This document shows positions 1-64,000 of a stretch of 64,000 nucleotides of DNA, piece by piece (the stretch's first letter is position 1; each line of letters starts with the position of its first letter). Below the pieces are notes generated by a model. It had not been told where the DNA came from and did not search any database. It saw nothing but the letters and a program-made list of their open reading frames with translations. The stretch is from Ricordea florida. Its lineage: Eukaryota; Cnidaria; Anthozoa; Corallimorpharia; Ricordeidae. The DNA lies in NCBI GenBank assembly GCA_949710005.1, contig OX453275.1:13078651-13142650 (forward strand), written 5' to 3'. Both the position numbers and the translations under genes were made by a program.

Positions 1-79
1 TTTAGTTATATGTACAGTAGAGCACATAGATTTGATGTTAATGTATATCAATGCTGCCATTAGTGGATTCCAATCCTTG

Positions 80-170
80 CTATAGTACAACCCTGCTAAC
101 TTGAACTTTAAGGGAAAACAAAAAAAACAGTTTGAGTTAGCAGGCGTTTGAGTTATCAGGGTTGACTATG
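80..170. repeat. Small inverted-repeat fragment
   Basis: The left end reads CAACCCTGCTAACTTGAAC and the right end, reverse-complemented, reads CAACCCTGATAACTCAAAC, so the two arms face each other about 50 bp apart. A related motif (GAATTTGAGTTGACCGAG) lies near 425. It is probably a remnant of a small DNA transposon; no duplicated target is clear. Confidence 0.4.
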
Positions 171-651
171 ATAAATAAATATGCCATGTTAATAATCACT
201 GTTATAAATACTGATTTTTTGGCACTTCGATCTAAAGTACAGCGCAAATTAAACTGATATCATCAGAAACTGTAACACGATTATGCATTTTTAAGAAAAT
301 ATAGTACTGTGAAATGTGTAACTCACGACAAGAAGAGTTAACGGGCTGACATTCGTGGTGTGTTCCAAGATTACTGGGATAAATTTTGATCAGGGGAAAC
401 AACATTTAGTTAGGGTTAGAGGGGAATTTGAGTTGACCGAGTTCCAGTTAACTGTGTCAAAATGACTGAAAAGTGGGGTAAAATCTAAGGGCAATAAGAT
501 CTGAATTGTGACTGTTAATTCCACAGGGTCTTTCCAGCCAACATACCGCTTGCTTGTACTCAAGCCTCTGTGGCAAGGAGACAGGACAGTGTTTTTTTAG
601 AACCAGGTTAATCAAATGACAACAGCCTTAAATAGCAGATTATAATAACAA

Positions 652-943
652 TCCAATAATATACATGAAAAAATTACTTGATTCTGATTGGCTGCGAGAA
701 GTGCAGTTCTAGTGTAACACCAGTGCAAAAAGTGTGACACCATTGCAAATTCAACGATTTCATGTGCAAAAATTTTTAAACGAACCACTTTGAGTTCATA
801 GCGTTATCAGCTGATCTTCATCAACCAATCAGTAAATAAAGTGTCAAATCCACGTCAAATCACTCAAATGCTCACTTCCTGTCCACAAGGAGATCTTCCG
901 GCACTTCCTCCAGGCGAATTTTTTCATGTTTATATTATTAATA
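652..943. repeat. MITE-like element with 25-bp inverted ends
   Basis: The left arm at 652-674 (AATAATATACATGAAAAAAT) is nearly complementary to the right arm at 916-940 (ATTTTTTCATGTTTATATTA). The interior is non-coding and carries CCAATCA in both orientations (near 688 and 823). The same end motif recurs in the short element at 8560-8690. Confidence 0.5.
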
Positions 944-944
944 A

Positions 945-1072
945 GTAATCATACCGTTTTTCTCATTCGATTTGGTATTAATTTGCACTTGTGAGTTTCT
1001 CACTCGTGCAAATTAATTCCAAATTGAACTCAAAACCATATGATTACCTCTACTAATTATCACAATAATTGT
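945..1072. repeat. Palindromic repeat
   Basis: Nested inverted repeats: the inner arms TTAATTTGCACTTGTGAG and CTCACTCGTGCAAATTAA flank a 3-4 bp apex, and outer arms near 945 and 1050 (TAATCAT / ATGATTA) extend the pairing. It directly adjoins the preceding element and resembles sequence near 23.75-23.9 kb. Confidence 0.5.
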
Positions 1073-1394
1073 AATAACACCAATGGAAGCATAATTATGA
1101 TTAGAACACTGCCTGTCTGGGAAAGACTAATAAAAATGACAATCCTTAACCACAAGGATGAAGAGGATTGAATCACACCAATAGCAGCACTTTTAATAAA
1201 ATCAAATGAATGTGCTACTTATGCTGTATCTCATTGCCTGACAAAGATTGGCAGTATACATTGTGGCATAATCTGTCCACCGCTACACAGCGTGACAAAC
1301 AAGAAAATTAATGAATGTTCAGTGATCTATCTATTGAGAGCATCATAAACAAACACATTTCATGACACTGAGCTGAACAGTTCTAACAGAAGAG

Positions 1395-1795
1395 CAGGGC
1401 TTGAAATTGTGACTGCTACAGGGCTGTTTTTGTAACAAAAATTTATCGGCCCATCGCAAATTTGAGACTAGTTCATGGGTAGTAGATCAGTATGACTATT
1501 AGTGCCTAGTTAACAAAATTTTTACATATTACAAACCACGAGTGTTTTTGTGTTATTTGTAACTGAAAATTTGAACTTGATTGACGAAATTGTGTCTGTA
1601 GAATTACATTACGCGAAAACTGTCATCCATCTTACATGTCATTATAGCAATTTCTTTGACTACTGTATCACTGCTGCATGACTAATGGTTAGTAGCTGTA
1701 CCTTTTGTACTTTGCAACCAAACATTTTGAGACTACCACTAAATGGAACTAGTCGGAGATTTGTAACTTTACATTTTTTTTAATTTCAAGCCCTG
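1395..1795. mobile_element. Non-autonomous DNA transposon, hAT-like ends
   Basis: The ends are CAGGGCTTGAAATT on the left and AATTTCAAGCCCTG on the right, a perfect 14-bp terminal inverted repeat enclosing 401 bp with no coding capacity. The terminus resembles CAGTGCTCGAAATT of the element at 57638-58380, so the two probably belong to related hAT-like families. No clean 8-bp target duplication was seen. Confidence 0.6.
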
Positions 1796-3732
1796 TAGAA
1801 TAAATTAAGTATGAGAGGCCACACAGACTTAAAACAGTTCACTGTCTAGATAATTCAATACAATCGTTACTATGGGTACCAACCTATTTCATGCTGATCC
1901 TTCATGCTATAAAGCTACGACTTACAACCTACTTCTTATAATTTTAGCCAAGAAAAGTGTGTTGTCATCTTGCCTTATGACTGGTTGGGTAATATTCACA
2001 AAACACTTCTTGTTTATTCTTACTGTTAGAATTATGGTGTAAAAAGAATCACATCCTTAGGACCCCTGTGAATTGGAATTCTGGACACTTGCATATCATT
2101 AGACAGGGAAAGATTTCTAATCCCGTGACATAAGAGTTAATCTAGAGTTATTCATGTACTACACATGATAATTTCCAGCTTATAAATTAATATAAAACAG
2201 GGGCCTAACAGTATTTTTTGTCTCAGTGTTAGAACATGCAAAACAAACACATTTGTGTACAGTTACAGTCTATTTACACTAAATTATGTCCGTTCCTTAC
2301 AATAGTCTGGTAACTGGACATTGTACCATCCCTGTAAAGAAAAGAGCAATCAGTCTTTTTTTCAGATTACAAATACAACATACATGTAGAAACACACGAA
2401 AAGTTTGACTTAAAACTGACAAGAATTTTCTGTAAAATAAAAAAATTGCCCATAAAAGTCACAATAGAGGTTGAGTTCATCATTCGTAAAGACTATTTAC
2501 AGTACGTTTTCTTATTCACCAAAGCACCCTGCTTTGTTCACTGTATAATACCTTCTTCAAAATACACTCAACTTTGATCGCCAGGCAATCCATAGAATCA
2601 TTTACGAACGGGCCTCCAAGGTTCTTGTGGGATTTCCAAAGAAATCTCAGAGCCAAAGAGAATCATGTCATACAACTTTAATTTTTTAACAATGTCCCAT
2701 TAAATACCATTAGATGGCAAGAAAAAGGGCTAATAAGGAGCCATGATTTATCATTTTTTCAATTTGCAATGGTACTTGACTACTCCCAGTGAATAATTTG
2801 CATGTCAACATTTAGCAAACACAGAGGAAATCAAATATATTGCACAAATAAAACTAAAACTCCCAAAAGTGCACATTGTTATGAAAATATAATTTTTCTG
2901 AAAATAATTATGTAAATACAACTGCTTCTTAAGGGAGAAAACAGCTGCTGTAAAGTTCAAGGTTTACAATAAATGTCTGTGCGAATCTTAATACTGACAA
3001 GCTGTTGTTAATAATAATGGTATCACTATAATAATATAATCAAAGAAGTGAACTTTCAGTTATTAATAATTAACATTATTAATAACTCAAAGCTCACTGG
3101 CTGATTATAAAAATTTAAAGTGTTGTCAGCACTGAAGGGTCTATGTCCATGTTCAAACTATCATGTAAGATTAAGGTAAGAAGTTATCCTGAAAATTAAA
3201 TCCTTTGATTGTTGAGTGTTCAAGTCCCTTCATACCTCAAATAAAAGACAAAAATATTCATTCTACAATGCAAAGGACTGACTGCTCTAAAAGAGGCAGG
3301 TCAGCTGCTTGTATTTTACAACTATACAGCACCACTCATCATAAGTCTGGTCAAAATTTGTTGAGTACGATAACACTGTACTGTCAAGAACTAAAATTAC
3401 TTGGCTTTTTTCCCGTAAATTCATGTTGTTCTTCATTTACACACATATCTAACAGTTAGTTGAAACAGTTTACAATGAATGTTACACACGTCGCTGTGAT
3501 ATCAAATTATTTTTTAATGTCGTCAACAACAACCTTGTTAAACTGTACATGCACATACACTTTAAAGAAGTTACAGGTGTTAGGCTCATTGAGTACACTT
3601 AACAAACATATTATTTTCCTACCAAAAAAGCTCATGGTACCAAAACCTGATATCAAACAAACACAATGTAAAAGAAAGAAAATGAACAACAACAACCCAA
3701 CCAACCTGTTATCCTGAATTAAATTTAACCTC

Positions 3733-5331
3733 TCATAAGAAGGGGTTGCTCTGGACAGTCTGCTGTGGTCCTGTTCCTGAATCAGGAATGAGAGGTGCTG
3801 GAAGCAGGATATCTCCACCAACAGCCACAGAACTACCCTGAACAAGGACTGGTGCCTGTCTTAGCTGATTCAATGTAGGTGCTTGTGGTTTATCTTGCAT
3901 AAATGGATTTTTCGACGTTGGTACAACTGGTTGACTCGACAAGAAAGGATTGGTTACTGGGTCAGGCTTGGACACTAGTGAATCTAAATTCACTAAATTT
4001 GTTAGTCTGCTATCAACATGACCCTCTGACGTTTTACTAACTGAGCTCTCGCTTTCGCTTGGCATGTCAAACGGTGATGGTTGCAGAGCAGGTTGGGAAG
4101 AAAGGCTAATGTCAGAACTTGTTTGACCAAATGCTGAAAAGCCTTCGTCAGGGGCAGGTCCCCATGGGGCTTGTGAATCTGATGAAAAGGTGCTCCCGCC
4201 CCATGGGTCAACAGAAGGTTGAGGTACCACAGGGGCAGATTGAGCTGGTGGAGCTCCCCAGGGATCTGTACTGCCTGCTGAAGGACCTACTGGTCCCATT
4301 CCATTGGGAGCACCAAACAAACTCACCTGCTGTGTTGAACTAACTGTTGGTGGAGCAGTTGTTGAAGGGCCAGACGCCCAGGGATCTGCTGTAGCACTCA
4401 CATTTGTAGTTAGCCCACTGCCCCAGGGATCAGGCTGTGGCATAGCCATGGGGGCTTGCACCTGGGGGGTTGAGCTGTTACCCCATGGATCATAGGTGTT
4501 GTCTTGAGGAGGCAGTGATGGTCCAGTGCCAGCAAGATCTAACAGAGATGGCTCTGGCGGTGTTGACATTTTCTGACTTTGGCTAATGGCCATTTGAAGC
4601 CTCTGATCTTCCCTGTCCTGCATTCTCTCTTTCTCTTCAGCTTCTTGCTTGCTTAGTGCCAAGGCTAGCTGTAGCTGTAATTCCTCTTCGTTCGCATTCG
4701 ATGGCCGGCAGTTTTCCACGTCACTTCCCATGACTTTTCTTTCCGGTTCCCAAGAACGACTCGTCGGTACTGCTGACGCTGAAGCTGTGCTCTCCGAATG
4801 AATATCAGATGTACTACCAGAATCCCGTAACTTTCCTGCTCTTAACGAATCGCTACCAATACCAGAACTCGCCTGAGCGAACCTCTCTTTGGCTTTCAAC
4901 GCACGAGCTCTCTCACTTTTTAGCCGATCTTCGTCTTTCAGCAGTACGACGAGCTGTTTGGCCTTTTCACGAACGTTCATTCCTTGGTCTTTTCCATCCT
5001 TGTCAATGAACTGAAAATCTTTCAAAGTTTGAACAGCATACAAGTTTTCCCTGCACTGTTGAGCCACTCTTTCCGAACCAGTCTTAATAATGTAATCCAA
5101 AACAACTAATGACTTGTACACATGTCTCCAGTTCTTACCATGATCATTCAGTCTTTTCCAGATCATTCCCATGATTTCAGAAAAGGCGACAACGTTGTAA
5201 GTTGCATCAGCGATCTCGGTCATAACAGAACTTGACGGCCCCCATGGGTCGTTGGAAGTCGCTTCGCGAACCTTTACTTCGGCGTTGGAATAATTGTTAA
5301 CAACATTTTTTAATTGACGCCTTATAGACAT
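3733..5331 (-). CDS. EPN: Epsin, clathrin adaptor with an ENTH domain (532 aa)
   Basis: Epsins bind phosphatidylinositol 4,5-bisphosphate at the plasma membrane, bend it, and link ubiquitinated cargo to clathrin, AP-2 and EH-domain proteins. Residues 1 to about 150 form the ENTH domain, starting MSIRRQLKNVVNNYSNAEVK, with the basic residues of the lipid-binding N-terminal helix present. Two ubiquitin-interacting motifs follow (around 216-232, ELQLQLALALSKQE, and 241-252, RLQMAISQSQ). A clathrin-box-like SLLDLAG, five DPW motifs (AP-2 binding) and three NPF motifs (EH-domain binding), the last at the C-terminus, complete the usual order. The length is normal for EPN1/EPN2. The reading frame is uninterrupted, so the gene has a single coding exon, unlike the multi-exon vertebrate genes. 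The start is the ATG of the conserved ENTH N-terminus. The paralogue number cannot be settled. Confidence 0.96.
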   Translation of the reverse strand: MSIRRQLKNVVNNYSNAEVKVREATSNDPWGPSSSVMTEIADATYNVVAFSEIMGMIWKRLNDHGKNWRHVYKSLVVLDYIIKTGSERVAQQCRENLYAVQTLKDFQFIDKDGKDQGMNVREKAKQLVVLLKDEDRLKSERARALKAKERFAQASSGIGSDSLRAGKLRDSGSTSDIHSESTASASAVPTSRSWEPERKVMGSDVENCRPSNANEEELQLQLALALSKQEAEEKERMQDREDQRLQMAISQSQKMSTPPEPSLLDLAGTGPSLPPQDNTYDPWGNSSTPQVQAPMAMPQPDPWGSGLTTNVSATADPWASGPSTTAPPTVSSTQQVSLFGAPNGMGPVGPSAGSTDPWGAPPAQSAPVVPQPSVDPWGGSTFSSDSQAPWGPAPDEGFSAFGQTSSDISLSSQPALQPSPFDMPSESESSVSKTSEGHVDSRLTNLVNLDSLVSKPDPVTNPFLSSQPVVPTSKNPFMQDKPQAPTLNQLRQAPVLVQGSSVAVGGDILLPAPLIPDSGTGPQQTVQSNPFL

Positions 5332-6131
5332 TTTAAAGCTAGAAAACTTTTAACTCTGTAAAGGGTGGAAAGAGAAAATCATAAGCTTTCTTGGCCAAAC
5401 AATTTCTCTCCCTTACAATGTGGCCAAATCAACGCCGTTTTCAATATGGCGAACGTTGCAACGCCTTAACCCAATACGAAGGCCCTTGTTGCCCCCCGCA
5501 GACAAATTTTTTGAGTATGCGCAGAACATAATTTTGCATGCTACCGGAAGTTAGAATGATGACAATTCCGCCGGTTCGCTGAACGATTACGTATGTACGG
5601 ACAACAAGAATATTTGGGTTCTTTGACGTAGAGTGTGACAACGGAAAAAAGGTCATGAGAGACAATACGATTACCCGTGCCCACGCACGTGCTCACATGT
5701 ACGCTGCTTTGTTCAGAGAAAAACTTCCGGTGGATTTCCCACAGCTTAGTGAATCTTGAGCGAGAAAGCCACAGGACAATCTCTTTCCAGCCGCAGTATC
5801 GCAGTTGTTTAATTCATAAAGGGACTTGATATGAAACGGCTAAAAGCAGTCTATCTCAGATTGTCTTCCATACTATAACCTCGTGAGGTGGTGGAACAGA
5901 GAATAAATTTAGAATGCAGTTTTAGTGCTACAAACCATTTCCTGAAATTTTCGTAGCGCGTTCTTTGAGCTAGTCCTGGTCTTGGGTATAAGAAGAACCA
6001 AAACGAGGTAAAGACTGACAAATTTCTTTACTCTCGGTGGAGATCGAGGTCACGACTATTGAATCCCAATCTCCAGACTATGCTAGCGTTAGAGGCCAGA
6101 CCGATGCCTGGATTTAGAATAATTTGAATAC

Positions 6132-6132
6132 A

Positions 6133-6202
<70 letters not shown>

Positions 6203-6267
6203 ATCTAATCTATCTATCGATCGATCGATCGATCCATCCATCCATCCATCCATCCATCCATCCATCC

Positions 6268-6309
<42 letters not shown>

Positions 6310-6320
6310 ATATATATATA
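6132..6320. repeat. Compound tetranucleotide microsatellite
   Basis: A run of TATC units changes to GATC, then CATC, then back to TATC and ends in a short TA run. The unit changes by single-base steps, as expected from slippage plus point mutation. The ORF through it is an artefact of the repeat. Confidence 0.97.
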
Positions 6321-6585
6321 TTAATTCAAGCTCGAAGCGAGGAAAGCGAACGAAGTGAGCCAACATAGATAGACTGCCGCTTTTCCCCGTCATTTCAATC
6401 GGGATTTTCTGTTCTTTTTTCTCGTCATTCACGGAAACCCCGTTCAAAAGCTCAAGTAGTAGTACTTTCATCATTCAATTATTTTAACTATTCATTCATG
6501 CATCTACTTCCATGTAAACCTTCCAGAATAAAGGTTAATAAGGTTTATTAAAATAAAATGAGTACAGGAGTAGAAATATTACAAT

Positions 6586-7106
6586 TTAGACTGACCTGCA
6601 GGTACTCCCGTAGCTAATCCTGGCAGGCCCCCCCGGGGGGTACTTGGGTTAATGTTTGCTGGGTATGTGCCGCTGGCCTCTCAGAGCCCCCACCCCATTT
6701 TAGTCTATTTTTTTGGCCAATTATAGACCCCATCTTAGTCACTTTTTGGAAAATGTAATTTTTGTGATCCCAACTTAGTCACTTTCTATTTATGCGTCTA
6801 CCTTGTCAATCCTTTAAAAAGCCGGTCATCCAAAAATGAATTGACACAATTTTTTAAAGTGAATAAAGAACACTTTACTTTCACCTAAATAAACAACTTT
6901 CTGATCTTTTTAACCGAGAATCTTCCCATTTTGATTCCCTATTTACCCCCAAAATTCGAAAATTTGCGACCCCATTCTAGTAACGCTATTGAAAATGCGA
7001 CCCCATTATAGTCACTGCAGTTGTGAAAATGCGACCCCATCCAGCGGCACATCCCCATTAGGCTCCTGTAAGGGAGTACCCCCCCGGGGTGCAGGCCAGT
7101 CTATTG
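6586..7106. mobile_element. Non-autonomous inverted-repeat element (GTGCCGCTGG family, copy 1)
   Basis: The ends match in inverse orientation: TAGACTGACCTGCA on the left and TGCAGGCCAGTCTA on the right, with G/C runs (CCCCCCGGGGGGTAC and GTACCCCCCCGGGG) just inside. Further in are GTGCCGCTGG near 6666 and its reverse complement CCAGCGGCAC near 7042. The interior repeats phrases such as ACCCCATTTTAG and has no coding potential. A distant relative lies at 62078-62815. Confidence 0.65.
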
Positions 7107-8559
7107 AAACAGTGGCAATTATATGACAGTACAGGATTTAAAAATAAGAGAGAGAAAAAGTAAAGATAAGGGTATTTATGCAGGATTGAACAAAAAATAA
7201 GAGCTTGAGATACTAAAGGTACTTGCCGTTGTGTCTTCTCTAATGATTCTTTAGATAGAACATTATTTTATCGATTTCAATATTTCAGTTTCATTTCTTT
7301 CTAAAAAATAGTTTTGGCAGCTTTTTTCATTCTTTCAGTTTCCCATTCCACACTTTTGCTCCAACACATGAAATAGAGTTCTTTTGTAGGTCGATTCTAG
7401 AATTTGCTTATATAAAAGTTTTGAGATGTTGACGAGCGGGCCGCATATTTAATTTGTGTGTGCTAAATTTAAAACTTGTACAGAAAAGATTTAGAATATT
7501 TGACCGTGTTTGTTTTGCATATATATCGTACACTAAATTTGAGACCGCTTGGACTGGCTATGTTGTTTACATAAGTGCGAGGATCTTTCATTTGATTTAA
7601 AAACATTTTTCTACCGCCGCGCACACATATGAAATTGTTGTATATTTACATTCATTCGCTGACTTTACAAATATCCTTGGGCTACCTGTGGTGTCTTAGA
7701 ACGCCTAAAATTCATAGTGACCAGTGGTCTTTCCCATTTGATTAGTCGTGCGACAACAAATAAATTACTAAATTTTTTAACTGTACCCATTGTCTCGCCC
7801 TCGAAGTCCCATTTGCGGGATAGATGGTGTCCCCTGCATGTTTTCTTTCCTAAATCCTCCAAGGGGACAGTATCTTTACCTTCGCATCACTCCCACAGGA
7901 CAACCGTTGTTGTTATGGAAGGAAGGCAAGGGGACCAAGGTACGGAAATTGGGACAAGTGTTTATTTTGCTAAGCTTTTATTGCTGGCACTTTGAGGAAA
8001 CAGCTGTCGCTGTTTATTGAGGTCTGTAGTTTGCCAGTAAGTAGTTCCAGAATAAATTCTGGACACTTAAGTTGAATGAAAAAAGTTTCTTTTCACTGTT
8101 TTGTCTGAAAAGGCTATTTAACATGACATGCCCATATTTCATGTGTATATAATTGGTCGGTAATATCGCTTTTTACCCTGGAGACTGAAACAGTTAAGTC
8201 AGTGTTAATTGATCCTTTAACTCGAGTCGTTTCCGAAATCGTAGAGCAAAGCAGGAGGGGTGTAATCAATGGTGATGAGGTTTTCTTGATAGCTGAAGTA
8301 CAAAAGACGGCGAGATTTCCGTATAACACGATCCGTCGTTATTCTGTAGCTGAACTGTTTCGTTTTCCAGGGGCACGAACATTGGCTTGACTGCATTATG
8401 TATGGAAATCAAATGGTTTCGAGAGCATTTTGGAATAAATGAGAACAGGTAAATTTTTCAAAGACTGAAAAAATTGCATGAGCCTGTGGGATGAGTGCAA
8501 TTTGTTGTCTTTAAAAAAATTACGAGTGCTTTATACAAAATTACACAAAAATCATTTGA

Positions 8560-8690
8560 TCACTTGTTAATAATATACATGCAAAAATTTAATTTCAAAT
8601 TTCTGTGCTGTTTGGGATTAATTTATGTGTTTTCAGCCAATCAGCAAGTTGAAATTTTTGCATGTATATTATCACAAAAATAATACAGGT
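8560..8690. repeat. Short MITE/palindrome
   Basis: The left arm AATATACATGCAAAAATTTA (from 8572) faces the right arm AAATTTTTGCATGTATATTA (from 8652). The roughly 55-bp spacer includes AGCCAATCAGCA. It is related to the ends of the element at 652-943 and lies in the 5' flank of eEF2K. Confidence 0.6.
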
Positions 8691-9004
8691 AGAACATGCC
8701 TGAGCATGCTTAGGGAAGTATGGGATATAGACTTCAAGAGCACACAGGTACATGTCTGCATGTGCTTCATTCCAGAAGAGATTGATAAGCAAATTTTCCA
8801 CATAAGATCTATGAAGCAGACAGATTCATGATGGGAATATGTAAGGTTGTTGACTCAATGATCTTCATTAAGCGAGCCTACACCAAATCTGCAAAACAAT
8901 TCTGCAAGCAAAATTAAGGTATATCATTGCTAGAGTGATTTGTTTGTCTGTTTGTGGGAATGAAAAGGTTTAGCTAACTGGTAGGGATTTTTTACAAATT
9001 CCAG

Positions 9005-12000
9005 AACAAAATTCCTGCATTAGTTGTTGTGACAGTACAACCTGTGACCTAAAGGGATACAGTGGAGTGAAAGCTTGTGAGAAATATGGGCGTCAATCAT
9101 CCAATGTACAAAACAATATTTTAGAGAGGAAATCTTCAGAAGACTGGTTTGGAGAACTGGGATCATTGACAGATGATGAACCTCCATCACCATCACATGA
9201 TAACCAGGTAAATGGAATTAGCAATACTGAAAACTGTTCTCAAGGTAATGACAATGAAGAGAGACCTGTATACAATTCCTGTAATCAAGAGAAATCTATT
9301 AACCAGAAGAAAGCTCATCATCCAAAGCTTGAAACACATATGAGTTGGCGGGATGCTCTGCGGAAGGCTCGAAATATGCCTGATCCTTGGGAGAAGTTTC
9401 ACATTGATGATTCCTGTCCAACAGAAGTTGCAATAAGGCATCGTTTCAATGCGTTAAAAAATTCCTGGGTAAAAGATGAAGTCAGAGTAAAGATGGAATT
9501 GTTGGTAAGGCTTAATTTTGATCTGCCAAGCTTGTATTTTTTCTGGTGTTTACTTTGTGCACATTCAATGTCTCTGATGATTCTTAATTTGTTACCGTTT
9601 GCAGCCATTTGATCAAGGAGCCATGAGGGAGTGTTTTAGATTGTAAGTCAACTATCATTTGATTTGTAGTCATTACAATGGTGATTTGAATCATGAAGTT
9701 TAATTAAGTCCGTGAAAGTCTAGAACGAATTCACATGTAGTCTATGCAGCACATAATGCACACCCGCTTCCCTCGGTTGGAGGCCATCTTTTCATCATTG
9801 CACTATGTTTTCTTTTTATGTTCAGTTGAGCCTCAATTGTCCTTCTCCACAATTTTTACTCTCACCCTTGTTTCCTTCTTGCATTCTCTGGTATCCATGA
9901 TCCATGCAATTAATCCAAAATGGCCAGTAAGAATTTGCCTTTTTGTATTTTCACAAGACCAGTACTTGGGGACTAAGGGCTTTGTTAGTACAGTGCATGT
10001 CCTTTACTCTGTGAGGAATGCATGGTAAAATTCTAGGGACATCTGCATAATCAGCTGTTTAAAGCAAACCTGCATAGCTACATTGTGATTTTTTTTAGCA
10101 TGGGAACCAATTTGGCCTGTGTCTATTGGACTTGTCCAGGTAGCTTTTCTTGGAGTAAAGAGTCCACCATAGGTTATTTCTGAGTGCAACAGGTAAAGTT
10201 AAGTGTAGTTCTTACAGTGGAGATATTCTTGACAATTGGTTCAACTTGCATATGTCTGAGAGAAACCTGCATTCACCAAGATTCCTTAATAATTGATGTG
10301 TCAAGACTGAATGCTCTGTTACTGGGCTTCAGGTTAAGGTCAAGTACCTAATCTTCTTGAAGTTTGCAAAGTTTTCTCAGGTCAGAGGGATATAAACTTT
10401 TGAAGTAGTCCTGAGGCTGATATGGTATAGGGAAAATGTTATTCTACTGTTTTGCTTTACAGGAAAAAACTCTCAAATTTTTCCAAGCATATGAACTGGA
10501 AACATGCAGCCAATTATGTTTGCAAGCGATACATAGATGATGTGTCCAGAGATGTTTACTTTGAGGATGTTAGGCTGCAGATGGATGCAAAGCTCTGGGG
10601 TGAAGAGTACAATCGATACAATCCACCTAAAAAGGTAGACCTATTTTTTCTTTGAGTTCTTTCATATGGATACGTTGGTTCAAAGACGGAGGGCACAGTT
10701 TTTCCCAATACGGACCGACCTAGGCTGGTGAATAACGTTTTTATTTTTTCCTAAAACCTAATGAAATGCTTGCAAAAAACCCCGAACAATTAAGCGTTGT
10801 AAACCGATGTTTTCTTTATCATTTTCCATCTCGTCGGGGTAGTAAAATTCGCTTTCGCTGTGTAAGCTCTCATCTGAATCCATGTCGAAATTAGTACTTG
10901 CCATTAAAAAAAGTTTAGGCTTTACATGATAAGTATCTTAATTAATAGTTTGTAAAAACATTGCAACGAAGCAAGCGATGTATCGACATCTCATCACGCA
11001 ACAGATACCGCCCGCTGTGAGCAGGCCGGATGGGAGAATACAGCCCGCTCCTGGAACCAATCAGATTGCAGGATTTGTAGAATACCGCCCACTCACGAAC
11101 TGAGAAAAAAATAAAGTAGTGTTATCCTTAATTAAATAACTTACTTCAATCATGGTTTTCATTTTTTTCATGATTCACAATATCTTATCATTTGCCAACT
11201 TTTACTCTACTGCTCTCTTTCCAGGAGAGCTGGCTTGGCAGAAAATAGTCTTTTTGGATTAGACTTTGTATGACTATCTATGTTGGTTTCCTAGGTTGAT
11301 ATATTTCAGGTGTGTGTCATTGAGATGAAGGACAGGAAGGAATCACCACTGTTTCACTTGGAGCACTTTATTGAAGGAACCTACATCAAGTACAACTCAA
11401 ACTCTGGTTATGTTCTGCAGAATGAAACCTTGCGTTGCACTCCACAGGTACATGGATATTATTAAAAACTTGTCAGGCTTAAAACATGTAACGTGCATTG
11501 ACAGCTTGTCCCTATTCAATATTCCCCAAATACCATATTTGGAAACTGCTTGACCCTGTAGTTTGTGCACTGGATGGCACAGTCCTGCTTGCATGGTGCA
11601 TTGTAAACACCATGCATTTGGAAAAGTGATGTGTCTGCCATGTGTTTAGCAGAGGCAATTTTGATTGGTTCATTTGTTTTCTCTTAATTTTCCAAATATG
11701 TTACTTGGTAGATTGAATGCAGACACGCTGTGGTTAAAGACATTCAAAGGCAGTTCTCATAGGTTTCTGATATTATCCAACATACTTTATGTGATATGAT
11801 TAATTGCCATGTTGACAGTTTTCTTGTTTGCATTTACATGTAGTTGCATTTGTTTGGCCACCCACTCTATCCAGTTGCTGCACTGTTTATTGAGATTGAA
11901 TGTGAATATATGCAAATTTCTTGTGTGACTATATACTGTATATTATTCTGTATTATTATAATTTAGAAAACAGTCCAAAGAAAATACGCATGCTGATTGG

Positions 12001-12771
12001 TTAGAATTCCTGTTTCTATAAAACAATTAGATTATTCGCTCTCGATTTCTATCGCGTGATAGTTGACTCGGGCTGCGCCCTCGTCAACTATCACGCATAG
12101 AAATCGAGAGCGAATAATCTAATTGTTTTAGTATAAATCTACTAGTCGTTCAAAACTTTGTCTTTTCTGGAACAGACTCGACCAGTAAACTGTCTAAATC
12201 TTCTTCACCGACACTTCGAAAACGTAAAGAAGCGGCCGCCATTATGCTACTCACTATCTATCACAGAAGAGATAGTGAGTAGTGTAGCCAATCAGAGCGC
12301 GGCATTTGTGATAGAACACTAGTAGATTTATACTAAAACTCAATAGAAACATGAAACTAGCACGAGCTGTTAACATAATGATGACACGAACAAAGAGAAT
12401 TTACATTTTGGTAATCAAAGTTAACAAGTTATGTTCCTTTTTTTCGTCACGGTGTTTTCCAAGAGAAATATAAAACATGTTCTCCGTTTTTCTATCGAAT
12501 TATAGAAACACTCATGAAAGTTTGGGAGAACTCGAAAAAGTTGTGGAAACACTCTCCTGCAGCATGTGTTCCCACAGCATTTCTTGTTCTCCCAAACTTC
12601 CACTCGTGTTTCTACAACTCTATACAGGCCTTCTGGTATTACGCGATGGTGCGATTTCGTACAATCGACCTCAAATCGCATCCGATCGCGCAATTCACGA
12701 AAAATCGCATAATTAAAAAAATAACACACAACATTCATAAAATAAAGCAAGTTTCTTTTGAATTTCTACAA

Positions 12772-12808
<37 letters not shown>

Positions 12809-15800
12809 GGCTAACAAGAACCTTTCACCTTCGATTTCATATTCATTCCAAGTTAAGGCGTTATTTTGAATGTCAAGGACCTGGTTTGAGTCTCATTCTT
12901 AAAGAGTCGCCTATTGGTGCAACACAAACACGCCCCTTTTTCAGATTAGCCAATCTGAATGGCTGTAATTTCCGGCCGTTTATCCCTGCACGGCGGATTA
13001 CCCCCACAGGTGATTTTTGCCAAAAGGAAAAAAGCGGAATCGTCAGATTACCCGCACTTGCAGATAACCCGCACACAAAAACAAAAGAAAGTTTTGCAAA
13101 ATAGTTAGAGAACTCACAAAATTTGAAGCGATGGAGCGCTTTGAAAATTGCTCTGAGCTTTTCACGCATTTCTTAATTGAACTCGTATTTCTCGTAATAG
13201 AGTCGTGGAAACACTTATCGTAAATAATACATGTTTTTAAAACTTATTGAGTCAGTTAGCCTTCTATAATTATTATAATCGAAGAAAACTTTATTCATTG
13301 TTTTTGCTTAACAAAATACTTTTCAGCGTGCTATTAGCAAGTTTTCAGAACCACCTAAAACCATTGAGAATTGAACAAACTTGTAAAATTCAGTGCGCAA
13401 TTTCCTCAAGAAACAATATCTCGGGATCTTCCAAATCTTAGAAATCGCTTGAAACGGGATGCGTCTAGTATTTTGGTATTATTTCTATCCTTGCAGGAGC
13501 CCATTACCCTGATCCAGGGCTCCTGATTGTTGTCAGTGTTTTGTTTACATGCGTGCTGACAATTATATTTTTATCGCCTTGAACTAATTATGCGGCTCCA
13601 TGAATTGAACAGATCACTAAGACACTTATTTATCTCAGGTTCTACTTGGTCTAAAAAATCACTTGAAACGGGAATATACTCCACAACGTACGTATGTAAG
13701 GCAGTGCTGGCTAGGAATATTTCGCTGATGCGTTGAGTATTCTTACATTTTTGTATCGCAGACAATGTTAGGTTTGCACTGCACGTGTGCCGACGGACGT
13801 CAGCATCGTGTTTCAGTTTAGCTCAATCTCGTTCCCAGGGTCCCCTCCTAATCGGGGGCCGAGTAGGAGTGTACCCTGGGAACGAGGTTGAGTTAAGCTT
13901 TGTGTTTTGCACAATAAAATTGTTTCATATAAAGCAGAAACTCATTCAAAATGTCTTAAGAGCATCAAAAAAGTGTTTTTCTTATCCTGAAACCTTATAA
14001 AAAAGGCTTAAAATTGCTCAGAAAAAATCGCATAATCTTCATTATTTATCGCACAATTGGCCTCTGTAATCGCAGAATCTGCCCTGCAAATTTCGCATAA
14101 TTTGCATCTTTTTATCGCACCCTATCAGAAGGCCTGTCTATAAAAACATGGTACATGTTTTCTATTTCTTAAATAAGTAGCTGCCCAGTTAGCTCAGTTT
14201 GTAGAGCAATGGACTATTGTGCAGAAGGTTGTGGGTTCAAACCTCACCCAGACCATCACTAAGGGTTTTTAAAAAACTGAGGAGAAAGTGCTGCCTTTAC
14301 AAAGTTATCTGTAAATGGTTAAACTTAGTCTTCTCAGGTAAGGACAATAAACCATAGGTCCCGTCTCAGAACCCTTGTCCGCAATAACTTTGTGAGACGT
14401 TAAAGAACCCACACACTGTTTGCAAGGAGTAGGGGACATAGATCTTCATACGTGGGTTTGGTGAGCCTTTACAGGCTCATGTCTGATCTCACCTCAAGAA
14501 AAAATTGTAATATTTCACTGAAAAGCCCCGAGGGGATGCGAGATAAATGTGTGTATCGTATTGCATCATATACTATATTGGCATTGAAGCTACAATTATA
14601 GTAATTATTGTTTGGTCGTGACAGGTTGGATACTTCTGCAATCTTCCTGACACACACACACACACACACACACACACCACAAAAGAGACAGAAAGCTTAA
14701 ATCACTGAATATCATGTAGTTGTTTAATAGCTTACTTTCCTTTATTCGTCCTTTACTGAATTTTCTTAATTCAGGCCTTCAGTCACTTCACTTTTGAACG
14801 ATCTGGCCACGAGCGGATTGTAGTTGATATTCAAGGTGGGCTCATTTGTTTTTTTTTTTCAGTTTTCAAACCATTAACCCTTCAAGTCTCAATAACAATC
14901 AGCAATTATTTACCCAAGCAGCATCAATACACAGTTAATATTTTCCATTTCTCCTTACTCAATACTTGTAGTTTATGAAATGCTTGTGGGAATTACATTT
15001 TAATAGAATTTGTATCTAGATATGGGATCTTAAACTAAAGCTCTATTCATCAGCTCTATTCATATTACTGCCGACTGGTTAGCTCAGTTGGTAGAGCACT
15101 GGACTGTTGTGCAGGAGGTTGCGGTTCTAACCCCAGCCAGACCAACACTCAGGGTCTTTAAATAATTGAGGAGAAAGTGCTGCCTTTGTAATAATAATGA
15201 ACTTTATTTGAGTGTCAACTGTATCTAGCATTGATGTACTAATTAGGGACACTGTAAAGCACAACTCAAATCAAATGTTGTTTTTTTGTGGAGAGGGGAA
15301 AACTGAATACCCTGAGAAAAACCTCTCGAAGCAGAGCAGAGAACCAACAAACTCAGTCCACATATGACACCGGGGCCAGGAATTGAACCCGGGACACATT
15401 GGTGGAAGGGGAGCGCTCTCACCACTGCGCCAACCCTGCTCCCTAATGTAATGACATATGCAAACATTTAGACTTTCTAGTCTTCTCAGATAAGGATGAT
15501 AAACTGTAGGTCCAATCTCAACACTAGTTCCTAATAATCTGTGAGATGCTAAAGAACCACACACTGTTCGAAAAGAGTAGGGGACGTAGTTCCCAATGTG
15601 GTGGTATATCTCTACCTGTGGTTTCACCTGTCATTTCATGCATGAGGTGGGTGGGTGGGTAAGGTCAAACATGGACTGATAGCGGCAGCCAGAGGCGCCT
15701 TTAAATGCTGACGTCCGATCTCACCCAATAGAAATGTAAATCGCCTTTAAACATATTCATATGGAAAAGTGGGCTATATAAATTCATTATCAGCATCTTT

Positions 15801-18800
15801 ACCCATGATTTTTCTTACTATTGATACCTGTGGTTAGGGAAGACAAAGGTTATCCTTTCTTTAGTTTGTGCAAAATAGTCACTTTCTTCTAGTGTGAAAT
15901 CAGCAGTTAAATACAAATGAGTCCTTCTGCATGGTTGGGGGCAAAACTGCAGAGCACTATAATTGCAATGCATAGCCAGCTATCAAGAAATACCATTCCT
16001 TTTTCTATTTATTCACGACCATGTGGGTATTATTGCATTATGCATAGCAGCATGTAGTCATGTAACAGGCTGGTAGAAATATCCTTGGTGGTTACACTTT
16101 GTTTATATGCATTTACCCTCATGTAGCTCCCTTTGTTCTCTTGGGCAGACAAGTAACAACAAAACCCTTTTTTAAGTGCAAGCTACTGTTCATTCTGGCT
16201 TGCTTGTGTTTAAAAGAAATTGTTGCTTAAGTATGACTTGTATATGAATTTGCTGTAAGAAGTAGTCAGGATTTCCTTCACAATGCAGAATATGATTATT
16301 CTGTAGATGATCCTACAGTACATGGGTTCAGTAGTAATTCCTTGACATTGATTGACAAGGAAGTATAATTAACAATGTAATATAATGCCACTCTAGGTGT
16401 CGGTGACTTGTATACAGATCCACAGATTCATACGTCAGATGGTGAAGGATATGGTGAGGCCAACCTGGGACCCAGAGGAATGGCCCTCTTTTTCAGCTCT
16501 CACAAGTGCAACAAGTATGTCTGTAATGACATTAATTGATCATCTCACTTATGTACACAACTTAATTAAGCAGCTGTGAAATTAAAGCCTGAAAAAACTC
16601 ATGCCCGAACGGGATTCACAGCTGCTTAAGTTGTGTACATAAGTGCGATGATCAATTAATGTCATTACATGTTGATCAGCAGTTCAAATATATGGTCTTT
16701 CATATATTCATTTGCAACAAGTATGTCTGTTATAGTAAAAAATGGCATTGCCAACAACAAACGACTAATTGATGACATTGGAAGATTATAAATAACAAGG
16801 TGATCAGAGTTATAAACCACACCTTGACCTCCTTAACCAACAGCTAATAACACCACGGCTTAGCTGACCAATAGAAACCTTAGTCGCAACTCACTTGGCT
16901 GTGGTGATGACTGTAACGGTTACATGTAGCTCAGTTTTTCGGCACTTCAACAAGAACCCTACTTTTTAGAACCAGGCTCACCCGGACGATGAACTCCACA
17001 TGTAAGAAATTTAATGTTAAAGGGAGTCACTAAGAGGGGATGAATCTTCAGATCTTGGTACTTATTTTCTCTAAGATCGATCCAAGTAAGGAATGCATTG
17101 GTACCTCATGTTGCCACGTAATTCATCCGCTCCGTGCCCACTTTATTCAGGTTTTTTTTTGTAAGTTATCATTTATGTAATAAGACTAAAAGTTTTAAAA
17201 TTTACACTAGTACGTGTATTGTATTTATCAACTTCGTGAACCACCGCTGGTCAATCCATTGTGGGACTTGTTTTGCTGAAAGTTTGTAGTTTTAAAAAGA
17301 GTGAGAGTTTATACATAGTTAACATTAGATTTCGTCAAAATGTAATAAGGGTAACTTGAAGCCACACAAATGCGCATTAAGGCGACAGTGGTAGAAGGGA
17401 TAAAACCCTGTTGCTACCAAAAAAAAGATGAAAAAATTGAGCTCAAAAGCCAGCAGCCATGGACAGCTGTTTCGGCCTTGTGAGGCCTCATCAGCATGGC
17501 ACAGCTAGCAGATGAGCTCTGGGTTCCCACATTATGAATGTCAAGATGGTAGCAACAGGGTTTTATCCCTTCTACCACTGTCGCCGTAGTGCGCATTTGT
17601 GTGGCTTCAAGTTACCCTTATTACATTTTAACATTGGATCTGTTTTGTAGAATCTGTGAAACCTTGGGCCTTTCACAATTTGACCTGAGTGACTCAGAAA
17701 TGGATCGAATCGAGGCAGCTCTGGAGAATATCCAGGACTCCAGCACCATCCTGAAAAGCAGCGAGGAATGCATATCGCCAAGTCGCAAAGTTTCCTCCGC
17801 CATATTCGACATGACAGAATACTTGGCCCAGTCTCCTCCCTCGCCCAGTGTTTCCGACCCAGACTCGCCCCGGTCTTCTCTGTCTTCGTCAAACGGATTG
17901 TTTCGATACTCCCGACAGACCTCGGAGTCGGAGTCATCTGAGACGGAGAGCGATTTAAGTGATGTGTTCACTGAAAATGAGGTCAGTTCTTGAGCGGGCC
18001 AGAGCTTGCCAGCAACACTAAGATGTCAGTCAGTTTAGGGGAAATTGGCGTATAAGTTTCGTTTAAGCTTGAATAAATTTGTTTTAAATGATCTGGCGAA
18101 GTCTGGTTTAGTCTGCTTACCAAGTGGGTCGGCTTGTTTCTTATTGCTAAAGCACTTAAAGCTGTGGCCGCCAAAATTGATGTTGTCAACAGTGAGATCA
18201 GCTTCTTTCCCTCCCTGCCCTCCCCTCTCCCAATACACACTACAGTTTTGTAGTTTAGCCTACAGTCTTCATTTCTATATAAAATAATTTCTGTCATTCT
18301 TACCACAGGCCGTATAAGCCCCCGGCTTTGGCTTTACTGAGTTTGTACCATATGAGCTATAGAATAATAAAGTTAAGAGTTAAAGTTACACACTTGGCCA
18401 GTTGACGTTCTGTGGGCCTTGTCACGCCTGGGGAGAAAGGCGTGACAAAGCTCAAAGCCCGAGACACTGATGATCGCTACCAAGCTCTTTCTAGGTGAAA
18501 TTGAAGAGTTAAGGCTTTTTAAATCAGTTTAATTTAATTTGGGGTTTGAAGAGTATTAGGAAGGTGATAAATTCTTTTAAAACCTGCGTCACATAGAATC
18601 AACCCTATTGACGTCCAGCTTCAGTAAATAGTGGTTGTTTACCATCAACATGGGAAAACCAGTCAGTGTACGGATTTTACAAATGGTAAACAAAATTTAA
18701 AATTGGGAAATTCTGTTTAGGATGGTCGCTTGCCATTTGCAAAACCCCCTTCTGTTTGCACGAAGAATCTAGAACTGGCATCAACAGGTATCATACATGA

Positions 18801-19422
18801 CTGTAAAAGAAATGGAACACGAAATTCCGTCTTGGACATTCCGATAGGGAAAAAAGGACTGCCTTTTGAGACGTTCCAGTACTCCAGGAAAATTTCCATC
18901 GGAACGTCCAGGGAAATTATGTTCCATTCACTTTCTAAACGGAATTTCCGGGAACTTTTTATACATGGTAAACCACCAGTTACTCCCGTCAGGCGCTTTT
19001 AACATTTAGAGCTGATATATCTGTATCTAATTATAAAACTACCTCTAAATCCAATATTGGCAACTGCGGCCTTGTCCAATTTTGGTGTTTCTCTGAATTT
19101 TCTCGTCCAATATTTTGTTAATTGGACAGCATGGAGTCCTATTAGTAATGGTAATAGGACTGAGTGGAGTCCAATTCGGTCTGTAATCATACGAGTGATT
19201 AACAAAATCGGACGACCGCGTAGCGGGAGTCCGATTTGTTTAATAACGAGTATGATTGCAGACCGAATCGGACGACACGAAGTCTTATTACCAATTAATC
19301 ATAACTGTCACAAAATTTTTTATATATAAACTTATTTTTTCTTAATCAAAACACATGAAATTCCAAGACTTGTTTTGCTAGCAGTGAAAAAAAAAGCCAT
19401 TTAAGCGCGCGCGTGATGGCGT

Positions 19423-19454
<32 letters not shown>

Positions 19455-22400
19455 TGTCCTATTTAACTGTCCTGTTAAGGCTGAAATCAGGGCAGTTGAT
19501 AGCCAATCAGATTTGAGAATTTTGTTATAGTTATGATTATATATACTAATTCATAAGTGGAAATGCTTACGGGAATGGGAACCTTTACTGTGATAAATGG
19601 TTTTTATAAAACTCAGTAGAAAGGTTACATATGAACACTGTTAGTAGACGACTGTTAAATTTTGTGCCAATTCTTTTATTCTAGGATGAAGATTCTCAAA
19701 AGTTATTCGTAGCGAAACTTGTGCACAAAGCATCTAGTGTTTACGCCGAAGTTGAGCTGATTGAAAAAGTGAGACGGGAACAAGAACAGAAAATGAGACG
19801 GCAAAAGAGCGTCTCCATTCTTGGACAGGTGATGATAGCTGTACCTAACGTCTCAGTAAATGCAATGGAATGATTTCCGTACAGGTCCCTACTTCATTAT
19901 GCATGCTGTAGCCATATTGTATCATTCTGCAAATTCTAACAAAAAATGTTTACATGTGAACAATTCATCTGGTGCATGCATAATGAAGTAGGGACCGGTG
20001 CGGAAATCTTGCCTTCCAGTTTATCGTAGAGATTTAGTTCACTGAAATAGAAGAAGCAGCACAGAACCGTTGCCAACATTTACCTGCACGGAACATCTTC
20101 CTCGGTTGCTTTAGTCTCATCTGCGTAGATTTTCGAATACTGCAAGGCCTGCGCGTCCTTTCCGCTGAAGAGTGGTGGTTTATCACTCGCCACGTACACC
20201 TCAAGGAAGTCCGCAGCTTGCCCTTTCTTACGCAAGTTAAGGTCACTTCGCCTTTTGGCCGCATAGTTTGGCTTCCGTACGTGTTGATTCTGCTTCTGGC
20301 CTTAGGAACCTGTTACGTTCACAAGTGGCGTAAACGAAGAAAACAAACGAGACAAGACAACAGAGACTAGGAAAATGATAGTGAAGAAACAAAGAAAAAC
20401 TTCACTGGTTTTTACGCGGAGGTAAACCTTGCATACCTGGTCGCTGTCTCGCATTCTGCTGCAAATGCCTCGTCAGCTGTGGTGTCGTCATTGACAAAAT
20501 GTAACTGTTGTTGTCTTCTTGTTTCTCCTCTATATGCACTGGCAAAATGACCGACGATACCACTCTTATTAGGGACCTTAAGCAAAACACGACAACGACG
20601 TCGACTACAGCTGAACGAAACAATGAAACTGCACGTGCAAAATATAGTTTGGTAGATTTATGTCGTCCTCTGCAAAATAACAACGTGAAATGAACACTTT
20701 TCAGGTTTTCTGGAAGACGCGAGGGTAAGATTTCCACACAGGTCCTTACTTCATTATGCATTCTGTAACTATACTACTATTTCGTTCTTCGAACACAAGA
20801 AATATTTGCACGTGCATTACACCAGACAAGACAGCTTTAGCATGCATAATGAAGTAGGGACCTGTGCGGAAATCATTCCGACGCGAGTGCACAACGACAG
20901 AATTGCCAAGAAAAATTTCTAATGAACTGTGAACGTGTTAGGTTGGAAAATTCGATGGTTTGAATAGTCATGGAAAGAAAATGAAACACGCCTGCCGCCA
21001 TTAGTACAGGAGAAAAACAAATCCATTTTTTCGAATGTGCCGTCCTGCGCGTCGTCGTCGTTCTTGCTTAAGCTCCCCATTGTATCTTCTACCAAGTGCT
21101 GGGCAATGCTGTTGGCGAGGACTAGGATGGTTACTGTGACTCAGAGCACAGTGGCACTGCTGGTCCGAATTCTGATTCACAGATGTTGACATTATTTTGG
21201 TGAAATTCACCTGCTGTTGGGTGCTTCGAACGGTTTTCATTCACTGATTCGTGCATGAAGGTGGTCGCCTCAAATCTGTTTACGACTTCAATAACTTCTC
21301 GCAGTGTGACCTTTGTTTGTGTGGCATCTCGATGCCTGTGGCATTTCCCGATTAGTTTTACGCGGAGAGTTTCAGATGATGAACCGGCAATAAATTAATC
21401 TCTCATAAGCTCTTCAGCGAAGTTTACATATTCGCACTGTGTAGCTTGGTTGCGTATTCGCGTCTCCCAAAAAGCTACAGATTCGTCTTCATTTTGCAAT
21501 AGACCGAGAAAGTTTTGTCTTTCATCTGACAAGCCCATGCTGGCACCGTAGTATTCTCTCAGGGCGTTGTTCACTTGCGAGGTTTCGTCTGATCATTTTC
21601 GGATAGTCCTAGACTGTATTTGTAAACCTTTTTCGCAGCAGGAGATAATGACGCCCGAAGATGTGCCATTGCTTCCTTTGTTTCTTTTGTTTGATCGAAC
21701 CAATTTTGCATGAGATAATAGTGAGTCAGATCTTCAGTGTATACCTCTGTGGGTAAGATTTCCGCACAGGTCCCTACTTCATTATGCATGCTGAAGCTAT
21801 CTTGTCTGGTGTAATGCACGTGCAAATATTTCTTGTATTCGAAGAACGAAATAGTATAGTTTCAGAATGCATAATGAAGTAGGGACCTGTGCGGAAATCT
21901 TACCGATTTGAGTCGCTGAACCGTTAGAATACTTAAGAGAGAAGAGAACCGCTGCCGCCATGTCGTTTGCTCCGTGTCCAGTCAAAGACTGAATATTTAA
22001 TATGGTTCTTCGAACTGGTGGTTTCCAGGTGCGGAGCTGTGTTACTATGTACTAGGTGCAATTAACGTGCTTGAAGGGCTTATGTGCTAATTGCATGTTT
22101 GTGCGGCGAGGCGTGTGCATTCCAGGTTTGTGTAACACCTGCAACACTTACACCCGGACGATCAGACTCGACAAACAACACTGAGATTACTGGGTTCCAA
22201 CCATTTACAATATTGAAGTCTTATATTTCTCTTGTAACCTAGATAATTGCTGTGTTATCAGCTTAATTTTGATAAAGTAACTGAACCACCGTTCAAAATG
22301 TCAGGTTGAATTGTTTTGGTGGGCTTACCTCGGTTTAAAAACCTGTGAAGTTTTTCTTTGTTTTTGTTTTTTTGTTACTGGTATTTTCCTAGTCTCTGTT

Positions 22401-25400
22401 GTTTTGTCTCCTTTGTTTTGTTTGTTCTACGTCACTCGTGAACGTAGCAGGTTTCTACTCCGAGGATAAGCCGTTTTGACAGGCATTACTCTTAAAAACT
22501 TCACATACAGCTTACCTAATGAAGTTTTTCTGTAGGTATATTCATATGTGTATGTTGCTATAGGTATGTTCATATATGTATGTTGCTGTAGGTATGTTCA
22601 TATGTGTATGTTCCTGTAGGTATGTTCGTATGTTGCTGTAGGTATGTTCATATGTGTATGTTCCTGTAGGTATGTTCGTATGTTGCTGTGTGTATGTTCA
22701 TATGTGTATGTTGCTGTATGTAAGTTTTGCTCTATGTGAGTCATTGTATCTGTTTAGGACAATATTGTAATTTTAAAAAAAGGGGGTAAGAAATGAAGTA
22801 TGGGGTGATAAGAAAATCTAGCCGACAACATTCTTTTAAATACCCCTCAAAGTTAGACGCTGAATCGTGATGTTTCACGTTTTGGTTTGCAGGTTCATCT
22901 CGAGCTTGCAAAGTACAATGAGATCGGCCGCTTCACAGACCACAAACCTGACATGGAGTCCGCCATGTTTCATCTGGAACAAGCAGCCGCTTGCGGTGTT
23001 CCAACAGCTTTAGTTACTATGGCTGAGATTTACCTTCAGTTGCCTCATGACTTGTTAAGTTCAGCGTCTGTGCAGGTGAGATTTTTCTGACTCGTGGTCA
23101 TCTACCGAAATTTCGGGTTTACCTCGGTGTAAAAACCCGTGAAGTTTTTCTTTGTATTTTTTTCACTATTATTTTCCTAGTCTCTATTGTTTTGTCTCCT
23201 TTGTGTACTTTGTTCTACGTCACTCGTGTATGTAACTGGTTTTTACACCGTGAGTGAGCCGAAATTTCTATCTCAGGACTCAAGTTTTGGTAGGTTGCGG
23301 TTAACATAGAACCTTTTTATTTATTACTGATCAAAATATTAAAAACCCTAAAAATTAAACTAATGACGGCTTCTAAGCCCCCAAATATCATTAATTTGCT
23401 CAAATGGCCATTTATCTCGCCAGTTGTCGCCATCTCCCCTGAACGTCTTTTGGTTAAGAAATAAATTGACCTTATAAATATTCTCTGATGTCAGAAAACG
23501 TTGTTGTGATCATGACGGTTAGTGCGCGGTATGTCGTTTACTGAGAAGCTATGTATGTTGGTAATAGGGCTGAATGAAGTCCAGTTCGTTCTGTAATAAT
23601 ATACAAAATTTCAACGTGTTGATTGGTTGAGAGCATGCCAATTAATTCCGGACAGTGCAGAATGTTACAATTGGATGCAGCAAGTTGATATTGAGTGCAG
23701 AAATTCGAAATTATATTTTTGCATGTATTTTATTGATAAGTAATCAAGTGATTTCGAGTGCGATTTTGGATAAACGTGCACTCGTAAATTTTTCAAATTA
23801 GGCTCGCTCTTCAGACTCGTTCAGATTTTCCAGTCTTTGAAAAATTTATTTGTGCTCATTTACTCCGAATTGCGCTCGAAGCCATCCGATTACCTATATA
23901 CTTATCACATGAGTGATTTTGACAAAATAAAAAAAAAAATTGTGAAAAACGAGTAGGATTACGGACTGAATTTGGCGACACTCAGTACCATTACATGTTA
24001 ATCATACAATTTCCGAGAAAAACAAATACGTTTGAGGAAAATGGGACAAATGAAAAATGCCTCAGGTAGGCACTGTCTTATGCAAGAGAATTCGCCCATT
24101 TTGGAGAATCCCCGGTTTTGTAGGCTAAGCGGAATTTGCTAAAAGTTAATATAGTTCGCTTATATTTTATGCTATCAATTCAGTGATTGGTGGATTTAGT
24201 TAAATGCATTTATTATGATTGGTTGATTCAGCTGTCCAATCACAGGAGCCCGATTTCAACCAACTGTCCAATCACAACTCTACAGTGGAAAATAAAGCAG
24301 TTAATGTATCAATCAAATCAAATCGAAGTCAAATTTATTAACAACAACAACAACATTTATTTGAACTGCACTGTAAGTTTTAAAATACGTATATGTTATT
24401 TACCGGGTGGAAGGTTCGTATGGGAAAAACTGTGTCCGAGGTCTTGAGTGCTCACGACCAAGGGCACAGTTTTTTCCTATACGGACCGACCTAGCCCAGT
24501 AAATAACTTTTTTTTTTCGGATGTCTCCTTTTTAAAGTAAGAAAAGACATAGGAAATTGCGGTAGCGAGGAATCGTAAAAAGCTGGACCGGTCACGTGCG
24601 CGTGATTAGCCAATCAAATTCCAGGATTTAGGATTCTGGCCCGCTCAGATGCTTGACAAAAAAATAAAGTTATCTATTTATCTACCTACCTACCTACCTA
24701 CCTACCTACCTACCTACCTACCTACCTACCTACCTACCTACCTACCTACCTACCTACCTACCTACCTACCTACCTACCTACCTACCTACCTACCTACCTA
24801 CCTACCTACCTACCTACCTACCTACCTACCTACCTACCTACCTACCTACCTACCTACCTACCTACCTACCTACCTACCTACCTACCTACCTACCTACCTA
24901 CCTACCTACCTACCTACCTACCTACCTACCTACCTACCTACCTACCTACCTACCTACCTACCTACCTACCTACCTACCTACCTACCTACCTACCTACCTA
25001 CCTACCTACCTACCTACCTACCTACCTACCTACCTACCTACCTACCTACCTACCTACCTACCTACCTACCTACCTACCTACCTACCTACCTACCTACCTA
25101 CCTACCTACCTACCTACCTACCTACCTACCTACCTACCTACCTACCTACCTACCTACCTACCTACCTACCTACCTACCTACCTACCTACCTACCTACCTA
25201 CCTACCTACCTACCTACCTACCTACCTACCTACCTACCTACCTACCTACCTACCTACCTACCTACCTACCTACCTACCTACCTACCTACCTACCTACCTA
25301 CCTACCTACCTACCTACCTACCTACCTACCTACCTACCTACCTACCTACCTACCTACCTACCTACCTACCTACCTACCTACCTACCTACCTACCTACCTA

Positions 25401-25461
25401 CCTACCTACCTACCTACCTACCTACCTACCTACCTACCTACCTACCTACCTACCTACCTAC

Positions 25462-25500
<39 letters not shown>

Positions 25501-26922
25501 AAGCAAAACTAGTTGGGTGACACATTTACTCATTTACCTAACAAGTAACAAAGGATACACTAACCCTCAAATAGCATAAGCTAATCTAGGCGAGTAGTGT
25601 AGTAGATTAGTCATTAGTATTCACAGGAGTGCCATAAATTAAAGATATACCAGTCATTAATGTAAAACAGGTTAAGTAAAAAATAATGACTCTAAATTAG
25701 AATTAAAATTGCTTCATGCTAGTTTATCATACCAGAGAGTGTTGTTGTCAACGTAAATGTCCATAAATATCCTCTTGATCAAGTAGTTTTTAGTTATCTG
25801 GTCTGTAGGCATTTTTGAAGGGAAATTGTAATGGCTGTAATTAACATTTTAACGTCTAAGTTATTCTCGCTAGGAATCCGAGGATGCTGTAAACAGAGGA
25901 GTGGAGTACATGCTTAAAGCAGCAACGGTGGGGGATAGGCAAGCCATGGTCTACATGGCTAAGGCTCATGACACTGGGACAGGATTAGGTACACAAAGGT
26001 ACGTTATAAATCAATTTTGGTGGAAGTCAGGTGCGGTCTGAGGTAGGCAATGTCCATCAGGAGGAAGTTATTCTAAGCATTTTTGTCTTCTTGTGAAGGC
26101 GGATTGTTGCAGTAGCTGGCATGCGGTCTTTGCTCAAGATCAGTCAACTAAGCAATCATAATCTAGATTCGTTCTTCTAGAGGCGAACTGTAAATGGGAT
26201 AGCTTTATTTGAGCTTGTAGTCGATTGAAATTCTAAGATAAAAAGAAGGAAATGCCGGGCATGAGTGTGGGTCGCTTTAAAGTAGCAATGTGTTTGTGAT
26301 TTGTCCGCTAGGAGGTCCGTATTGTAGGGATGATACTAAGGGTCAAACTAATAAACCTTTTGCAAGTGTAACTTATAAATGTTGTTCGTGTTTTCAATCT
26401 CTAAAACAAAAGCCGAACGAACTTGCAAAAGTTTTATTGAATTGATCCCGTGACTTATGGTGATCGAGGCCGCTGACTGGGATCACAGTATTTCACGATA
26501 TAAAAAGACGCTTCAGCCGATAAAATAGTCCCCAGTCCGGCGCTCGCGCTCGGCTACTAGTGGGTTAGTAATCATCACCATGCCAGTCTGACTTCAAGTG
26601 TTTTCTTACTGCTGTATCTTGTAACAGGAGCCGCTCTTGGGCGGAAGCTGCCAAGTGGTACCAAAACGCTATTGACATTGTAAACGAGGACGACAGCCCA
26701 GAAAATTCTTTGTTCACGGATCCCAACTGTGTGCTGTGTGCAAAGCAGGCCCAGCTGTACCATCAAGGTGGACACGGTCTTGAGAAGGATCCACAAACGG
26801 CAGGAGACTTGTACTCAGAAGCTGGCGACTTGGCCATCGCTTCTATGAAAGGAAAACTCGCCAACAAGTACTACGCACTAGCTGAGGAGGCCTGGGCCGA
26901 AGTGGAAGAATCGGACTCCTGA
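9005..26922 (+). CDS. EEF2K: Eukaryotic elongation factor 2 kinase (5' end incomplete)
   Basis: A calcium/calmodulin-dependent alpha-kinase that phosphorylates eEF2 and slows translation elongation under stress. Exons: 9005-9504, 9605-9642, 10463-10634, 11295-11447, 14775-14835, 16397-16514, 17651-17981, 19685-19828, 22893-23075, 25874-25998, 26628-26922. All junctions are GT/AG and phases agree, giving 705 residues (human about 725). In order: the calmodulin-binding segment (MSWRDALRKARNMPDPWEKF, from 9340); the alpha-kinase core with YVCKRYI around the catalytic lysine (human has VAK), FEDVRLQM, FHLEHFIEG, AFSHFTFERSGH, VVDIQGVGDLYTDPQIHT and NLGPRGMALFF; a zinc-binding HKCNKIC; a serine-rich regulatory loop (17651-17981); and C-terminal Sel1/TPR-like helical repeats, which recruit eEF2 in the vertebrate enzyme, ending LANKYYALAEEAW. 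The first exon has no in-frame ATG before 9340 and is open upstream only to 8974, so the true start lies in an unidentified upstream exon. Confidence 0.95.
10680..11115. repeat. Palindrome-plus-body element (copy related to 24390-24680)
   Basis: It contains GGCACAGTTTTTCCCAATAC then GGACCGACCTAGGCTGGT, and ends near 11115 with AACCAATCAGATTGCAGGAT and AAAAAAATAAAGT. The copy near 24.4-24.67 kb has almost the same phrases in the same order. It lies in an eEF2K intron and has no coding potential. Confidence 0.6.
12018..12340. mobile_element. Palindrome-plus-body element
   Basis: A near-perfect palindrome (about 12022-12132) starts AACAATTAGATTATTCGCTC and ends with its complement TCTAATTGTT, with apex GACTCGGGCTGCGCCCTCGTC-like sequence. 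Next comes a body with its own inverted ends, TAGTATAAATCTACTAGT (from 12130) and ACTAGTAGATTTATACTA (to 12336). AGCCAATCAGAGCGCGGC lies at about 12288. It is in an eEF2K intron. Confidence 0.75.
12503..12616. repeat. Imperfect inverted repeat
   Basis: The arms AGAAACACTCATGAAAGTTT and AAACTTCCACTCGTGTTTCT are complementary with few mismatches, around a smaller central inverted repeat (GTGGAAACACTCTCCTGC / GCAGCATGTGTTCCCAC). It directly adjoins the 6-bp target site of the following transposon, which apparently inserted into or beside it. Confidence 0.5.
12625..14136. mobile_element. 1.5-kb non-autonomous DNA transposon, 6-bp target duplication
   Basis: The left end is CAGGCCTTCTGGTATTACGC and the right end, reverse-complemented, is CAGGCCTTCTGATAGGGTGC. 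Both flanks carry TCTATA (12619-12624 and 14137-14142), a 6-bp target duplication. Subterminal regions share repeated phrases with ATCGCATAAT and ATCGCAC. No transposase frame is visible; the ORF around 12.5-13.1 kb is unrecognisable. A separate hairpin lies inside at 13820-13895. Confidence 0.75.
13820..13895. repeat. Hairpin with CTGGGAACGAG arms
   Basis: CTCAATCTCGTTCCCAGGGT and its near-complement ACCCTGGGAACGAGGTTGAG face each other across about 35 bp. It is nested within the 12625-14136 transposon and looks like a small independent palindromic insertion. Confidence 0.7.
14181..14560 (+). mobile_element. tRNA-derived SINE (family A, copy 1)
   Basis: The head resembles a tRNA: an A-box-like TTAGCTCAGTTTGTAGAGCA and a B-box-like GGTTCAAACC. 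The body that follows (TGAGGAGAAAGTGCTGCCTT, AAAGAACCCACACACTG, GAGTAGGGGACATAG) is shared with the copy at 15068. It is not a tRNA gene, because the acceptor stem does not pair properly and the unit continues for hundreds of bases. It lies in an eEF2K intron. Confidence 0.8.
14650..14678. repeat. (CA)n microsatellite
   Basis: About 14 uninterrupted CA units in an eEF2K intron, about 100 bp upstream of the exon at 14775. Confidence 0.97.
15068..15800 (+). mobile_element. tRNA-derived SINE (family A, copy 2), interrupted by a second SINE
   Basis: The head (GGTTAGCTCAGTTGGTAGAG, then GGTTCTAACC) and body match the copy at 14181, but collinearity breaks at about 15186 and resumes near 15460 with TAGTCTTCTCAGATAAGGAT. 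The 3' part includes GAGTAGGGGACGTAG and ends in a GGGCTATATAAATTCATTAT type tail. The inserted 270 bp is listed separately. Confidence 0.8.
15186..15460 (-). mobile_element. Second tRNA-derived SINE nested inside SINE family A
   Basis: In minus orientation the head is at the right (AGCAGGGTTGGCGCAGTGGT near 15440) with a B-box-like GGTTCAATTCC further in (near 15381), and the tail at the left is AT-rich. Short GTAAT repeats on both sides (about 15188 and 15447) suggest a target duplication. The head sequence differs from family A and from the family at 49.7/56.6 kb. Confidence 0.7.
16540..16680. repeat. Long palindrome
   Basis: The arms AATTGATCATCTCACTTATG (from 16532) and CATAAGTGCGATGATCAATT (to 16657) extend inwards through GTACACAACTTAATTAAGCA and its complement to an apex with CATGCCCGAACGGGATTC. 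A GACCAATAGAAACC motif follows at about 16869. It lies just downstream of the eEF2K exon ending 16514. Confidence 0.75.
17338..17634. repeat. Long inverted repeat enclosing a hammerhead ribozyme
   Basis: The arms at 17338-17418 and 17549-17633 are nearly perfectly complementary over about 80 bp; examples are AATAAGGGTAACTTGAAGCC and GGCTTCAAGTTACCCTTATT. The 130-bp loop carries the ribozyme on the minus strand. The right arm ends about 17 bp before the acceptor of the eEF2K exon at 17651. In a primary transcript this would form a very stable hairpin. Confidence 0.9.
17449..17509 (-). ncRNA. Type I hammerhead ribozyme (antisense to eEF2K)
   Basis: Read on the minus strand from 17509: outer stem I strand GCTAGC, a small bulge, inner stem I strand GCCATG (17500-17495), conserved core CTGATGA (17494-17488), stem II GGCCT-CACA-AGGCC (17487-17474), GAAA (17473-17470), a 2-bp stem III closing AGCT, then the GTC cleavage triplet ending at 17462. 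The other stem I strands follow: CATGGC (17461-17456), then GCTGGC (17454-17449). Every invariant core position is met and all stems pair. Short stem III with an open stem I is the form known from Penelope-like elements and animal retrozymes. ACAGCTGT in stem III is self-complementary and could also pair between two molecules. No other retroelement protein is nearby. Confidence 0.85.
18619..18978. repeat. Inverted-repeat element
   Basis: The ends GTGGTTGTTTACCATCAACA (left) and ATGGTAAACCACC (right) are complementary over the outer 13-15 bp. The interior holds several GGAATTTCC-like motifs. The ORF in it is non-conserved and ignored. It lies in an eEF2K intron. Confidence 0.55.
19142..19545. 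mobile_element. Palindrome-plus-body element (GGTAATAGGACTGAGTGG family)
   Basis: A palindrome (19150-19293) has arms beginning GGTAATAGGACTGAGTGGAG and apex GACCGCGTAGCGGGAGTC. A body follows with inverted ends AATCATAACTGTCACAAAAT (about 19298) and ATTTTGTTATAGTTATGATT (to about 19541), and TAGCCAATCAGATTTGAG near its right end. Sequence related to the arms also occurs at 23562 and 50600. Confidence 0.7.
19868..20012. mobile_element. 150-bp MITE, family M, copy 1
   Basis: The terminal inverted repeats are about 35 bp: GATTTCCGTACAGGTCCCTA on the left, TAGGGACCGGTGCGGAAATC on the right, continuing inwards to TTCATTATGCATG. The short interior lacks coding potential. It is more diverged than the other two copies. 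Confidence 0.85.
20294..20430 (-). mobile_element. Small MITE, family T, copy 1
   Basis: In reverse orientation it shows the same order of motifs as the copies at 22320 and 23105: TTTACCTCCGCGTAAAAACC, CTAGTCTCTGTTGTCTTGTC and a closing GTAACAGG. It lies inside the gypsy relic. Confidence 0.7.
20726..20874. mobile_element. 150-bp MITE, family M, copy 2
   Basis: The ends are GATTTCCACACAGGTCCTTA and TAGGGACCTGTGCGGAAATC. The interior is the reverse complement of the interior of copy 3 (for example TTTGCACGTGCATTACACCA versus TGGTGTAATGCACGTGCAAA), so copies 2 and 3 sit in opposite orientation. It is inserted in the gypsy relic after GGGTAA. Confidence 0.9.
21753..21906. mobile_element. 150-bp MITE, family M, copy 3
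   Basis: The ends are near-perfect over about 40 bp: TAAGATTTCCGCACAGGTCC on the left and GGACCTGTGCGGAAATCTTA on the right. It is the most intact copy in the window and lies within the gag-like part of the gypsy relic, again after GGGTAA. Confidence 0.92.
22320..22480 (+). mobile_element. Small MITE, family T, copy 2
   Basis: It begins GGCTTACCTCGGTTTAAAAA, continues GTGAAGTTTTTCTTTG and TTTTCCTAGTCTCTGTTGTT, and ends AACGTAGCAGGTTTCTACTC followed by CGAGG. Left and right ends are imperfectly complementary. It lies about 400 bp upstream of the eEF2K exon at 22893. Confidence 0.75.
22535..22735. repeat. Minisatellite with units of about 24 and 28 bp
   Basis: Tandem alternation of TGCTGTAGGTATGTTCATAT and GTGTATGTTCCTGTAGGTAT with GTATGT-rich spacers, about eight imperfect units, in an eEF2K intron. 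Confidence 0.9.
23105..23265 (+). mobile_element. Small MITE, family T, copy 3
   Basis: It begins GGTTTACCTCGGTGTAAAAA and ends TAACTGGTTTTTACACCGTG, so the terminal complement GGTGTAAAAACC / GGTTTTTACACC is clear in this copy. The interior matches copy 2 (TTTTCCTAGTCTCTATTGTT, TTGTTCTACGTCACTCGTG). It starts about 30 bp after the eEF2K exon ending 23075. Confidence 0.8.
23562..24005. mobile_element. Inverted-repeat element related to 19142-19545
   Basis: The outer arms are TTGGTAATAGGGCTGAATGA (left) and the complementary GCGACACTCAGTACCATTAC (right). A reversed CCAATCA motif (GATTGGTTGAGAG) lies near 23619, and the central part carries another palindrome around CGTGCACTCG. It is non-coding and lies in an eEF2K intron. 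Confidence 0.6.
24390..24681. mobile_element. Palindrome-plus-body element ending at the CTAC satellite
   Basis: The arms GTTATTTACCGGGTGGAAGG and ACCTAGCCCAGTAAATAAC extend inwards through GTATGGGAAAAACTGTG and CACAGTTTTTTCCTATAC, with an apex around CGAGGTCTTGAGTGCTCACG. The tail has AGCCAATCAAATTCCAGGAT and AAAAAAATAAAGTTATC, and the giant CTAC array starts directly at its end. It is related to 10680-11115. Confidence 0.7.
24682..25500. repeat. Uninterrupted (CTAC)n array, about 195 copies, then (CTAT)n
   Basis: About 780 bp of perfect CTAC units followed by about 10 CTAT units. I saw no interruption, which implies recent expansion or an assembly whose true length is uncertain. The ORF through it encodes only a simple repeat and is not a gene. 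It lies in an eEF2K intron, about 370 bp upstream of the exon at 25874. Confidence 0.99.
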
Positions 26923-28375
26923 AGATGACGATTAAATACGCAAAAGTTATTGAGTTTTAAAGTCTGTTACTAGACTAGAGCTAGAGCTTTACTTATATAT
27001 ATTGAAACTATTTCCTGTTGCTGAAGATATGTTCAAAGTAATCTTGTCCTAAGATTGAGCTCAGAATCGAAGTTAGATTTGAATTATTGTCAGATGGGAT
27101 GTGCAATTTTCATGATCAAAGAAGCGAAGTTTTCCTCTGTGGTTCGCTTTGATCGAACACAAGGGAGTCAGTGTATACGAATCTTTGTTGAAAAAAGTTG
27201 TCTCCTTAGCATAAGCATTTCAGATTCTGTTTGAGCTGCCAACACGAATATCACACCCCAATATTGACAATTTATTGCACGATTTACTGCCCTTTGAGGC
27301 TGATCGATTTTGGGTTTAAAATTTCAGATTTTTGTACAGAGTTCTTAGGAGCACATTAGCTGTTTGCTAAAAGCTAATATTTTAGTTCTGTTTTTAAGTA
27401 AAAAGACGTGGGAGTTTTACAATTTTTCAACTGAAATAGGTTTTTTAACGTGTTTAACAGTTTAATAGGGCACAGTTTTAACACTGACGTCTGGATTAGG
27501 TTTAGAATTAGCCGTTGGTTGGCACATCAATATCTTAACCATAAATCATTGTGCTAAACAATGTGGGGATCTCCCTTAGCTCTGTTTGCTTGATGTGATT
27601 AGCAAGCTACTTTTTTTTCGGGCAGCAAGGTTTAGGACTCTTTTGTATAAAATAGCGTGATAGAAGAAAGAAAAAAAAATTTGAAAAAATCCTAGGTACA
27701 GCGTGCATGGTCACAGATTTGTACCTTTATTGTAGAAGCGTGAGTAAAAGCGAAAAAAAATTTGCAAGTATTATTTAAAATTAGCTTATTACATGAACCA
27801 TTGGGCTTGCAGTGAAAAATGATACCCCAGTCATAATTGGCTGAGATAGAATCTTGGTTAGTTGGTTTGTTTTGTTTGCATGTTTTCATTTTGGTGGTTG
27901 CAATTGGTGGTCGATGGGCAAGTTGTTTTTTTGTATGGTTGTGATGTCGTTTAGATGGCTGGGCGGCTCGGCGTGGTGTCTTAGATTCCCTATTGGAGGA
28001 CTGGTTTGTGCAGTGCTTGGTACCGGTTGAATGTTTAGGTTGTGTTAAAAGCGCGTTTGTGCGATTGCATGATTTAATGCGAGAAAATAAAATTTATTTC
28101 CTCAAGCCACTGTGAAATTTTCTTCATGCGTCAATTTCGGAAAAAAAAACATTGTCAAACCATTGCTTTCAATTGCACTAAGAATTTCAATGAGTAAAAG
28201 CGTATTATATCTTTTACGCGCTCTGTTCGGACTTAAAACATAACGCAAAGGTGCAGTAATAATATTTCTGTTCAAACGCTCGTTGGTATGAATTAAGGTA
28301 CATCTTCTGCATGTTGCGTTTTTTCTTTGTGCATGTTGCGCTTTGGTAACGTGGTTAAATTACCTCGCCGTCTAA

Positions 28376-29040
28376 GCCCTCGTTCAGACTAGGTGCCCGT
28401 CCCTGGTTCTCGGGAACGGGTACTAGTCTGAACGTAGCTTTTTGATGGTGCCCGAGCAAAACTTTGAGCACCGTGTCCGGGCACTGGCACTACCTCCAAG
28501 GGTAGTACTTAGGTACCGTTCCCCGGCACGGGAACTTGCCTGAACACTCTTTCGTCAGTTCCCGCGCTTTTTCCCATGCTCACCTGGGATGCAGTCACGA
28601 TAATGGCGGCCAGTGCAAAGTGAACGAAAGAAAAAAAAAAACACTGTGTTGTTATGCTTACCGCGAGAAACGTGTGCAAGACTGTATTGAATGACCATGC
28701 TCTGCCTCACTGCCATAAAACGATGGAGTTTGTATCTTGTTTCAAAACATATTATTCGTATTAAATCGGTCAAAACCAGCTGATCTTGAAGAGAAATTGA
28801 GCTGCTATAGAAGGAAGCAATCGGCAAAAGGTAGCATGCCCCTAAACATGTACACATTTTATTGCAGTAAACAACGACGCATGAACTGCACATGGCAACC
28901 ACTAAAAACGGGTTCTGGACACAAAGCCTTCTTCACGAATGTCAATGTACTTGTTCCAGGGAACAGGGCTGTCTGAACAGCGTCCGTTTTAGTACCCGGA
29001 CATGGTGCCTCAAAACGGGCAGCTATTCTGAACGGGGCCA
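28376..29040. mobile_element. Inverted-repeat element with TTCTGAACGGGGCC-type ends
   Basis: The left end GCCCTCGTTCAGACTA and right end TATTCTGAACGGGGCC are imperfectly complementary. GTTCAGAC/GTCTGAAC and CGGGAACGGG/CCCGGACA motifs recur near both ends. It is probably a non-autonomous transposon; boundaries are approximate. Confidence 0.5.
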
Positions 29041-29603
29041 ACGAAATCTAGAGATGGATCGGAAGGGGTGGTCTCCCAAAGACAACTCGTTCGTCTAGAC
29101 GTTGGTTTTAGCCATTTTTTGGAGCTTGTGTCCGGTCTGAAGCGCCCTGGCGATTACCCGTTTGGAAGAGCAAAACATCAATCAGTTAATATAAAAACAC
29201 GGTTTTAGTTTATAATTAATCATAATTGTTAATAATTAAACGAATTATTGATAATTGATAACAATTAATTATGGCAATAATTTTGGAATCAAAGCACAGT
29301 GCCACATTGTCTTTGTATCAGACGCAGCCAAGAGTATTGGTTATACGGTTTCTAGGGCTTTTTAAAACCCGAGTTCTAAAACTAGGATATACAGTATCTT
29401 AGCTTCATCCTCAGTTTCTCATCATACCCCAGTCAAGGTATATTTCAAATTTTTGTATCCTGGCTGAGTGATATTGAGTATACTAATATCCTCCCTCAGA
29501 ACGGTTTAACTGAAGCAGGTTATGTAAATGACACTAGCTAGTTCTTTGATCCGAATGCGACCCCGAAACCATCCGAAGGCAATAGATTCAGTACCCCCTA
29601 AGA

Positions 29604-29685
29604 TAGGCTCGATTTCCGCCGCTCACTCGGGTTCGGCCTTTCCTCCCCGGACCCGAGTGAGCCACGGAAATCGAGCCTACCCCTA
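29604..29685. repeat. Strong hairpin of about 30-bp stem
   Basis: ATAGGCTCGATTTCCG then CGCTCACTCGGGT on the left pair with ACCCGAGTGAGCC and CGGAAATCGAGCCTA on the right, with one small bulge and about 20 bp of apex. It is a solo palindrome of unknown origin. Confidence 0.85.
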
Positions 29686-30796
29686 AGAGGGTTCTGAGAA
29701 AGTAGCGCCACTTGGGAAAGGTGTTCACTGACCTGAAATGTCGCATTTGCGTCAATTAGAAATGGGATACTAATAATATGACTTACCATGCATATAAAGT
29801 CCAATTAGAAAAATGAACACAGCCCCCATGCAGCGCCACAGAAGGACTAGGTGGGATCGTCGGAGCTTCATCCGCGTTTCTCTTCTACGAATAATTAGTC
29901 CCAGCAACGAGGCAGGAAGAGCGAATAGAGGTCTGGTACGAGGCAGGTCCCATCCCTTTGATCACAATCAGCGTTTTTAACTCATTTCCGACGGTCCAAA
30001 AATCAACCAAATTGACGGACATTTCATTTTTATTTAATATCTCCGCAGATATTTACAGCAGTGATCAAAGATATACCTCATTTTGAAGGGTACAAAATAA
30101 GCTTTCCAAACATGTATATTTCACATTCTAGTAAGCAATAATATTTTCCACAAAAATTTAGTGTTGCCTAATTTACATAACCTATGCATACAATTTGCAT
30201 ATAAATCCCCATAAACCAAGATGCCAGCCAATTGCTGAAAAGAGTTAAAAGAAAAAAGTTTTCTTTTTTTATCTGGTATTATTTCTTTCAAATCTGCTTG
30301 AAAAATAGCAAATACAGAATTTAATACAATTTAATTTCTATAAGCCATTTTTACAAACACAAAATCGATAAAAGTTTGTTTTTCAAAATTTCCGGGGAGC
30401 TATATCCTATGGAAATGTCCGTCAGAGTATGATGTCAAATGATAGGAAAAACCCTCCTCCTTAACCTCTCCTCACGCTCTCAAATCAGAATTTAAAAATT
30501 CGTCATGCATCTGCCACTAAAGCGATGATACGAGCTAAAATTCACCAGGTGATTGGGTGCGTTCATTTACTTCCTGTGTGCCAAATTTGGAAGCAAAAGG
30601 AAGTAACGTAATATTTTGGTAAGTTTTAGTCATGGGGCGTACAAGACCCCATGATCGTGCGTTCGTCGGAAACGAGTTAAAACTACATAGAAACCTGGAA
30701 AAACAACCAGGAAGTGCTTTGCCGAGCTCACGAATAGCTAGAGGTTCTCAAAGATCACACTAGAACGGTAAGCGTAAGTTGCAGTGGTGTTATAGA

Positions 30797-30850
30797 GGTA
30801 GCGTGGACTAGTGGTTAATCCAGTGGACTTGCAATGCGAGGGAAAGATAT
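30797..30850 (+). repeat. Truncated tRNA-like SINE head
   Basis: AGCGTGGACTAGTGGTTAAT followed by GGACTTGCAATGCGAGGG has the shape of the 5' half of a SINE tRNA head (A-box region and anticodon arm). No B box follows, because the sequence is interrupted by a GATATATACACGA direct repeat. Confidence 0.45.
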
Positions 30851-31319
30851 ATACACGAAAGATATATACACGAGTCCCCCACTACGTAAAACACGTTAAA
30901 TTATTTTATGCACCATTCAATCACGTCAACACACCATTCATTTACGTACAGGAGACTCGTGGTGGGTATATACATTTACATTGCCCCTGATTAGCATCGC
31001 AGTGCTGAATACGTTGTTACTTTTTTGAAATGATATATTTTTTTTCAGTGTTACAAAGTGAAAGTGATTTATGAGGTGACTTGCACATGTGGCGTTTTCA
31101 TATTTTCCTCCTCAGCATGAACAAGTTAACCAATACAAAATACTGTTTTGAAACGGTTTGAGTAGAAATATGTAATTAGATAGTATTTGAATATGGAATC
31201 CTATAATTAGAGTACTGCATTCTACTTTGATAAGACACAGCATTCAATGAACGTTGAATACCTTGCTCTTTGCTTTATTTCCGGCTTGTGGTATATCCCG
31301 GATGGTATATCTGCTATTT

Positions 31320-31361
31320 AACAATTAGACCCGCAGCCCGCAAGGGCTACGGGTCAATAGC

Positions 31362-31395
<34 letters not shown>

Positions 31396-31622
31396 AGCCC
31401 TTGAGGGCGAAGGGTCTAATTGTTTTAGTATCACCCAACTAGTCGGACAGAAAAAGCAATAATAAAGTTAGCAAATGCAAGTTGAAGAAAGATTTATTTG
31501 GGAATAAAACAAAAGAAAGCGCCACGAATTTCGCTACTCGAGGACTATTACTAATAGACCACTAGTAGCGTAGCCAATCAGATTGCGGCATTTGCATTAG
31601 TCCACTAGTTGGGTGATACTAA
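31320..31622. mobile_element. Palindrome-plus-body element
   Basis: The palindrome (about 31319-31429) starts AACAATTAGACCC and ends GGGTCTAATTGTT with apex ATGAGGCGAAGCCGAAT. The body has inverted ends TAGTATCACCCAACTAGT (from 31427) and ACTAGTTGGGTGATACTA (to 31621), plus AGCCAATCAGATTGCGGC (31571). The layout is as at 12018-12340, but the palindrome sequence and the body-end sequence both differ. A truncated relative lies near 31890 (AACAATTATTCGCCAAAGGC). Confidence 0.8.
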
Positions 31623-32720
31623 CTACAGTTAGAAGGTTAAACCAGTTCAAATTGCATCACTGCATTCGTTCAGTCATAATTTCCATTCATTCCTTTCCTT
31701 AATTGTTCTTTCATCTTGTATTTTATTTGAAATTCTCATTTTTAAATGTTGATTTATTAAGATTTGTATGTAGATTTCATTAATTAATGTGCAAAACCTT
31801 ACAGTTATTGCCTATAACTTGATAAGCAAATGATATACAGAAAAAAAATGCCAGTGATGTCCTAACCTCTATCAAACAAGTTTCTCGGTATTTAACAATT
31901 ATTCGCCAAAGGCAAAGCAATTATCTGTGAATGCTCAATGTCTTGTTATTCACTGCCATCTTGTTAATGTACCGAAGAATGATGAGAATTTTGGCCGCGA
32001 GAATAGCTGACTTGCCTCTCTGTGACCTCTGTGCATGATCACGGGGTTATTTCCTTCAGTTTTATGTTGGTTGGGCACTGATGGTTCTTTATTTGCTTGA
32101 TTGAATAGATTGAAAAATTAATAGAAGGCAAATAGACTTATGTATACAAAACCTACAAAATTAACAAGAGGCAAGAGCAGTCATACAATACACAGCATTA
32201 TTGCTTTGTGGCCCTGCTGCAAGTTCTATTATTGCTGCACTTGTATTTTAAAACAATCTGTATCAGGGCTGTTTGCCATGGTACAAATAAGGCAAAGAAA
32301 GTCATGTGGCCTAGCATATGACTTTGCAGGATACAGCCTCTGCAAAAGTGATAATATTACAGAAGAAAAAAGGAAGATAAAGCACTGTAGTTATACAATA
32401 AAATGTTTATTTCCCATTTAAGGCCAGGCCAAAGTACATCACAACCTGATTGTTATCAAATGTTTTTCTGTCTAGCCCTCCTACTCAGTCAATAAGTACA
32501 TGTACATAGATTATTATTATTACCAGTAAATGTGTTTCTTTTTCCATTTCAAGGATTCCATGAATCCAGAACAGAACTGATTATCTCTGGAATTCTGTAT
32601 AACTCTGATCTACAGTAGTGAACGTTCTAGTTGGGAACCAAAACTTAATTATATGATAGATTAATGTGGTTTAGTTTCCTGATATTTGTTCTTTTTTTCT
32701 AATCTGTAGGTGCAGCAGAA

Positions 32721-33910
32721 ATGCTATATTCACCTCTCAAAGCGTTTTCCTGTTGTAATTTTAAAAGCTTTGAAAGTGAAAGTTCAGAACTTGACTTGTC
32801 ATGTGACTTTGCATCCATCTGCGACTACATAAAAGAGGAAACCAAAACAGACAGTCCTTGTCTGTCAGCCTTTGTTTGTATTTATGGTGAGCCAGGCTGT
32901 GGTCGCACCACATCCTTGCTTGAGATATGTGACAGACTGCTAAGAACTCAGTTTGTAAAAGAATCTGAAATCCTTGGAGTCCGGGTGCGGTCAGGATGCA
33001 ACTTGCAGTCGTTATGGAATCTGCTGATTGATGTTGCAAAAGAAAAGCAAGACAGAGATACTGCTGTGTTGTTGTCTCAGGCAACTGTCAAATTAGCTGA
33101 GAAATATGCTGCTGCTCAAGCTTTTATTTCATCAAACTTCAAGCTCATTTGCATTGATGATATAGATTCTGATGGTAGCAATGTATGGTCTCACCTGACT
33201 CAAATTTTGGCCAAACCAACTGGCTTGAGACTAATTCTTGCCTCGAGAAAAGATTGGAACTGTCTTGAAGAAATGCAGTCTGGGGAAGTACTTAAAGTGG
33301 AAGCAAAGGGCTTGACAAAAAGGTCCAGTATAAATTTCATTGCAAGTGAGTCCATTGTGAGCTTGAGTGAAGTACAGAAATCTAAGATTTACGTTTTGAC
33401 CGGTGGCAATCCCACAGCACTAAAGCTTTTCTTGAATCTTATAAGAGAATTCAAGTCATCTTCTGAGACTATTGACCAACTTCTGTCAATGTTTGGAGAC
33501 CAGCCCACATCTCAGATGCCATACACTGGCATTCAAAAAGTTCTGCAACTTTGCTTTCAGTTCTTGACAGGTGATGAAAAGCATGTTTTTTGTCAACTCA
33601 GTCAGTTACGAGAGCCTCTCCCAGCAATTGGAGTCACTGGAGAGGTTGACAGGCTTGTCGTGTTGGGTCTTGTGACCAAAGACGTCTTCACTGCTGCTAG
33701 TAATTCTAAGTCATCAGTCTTTACTCTTTGTGTGGCTTCCTGTTTGGGCTGGCCAACTTCATTTCATCCATGTTCCTCCTCTTCTGATGAAGTTTTGGAA
33801 AGGAAACCATTCAGCGTGTTTGGTGCATGGTTTTCTCTTCTGTCCCTGGAGCTCCGTGAGCTTGTGAGTGATGCAGAGAACAATGCCTGGCCATTTGTCC
33901 CTGAGAAATG
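32721..33910 (+). other. ALPK1: ALPK1 coding exon 1: STAND/NB-ARC-like NTPase joined to the start of the sensor domain
   Basis: This exon encodes residues 1-397. Walker A-like GEPGCGRTT is at 56-64, with arginine (CGC codon) where the lysine is expected. Walker B LICIDDID is at 142-149, followed by a sensor-like strand LRLILASRK (169-177), GLTKRSSINFI (197-207), and LTGGNPTALKLF (226-237), which matches the GxP motif of NB-ARC/NACHT proteins. A winged-helix-like part begins about 275 (FLTGDEKHVFCQLSQL). From 364 the frame passes directly into sequence aligning with human ALPK1 residues about 34-66 (LELRELVSDAENNAWPFVPE). With no intron between the two parts, mis-joining of two gene models cannot explain the fusion. 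Confidence 0.88.
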
Positions 33911-36900
33911 GTAATTTTAAGTAAAATAATGCTGTTGTTACATGTATATGCAGATAACTGAGTTTCTCTCACAATTTAGTCACTCGGTGTGGATTGCAAC
34001 ATTTCAACTACTACTGCTGGTCTTCTTTTAAAATAATGTCCTGTTTCTGTCGTTTTATTCCCCAGACATATCCTCAGGTTACCTTAGTTTGTAACTTTAC
34101 AAGTGATAGGGCTTGAGCCACGACTGTACTACCCCGAGGGCCTTGGAAGATTTGAAATAAGCATATTTTCTGAACATGCTAAACACTGTTTGTAGTATTT
34201 TCTTCAAACACTAAAAGCCTTATCTGTATTCATAATGAAATCAAGGGTTTTAAAGTAGTGGCTCTGAAGGAATAACTGCCTAGTCAGCAAACAGTTTGAT
34301 TACACTGTGTAATTACTAAGACCATTGTTTCTGACGGTGTATTTAAGGTTGTGTTGATGCTTGTTTTCTTAATTTCCAGGCAATATATCTCAAATGTTGG
34401 TGCTGCAGAGAGCTACAACATTAAAGAGCTTATAACCTCGAGGAACTCTTGTGCACCATCTTTCTCTGAGTTAGATATTTTGGAGGTAAAATATGCTTAC
34501 TGTATGTAATTTAATAAACATACTGTACAGTGTTTCATCACATGTCACTTAGAAGAGAGCAGAGAATAATTATTACGATGCACAGTGGAGTATTTTTGGC
34601 GAATTTAATATGTGTGAAACACATGTATCAAGCATTTGATAGCTCCTCAAAAAAAAATGATTCAGAGGAAATTGATGATGCAGAAATGAGCCATGTTTTA
34701 TCAGATATCCAAACATGCCATGGTGGTTGATTTCCTTTGTCTTTATCAACAGTAGTCCAGTATGCTTTATGGGTTTGAGCGCTTTGTGAACGCTTTGTGA
34801 TGCCTAGCTAATTTGGGTGATTACTGTACATATCTTTGAAAAGCTTAGCACGTAGCATGGAGTATGTATTGAGTTTGGATAGTTATTAAACCATAATTAA
34901 CTATAGTTAACCATGGCGACTGACAAGAAGCACGTGCATGGTCTTCACTGTTGTCTCGTCTCCCTAGTAATAACTCGACATGACGCCAGCGGCGGAATCT
35001 CGGTAACCTCTACACTGAAAAGAAAAACCGAAAAAACGGAAAGATGGGAGATCTAGCACCGAACAAAGCCGGTGTTCAACCAGAACAACCACATGTTGAT
35101 TACGTACTGAACGAAGCCGGCGCTCCTGCGGCACAACCCGCACAGCCAGTAAGTCAACAGATATGGTGGCAAATTATCAGGTCCCAACACCCGAAAAGTT
35201 CAGTTTCAAACCCGTAGATTGGCCTAGATGGATTCGACGTTTCGAACGATTCAGGACAGGGACGGGACTCAACCAAAAGGACGGCGAAAACCATGTAAAC
35301 ACGCTAATTTAGTCAATGGGCGAAGAAGTAGATGATATAGTCGTTTCGCTTGGCCTTACCGTAATAGGAAACTCAGCAACTGATACGAAGTCGTCAAAGG
35401 TAAATTTAAATCTTATTTCGTGGTAAAGAAGAACGTGATATTCGAACGAGCGAAGTTTAACCTCAGGAGTCAAAAGGACAATGAATCAGTGGATAATTTC
35501 ATCACCGATCTGTATTGTCTTGCGGAGTACTGTGAGTTTGGCATGCTCAAGGATGACTTGATACGCGATAGAATTGTCGTGGGCCTGAATGATAAAAAGT
35601 TCTCAGGGCAACTGCAATTAGATGCCAATCTAACCTTGCAAAAGACAGTTACAGAGGCACGGCAGTCAGAAACAGGAAGGAAGTAACAAACCTTTCAGCT
35701 GGGAAAAAAGACAGACGTATCGTCAGCGAGTTTGGATCAGATATCTAAAGGAAAGGCCAGAGATGCTTAAGTCAAAAACCTGAAGAAACCATCCAAACCA
35801 AAGAGTATGCCCGAGAAGAATGCTGAAGAAAAATGTTCAAGATGCCTTGGTCCTAAACACCCAAAGGGATTATTTCCAACTAGTGAATCAAAGTGCATGA
35901 ACTACCATAAAGAGGGCCATTGGAGTTGGGCAAAAGCTTGCAGGTCGAAACCAGACCAGAGAGTCGGCGAAGTTAACTTCTCGCAGCATGGAGAGGAAGA
36001 ATTCTTTCTCGGGAAACTCATCGAACTTGACACTGTTGCTGGGGACACCGGAAAGTTAATCAAGGCAAACGTCAAAATCAACGGACGTACGTTGGATTTC
36101 AAAGTGGACACTGGCGTAGAAAAAGCAACGGAAAAATAAGGATATGCGTTGACATGACCAAGCTGAACCAGTATGTGAAAAGAGAGAACCACCCTCTCTC
36201 AGCGTAAACACAGCACTGGGCAGACTGACAGGATCAAGAGTCTTCACCAAACTTGACGCAAACTCAGGATTTCGGCAAATAAAGCTAGCGTAGGAGTCGA
36301 GAGCACTGACCACTTTTATTACTTCTTGGGGACGTTTCTGCTTCAATTTGCTACCATTCGGCATTAGGTCTGGCTCAGAGAAATTCCAAAAGGACATGAA
36401 CCAGATCCTCCAAGAATTAGAGGGCGTGGAATGCAACATAAATGATGTCTTGGTTCATGGAAGAGACCAAAAGGAACACAAACTCCAGATTAGAGGCTGC
36501 TCTCGAGCGCTTGGAGGTAACGGGCGTGACACTCAATATCTTGAGAAATGTCAGTTCAGCACTGACAGAGTTAAATTCCTGGGACACATCATCAGTTCAC
36601 AAGGCATTGAAGCTGATCTAGAAAAGCTTCAAGCAATTGCAGACCTACCTCTCTCGCAGAACGTACAAGTGAGAGTCTTTCAAGGCATGGTGAATCAATT
36701 AAGCAAGTTTTCGGCTCACCTAGGGCATAAGACTAATAGCTTCAGAGATCTCCTTCAAAAGGGATGCCAGTGGACGTGGGGACCCGAGCAGCAAAGAGCC
36801 TTCGAGCAAATCGAAGCGGGCCTCACATAAGTCCCGTTATTGGCCCTGTATGACCCAAACAAAGAGACAGAATAGCCGCTGAAGCTTATTCCTATGGTTT

Positions 36901-39900
36901 GGGCGGAGTCCTCCTTCAACTTCAGGACGAACAACTGAAAACCAGTATCGTTTCTATTGAGAGCGATGACGCCGACAGAAACCAGATACGCGCAGATATA
37001 AAAAAGGAAGTTTTAGCTCTGACCTGGGACTGCGAACGGTCATGGGAGTACACAGTGCGAAAGTCGATTTTTGTGGACACTGACCATAAACCTCTTGTAC
37101 CGCCTCTAACTACCCACCCCTTGGTTCAGCTTCCACCCCGAATTCAGTGATTTCGGATGCGTATGATGAGGTTTCATTTCAAAGCAGCAACTCATATTCC
37201 AGGAAAGAAAATGTACATCGCAGACGCACTATCAAGACTCCAACTTCGAGATCACGATTGATGATGTAGAGGTGAAAGCACACGTCGCAAATGTCATCTC
37301 ATTTCTACTAGACTCGGACACGAAACTGCAGCAGATCATAAAAGCTCAAGAAGAAGATTCCGCTTGCAGATAGATCAAAAATCTCTGTTACGAGGGGTGG
37401 CCTAACAGTGCAGTGATACCCAACTTGCAGTACAGGGGCGAACTCTCTGCGGCACAAAACATCCTGCTGAAGGGATCCAGGATCGTCATTCCTTCTTGCA
37501 TGCGGCGATAGATTTTAGACAAGCTCCACGTGGGACATCAGGGGATTACCAAGTGGCGCGAGCGAGCCAAAAACTCCGTATGGTGGCCAGGTCTAAGCAG
37601 ATCCAGGACCCGATGCAGCAGTGCAGGACTTGCGCGCTACACAGAGACAGCAAGCTAGAACCGCTCATTGTGACAACCCCACCAGATCGTCCTTGGCAAG
37701 TGGTAGCCACAGACCTCTTTCAACTGTAAGACCTGGGCTACTTGACTGTTCTTCATTACTTCTCAAAGTATGTGAGAGTGGAAGCTGTGGATAAGACAAC
37801 AAAGTCAAGTGAAGTCATAAGGGCACTCAAAGCCATATATGCCAGACATGGGATCCTGGAGCAAGTGCGATCTGACAGTGGTCCTCAGAATTGTCGTACT
37901 TGGCTAGAGAATGGCATGCCAGTAGCAGCCCGAGATTGTCCCAATCGAATGGAGATGTCGAGCGTGGAGTCAGAACAGTCAAGAACCTCCTGACAAAAGA
38001 AAGAGAGCCTGCAAAATGCACTGCTCGCTTACAGATCGACACCAGTAGCATGCCAGTACCCCCCAGCCCAGTTATTGATGGGAAGACATCAGAAGTTTTG
38101 AACCAACTTTCCACACAGAGCTCTACCCGCAGAGGCCTGACCTGAAATCATTACGTGCATAAGAAACTGTGAGCAAGCTGAAACAGCAGGCAACCTTCAA
38201 TAACAGGCACAAATCCAAGCCTTTGACACCATTTGACCCCAGGACAGAAGTTCACAAGAAAGACCGGCAGCAACTGGGCATCATAGTAAAAGCTGCAGAA
38301 ACACCCCTATCGTACGAGATGGAGATATGTACCAGCATCATAAGAAGAAACCGTGCATATCTTACACCATTACCGGAGCAGAAGCAACAGCCAACTTCAC
38401 CGAAGGACACCAAGATTTCATCGCCTGTCAAAACTGACATTGCTGATGCTAATGCAGAAGTGCAGGTGCCTCGCACATCGCCTATTCTCAATAGTAGGCC
38501 CAAGAGAGTAAAACCATCACTTAAACTTAAGGAACGTTTAGGGTTAGCATGATGAGTACATGTTTCGTTAATTTTCCTGGATTCAGTTAATCCATGCCTC
38601 ATCAAATTTCTGTTTGTAATTTCAGTCTCGCGACTAAAAGGGGGATATGTTGTGTTAGCATACATGGAGTATGTATCGAGTATAGATAGTTATTAAACAT
38701 GGCGACTGACAAGAAGCACGTGGTCTTCACTGTTGTTTCCACTGTTGTCTCATCTCCCAAGTAATAACTCGACACGTAGCGCCTTTTATCACCTTTGTTT
38801 CGGGTTATATTTTTTAACAGGAGTGCCTTTTTCATGCATTAAATGAGAAGAGGTACAGGTCGGTGGCAGCTTTAGTGTTTGTGATGGACAGGTTCACGTA
38901 CTGGCAAGGTGGCTCTCAGAGAACACTTCAACTTATGGAGCATTTAAGCACGCACAGCCCTACCACCCCGATTGCCCCTCAACTGATCATACGTAAGGTC
39001 AGGGTGATGAAGAACTCTGGGGACTTACAAGGTAACTTAAGGTGTTATTTAGTAAATAAGGAGACAAATAAGGGTAAATAGATTCTTCCTCTGCTCCAGA
39101 TGACGTCAGCCTCTCTAGTCTACATTTTTTAAATAGCCATGAACACTGTCTTTATAAATAGTTTTGAGCACAGGAGTCTCAGTAGTTGATTGTTGAGTTT
39201 GATCGTTCCGGTGTAAATAGTTCTCGGAAAAGATCTCTTGTTAATAACGTTGTCTGACGTTTAGACAACCTTCACGGAAGTTACTATCAGTATAAAGTGC
39301 GTTGTGTATCTTCAGGTAGTGGTTTTTATGTCTGTCCATTTTATTCGTACTTACTTTGCAATTAATGTTGCTCAGGCGCGGAACAAGTTCTGGATGAACT
39401 TCTTGCTCAAAAAAACCAAGTAGGCAGTTGGGTGTACAAAGAGAAACATCACCATCAACTTGTTAGCGCGGTGTGCATTCAAATCAAGGGTGACATTCAG
39501 TACAACCTTGGACAGTGGGCAGAAGGAGCCCGACTGTTACTGGACTCTCTGATCTTATTCAGGTAAAGAAAACATTACAAGAGCTATATCACGAGTCTAC
39601 ATTAAATTTTTTAAGTACCATATAACAAGCATTTACATCAATATAACGTAAAAATAAAAAAAAAAATTAGAATTGTTGAAGAATCCTTTAAGACTCAGTG
39701 ATAAATCTAGGAAAATCGTATGTTGGGACTGTGGTCCCACTGGACTTGAATATGACGGGACATTCTTCATTTTTACGGGTCCAATTTTTTTAATGATAAA
39801 ACTGGAGTTAATATTAATTAGTAGCATCATGCATTTATTCATGATAAACTTTTTGTTGGTGAGTCATAGTTTATTTCACCTTCCTTCAAAATCTGTACAT

Positions 39901-42900
39901 CTTCCACTGATAGATCTTGAATAAACCCAATTAGGCTTCGGTGTCTTGACAAAGGTATATTTTCTAGTATAAGCCAATGAACTGACTTCATGAGCGCTAT
40001 AATTGCTCTGTCAATTTTTGCCGATGCCTTTGCTCTACACATTTTCATGTCATGGCGAAGAAGTGGGGCCTGAATCAGCATCATGTGATCAGCAAGGCTA
40101 GCATGTCTTTCTAGTGTTGATTTCCGGAAGTTTGTGCATTTTGATTTTTTCACCATGCCGTTATCTTTGTTGTTGTCTGTGCAAACTTTGCAAAACATGA
40201 AGTTTTCCTTACTGTCGTAAGCTAACCAGGGATACAATGTCATCCATCCAGAATGAAATGAACGTTTTCTTGAATGAGACTCGTCTTCAGAAACAACGTT
40301 GTTTACAGTAGTGTCCGTACTTTCCGTTTCGTTATTGTTTTTACCGAAACACAACGTCTTTTGACCTTTTTCGAGACGCCATACCTTAGTCTTCGGACCC
40401 ATGTTGTTATTTTGACAACCTCGCCATTACCGAAGACCGAACAGACCGAAGTGCGTGATTGGATGGTTTTGGTGTGTGTAGTCCAATCAAATGCGCGTTT
40501 ACATCTAGTACCTTATCCCACTCACCTTGACGCTTCAATGCCGAAAGAAAATGTCGGTCGATGTTAAGCGTGTGGTTGGCCTGAGGTTAGTCTTTGTTAA
40601 AATATAAAAATAGGGGAATTCCCCACTGAAGGAGATGCGTCCATCGTGACGCGACTAGCAGATTTCGATGCGTCATTTGGTTTAATTTTGCGACATTGTC
40701 GCAAGACGCACGCGTAGATTTATCACTGAAGACTGCTACACTCAAACTATTTTGTGTGTGGCTGTGGAAAGCAAGGATGAGTGTGGATTTAAACGTGTAA
40801 ATTTTCAGCTGCCCCTCTCTCTTTTCTTATCGCGTTTTGTTCCCGTGTCTTTTGCGAAACTGTGCAACAAGTAACCATAATTAATGGTTCCTTCCTTAAA
40901 AAGATCAATTTGTATCTTTTTGGGTGTTATCGATAAAGTACTTGTGCGAACAACGAACGTAAACATGGTTTCGCAACATCATTGACGAGGAGTCTTATAA
41001 TGCAGAGTTAAGGCCATTCCTCTTTCACATTCAGAATCAGGTAGAAAATGCATTGCTTGGTATGCAGTGCATTAATATACTCGCGCACAATGCATATGGC
41101 ATGTGCTCTGACTGTTGTTTTCATCTTGCCTTCAGCACTCTGCCCATCCCTGACAAAAAAGGCATAGCTTCCAGTCTTACTTTACTCGGTAACTGCCTCC
41201 AGCCGATGGCCCTTCATGAGTACATTCCGCTCGCGCAGTCTTATGGGTTGACCGCTGGCCATCCTCTGCTACAAGCGTACCTCTGCGCATGCGAGGCGGC
41301 CATGAGATCTGTGTTTACTCCACTGTTTTATGCCAGGCACAAGGTATTGTTCTTCATCCTTACCAGCCAAATGGTAGTCTCTTGCCAAACCACATCGCAC
41401 ACTCCCACATGGAGATGAGGTCTTTGTAACTTGTCACTTTCGGGAGAGATGTTTGTTTGGTAGACTCGACAGTAACTCAACACAACGAAGCACTGTTGGA
41501 GTGTGGTACATCGAGTTGTAATGTCCAAGGCTGAAGATGTTTTTGGGAAATTACGATGTTTCGAGGACAATTTTTATTTCTTCATAGGCCACAACACACT
41601 AAAAGCATTAAGACTACAACTTGAGCTTTAAAATTTGAACTAGGATTGAGGATACTTACTACAGTTTAAGAAGTTCAACAAAAACTGTTTCAATTTGTGT
41701 TCTTGATGCACCGACCACGGACACTGAGGTGAATAGTTGTTTTAGTATATACTAAAACAGTGAGATAATGTACACCAGAAAAAGAAAATGGCTTAAGAAA
41801 TGGAGGACTTCTCAAGTGACAATTCAACGCGGCTCGGATCGCTGTAAGGGATTTTTTGTTGTAATGACTGCCGTACGTCTCGTTTTCTCGCTGACACAAA
41901 AAAGTTTTATTTAGTTCTAGTGGCGACATTTTTTCAAATGGAGCTGCAAACGCTTTCTGTATTTGAAACCATTCTGTAAAAAAAATATAATTCAACTTTG
42001 GTTGTCGACATCGAATTTAGTCACACAAGATTAATTTGCATTTGTAAACAAAACCTTTCTTGTTGGCTTTTATCGATAAAACTCCGGGTTAAAAACACAA
42101 GCCATTACCTCTGAACACGGCCAAACCAAATTATTCAGTTGCTTTCTAGGAGTTTTCATGAACTGCTTCGTTGTTAATTTGGATGATTCCTTCGCTTGTC
42201 ACGGATGCAAGCCGGGAGGCCGTATTCACGCGGCGGAGCGAAATACTCGCAAGTAGCACAGGATATTCGGAGTTTGACTAGCCAATCAGAGCGCAACTTC
42301 AACGCTATCCACTGTTTTAGTATATGCTAAAAATAACTACCCACTAGTTTTTTTCCATTAAAACTTTCTTAAAAATTTCTTCATGTGACTAATAAACAAC
42401 TATCTTTTTTCTTACTATCCTTCAGTGTCGCGCTGGCGAATTTTTGCTTAGTTACTCGAATCTGATCCCGGATAAAGATCAGAGGCGGAAGCACGTGTTG
42501 ACATCAATTGATGACTTCAAAGAGAGCATTCAAGCTCACAAAGACATGCAGTCTCTAACAAGCCGGGAAGAGTTGTACGTGTTTGTTTGTGCAGTGTATA
42601 AAATAGGTCTCGCACACCAAGAGTTAGCCTTAAACGAAGAGATGCAACGTGGAAAACACATCGAGGAGATGTCAATGTTGATGTACGAGCATTACTGCTC
42701 GTTCACCGGCGTTATAGTATTGGATGATGGTATCAGAAAGTTAATTGCTCATTGTCTGAACTTTCTTGGATTGAAGCAGTTTAGTGAAGACGAACAAGCT
42801 CGGAGTTACCCTTCTGTTGTGAGTCATGTTGCGAAACCCAGAGAAACCTCTAGTGATGCGGGAAAGGCAAATTCGTTTGAGGAGATAAAGCCGATAGAAG

Positions 42901-45900
42901 CAGCTAGCCATCAATCAAAGGAAGAAGTCGCCAGCGAAGTTATGGATCACGCGACTCTTCTAAGGCTCCGCGAGGAGTCTCATTCTGTTACAGCTAACAT
43001 GAACGAGGTGCTTTACAAGGAGGCAGACTGTAATGCCATGGTGTCTTCCGCTGTGAGCCGCACTCGCAGCTCTTTGCTCTCTGTCGATCGTTCGGCCACA
43101 CCAAACATCATAAACAACAACGAACTTCAAGATGAGCCAGGAGCAACTGAGAAGTCAACGGAGGAAGATAACAAGATTGATTTTCGAGACTCGACAGTAG
43201 ACCGCGACTGCGTAACCAAGGAAACCTTGAGTGCCAGTGGACTACCTCATGAGAGAAACACCAAAGCTTCTTCCACCGTTTCGAGGACCATACCAACCGT
43301 GGACAGTGTGAACTGTGATGTAGTCAGCCAATCAATGGACCACGAAACTGTTGATTCGACGAGTGCAGAATCCCCAGCCGTGGATACGACCGCCCTTCAA
43401 AGTGAACTACAGGATTTTAAGCTGGATCGAAGTCAACGAGTCTACGGTAAATATTGGTCATGTTTCACTTGATCCATCCTCCGCATCCACAACCAAAGAC
43501 CACAGTACCGTAAACATCGATAGAATACTTTTGGTTACTGAACAGTTGAAGTGTCTACAGTTACATTTCCTTGAAAATCTGCTCGTAAGTGAGTTAACAG
43601 TCCGAAGTCTGCTGCTTGATTTTTTCAAATCAGGTTTTTGCTGTTGCAGACCAGCAAGCAGTTATTTCGCGTCAAATTTAACATGGACCACGGCAGTATT
43701 ATTACATCCTGGACGTGCGTAGTTGGGCAAACGGAGGTTAAGGAACATAAGCAATAAACAAGCAGAAATTCAAGCCTTACATGTTTGAATACCATACTTA
43801 CGAGACAGGAGTTTTGATCCCTTTGAGCCAATCAGGTAGAAAAGCGCAATACTGATCTTGATTAAAGGAAAACTACAACGAGGTGGACAAGCAGATATAG
43901 TTTGATGCAACTCTGGTTTGAAATAATGAATATGACGTTTCGACACTCCTGTCTAGTGTCTTCTTCAGGGATGATTTGGCAAGGCTGTGAAGCTACTTTT
44001 ATGCCCGCTATAGATGGTGTTGCTTACATTACCAACAGGCGTCGGTCAATAAACCGCCATCATCGGGGTTCAATGAAGCGTGGGCGCTATTGATATGCCA
44101 ATTTTCGAAACAATGTCTTTGTAATGCTGGAGCTTACTGAACTGGACCAAGTGGTCAGGAAAAAGGCCTCAAATTTGGCTCATCTCCGGTGTAATATAAT
44201 TTATTCACACAACTTACGTAAAACAAAGCACACAAAACATTTTTAACAATGTACCTAACGCTAACTAACAAAGAAAATGAATAAATTATATTACACCGGG
44301 CGTGACCCTCGAATTTGCCGTCACACCTAACAGAATTTTAGCTGCTGAGATCAACGCTGTGGTAGAGGAAGGAATTTCTCAACTTAAGCTTGATTTAAGG
44401 TTTTGGTTAGAGCAGATGTCAGCAGCAATTTGAGACGTGCCAAACCTCCTCCCAAAACATCAATCCTGATGTGATACGCACAGATTCGTTTTGTCAGCAG
44501 ACAAAGGCAGCAGTGACACAAGAGAAAATCAGGAAAGAAAACATAACTCCGTCTGATATGATAAGGGGACAGAATCTCTTTTTAGCGCAGAATCTATTTA
44601 TATCTCGTTCCATGGCTGCGTGGTTTCCACATGGCGCATTGAAATTAAAACCACGTGATGAGAAGGACATCAGCCATAGGTCAGTTAAAATAGTTTCCAG
44701 ATCTAAAAATAGATTCTGTCCCCTTATCGTAGTAAGAGAACCCAGTATGGAAGATACGTTCTCTTGCCTCATTTTCTCTTGCCGGTGCTTATTTACACCT
44801 TGTGGACATAAAAGGAGTCTCACAGCCTTGCCCAATCACCCCTGAAGAAGACACTAGACAGGAGAGTGGAAACATCGGGTCGATGAATTATAACTTTTTA
44901 AGTTACATTCATTGGACTAACCATTCCCTAAATCAGGATTTCGTAATTGTTGCAGGTGCCATTGTGTGGAGGTTTGACTTTATACGCAACAAATGGAGAT
45001 CTGAAAGGACGCTGGCGTTTGTTGGTAAGATGCTGGAGCTGAAAAAGGGAAAGAAAGGGGCACAAAGAGACGCGTTTATGGTAGAGTTTGTGAATCAGGA
45101 AGATCCTCTTGCGAAGTGAGTGCTCATTTATCCGCAATCATGCCTTTCAGAACTGCTATTTTAATGACCAAGCTTGTTCAGTCCTGATAATATTGGCTGG
45201 ATATTGGCCTCTTTCTTTGGTAGCATATTTCATACTTCAGCACTCAAATGACCTCGGCCAATATCCTGTCTTATGCTTCGTCACTATACGTGCATTATTG
45301 ACCAAGGGTGAGGTCAAAATGACTGCATATTGGCCAAGTTCTTTATTTGCGAGGTCGATGAAATCGCCATATAATAATATACAATTAATGTAGGATCCCG
45401 AAGGAGACAGTTAGTTTTGTTTTCCCGAGAGTGCTGATGTTTCCCGAGACGAAGTCGAGGGAAACATCAGAACTCGAGGGAAAGCAAAACTAACTAGTTT
45501 CCCGAGGGACCATGCGTTAAGTGCTTTGCTATATATTTAGACCTTTCCCTTAAACAAAATGTAGCAAAAACAAAGATGGCACAGCTGGCGCGCGGGCAAC
45601 AACTGCGCAATTGTATCCCAGTTGGGATGCATTTAAATTTGATCGAGGCCGCGTGACCAAGAATCAACCAATCACGATGGTCAATATCTGGCCATCTTAA
45701 CCCAATGCGTGGTCAATATCTGGCCATCTTAACCCAATGCTTGGTCAATATCTGGCCATCTTAACCTAATGCTTGGTCAATATCTGGCCATCTTAACCCA
45801 ATGCTTGGTCAATATCTGGCCATCTTAACCCAATGCTTGGTCAATATCTGGCCATCTTAACCCAATTCTTGGTCAATATCTGGCCATCGTAACCCAGTGC

Positions 45901-48900
45901 TTGGTCAATATCAAGCCATCTTAACCCATTGCTTGGTCAATATCTGGCCATCTTAAGCCAATGCTTGGTCAATATCTGGCCATCGTAAACCAGTGCTTGG
46001 TCAATATCTGGCCATCTTAACCCAATGCTTGGTCAATATCAAGCCATCTTAAGCCAATGCTTGGTCAATATCAAGCCATCTTAACCTTTTGCTTGGTCAA
46101 TATCTGGCCATCTTAAGCCAATGCTTGGTCAATATCTGGCCATCTTAACCCATTGCTTGGTCAATATCTGCCCATCTTAACCTCATGCTTGAAATGGCCA
46201 ATATCAAGCCATCTTGACCCCTTGCTTCGTCAATAACCAATGTACTTTCCCTTCCAAAACAATAGACATCTAATCTTGTCAACTGAATCTTAGGTACGTA
46301 GCTAAATGTTACAGAAAACCGGAGGGTGTACAGCAGTATAAACAAGATGTGGTTTGCCAGATGACAGCACGTTACTACGTGGGACTGTTTAACCAGCACC
46401 TATACCACGCAGGTAACTCAAGTTTACCCCAGTTTACACAGTGATTTTACTCTGCTACACTCGAATGAGTACAGATATAACTAGATATCACCCAGTAGAA
46501 ATAAACTCCACCCGAGGATTTTCCATCGCGTTATTCGTCCACTGATCTCTGTTCAGGAATATTGTCGCGTGCTAGAATCCGTCCCCGAAATTTTCCTTAG
46601 AGTCGGTTACACCTCTAATGGGCAATTATGAGGAGATATTGCCGGAAAACAGATACGAGTACTTTGTTGGTGTAAAACCTTTGAACACTTCAGCATCTGC
46701 CGTCACTGAGGAAAACAAATTGTAGGAACATTCAAATTAAGGATCAAAATTGCTTCGCCTCGGTGATAATTACAATTTTCTGGGACGAATGTTTAGTGTC
46801 AGTTGGGCTTTACTTACCGGTCAAATCGAAGCTTCAGCATTTCTCCCCCCCCCCCTCCCTGGGCATACCCCGAGCATTTGAATTTTTGGTCTTTCGTCTG
46901 TTCCCCCCTCTCCGGGTCAAAGAGCTGGTCAAATGTCCTACCATAGGTCCGTTTCAGGGAAATGAAACAGGAAACCATACTACGTTATGAGCTTGAAGTA
47001 ACGCCGAGTTAACACTTTTGAATACACGAGAATCACAAAGTTCTTCTGTAACAAGTTGTTTGTAAGCCAGGCTGAAACGAAAGCGCAAACTTTTCCTTTG
47101 AAGTCTTGTACTGTGACGGCTTCTGCGGCTGTTTTTGCCTCGTGGAGAGGACAAACAAGTAAACATGGAATCGAGGCTACGTGTTCAATCCCCCACCCGG
47201 AATGTTTGGTGGACAAAATTCCCTACCCCTGACAAGGCCAAGTGATCAAATGCCCGGGGTATGCCCAGGGGGAGGGAATGATTCTGTAATATTTTTTCCG
47301 TATCATTTATCAAATACAATTAACAATTACAAACAATTACAACTAACATTACCTGCCATTAGTAAATATATGATGATGAATAAAATAGGAGAATCACTTT
47401 CAAGAATTCCTTCACTAGATAGTTGGTAGGATTTTTTCCATTTCTCATAATGCTCGAGAAGTTTACCCTGTGTAGTCGCTTAATGTCGCTCTATTTGATA
47501 GACTGTTTTAATATTGACTAAGAAGACTGGCAAGGACGGATTCGTACTGTTTAACTTGCACCTATAGATGTAAAACTTGGCCATAACAATCAAGTGATTC
47601 AGAATTACTTTGTCCTTATTTTCATTGGATACACCAAACAAAATATTCATTGAAGTTATACCTTCTAAATGTATGTTTTGTTTCATAAGCTAAGATGTGA
47701 AGACTTTGCAAAAGCGTTCTGTTATGGTACACTTTGGCAGTAAATGTTCGAGGGATTCAACTTCCTTCTTGCAAAAGGAGAACAATAGTGAAACAATCAT
47801 TTTAAGGTTACTGAATGCCTTGAGGAGTGTCTCGCGTAGAAGTGATGTAGCGCGTCGAGCTTAAACTGTAGATACCTGAACCCCGATATCAATATAAAGC
47901 TTATAAAGCTGGCTATAAAACTACCAAGCATTTTAAAATAAAATGAGATGTGGAATTTTTCACGATCTCTAGCGAGCGTCCGAATCACCTATTCAAAGCT
48001 ACAAGTCATGGTTGATAGATTGGCTTCAGAGATTTTTAAACCCTCGGCAAAGAATATGCCTGTATTGGATAACAAGTCTCCGATTTTAACCAGTCCAGCC
48101 GAGAAAAGGTGTTTTTCGATTACTATCCGAGGCTTTTTGTACGACGGTATTCTTATTATTCCAAATGATCTGATTCACAATATCATCATAGGTATTTACT
48201 GTTGAAGATACTAACTGCGACCACGCCTCAAGACATTCGCTATAAAAAGATGGAATGTGAATTTGTGAGTATCAAAATTGAAAAAAAGAATGAATTTTCC
48301 ACCTGCGCTCGGAAGAAATTAATCTGAAATCACCTTCAAGGAGTTTTCGTTACCGTTTTCCTTATCCTTTGAGCTGTTATCTAGCATTTTTAGTCCCCCG
48401 TCCTCAATATCATTAAAAGGTGCTGTACGCTTTATTTTATCGTTACCCTGCCAAGTAAAGGTATAGATCAGGTTATTCATTTCTTTAACAAGATCATCAG
48501 AGGTTGAAATTAATGACGCCTTACTCATAAATTTTGGTATAACAATTTGTATTTTTTGGAGTAAGTGTTTAAGTGTTTATTGAACGGATTGAAAGATTAA
48601 GTCGAAATTTGCATACTTCCTTGATGTTCTGTGGTAATCGAAATATGTGCCTAATATCTTAATCGATTTCACGATTTTTTGGTTAAATTCTTCTTGCCAA
48701 AGTCGTTTCGGACCAATAGCAAATAGCTCAAGAGATTTAAATAGTTGGGGATTAGAATTTTTATATTGTAAGAAACGGGTCAAATCATCAGCAAATGCAG
48801 TTTAATTTCTTTGTTGTTGATTTTTATCCCCTTTATATTGCGGTCTTGTCTGATTAGACCTGTAAGTATCTCAAGAGCCAAGATAAAGAGTAAGGGTCAC

Positions 48901-50591
48901 AATGGATCAGCTTGCCTTACCACCCGCCGCACATAAAATAGATCTGTAGTAAAGCCATTATTGAGGACACTGCTCGATATATCTGTGTAAAACGTTTTAG
49001 TCCGTTGCATGAAGTATGGTCCGAAATTAAACTTCTCCAGAACTTTAAAGAAAAGTGAATAATCACGTGAGTCAAACGCCTTTTCAAAATCAGTTGCTAC
49101 CAATATACCAGATCTTTTTGTTATTTCTGCAAATTCTAATATGTCATCGATTGTCCTAGAGGCATCAAATATTGATTTTTCCTTTATAAAGCTGTTCTGG
49201 TTATGATGGATAATTTCTGAAAGTATTGGTTCTAACCTCGTAGCCATCACCTTTGAAGCAATTTTCACATCTATATTAATAAGTGAAATAGGTCGCCAGC
49301 TCTCAATATATCTCTTGTCTTTACCTTTGTTTTCTAAAAGAGTAACCATAGCCTGCTTTTGCGAACAAGACAACTGACCATATTTGTGGGAGAAGTTCAG
49401 AGAGTCCACGAGGCATTTCTCTAAAAGCGGCCAAAACATTAAACTCAACATTTAATCCATCATTTCATGGTGTCTTGTTCTTGTCAAACATTTTTAAAAC
49501 TCCAAACAATTCTGCGCTAGTGACCTTCTTATCTAATAATTCCTTCTGTTCATTGGACAGCTTTTTGATATTAAATTAAGGAAATTATCTTTAGATATCA
49601 AGTCCAGACTATAAGAATTTTCGTCGTAAAGCTTAAAGTAGAAATGTTGAATCTCTGTCAATATTCGTTTTAGCTCTCTTGTACACTCATCTTTAGGCAA
49701 AGGCGCACACGAGCCAAAGGCCCACAGTGCCGGAGCGTATCCCGGTTTCAATAGCATGAAACACCTAGGAGTATTATTACTCCTCCGTGGATGGGATGCT
49801 AGTCCATCGCAGGGTCACCCCCAGCATTGTATCGCTGGTACCCATTTATACACCTGGATAGAAAGACAGTGTAGAGTAAAGTTTCTTGTTTAAGGAAACA
49901 ACACAGTGCCATTACCAGGGCTCGAACTCCAAATCTCCTGCTCGGAAGTCTGACACGCTAACCACTACACTACTGTGCCTCTTACACTCATCTTTATAAA
50001 CATGTAATTGTCTTTGCAGCTCTTTTTAGTTTTGGCGGGGAAGATGTAGAAGCTTCGATATGACCGGTTCATTAATATCTGATTGACCTCCGCTCAAATA
50101 GTGCTTACTATCAAGATAATTGTGTCAATAACAAAATGATCGAATATGATTGATCGTTAACAGCCCGTATTTATGACTTAATTGGCTTTTTCAGGACCAA
50201 ACTGTCCTATTGACCTGTCCGATTACAAACATTAATTTTATATCGGACAGGCCAAAAAGGACAGTTAAGCAGCCAATGAAAATGAAACACTTCATGCCAT
50301 TAATCAATAACCTTTAACTGCCTAGCCCATCCTAGCCAATCAAAATCAAGGAAAATTTCTGAGGTGAGCAAGTTGACAGGTTCAGATTGAAAGCAAACAT
50401 GGACGAAATTAACTAGTCCAATGACTTTTATTCAGATACGTTTTCCTTAGATTTTGACCCAATTAGTACTTCCTGAGTTTCTCGCATTTATTTATTATTG
50501 ACGCAATTAATTTGTAATTGGACCTCATGTCGTACAATTCATATACAATACAGTTCGTGCTCGTAATTTCAAATTAATTTGAAATTAATCC

Positions 50592-50625
<34 letters not shown>

Positions 50626-51472
50626 AGTCCTATTACCATTACTAATCGCAAACCGTGAAAGATAGAACATTTCAGCCCCCCACCCCCCCCCCAAAAAAAA
50701 AAGCACAATGATGAATAAAAATGGAGAAAACTTCGAATAAGTGCTTGTAAAGGTGATCGCTGTGCGTGAAACGTGCGAAGAAGGCTTAGGCAAAGTCTTA
50801 GCCCGCCTTCACGTGCAATCGCAAAGATCTTGTGCTAAAATAACAAGTAAACGTGTTGAAAACTTTTGTTCGTCGCTACAACATTTATGCGAACTGCTCG
50901 TAGATGACGATGGATGTTACAGTTTTCTTTCTCCAAAAATTCAGTGCTTGATGTGCGCGCACTTGGCCAACTGTTGTCTTACTCGTTCTAGAATGTAAAG
51001 ATCTCTTATCCCGCTTTAAATCGTTTTTCCATCTTTAGGTGTCAACGTTGGTCACGTCCAGTTCTTGCCAGTGTCGTTACTGCAGTTGAATGGGGACAGC
51101 GAGTCGTCTGGAGGCATATACAACGTTGAACCTTACATGGCTGGAGAATTTGTCAAACTTACTAATAATTTCGATTGGGCTCGATCGGATCATAAATTCT
51201 CCGACCTTCTTTTAGCATTCAGTCACTTCTCATACCAGGCCTCCAACGGCCTGTTGATGATTGTCGACATCCAGGGCTGGACACCGGTTGATATGAATGG
51301 TTGCACATTCCTCACGGACCCGCAGATTCACTCAGTGGTTTACAAGTGTTTCGGAAGTGCAAATCTGGGAAAAGCTGGGATTGACAGCTTCTGGAATCAG
51401 ATCCATCCCAGCTGTAACAGCATCTGTGCAAAGTTAGGTTTGGCGAGGGCAAATGTGGTGAAACAGCAATAA
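32721..51472 (+). CDS. ALPK1: Alpha-kinase 1 with an N-terminal STAND NTPase (1211 aa, 9 exons)
   Basis: Vertebrate ALPK1 binds bacterial ADP-heptose in the cytosol and phosphorylates TIFA to activate NF-kB. Exons: 32721-33910, 34380-34485, 38821-39031, 39376-39562, 41136-41343, 42426-43446, 44956-45115, 46294-46412, 51039-51472; GT/AG throughout, phases continuous. Residues about 1-350: P-loop NTPase. Residues 364-634: ALPK1 sensor (WPFVPEKWQY 390-399, VFVMDRF 451-457, TPIAPQLIIR 481-490, SAVCIQIKGD 533-542, LPIPDKKG 567-574, FTPLF 625-629). Residues 635 to about 970: a start resembling human (LLSYS), then a poorly conserved Ser-rich linker. Residues about 975-1211: alpha-kinase with lysine in YVAKCY (K1032), EPYMAGEFVKL (1098-1108), VDIQGW (1143-1148), LTDPQIHS (1159-1166), NLGKAGI, and zinc-site residues H1130, H1190, C1193, C1197. 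The start is the first ATG after an acceptor, with A at -3. Human ALPK1 has no NTPase. Introns hold an LTR element, a hAT-like ORF, a minisatellite and a LINE. Confidence 0.93.
34856..38774 (+). mobile_element. Gypsy-type LTR retrotransposon, degenerate, in ALPK1 intron 2
   Basis: Direct repeats of about 112-127 bp bound it: 34856-34980 and about 38648-38774, both ending AGTAATAACTCGACA. CGTAG flanks both sides (34851-34855, 38775-38779) as a likely 5-bp target duplication, although the left LTR seems to lack about 15 bp at its start. A purine tract (AAAAGGGGGAT) precedes the right LTR. Between them, in sense order: a gag-like region (35160-35690), a zinc-knuckle-like stretch and a protease-like GRTLDFKVDTG segment (35800-36140), reverse transcriptase fragments (LPFGIRSGSEKFQKDMNQIL near 36350), RNase H-like and integrase-like pieces to 38140, and a tail to 38550. 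Many stops and frameshifts show it is inactive. Its end lies 41 bp upstream of ALPK1 exon 3. Confidence 0.88.
39839..40402 (-). CDS. hAT/ZNF862-like zinc-finger protein fragment (187 aa), intronic
   Basis: An uninterrupted ATG-started frame inside ALPK1 intron 4, antisense to ALPK1. Residues 73-110 contain FMFCKVCTDN followed by a KCTNFRKSTLERHASLADH stretch, the C-x2-C...H...H arrangement of TTF/BED-like zinc fingers at the N-terminus of hAT-derived proteins such as ZNF862 and ZMYM relatives. The part before it (SGWMTLYPWLAYD) is also typical of that group. The catalytic hAT region and dimerisation domain are absent; sequence downstream (below 39839) shows no continuation. It is most likely a truncated transposase rather than a host gene. 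Whether it is expressed is unknown. Confidence 0.6.
   Translation of the reverse strand: MGPKTKVWRLEKGQKTLCFGKNNNETESTDTTVNNVVSEDESHSRKRSFHSGWMTLYPWLAYDSKENFMFCKVCTDNNKDNGMVKKSKCTNFRKSTLERHASLADHMMLIQAPLLRHDMKMCRAKASAKIDRAIIALMKSVHWLILENIPLSRHRSLIGFIQDLSVEDVQILKEGEINYDSPTKSLS
41736..42345. mobile_element. Inverted-repeat element with TTTTAGTATA ends
   Basis: The left end TTGTTTTAGTATATACTAAA (about 41734) and right end ACTGTTTTAGTATATGCTAA (about 42313) share a motif that is itself palindromic. AGCCAATCAGAGCGCAAC lies at 42280. It resembles the bodies of the 12.0 and 61.0 kb elements but has no palindrome here. It lies in ALPK1 intron 5 and ends about 80 bp before exon 6. Confidence 0.6.
43917..44890. 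repeat. Facing repeats with degenerate hammerhead-like motifs
   Basis: On the plus strand at about 43936-43970 the sequence is the reverse complement of CTGAAGAAGACACTAGACAG then GAGTGTCGAAACG; at about 44843-44880 the same motif reads forward (CTGAAGAAGACACTAGACAG, GAGAGTGGAAAC). They therefore face each other across about 900 bp, which contains two further inverted repeats (44189/44284, TAATATAATTTATTCA type; 44567/44728, ATAAGGGGACAGAATCT type). Such motifs resemble decayed hammerheads of Penelope-like elements, but an extra base after the core makes activity unlikely. It lies in ALPK1 intron 6, ending just before exon 7. Confidence 0.5.
45400..45530. repeat. Long palindrome (TTTCCCGAG type)
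   Basis: The arms GTTAGTTTTGTTTTCCCGAG and CTCGAGGGAAAGCAAAACTA pair, with inner arms CTGATGTTTCCCGAG / GAGGGAAACATCAG and apex ACGAAGT. The apex resembles those of the palindromes at 31.3 and 61.2 kb. It lies in ALPK1 intron 7. Confidence 0.8.
45679..46238 (+). repeat. 32-bp minisatellite, about 17 copies
   Basis: The unit starts GGTCAATATCTGGCCATCTT and continues AACCCAATGCTT. Copies differ by a few recurrent changes (TCTGGCC versus TCAAGCC; AACCC versus AAGCC). Degenerate units in reverse orientation (TATTGGCC-type) occur at about 45160-45345. It ends 56 bp before ALPK1 exon 8. The spacer-free tandem layout excludes a CRISPR array. Confidence 0.95.
46840..47280. mobile_element. MITE with about 30-bp inverted ends (CCCTGGGCATACCC)
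   Basis: The left end has CCCTCCCTGGGCATACCCCG then AGCATTTGA; the right end has TCAAATGCCCGGGGTATGCC then CAGGGGGAGGG, complementary with one or two mismatches. The 360-bp interior is non-coding. It lies in ALPK1 intron 8. Confidence 0.8.
47480..50090 (-). pseudogene. LINE retrotransposon, L1/Tx1-like, degenerate
   Basis: On the minus strand from about 50090 downwards the fragments keep the order of a LINE reverse transcriptase. About 49450-48900 encodes SWRPISLINIDVKIASKVMA, then SFIKEKSIFDASRTIDDIL, DFEKAFDSRDYSL and a QADPL variant of the QGDPL motif. After a frameshift, AFADDLTRFL (about 48770-48800) holds the catalytic aspartates. About 48530-48320 encodes a C-terminal-type segment (FTWQGNDKIKR, DGGLKML). 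Stops and frameshifts separate the blocks, so it is dead. A SINE interrupts it at 49696-49982. It lies antisense in ALPK1 intron 8. Confidence 0.85.
49696..49982 (-). mobile_element. tRNA-derived SINE (family B) inside the LINE
   Basis: A 14-bp perfect target duplication, TACACTCATCTTTA, flanks it (49682-49695 and 49983-49996). In minus orientation the tRNA-like head contains GTGTAGTGGTTAGC and a B-box-like GGAGTTCGAGCCCTGG; the body includes CAGGTGTATAAATGGGTACC. The tail runs through GGCTCGTGTGCGCCTTTGCC. It is the same family as 56583-56874, in opposite orientation. Confidence 0.93.
50150..50650. repeat. Inverted-repeat sequences of the GGTAATAGGACTGAGTGG family
   Basis: A small hairpin CAAACTGTCCTATTGACCTG / CAGGCCAAAAAGGACAG lies at 50200-50265, followed by AGCCAATGAAAATG and GCCAATCAAAATCAAG. 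Near 50600-50645 a GTACTCCACTCAGTCCTATT segment is the reverse complement of the arm of the element at 19142. Boundaries are unclear. It lies in ALPK1 intron 8. Confidence 0.45.
50741..50998 (+). other. Unassigned 85-codon open frame in ALPK1 intron 8
   Basis: The frame opens after a stop just before 50741 and has no ATG at its start, so it would have to be an exon or a fragment. Its composition looks protein-like (VENFCSSLQHLCELLVDDDG, then SPKIQCLMCAHLANCCL), unlike the surrounding repeats. It is not needed by ALPK1: exons 8 and 9 join in phase and the protein aligns with human ALPK1 without it. It lies 40 bp before exon 9. It could be a relic exon of another gene or an alternative exon; I do not recognise it. 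Confidence 0.3.
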
Positions 51473-54400
51473 CAATAATAACTAATAATAATAATGATAA
51501 TTATAATAATTATAATAATAATAATAATATGATGATGATGATGATAATGTCTCTAAGTTGCGGGAGTTGGTGAGACACGATTAAGAGAACCCAGAAAGAC
51601 ACAAAAAACTGGAGAGAATTCTAATGATAATAATAATAACCAATAATTATAATAAAAGTAATGTAACGCAGTGCAAATTTTATAAGAACGATCAAATTTT
51701 TACACTATTGGATAAAGATAATTTTTTTTTTCAAAAGCATAGTCCACCTCTCTTGGGACAATATTCTTTCTATGTAATTACTCAAAATTTAAAAACAATT
51801 TTACCTGTCTGCATTCAGAGACAGAATTGCTTTGAATTAGCCTTTTAAAAACTCTAAAAAACTCATATATTTTAAGTAGCTCTTCCACAATTTTAGTCAT
51901 TTTTAACAGGTGAATTTTTAACAGTGTAGGCTTCTAGAGCCTCTTGTTGTTCTTATTATATCTCTCAGTTAATACGCGTGCTGTGATTGGTCAATTTAGC
52001 AGGCCGTACTTCACTGTCCGGCCCGCTAAATTCAAAAGTTTCTTTTAGTCGCCAAAATGTCTCCAGAGATAAAATAAATATCTTGCAAACCTCGTTTTCT
52101 CGGTCCTTACTGTAAGTTACGGACCGAGTTTTTTCCGCTCGGATTTATGGCACCCGCGCATCCAATAATTTTTAAGTTTTTGTCATTATTCATTTATGTC
52201 ATAAAGCATATATATCCCTTTAGCTAGAGTACAGAAAACGGGAACTTTCTCATTCTTCATACGGCAAACGTATTTTGTTTCAGTGTTTTCTGTATTTCCA
52301 GTTAGGGTGTCGGCTGCTGCGACAAGTTCGTTGTCCAGAAAGTCAAGTCAAAATTTGGTTCGTCAAGTCCGGCCTTTTTGTTTGTTTGTCTGTTTTTCTT
52401 CCTCCTGTAGAAAACTGGTCAAACCGGGACTTCACAGTGTAACACGCTAGCATATTTTTGCGTGTTCTCTTGACTTTATATGGCAAAATGACGTAACACT
52501 GGAATAATAAAAACAGTAATGAAGTGTGGGATCGTATGGAAATATCTATTACCATTTTGGTGCCCTGTTTTCCTTACATCTCTAGCCCTTCCTAACCTGA
52601 CTTGCCCAATCCGGAGGAAAAGTTCGACACCATCAATGTGCCTGTTCCTTGGCAGGTCAAGGATAAACAACCAATCAGCGACCATAGTTACAATTCATTT
52701 GATTCACTGCTTTGTATGTATGATATAAGTTTGACACTGTTATTAGCCTGTCAGCTACGTGATTTTACTGCACATATAATATCCACCAGGCCAATTCACT
52801 CGTCCCAAGAGGTCCCTGTTGTCATGCGCCAATGGCCTAAGGAAAGCGGGCTCTAGGGACGAGATTGATGAAGGGCCCATTTCTTGAGAGGCTCTGTAAG
52901 TTACCAGGCCTGGGAAGCCATTTTATGATTGCAATGTTTACAACGGAAATTACAATTTTGTTGGCTTTGAAGTTTAAGCCAGGCAATTGTAAGTTAACTT
53001 GCAGGTTGTGCTGGTTAGTACGTCATGAACTACACAAACATTCGATAGACTCAAAGTTATAAATGTAGCTCCGGGCCCGTTAAGGTACTGGGACCTTTGA
53101 GAAACGGTCCCCATACATTCGCTCCGACGAAGGGCTAACGCTCAAAACGTCAGCACCTCCCTTTTACCTTACGGTGGTATAACTTACTTTATCAATTCGT
53201 TTGATTATCCCAATTTCTTGTGTTTCAATTCCCCACCGACGCAGCACCAGTTTCTTTAGAAACTATCCTCATGCAAAAAGTTTAAGTAACAACTCTGCTC
53301 CCCAGATTCTTAAGATTTTTGTCACAGACTAACTTATCTTGTCACCAAAGTCCTACTAGTCCAACGACTTAAATTCAATAAAACACTGCTAATGGATAAG
53401 AACAGCAGCAGCTTGTTCGTTAAGAGATAATATTCCGCTTTTTCAGTCAATCAGAAGCGAAACTAAAATCATTCGGAACTAGCTCACACATGGTTTACCA
53501 TCAACTGATGCTGGCAACATATATTTGCTTTGATTGGTTCACGGGATTTTGCACGCATGTTGTATAATATTGGCCAGGGTAATAATATTTAGTGCCTCAA
53601 TCAGTGGTTCCTTAAACTGTCTTGTAAGTTTAACGACGAGGAGCTTAGCTAAAGCATGGCACAACGACGACGTCAATTCAGACACATAGGTGTGGTCACA
53701 AGTTTGAATCAGTCTAAATCGCTGCAATCAGATTTGTGTAAATACTGCCTACATCAAAACCTAAACTTGGAATCTGTTAACTAAAGAAATTCCGGATCAA
53801 TGTAAGTATCTGGGTAACTGTGCACTTAACCCTCCCCTAACCCAAAAAGTTATAATAAGTTAAAAATTTGGCGTTAATGTTGGGTCAGGGGAGGGGTAGG
53901 TGAACAGTTGCCCAGATACTTACAGTGATCCGAAGTTCCTGATGTGACTTTAAGGCCATAGTGAAGAGGTGCTTAATACAGTTATATGGGTGCTGCATTT
54001 CTTCTGAGTATCTCCGTCTAGCTTCAGATGTCATGACCTTGGTGTATTGTTTGAAAACCTTTCCTCTGTATCTAGATCCTGGGTCAATTCAAACTTTACA
54101 GAACAGATGCATGTGACAATCCTGAAAAGAGGTCCAAAGCCTTAACAACATGTACATGTATCATTCAGAAAAAGATACTTTTGTTTTACTTGGTTTCAAG
54201 ATAGTCTCTTGAAATTCGTTCTAACTGCAACTACATATACAGTACAATACTGAAACAATGTCAAACCAAATTATCCACGACTTTGAAATTGTAAATGGTG
54301 GAGCAACTTAGACAAAATTAATTGCCTTTATTTTCACAGTTCTACATGTAACCTTGAATACTCAAGAACTTGATAAGTTAATGTTTTCTAATTATTGAGA

Positions 54401-55961
54401 CCCTGATGTAATGCCTTGCAAACAGTGACAGCCATAATGGCTTAACTGTTCCTAATAAGTTTTGTTTAGTTCAATGACTCACACTGCAAGTTGCATTTTT
54501 TATTTTTTGTACTTTGAAACAGTCAAACCTTCAGAGTATGGTAGGTACACAGTACACCAGAACCTGGAGTTACCCATTAAGGTAATGTCTACAGCAAACA
54601 GAATTTATAACCTCCTTTATTCAAGGGCACATCATGTTTATAGCTCCTATTATATCTATTCAACCACGATCAATAGTTCACCCTTAGCTTTTCATTCCAA
54701 AATTGTGTGCTTGCTTATCCAAACAGCACTATGTGATCTTAAAAATAAATTGAACAGAAACTTCATGGACTGAGATCCACATTCAGCACTGAGCTGTACT
54801 GTGCAGTACATTAAGATACAGAAACAAAGCCAGCCAAGTGCTGACATCAAACTAAAAAAGACAGACAAGAAAATGTTGAAGCCATTAACTACTGACAATG
54901 GCAGTCAAGGTTTTTCCATCCTAAAGATAATGAATTCAGTATCCACAGTTTTACGACCATAACTGTTTTCCCAAAGGTTTTTTACTTGTAAGTTACCATA
55001 ACACAAGTTCTGCACTGAAAATGAGAGCAACACTTTGTTAATATTATTTTACTGATATCATCCCACACACTACAACAGTGTCTCCTTCTATTTCAATGTG
55101 CTGTTTACCTTATTATTACTGTTGCACCTGTAGGTTTTAGTTTTACTTAAAGCTTAAAATACTTAAAATACTTTTTCTATCTCTCGAACTGAGAAGTTAC
55201 CTTAAAAATTAAGACAATTGATGCAAGCTTCTTGGATAGAATCATTATCATTTCCTACATATTCCTTTAAATTTTGAACCCCACACTGAATCCACTGTAA
55301 GATCAATGATGAGCTTACAAGGTGATATTTGATGCCAGGTGTCAAAGGTGGTACAGTAGCAAAATCTTGATGGATGTCAATGAGTTCAACCTTGACAATA
55401 CTCCATCAAATGTGCTGTAAATTCTGAGTTAAACATACCGGTATGCTGTTTACACCACAGAATATTACATCAATTTATCTTCTTTTCAATACTGTAACTC
55501 CAAGTATAATTGGGACAAAAACAACTCAGCATACAATGATGCTCTATAGCACACTTGTATAGGCCTACTGCTATTGTACAACCTAGCAGAGCAACTAAGT
55601 AAGTAATGTTTAAAATTTATGCGTTGGACAAACGAGAATGCTAACATTGATTATCAGTTAAATATCACTGAGAACCACCACTTTGTTACTGGTGTAGAGT
55701 AACAACTGCACTATAATCCATGCAAACATCGTTGAAAAAAAAATAATAAGTACCCTAATCATGCACAGTAAAGCTAAATGTTACTGTCATAACATCATGT
55801 TACCAAAATGATTAGATAAGAAACTTTAACATCTTTAATGGGATAACCCTGAACACCAGGCATGAAAAGTATTAGATAATAAACCATTAATCTAGCAGTA
55901 TCAGTTCAAACTGACTAAAGACTGTGACAAAAAACAGTTCTGCTTCCCTCTAGTTTCCCAG
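51473..55961. other. Intergenic DNA between the convergent ALPK1 and synaptogyrin genes
   Basis: It contains the 3' untranslated regions of both genes, which point at each other. An (ATA)n-rich stretch lies at 51475-51545, directly after the ALPK1 stop; an AATAAA for ALPK1 is present near 52073. A degenerate Penelope-like motif (GACGAAGGGCTAACGCTC then AAAACGTCAGC) is at about 53116. No gene was recognised. A MITE at 53790 is listed separately. Confidence 0.6.
53790..53938. mobile_element. MITE with about 40-bp inverted ends
   Basis: The left end CGGATCAATGTAAGTATCTG and right end CAGATACTTACAGTGATCCG pair, extending inwards through GGGTAACTGTGCACTTAACC and CCCTCCCCTAACCCAA with their complements, leaving a loop of about 45 bp. 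It is nearly all palindrome. Confidence 0.88.
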
Positions 55962-58900
55962 TTAGTATTGTGGTGGCGAAAATTGACTGGGTCCAGTGTC
56001 TTCCTCTGGAGTAGCCTCCACTGGTTGATCAGAGAAGGGTTTGTTCTGGTATGGGTCCCCCTCTCCTTGAGATGTTGGGAATGACGCATAAGGAGATGAG
56101 TATGAGTCACCTGGTAGGTCATGTCTGGAATATTCAAACTCTGACAGAAGGTGGCGATACTTAGCAAATGCCATGATGGCTAAGCCAACCTGCAAAGAAT
56201 TGATCACAAAACAAAAACAGATTATTATGTATTGCTTTGGGACCTAACATGATGTAATATAGAAATTCAAAAGTTTTCTTACACATACACCAACAAAAAT
56301 AAGTGAACGATGAGTAAGTAAAGCACTACTGTGCCACCTGCAGTGATGTATATGTACAGTATGTGCAAGCTCTCCTAACCAACCCTCCCCTCCTGTCACC
56401 CCACAATCCCCTGCTATCAAGACATTTTTTTCAAATTGGACTCTCTGAAATGGAATTCCCTGTACTCCATGTACTGGAATTGGTTATACTGATGTCATAA
56501 ATGCAAAATACATGTAACCAAGGTTTAACTCTAACAAATAATTTTTTTCAACACTACCAATTGTTATGTAGTGGTAATATAGTGGAGGCACAGTAGTGTA
56601 GTCGTTAGCATGTCGGACGTCCGAGCAGGAGGTTTGGAGTTCGAGCCCTGGTGCTGGCACTGTGTTGTTTACTTAGACAAAAAACTTTACTCCACACTGT
56701 CTCTCTCCACCCAGGTGTATAAATGGGTACCAGTGATATAATGCTGGGGGTGACCCTGCAATGGACTAGCATCCCATCCAGGGGGGAGTAACAACACTCC
56801 CAGGTGCTTCATGCAACAGAAAGCGGGATAAGCCCCGGCCGTGTGGGCCTTAAGGCCCGTGTGCACCTTTAACTTACCAACTGTTACCACTGGAAGTTTA
56901 ACATTATGCTATACTGAGCATTTTCCCTCCAACGAAAACCCTTCAAACCCCAATAAAGCATCCAGTGTAAATGTTGCAGGTCATTTTGTTCCTTAGGTCA
57001 ATTTGTTTCAACCTAGGTCAACTTGTTTCAACCTAGGTCAACTTGTTTCAACATTGATCAAGTTGTTTCAACCTAGGTCAACTTGTTTCAACTTAGGTCA
57101 ACTTGTTTCAACTTAGGTCAACTTGTTTCAACATTGATCAAGTTGTTTCAACAGGTCATTGTTTTATCAATACAGAAACAACCGTAACCACTTTACAAAT
57201 TATGCTAACATTGGGCCTAAAAATGTTTTTTTTAGGTCAAATTAGTCCTAAAGTTAGCTTAAAACGATGACCTGTGAGCTGTGTTTTGTACCTGCCCCAA
57301 CCTGACCTAGGTTGAAACAACTTGATGAAGGTTAAAACAACTTCATGAAGGTTGAAACAAGTTGACCTAGGTTGAAACAAGTTGACCCAAGGAACAAAAT
57401 GACCTGCGTATGGAGGTATATCTATGACAAAATGCAATCCTGTGTAAATTAAATGGTTATTGCCAAATCATGAATGCATCAAACCGAAGCTGAACAGAAA
57501 ACACCCATTTCAGGTATCATGTACATCATAACGCAAAAAGGCATAACACAAATAGAGAATGCGTTATGCCTTTTCGCATTATGCATATTTGCGTGATGAC
57601 TTTTACCATTATGCCTTCTGCATTTTGACTATCTGCGCAGTGCTCGAAATTAGCGGTTGCCCGGTTGCCCGAGACAACTAAAACTTCGTTCGGGCAGCCA
57701 TTTTTTAGGAAAAATAAAGGGCTAGTTGCCCGAGAAGAATTCGTCGGACAACCTAAGAAAAAATTGAAGTACTTACATTACTGTGATGCGTAACAGAATA
57801 AAGAACAGAAGCTATAAACGTGAGACACGAAAACAGCTCTAAATGCGAGGTTTATCTCCAGATACTGATAGATGGATGAGGATCCATGACAATTTGTAAA
57901 ACAAAGGAAATGGAAGGTTGTAACCGTTAACTGAACGCCGTTCGTTCAATTCAATAAGCCACGATTTAAGCCACGATAAGCTTGTTGTTTTGTCTTCAAA
58001 CCCAGCCCTCCTCGAAATATTATGGTGCATGCGTATTTGGTCTTTTCTGGGGCATTGTGGGATCAGTGCTTACAGATATTTCAAGCGACGATTTTGAGGG
58101 AAGAGTAATAATTGTTGGCTTTATAATGAAGTAAATGGGTGGGTTATACTTACTTTGTTTGAAATATTAAATATTTATTACTCGCAGCAATTCGAGAACT
58201 ATGAAAACAGAGGCATTCTGATAGGGGTATTATTTCTCTCGTCAAACCCCACAACTAGGCAAAAATCATAGAACATGTTAAGGGCAACCAAGTCCTTATC
58301 AGGGCATCCAAAGTCAAGGGCCAGGTTGTCCGGCATTTGCCATAAAGACAACCTGGATTTTTTTCTAATTTCGAGCACTGTCTGCGTGATACATGAAACA
58401 GGTGTCTGCTATTCAGCTTCGGCTCGATGCATTCCTCATTTGGAAATTAATTCATTACAGAGGACTGCATTTTGTCATAGATATACCTCCATACCTGCAA
58501 TATATACTGCTTACAACTGTAAGACACTGGATAGCTGATATCATTGTGAATGAGTTAGAATGTTGTCAGAAGAGATTTTTACTACATTACAGGTACTTAA
58601 GGATTACCTATCAGTAAAAAGTATTCTTAATTGCTGTTTGTAGAAAGTCTGGTTTTAAAAGACAATGCAAACTACAAATTAACTCACCCAGGTAATAATT
58701 GAGAAAAAGGAAAAGGCAATAGCTGCTTGACAGTTGTTAACTTGTGTTGTTGTAAATGAAGCCTTGTTGTCTTCTCTCCTCCACATATCAGCAAGGTAAC
58801 AAAAACCAACAAACCAAAGGAAACACCAAAGGGCAGAAAACCCCAAGTCCCCAATAGTAAGATATTTCCTAGTGTCAGGGTTATCAATGAGGTCAAACTG

Positions 58901-61634
58901 TAAATCTATGGCAAGGAATGCAATACAGGCCAGGAAGGCAATGACACCAATACCAACACCATAATGGCAAGCACCCGACCTTTCATTAAACAAGCATATA
59001 CCATTTGAATCATCATAGCCACCAGCAGAGATGCAGCCAAACACAATGATGGCAAACAGCTGGGAACAAAATAACAACCAAAGTTACTAACAGGGAGTAC
59101 AGAAACAGATTGAGTATATGGAATAGATGAATTCAGATATTTGTGCTGTGATTGGAAATGTACACTTTGGTGATTCGACCCTTAAAGTGTCAACGCCGTT
59201 TTTTGACAAAGATTTTACCTGAAAATTGATCAATAAATGCTATGGCACACCCTAAATGTACATGCAAACTGACTAAAGAATTTTGGCACCCCCATAGCAG
59301 CCTGTATTTTTTAATTCAGTAACTGAGTATAAGTTCATGGATTAACTGCAGAAAAATATATCAGCCCCTGGGCCACTTACATTTGAGGAAATTAAATTCT
59401 GATTTTAAAGAATTGTCATTGGATGACATCATTGAAATAATTTACTCTGAATAATCAAATGTGAAGTTGGAGATATTTGCTATGTCTGAAAGCTGATACC
59501 CATAACTCTCCCTCCCAACAAGTATAATAGAAAAAACGCTAAACTGCAGAATATCCTGCCAATTATTTGCATGTGAATAGCGTCTATTGTTGTCCAACTC
59601 GTTCTTCAAACGCTGCCGCTACAAGAACACAATAGTGGCAAAAAGTGGCAGGGTATTCCGCAGTTGCTCCAAAAAAAAAAAAACATGGAAGGGGCTTGAA
59701 TATTAAGGTGGCTCTTGCTATTAAATGCCCTGCCTAATAACCACCTCATTGTAAAGATCTGAATAGAAATTCTCCTTTGCAAACTTCACTAACATTTTTT
59801 ATATCAGTTTTGAGAATCTGATGTTTCATGAAGTCAATATCCTTGAGCTGATACAGTGGAACCTCGATTTAATGAACCTCTATATAACAAAGTCCTCGAT
59901 ATAACAAACGATTTTCTTCAGCCCGGCCAAAATTACAGTAAAATGTATGGAACAAAACCTCAATATAACGAAATCCTCCTTATAATGAACAGAGTTCAGA
60001 AGCCCAAACCTGGAAAACACCTCGATATAACAAATAAATGTCAACATGAGACGAAAGATGAATGCGAAACAGACCAACAAGGATGACATTTCTTTTATCC
60101 TCTAACACAAGGGCAACAGCCCATTACAGCTGTTTACATAATTTCATACAAACATAAAAGCATCTAAAGATCCACTTTATCCTCTTTGTCTTTTATAAGT
60201 TCTATTAATTTTTTTTTTATCTTTGATGGCTTCTTGTGGTAAAAGGACTAAATTGCTGGAATTTCCATCCAATGCCCTTATTTCTTCGTTTTTTTTTTTT
60301 AACATTTTGTTTAATATACCATGTTCATTTTTCTTAAACGGAGGACGCATGACAAAAACAAAACTTCATTGCCAGTAATCTTTCATTAGTGTCTCAATAT
60401 ATATGTATTTATGTTTTTTTATATGTAGTTTTAAGCAGTTTTATTTGCCTGAACAGTTTCTAGTGCTGTAGCTATGTACAGATCTGTACAGAACAAAGTT
60501 ATACAGACATTAAAAAAACGAGTGCTTATTACTAATTGTTCAGATCTGGAATGCTGGGTTGTGCAACGTAACACCGATGGAAATTAATTATTCACTAACC
60601 TCGATATAACAAACATTTTGGTTGTTTTTCCGAAAATTCATTAAATCGAGGTTTTCTATATAACGAACCCTCAATATAACGAACAAATTTCCCCAATCCC
60701 TTGGCACTTTGTTAAATCGAGGTTTCACTGTAGTACTGTTGATTCTCACCAAATATTCGTTTGATAGTGTACTTATCACTTCGGGATTGTAAGGGTTACA
60801 GCAAATTGAAATACTTATTAAATCACATTACTAATAACATGTCTTGGCGTTATCCCACAAAATAATGGCAAAGCTTAAACAGTTAAGACAGGAAAAAAGA
60901 TCTGTCCCCAGGGCAAAGCATTTCACCTCTACATGTACGTTATAACTGGTTTTAGTATATATACTCAGGTGATTATACAAAAACGCGCGCTCTGATTGGT
61001 TCGCTATCTCGGATTATCTGCTGATAATCACCTCAACGAACAAAATGGCAGCTAGTCGTACAATTGTGTGTTTTCGTGTTGTGCAATGCTTTTTCTTTTC
61101 TTTTTTTGAAATAATCACCTGTGCATTTACACGAAAACAACTATTCGCCGAGGGCGAAGTGATTATCGGTGAATATTCACCTCAACTTCGTCTCGGTGAA
61201 TATTCACCGATAATCACGTCGCCTTCGGCGAATAATTGTTAAATAATCAATCAACTAAACAGTTTTAATATTAATGCAGACTGTACGTACAGGAATATCT
61301 GCTGACTATCTAAGAAACAAACCGAACGAGAAAGCAAACTACAAATTGAACTCAGCCGACAGTTTAATAGGAGAACATTGCAATGAATCACCATAAATAA
61401 ATTTATCGACCAATTGCAAGTGAACGCACATTGCAAAGACCACCTCCACGTTTCAACTGAAATTAATTTACTCAGAGGTCTGATTTTGACGACTCTCTAA
61501 ACAGCAAAGAAAGCTAAAATTAATATTTCATTAATCTATAAGGTACTTACAATAGATATGAGCCTTAGGATTGTCTGTGGTCTTTGCAAAAACGATATGA
61601 CCCTTTCCATGATATCGCCACTACTTCCTTCCAT
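55962..61634 (-). CDS. SYNGR: Synaptogyrin (227 aa, 3 exons)
   Basis: A four-span MARVEL-domain protein of synaptic and other small vesicles. Exons, in minus order: 61634-61551 (28 codons), 59059-58688 (124 codons), 56189-55962 (75 codons plus TAA). Both introns have GT/AG ends and phase 0. Membrane segments are at about 24-43 (LRLISILFAIIVFGCISAGG), 61-81 (GVGIGVIAFLACIAFLAIDL), 100-120 and 139-160. The N- and C-termini are cytosolic in the family. The first luminal loop has two cysteines (50 and 59) and the NGICLFN stretch typical of synaptogyrins. The C-terminal tail is Tyr/Pro/Gln-rich and ends FSPPQY. The length matches the vertebrate proteins (about 220-235). The start is the ATG of MEGSSGDIMERVISFLQRPQ. 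The paralogue (1-4) cannot be assigned. Confidence 0.94.
56583..56874 (+). mobile_element. tRNA-derived SINE (family B, second copy)
   Basis: The head reads GTGTAGTCGTTAGCATG then GGAGTTCGAGCCCTGG (B box); the body GTGTATAAATGGGTACCAGT, ATCCCATCC; the tail GGCCCGTGTGCACCTTT. It is the same family as 49696-49982. Imperfect flanking repeats (ACCAATTGTTA / ACCAACTGTTA) may be the target duplication. It lies in synaptogyrin intron 2. Confidence 0.9.
56976..57408. mobile_element. MITE with 20-bp repeats inside its inverted ends
   Basis: The termini are GCAGGTCATTTTGTTCCTTA and the complement AAGGAACAAAATGACCTGC. Just inside, a 20-bp unit (AGGTCAACTTGTTTCAACCT type) is repeated about seven to eight times on the left (57000-57160), with the reverse complement about four to five times on the right (57303-57392). 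The middle (57161-57302) is non-repetitive. It directly adjoins the following nested element. Confidence 0.85.
57409..58498. mobile_element. Large inverted-repeat element split by a hAT-like insertion
   Basis: The outer arms are TATGGAGGTATATCTATGAC with AAAATGCAATCCTGTGTAAA on the left and the complements GACTGCATTTTGTCATAGAT with ATACCTCCATA on the right (58463-58493). A second arm pair follows: GAAGCTGAACAGAAAACACC (57488) with GGTGTCTGCTATTCAGCTTC (58401). Without the inserted 57638-58380 element the arms would be about 230 and 110 bp long around a small gap. The left side also contains its own short palindrome (GCATAACGCAAAAAGGCATA / GCGTTATGCCTTTTCGCATT). It lies in synaptogyrin intron 2. 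Confidence 0.8.
57638..58380. mobile_element. hAT-like non-autonomous element nested in 57409-58498
   Basis: The ends are CAGTGCTCGAAATTAG and CTAATTTCGAGCACTG, perfect over 16 bp. TCTGCG occurs on both sides (57632-57637 and 58381-58386), a 6-bp duplication rather than the 8 bp usual for hAT. Subterminal motifs such as GGTTGCCCGGTTGCCCGAG and CAGGTTGTCCGG recur towards both ends. No transposase frame. Confidence 0.85.
59854..60730. mobile_element. Tigger/pogo-like non-autonomous element
   Basis: The ends are CAGTGGAACCTCGATTTAAT and its near-complement TTAAATCGAGGTTTCACTG, flanked by TA on both sides (59852-59853 and 60731-60732), the pogo/Tc1-type target duplication. Subterminal copies of CCTCGATATAACAAA and CCTCAATATAACGAA occur several times near both ends, as in Tigger elements. 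No intact transposase is visible; the interior is AT-rich. It lies in synaptogyrin intron 1. Confidence 0.9.
60950..61243 (-). mobile_element. Palindrome-plus-body element (reverse orientation)
   Basis: On the minus strand it starts with a palindrome (61243-61133) beginning AACAATTATTCGCCGAAGGC and ending with the complement GCCCTCGGCGAATAGTTGTT, with apex GAGACGAAGTTGAGG. A body follows with inverted ends containing ATAATCACCTG and its complement, and ends TATATACTAAAACC. AACCAATCAGAGCGCGCG lies near 60990-61007. The layout matches 12018-12340 and 31320-31622. It lies in synaptogyrin intron 1. Confidence 0.8.
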
Positions 61635-64000
61635 CTTGAATGTGTGGGGGACGAGTGGAGGCTGGTTCCTAATTCATAACCGTTTCATTTTCTTTTTCGG
61701 GGGGATGGGGAAAGGAAACGAAATTCTTACTTTAGAAAGCGAAAGTAATGGGCTTTTTCTTCTCAGAACTGGTACCTCATCACATGAACTGAAATTATAG
61801 ATAAATATCAACAATGCAATTTGATACAGGTGGGAGGAAAATGTTTCTTTACACTGTACATATACAGTTTTTGTCAAGGGGGAGGAGTAGGAAGGTTTTG
61901 CTGTGGGAGGTGGTTCCTTTTTACTCGCTGTTCATTCGGTGTTTTTGCCTCAGTTAGAAAGATTTCATTTGACAAAAATTTAAGGATTTAAGAGGAAGAG
62001 TAATGTGAGCTAGTTTCTCTGGATTGGCTTGAGGCAAAAGGTCAACAAAATTATTCGGAAAATGAGCAAAACCAGTTTGAAACCCCAGTAGGGGTGGGGT
62101 ACTGTAGGAATTTTTGGGTGGGGTGTGCCGCTGGGGCCCTGGAACCCTTAGCCTATACTAGACCTAGTTCAGCTGAATTTTGCTAGCCTATCTTAGACTT
62201 AACTCCCAAAATCCCTCCCTATACTAGAGTCGCAATGTTCCAGAAACTACTCAGGTTACCAGTCCAGCCCAAAGAAGCTTGTCACAATCGTTTTGCTTTC
62301 AAAAAAGGATTTATTTATACTTCAACTCCGTATTCAACGTCGTTGCCTCGTCTGTCAGTCGTTAGTCACATGCTGGGCTGTGCCAAGCTCGCATGTACGC
62401 ATTATGAAGTACATTGAGCTATTTAATTTTAGCCAGTATTTAAACCACCGATTTCCGTATGAATCCCGATTGTTGAGGGTTAGTAATATTCAGTAGTGTT
62501 TTCAATTATAGCCGTCCATTCCAGGCACCTGTCGACGCTTTCTTTGCTATGAGATCAGTGAGTTGTGATTTCATTTTTGAGTGAAAAATATCCGGTATCC
62601 CTAGTCTAGACTAAAATCGTCAACCAATTGATCAGTTTCCTGGAAAATGATTCCCTATTCTAGATCCAAACTTTCTGATTTCCATACCCTATCCCAGACT
62701 AAACTGCTTGAAAATCATACCCTTCACAGCGGCACATACCAATATAGCCCATATATGGCAGAAGCCCCTTTCCCAAACGCCACCCCCCCCCCACCCCGCC
62801 CCTACAGGGGTTTGAGACATGCGTCAGTTTTCTTGGAACCTGGATTCCAGAAGGAGAAGCTACAAGCATACGTAAAGAGCCAAATTTAGAAGATATTCTT
62901 GCTCAGCCCGAGAGAAGAGGGTCAGAAGAGGACTGTGGTAAAACGGTCGTATTTTCTGTCGTGAAAGAATCCTGGTACGTTTATGTTCATTTGGTAAACT
63001 TAAAACGCAATCGTACGAGTATTTTGGTCCCACGGATAGTCTGTTATATCGGAATTGCATTTCAGTGCGTGGGTTTTTTTGAAGGTGTCTCAATGCAAAG
63101 AGCAGCTTGCCAAAAACATGTGTACTTGCATGGCGATGCGAGAAACACTTCGAAATTTATACACTAGAAATAATTGACGGTAATATCGTGGTAAAGTTTC
63201 AAACAGTATGGGTAGTAGTTCATACTGTTACAATATATATTCTTTTCCCGATTGAGCTTCCTATACAGTGTCGTTTTACATAAGCTTAATGTGCGTATGC
63301 AATCAATGGGAGACAAATAAACTGAAAATTGTGGTTTTTAGGGAGTTTTATCATCCTGGAGAGTTTCAAGAGAATATTATGTTGTGATCATGAAGAAATG
63401 TTAGGTCCATATATTCTACTACAATAAATGTAGTAATTACAATTTTATAAGAATATATAGAGCTAAGATTTTTCTAGCATGTAAACAAGTAAACTGATAT
63501 TTTTTTATCACAGGTATAAATATTGATAAAATATAAGAGATATAATTATAGTACATGTAGTTGCAGAGTAGTTGGTTGAGTTAACCAGTACTATGCTTTT
63601 GTAGTTTAATATAAACTCAGTGTGTCTGGGGTAATTCTCAAGTTGGTGCAAAGCCCAAACCTTCAGTCACCTGTTGGTACAATCTTCCCTCTCTCTATAA
63701 TTTCTCCCAAATATATTGAAGTTTCTATTAACCTGTAACACAGTACATGAGTTTTATTTCATAATGGATACTGTATCTGCAGTCATAGGGCTGTAAACAG
63801 ACTAAGATAGCCAAAGTAAAAGTCTTGTGACCTAAAATATGAATTTTTTACCCTGCCTTATGGCCTTCTCAGTAATACAGTCGCCTCATTACTGCAGCCA
63901 CCTTTTTTGGTCTGGTAAAGCATAATAAAATAATTTGGAAGAGCAAAATTTAAAATGATTCTCTAAAACTGGGTACAGTACAAGGAAAAATATATCTATG
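61635..64000. other. Synaptogyrin upstream flank; no other gene recognised
   Basis: The DNA directly above 61634 should hold the promoter and 5' untranslated sequence of synaptogyrin. No TATA box or untranslated exon could be assigned. An inverted-repeat element at 62078-62815 is listed separately. From 63.2 to 64.0 kb the sequence is AT-rich with no open frame of note. Confidence 0.55.
62078..62815. mobile_element. Non-autonomous inverted-repeat element (GTGCCGCTGG family, copy 2)
   Basis: The left end GTAGGGGTGGGGTACTG and right end CACCCCGCCCCTAC are complementary in outline. GTGCCGCTGG is at about 62126 and its complement CAGCGGCAC at about 62729, the same inner motif pair as in 6586-7106. 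The interior repeats phrases like CCTATACTAGA and CCCTATTCTAGA. No coding potential. Confidence 0.6.

Follow-up and report, generated by a model that had tools for sequence, protein, structure and literature searches.

ALPK1 is a sensor kinase for a bacterial sugar, ADP-heptose, and its substrate TIFA carries an N-terminal phospho-threonine, Thr9. Vertebrate ALPK1 (PDB 5z2c, 8zd3, and 9j4p) combines a helical sensor with an alpha-kinase, and both parts recur in the cnidarian gene described here, together with seven residues of the ADP-heptose pocket. The module that precedes the sensor in this gene instead resembles, in its predicted fold, the NB-ARC STAND ATPases Apaf-1, CED-4, and plant NRC NLRs. 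A STAND protein with a tetratricopeptide sensor is also known (PDB 6mfv), although, judging by its title, it lacks a kinase, unlike cnidarian ALPK1. A 2025 paper describes TIFA and ALPK1 as both absent from invertebrate lineages (PMC12457700).

We analyzed a stretch of 64,000 nucleotides from Ricordea florida, referred to as the window. A first exon and eight further in-phase exons, with GT-AG borders and compatible phases, yield a nine-exon gene encoding an ALPK1 of 1,211 amino acids. Exon 1 belongs to a single open frame of 403 codons from stop to stop (32703-33914), which holds GEPGCGRTT, LICIDDID, and LTGGNPTAL as well as WPFVPEKW. The features of the gene are as follows.

32721-33910, plus strand: exon 1, with the start codon, a degenerate NB-ARC/AP-ATPase-like domain (amino acids ~20-345), a short linker, and the first ALPK1 residues up to WPFVPEKW.
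32886-32912, plus strand: Walker A-like GEPGCGRTT (amino acids 56-64), with Arg62 in place of the canonical lysine.
33144-33161, plus strand: Walker B LICIDD (amino acids 142-147).
33402-33422, plus strand: GLPL-equivalent GGNPTAL (amino acids 228-234).
34380-34485, plus strand: exon 2, beginning of the ALPK1 sensor domain and remainder of WPFVPEKWQY (match to the human sensor structure).
38821-39031, plus strand: exon 3, sensor domain with the equivalents of human R116, R150, and R153 (sensor match, residue alignment).
39376-39562, plus strand: exon 4, sensor domain (match to the human sensor structure).
41136-41343, plus strand: exon 5, sensor domain, whose PDKKG holds the equivalents of human D231 and K233 (sensor match, residue alignment).
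42426-43446, plus strand: exon 6, last part of the sensor domain, then a poorly conserved linker (alignment).
44956-45115, plus strand: exon 7, beginning of the alpha-kinase (match to the human kinase structure).
46294-46412, plus strand: exon 8, alpha-kinase; Lys1032 (YVAKCY) aligns with human K1067, in a numbering that assumes that 8zd3_B starts at residue 959.
51039-51472, plus strand: exon 9, remaining alpha-kinase and stop codon (Alpha_kinase 114.2 bits, 51020-51472).

The ATG of exon 1 is preceded by an acceptor-like TAG, with no stop codon in frame between the two, so that a further coding exon upstream is possible. In addition, four transcript-like clusters (P0002 and P0009 to P0011) begin within exon 3, suggesting that isoforms without the N-terminal module may exist.

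The ALPK1 part of the protein matched both human structures, namely, the sensor (5z2c, E 3.6e-51, query 372-701 to chain 41-368) and the kinase (8zd3_B, E 1.4e-50, query 965-1208); the next kinase among the PDB chains, myosin heavy chain kinase A, followed at E 1.4e-18. F61, Q67, R116, R150, and D231 are residues of the ADP-heptose pocket of human ALPK1. R153 and K233 also belong to it (PMC10723048). All seven are identical in the window protein, Pocillopora, and Nematostella. The other seven of the 14 sensor positions compared were variable or missing from the Nematostella record; T237 is replaced by Ser and F295 is kept as Phe in the window and in Pocillopora, both positions being missing from the Nematostella record. 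On this sequence evidence, the gene is a cnidarian orthologue of ALPK1, and its product is an intracellular sensor kinase whose ligand is probably bacterial ADP-heptose.

We then considered the N-terminal module. When exon 1 was scanned alone, AAA_22 scored 35.0 bits (cutoff, 27), and NB-ARC scored 24.3 bits, i.e., 0.8 bits above its cutoff of 23.5, while the scan of the full-length protein at E up to 0.1 returned no NB-ARC match. STAND/NB-ARC profiles matched all three cnidarian members at E up to 0.1, which is marginal. The predicted model displays a P-loop core followed by a helical domain of the AP-ATPase type, with a pLDDT mostly of 70 to 92 over residues 20 to 260 or so, and its closest structures are plant NRC2/NRC1, Apaf-1, and CED-4. 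The core of the module is thus predicted to adopt a STAND ATPase fold of the NB-ARC/AP-ATPase type. From residue 288 to 395, the pLDDT falls below 50; the aligned ranges of several structure matches reach the winged-helix part, yet this part is modeled at that low confidence. At a mean pLDDT of 60, the model of the entire Pocillopora protein does not allow domain packing to be read. Among the 106 stop-to-stop open reading frames of at least 80 amino acids in the window, the pattern G....G[KRC][ST] was matched only by that of exon 1, where a hydrophobic-DD strand follows. In contrast to Apaf-1, CED-4, and the NRC NLRs, cnidarian ALPK1 ends in an alpha-kinase effector, has a substituted Walker A lysine, and, as far as the records examined show, has no domain N-terminal to the module: the Pocillopora and Nematostella isoform X3 records begin at the module, without a death-fold, TIR, or CC domain before it.

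A sequence-only reading of this locus had proposed an ALPK1 orthologue in which a single 397-codon exon joins NTPase-like motifs to WPFVPEKW and eight in-phase exons complete the sensor, linker, and alpha-kinase. The exon structure and both structure matches bear this out, the profile matches and the structure prediction uphold the NTPase-type fold that it had read at the N terminus, and the NLR-like order, in which an NTPase-like domain is followed by a helical sensor and then an effector, is likewise supported. No description of an ALPK1-NTPase fusion was found in a literature search that covered mainly openly available journal papers, among them PMC13143021, PMC10723048, PMC12457700, and PMC6718413.

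Since the exon join in R. florida was read from genomic sequence alone, a separate NTPase gene abutting ALPK1 might have been united with it by prediction only. We disfavor this as highly improbable, because WPFVPEKW shares its exon and frame with the NTPase-like domain and because the identical join is present in the records of Pocillopora verrucosa (isoform X3) and Nematostella vectensis (LOC5511752 isoform X3), which have the same start and the same domain as the window protein; the fusion is confirmed at the level of sequence. What the module does is a different matter. The sequence-only reading also suggested that nucleotide-driven oligomerization could control the kinase, and in its fullest form this would mean that ADP/ATP exchange in the NTPase forms resistosome-like oligomers that gather the kinases. 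The layout just described, the predicted AP-ATPase-like fold, and a winged-helix-like sequence recognizable by eye are in favor of such a switch, as are the Walker B hhhhDD and the GLPL-like NP motif, both kept in 3/3 cnidarian sequences. However, the Walker A consensus GxxxxGK[ST] is broken in all three, its lysine being Arg, Arg, and Cys, the sensor-1 Arg occurs only in the window sequence, and no MHD-like histidine was seen in the three aligned sequences around window amino acids 325 to 348, a stretch placed by eye. The lysine substitution, together with the failure to see such a histidine by eye, makes nucleotide hydrolysis and cycling doubtful. The NLR-like layout of the earlier proposal stands; a classical nucleotide-driven switch is doubtful and the full NLR-like version unlikely. 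The substitution of the Walker A lysine was not part of the sequence-only reading. We also refrain from classifying the protein as a functional STAND ATPase or as an NLR.

At the other extreme, the module could be an inert relic that is tolerated without a signaling role. It is indeed less conserved between the window and Pocillopora (65/130 identities for amino acids 49-180 and 55/165 for 181-345) than the sensor (245/369) and the kinase (156/243). Nevertheless, all three proteins retain an open frame and recognizable motifs, the residues at GEPG, DD, and NP are invariant among them, and some 340 neutral codons would be unlikely to remain open, making a relic distinctly improbable. We consider it rather probable that a degenerate STAND-like module stands before the heptose pocket of an ADP-heptose-sensing ALPK1 and serves autoinhibition or assembly. 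In such a receptor, a module with the STAND ATPase fold would have been kept or acquired directly ahead of the pocket, and, with its altered Walker A, it would act mainly as an autoinhibitory or multimerizing scaffold, a role comparable to that of the nucleotide-binding region in NLRs, and would probably not go through full ATP cycles. Binding of ADP-heptose to the helical sensor would release the alpha-kinase, which would then phosphorylate a linked TIFA-like FHA adaptor and thereby engage TRAFs.

The proximity of a TIFA-like gene to ALPK1 was unexpected. The best match to human TIFA across the 538-Mb genome is a gene 18 kb downstream of ALPK1, and this match is weak (E 0.029, 24%). The FHA domain of its product is closest to TIFA, at weak scores (E 0.029 and 4.8e-4), and TIFA and TIFAB are its best PDB matches, TIFA being on top. 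R51, K88, and N89 are phosphate-binding FHA residues of TIFA; R51 is kept, and inspection by eye of the alignment places E-T at the positions of K88-N89. The gene product is like TIFA and TIFAB in its FHA domain but matches the phosphate-binding residues only in part and has a long C-terminal tail. The stretch upstream of the gene partly reads N, and the gene is seen without its first exon.

Whether the module was gained or lost concerns its history and leaves any of these mechanisms admissible. Of 24 homologues listed, two have the module, 15 vertebrate proteins lack it, and seven are N-terminally too short to tell. In 15 of the 18 vertebrate matches listed, Met lies 31 to 88 residues before WPFVP, too few for the module and unlike cnidarian ALPK1, the remaining three beginning too late to tell; among the matches listed in the protein searches there were only cnidarian-like and vertebrate proteins and no further invertebrate phylum. 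This distribution speaks for a cnidarian-specific gain in an ancestrally vertebrate-like ALPK1, which is quite possible, if somewhat short of even. Residues 5 to 65 of human ALPK1 do match the final part of the cnidarian exon 1 profile (E 3.7e-4), as expected of a shortened fused protein, but this fits a gain too and carries little weight. Tentatively, and with similar reserve, ALPK1 may instead be the remnant of an ancient STAND/NLR-type receptor, with the heptose sensor as the STAND sensor and an ATPase that decayed in cnidarians, where the Walker A lysine was lost, and is gone in vertebrates; the ALPK1-TIFA module, still linked here, would be older than the cnidarian-bilaterian split.

If true, the pocket of cnidarian ALPK1 and the linked TIFA-like gene would date bacterial-sugar sensing to before that split, and the ALPK1 sensing route would be structurally tied to NLRs, in animals that host dense bacterial communities. 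Cnidarian ALPK1 also offers a ready system for studying how an alpha-kinase sensor is restrained and assembled.

The ALPK1 model, made up of exon 1 and eight further exons joined at GT-AG junctions in compatible phase, predicts a 1211-aa protein. Compared with PDB chains, it matched human ALPK1 twice: residues 372-701 aligned with the sensor (5z2c, E 3.6e-51) and residues 965-1208 with the kinase (8zd3_B, E 1.4e-50). The next-best kinase was myosin heavy chain kinase A (E 1.4e-18). Since both parts match human ALPK1 and the next kinase is far weaker, the predicted gene is an ALPK1 orthologue, as the sequence-only reading had proposed. Lys1032 of the window protein (YVAKCY) aligned to human K1067, the residue altered in K1067M constructs (PMC10723048). 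The claim of a fusion within one exon was also borne out: the module, a predicted degenerate NB-ARC/AP-ATPase-like (STAND-type) domain at about aa 20-345, shares an open frame with WPFVPEKW (aa 390-397), which exon 1 encodes at its end, lacking just one base, the third of the final codon. The join of module and ALPK1 is therefore independent of any predicted splice. Ahead of the exon 1 start, positions 32708-32710 read TAG, an acceptor-like triplet, and because the frame is open from there onward, a further upstream exon may exist.

The locus and its surroundings contain the following features.

8974-26919, plus strand: sequence matches to eEF2K, another alpha-kinase gene, upstream of ALPK1 head to tail
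24682-25500: (CTAC)n array, 205 copies
32721-33910, plus strand: ALPK1 exon 1, part of a 403-codon open frame
34.9-38.8 kb: decayed retroelement in intron 2 (RVT_1 27.5 bits, just below the cut-off of 29.6), with a related sequence of about 40 bp at both ends
39839-40423, minus strand: zf-C17orf113 zinc-finger reading frame in intron 4 (47.3 bits)
45678-46191: 32-bp minisatellite in intron 7, 16 copies
48897-49448, minus strand: reverse-transcriptase fragment in the last intron (RVT_1 60.6 bits)
58679-59083, minus strand: MARVEL-domain exon (68.7 bits), lying between ALPK1 and the TIFA-like gene; by eye it resembles synaptogyrin
C4:13148411-13148818 (L013:1444-2370), plus strand: best TIFA match, on the window's contig just beyond the window (E 0.029, 24% identity, query 28-161)

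Two alpha-kinase genes thus adjoin on the same strand, eEF2K and then ALPK1, and an ENTH-domain (epsin-like) gene lies on the minus strand ahead of eEF2K. The large ALPK1 introns hold retroelement remains.

Protein searches, which can find only relatives with short identical words in common and in part of which the best 7990 candidates by shared words were scored, gave 24 distinct proteins. The module was present in two of them, Pocillopora verrucosa isoform X3 (P0001) and Nematostella vectensis LOC5511752 isoform X3 (P0003), so the fusion that the earlier reading wished to see checked in other cnidarians does recur there. Pocillopora shared 65/130 residues with the window over aa 49-180, 55/165 over 181-345, 245/369 in the sensor and 156/243 in the kinase; the corresponding figures for Nematostella were 40/129, 36/151, 158/305 and 130/240. 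Four transcript-like clusters (P0002, P0009-P0011) have nearly identical starts inside exon 3 and are uninformative on the module; such starts could stem from shorter isoforms or alternative 5' ends, or else from contigs that end there or break at a splice branch. The other 18 proteins were vertebrate. In 15, the initial Met lies 31-88 residues ahead of WPFVP, leaving no space for the module, and three were uninformative (P0022 and P0023 lack the WPFVP motif; P0024 starts without Met). A profile of exon 1 aligned to human ALPK1 residues 5-65 (E 3.7e-4), the stretch convincing by eye being residues 41-65. Other invertebrate phyla were absent from the proteins found by these searches, whose invertebrate members were cnidarian-like alone, so that the module may have been either gained in cnidarians or lost in vertebrates. 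No paralogue of the module was recognisable in its own genome among six candidates scored. The closest proteins suggest an anthozoan near the corals as the source of the window. The Pocillopora record is already titled 'alpha-protein kinase 1-like', and a cnidarian orthologue is therefore already in databases; the precomputed Pfam lists of both cnidarian records give the alpha-kinase only, and no description of the fusion was found in the literature searched. A passage in PMC12457700 states that invertebrate lineages have neither TIFA nor ALPK1.

In an alignment of the three cnidarian module proteins, Walker B is preserved (ICIDD/ICVDD), as is the NP of the GLPL-like motif. The Walker-A lysine is replaced by Arg in the window and Pocillopora and by Cys in Nematostella, a sensor-1 arginine occurs in the window sequence only, and no histidine was visible at the expected place of the MHD motif, a stretch judged by eye. 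In P-loop enzymes, loss of the Walker-A lysine cripples hydrolysis and often binding too. Because of this substitution, a classical ADP/ATP switch is doubtful, and the nucleotide-driven oligomerisation first proposed is not supported as it stood; the module would more likely have a scaffold or autoinhibitory role.

Alpha-kinase sequences also occur in a 4.6-kb element found elsewhere in the genome in two copies, 99.9% identical.

L011:3327-7927 (G000:C2): first copy
L012:2892-7491 (G000:C10): second copy, on another contig

Bounded by terminal inverted repeats of about 364 bp (88% alike), the element encodes an integrase core in an ORF of 413 aa (PF24764, 66 bits) and an alpha-kinase in an intact one of 437 aa (PF02816, 116.5 bits), and is apparently a recently mobile DNA transposon with a protein kinase as cargo. 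When seven other loci were compared with locus L002, four matched at ≥99.5% over 2.4-3.6 kb, one at 93.9%, and two did not match. Of 45 alpha-kinase rows genome-wide, 27 cover almost the full domain, and many of them are interrupted by stops.

At E ≤ 1, human TIFA had two matches in the whole 538-Mb genome (48 contigs), of which the stronger lies 18,289 bp past the ALPK1 stop; about 5 kb between the two genes reads N (L015). The 309-aa frame of this exon matched TIFA first among PDB chains (E 4.8e-4), then TIFAB (E 0.0067), with further proteins at E 0.03 or worse, and scored 34.5 bits for Pfam FHA (cut-off 20.7). The chance of the single best TIFA match falling this near ALPK1 is about 7e-5; at least 12 FHA matches occur genome-wide at E ≤ 0.001, and about 0.0008 would be expected this near with 12 in the genome, or 0.007 if there were 100. 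Near the end of the tail stands PVQET, a TRAF2/3-type motif. In the human genome, TIFA is a neighbour of ALPK1. Orthology to TIFA is no more than likely, since the comparison covers the gene after its first exon and E-T occupies the FHA columns that correspond to K88-N89.

Finally, 14 sensor positions were compared between human ALPK1 and the three cnidarian proteins. The equivalents of F61, Q67, R116, R150, R153, D231 and K233 were identical in all three; the 5Z2C work reportedly places F61, Q67, R116, R150 and D231 in the ADP-heptose pocket. Position K232 reads Lys, Thr and Lys in the window, Pocillopora and Nematostella, respectively. The window and Pocillopora proteins retain Y254, T292 and F295 and have Ser, Gln and His in place of T237, S277 and A299; the Nematostella record lacks the stretch holding positions 237-299. 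ADP-heptose no longer activates human ALPK1 when it carries R153A or K233A (PMC10723048). Given the identity of the seven pocket-residue equivalents in three cnidarian proteins, ADP-heptose sensing is likely to be the input of these ALPK1 proteins.
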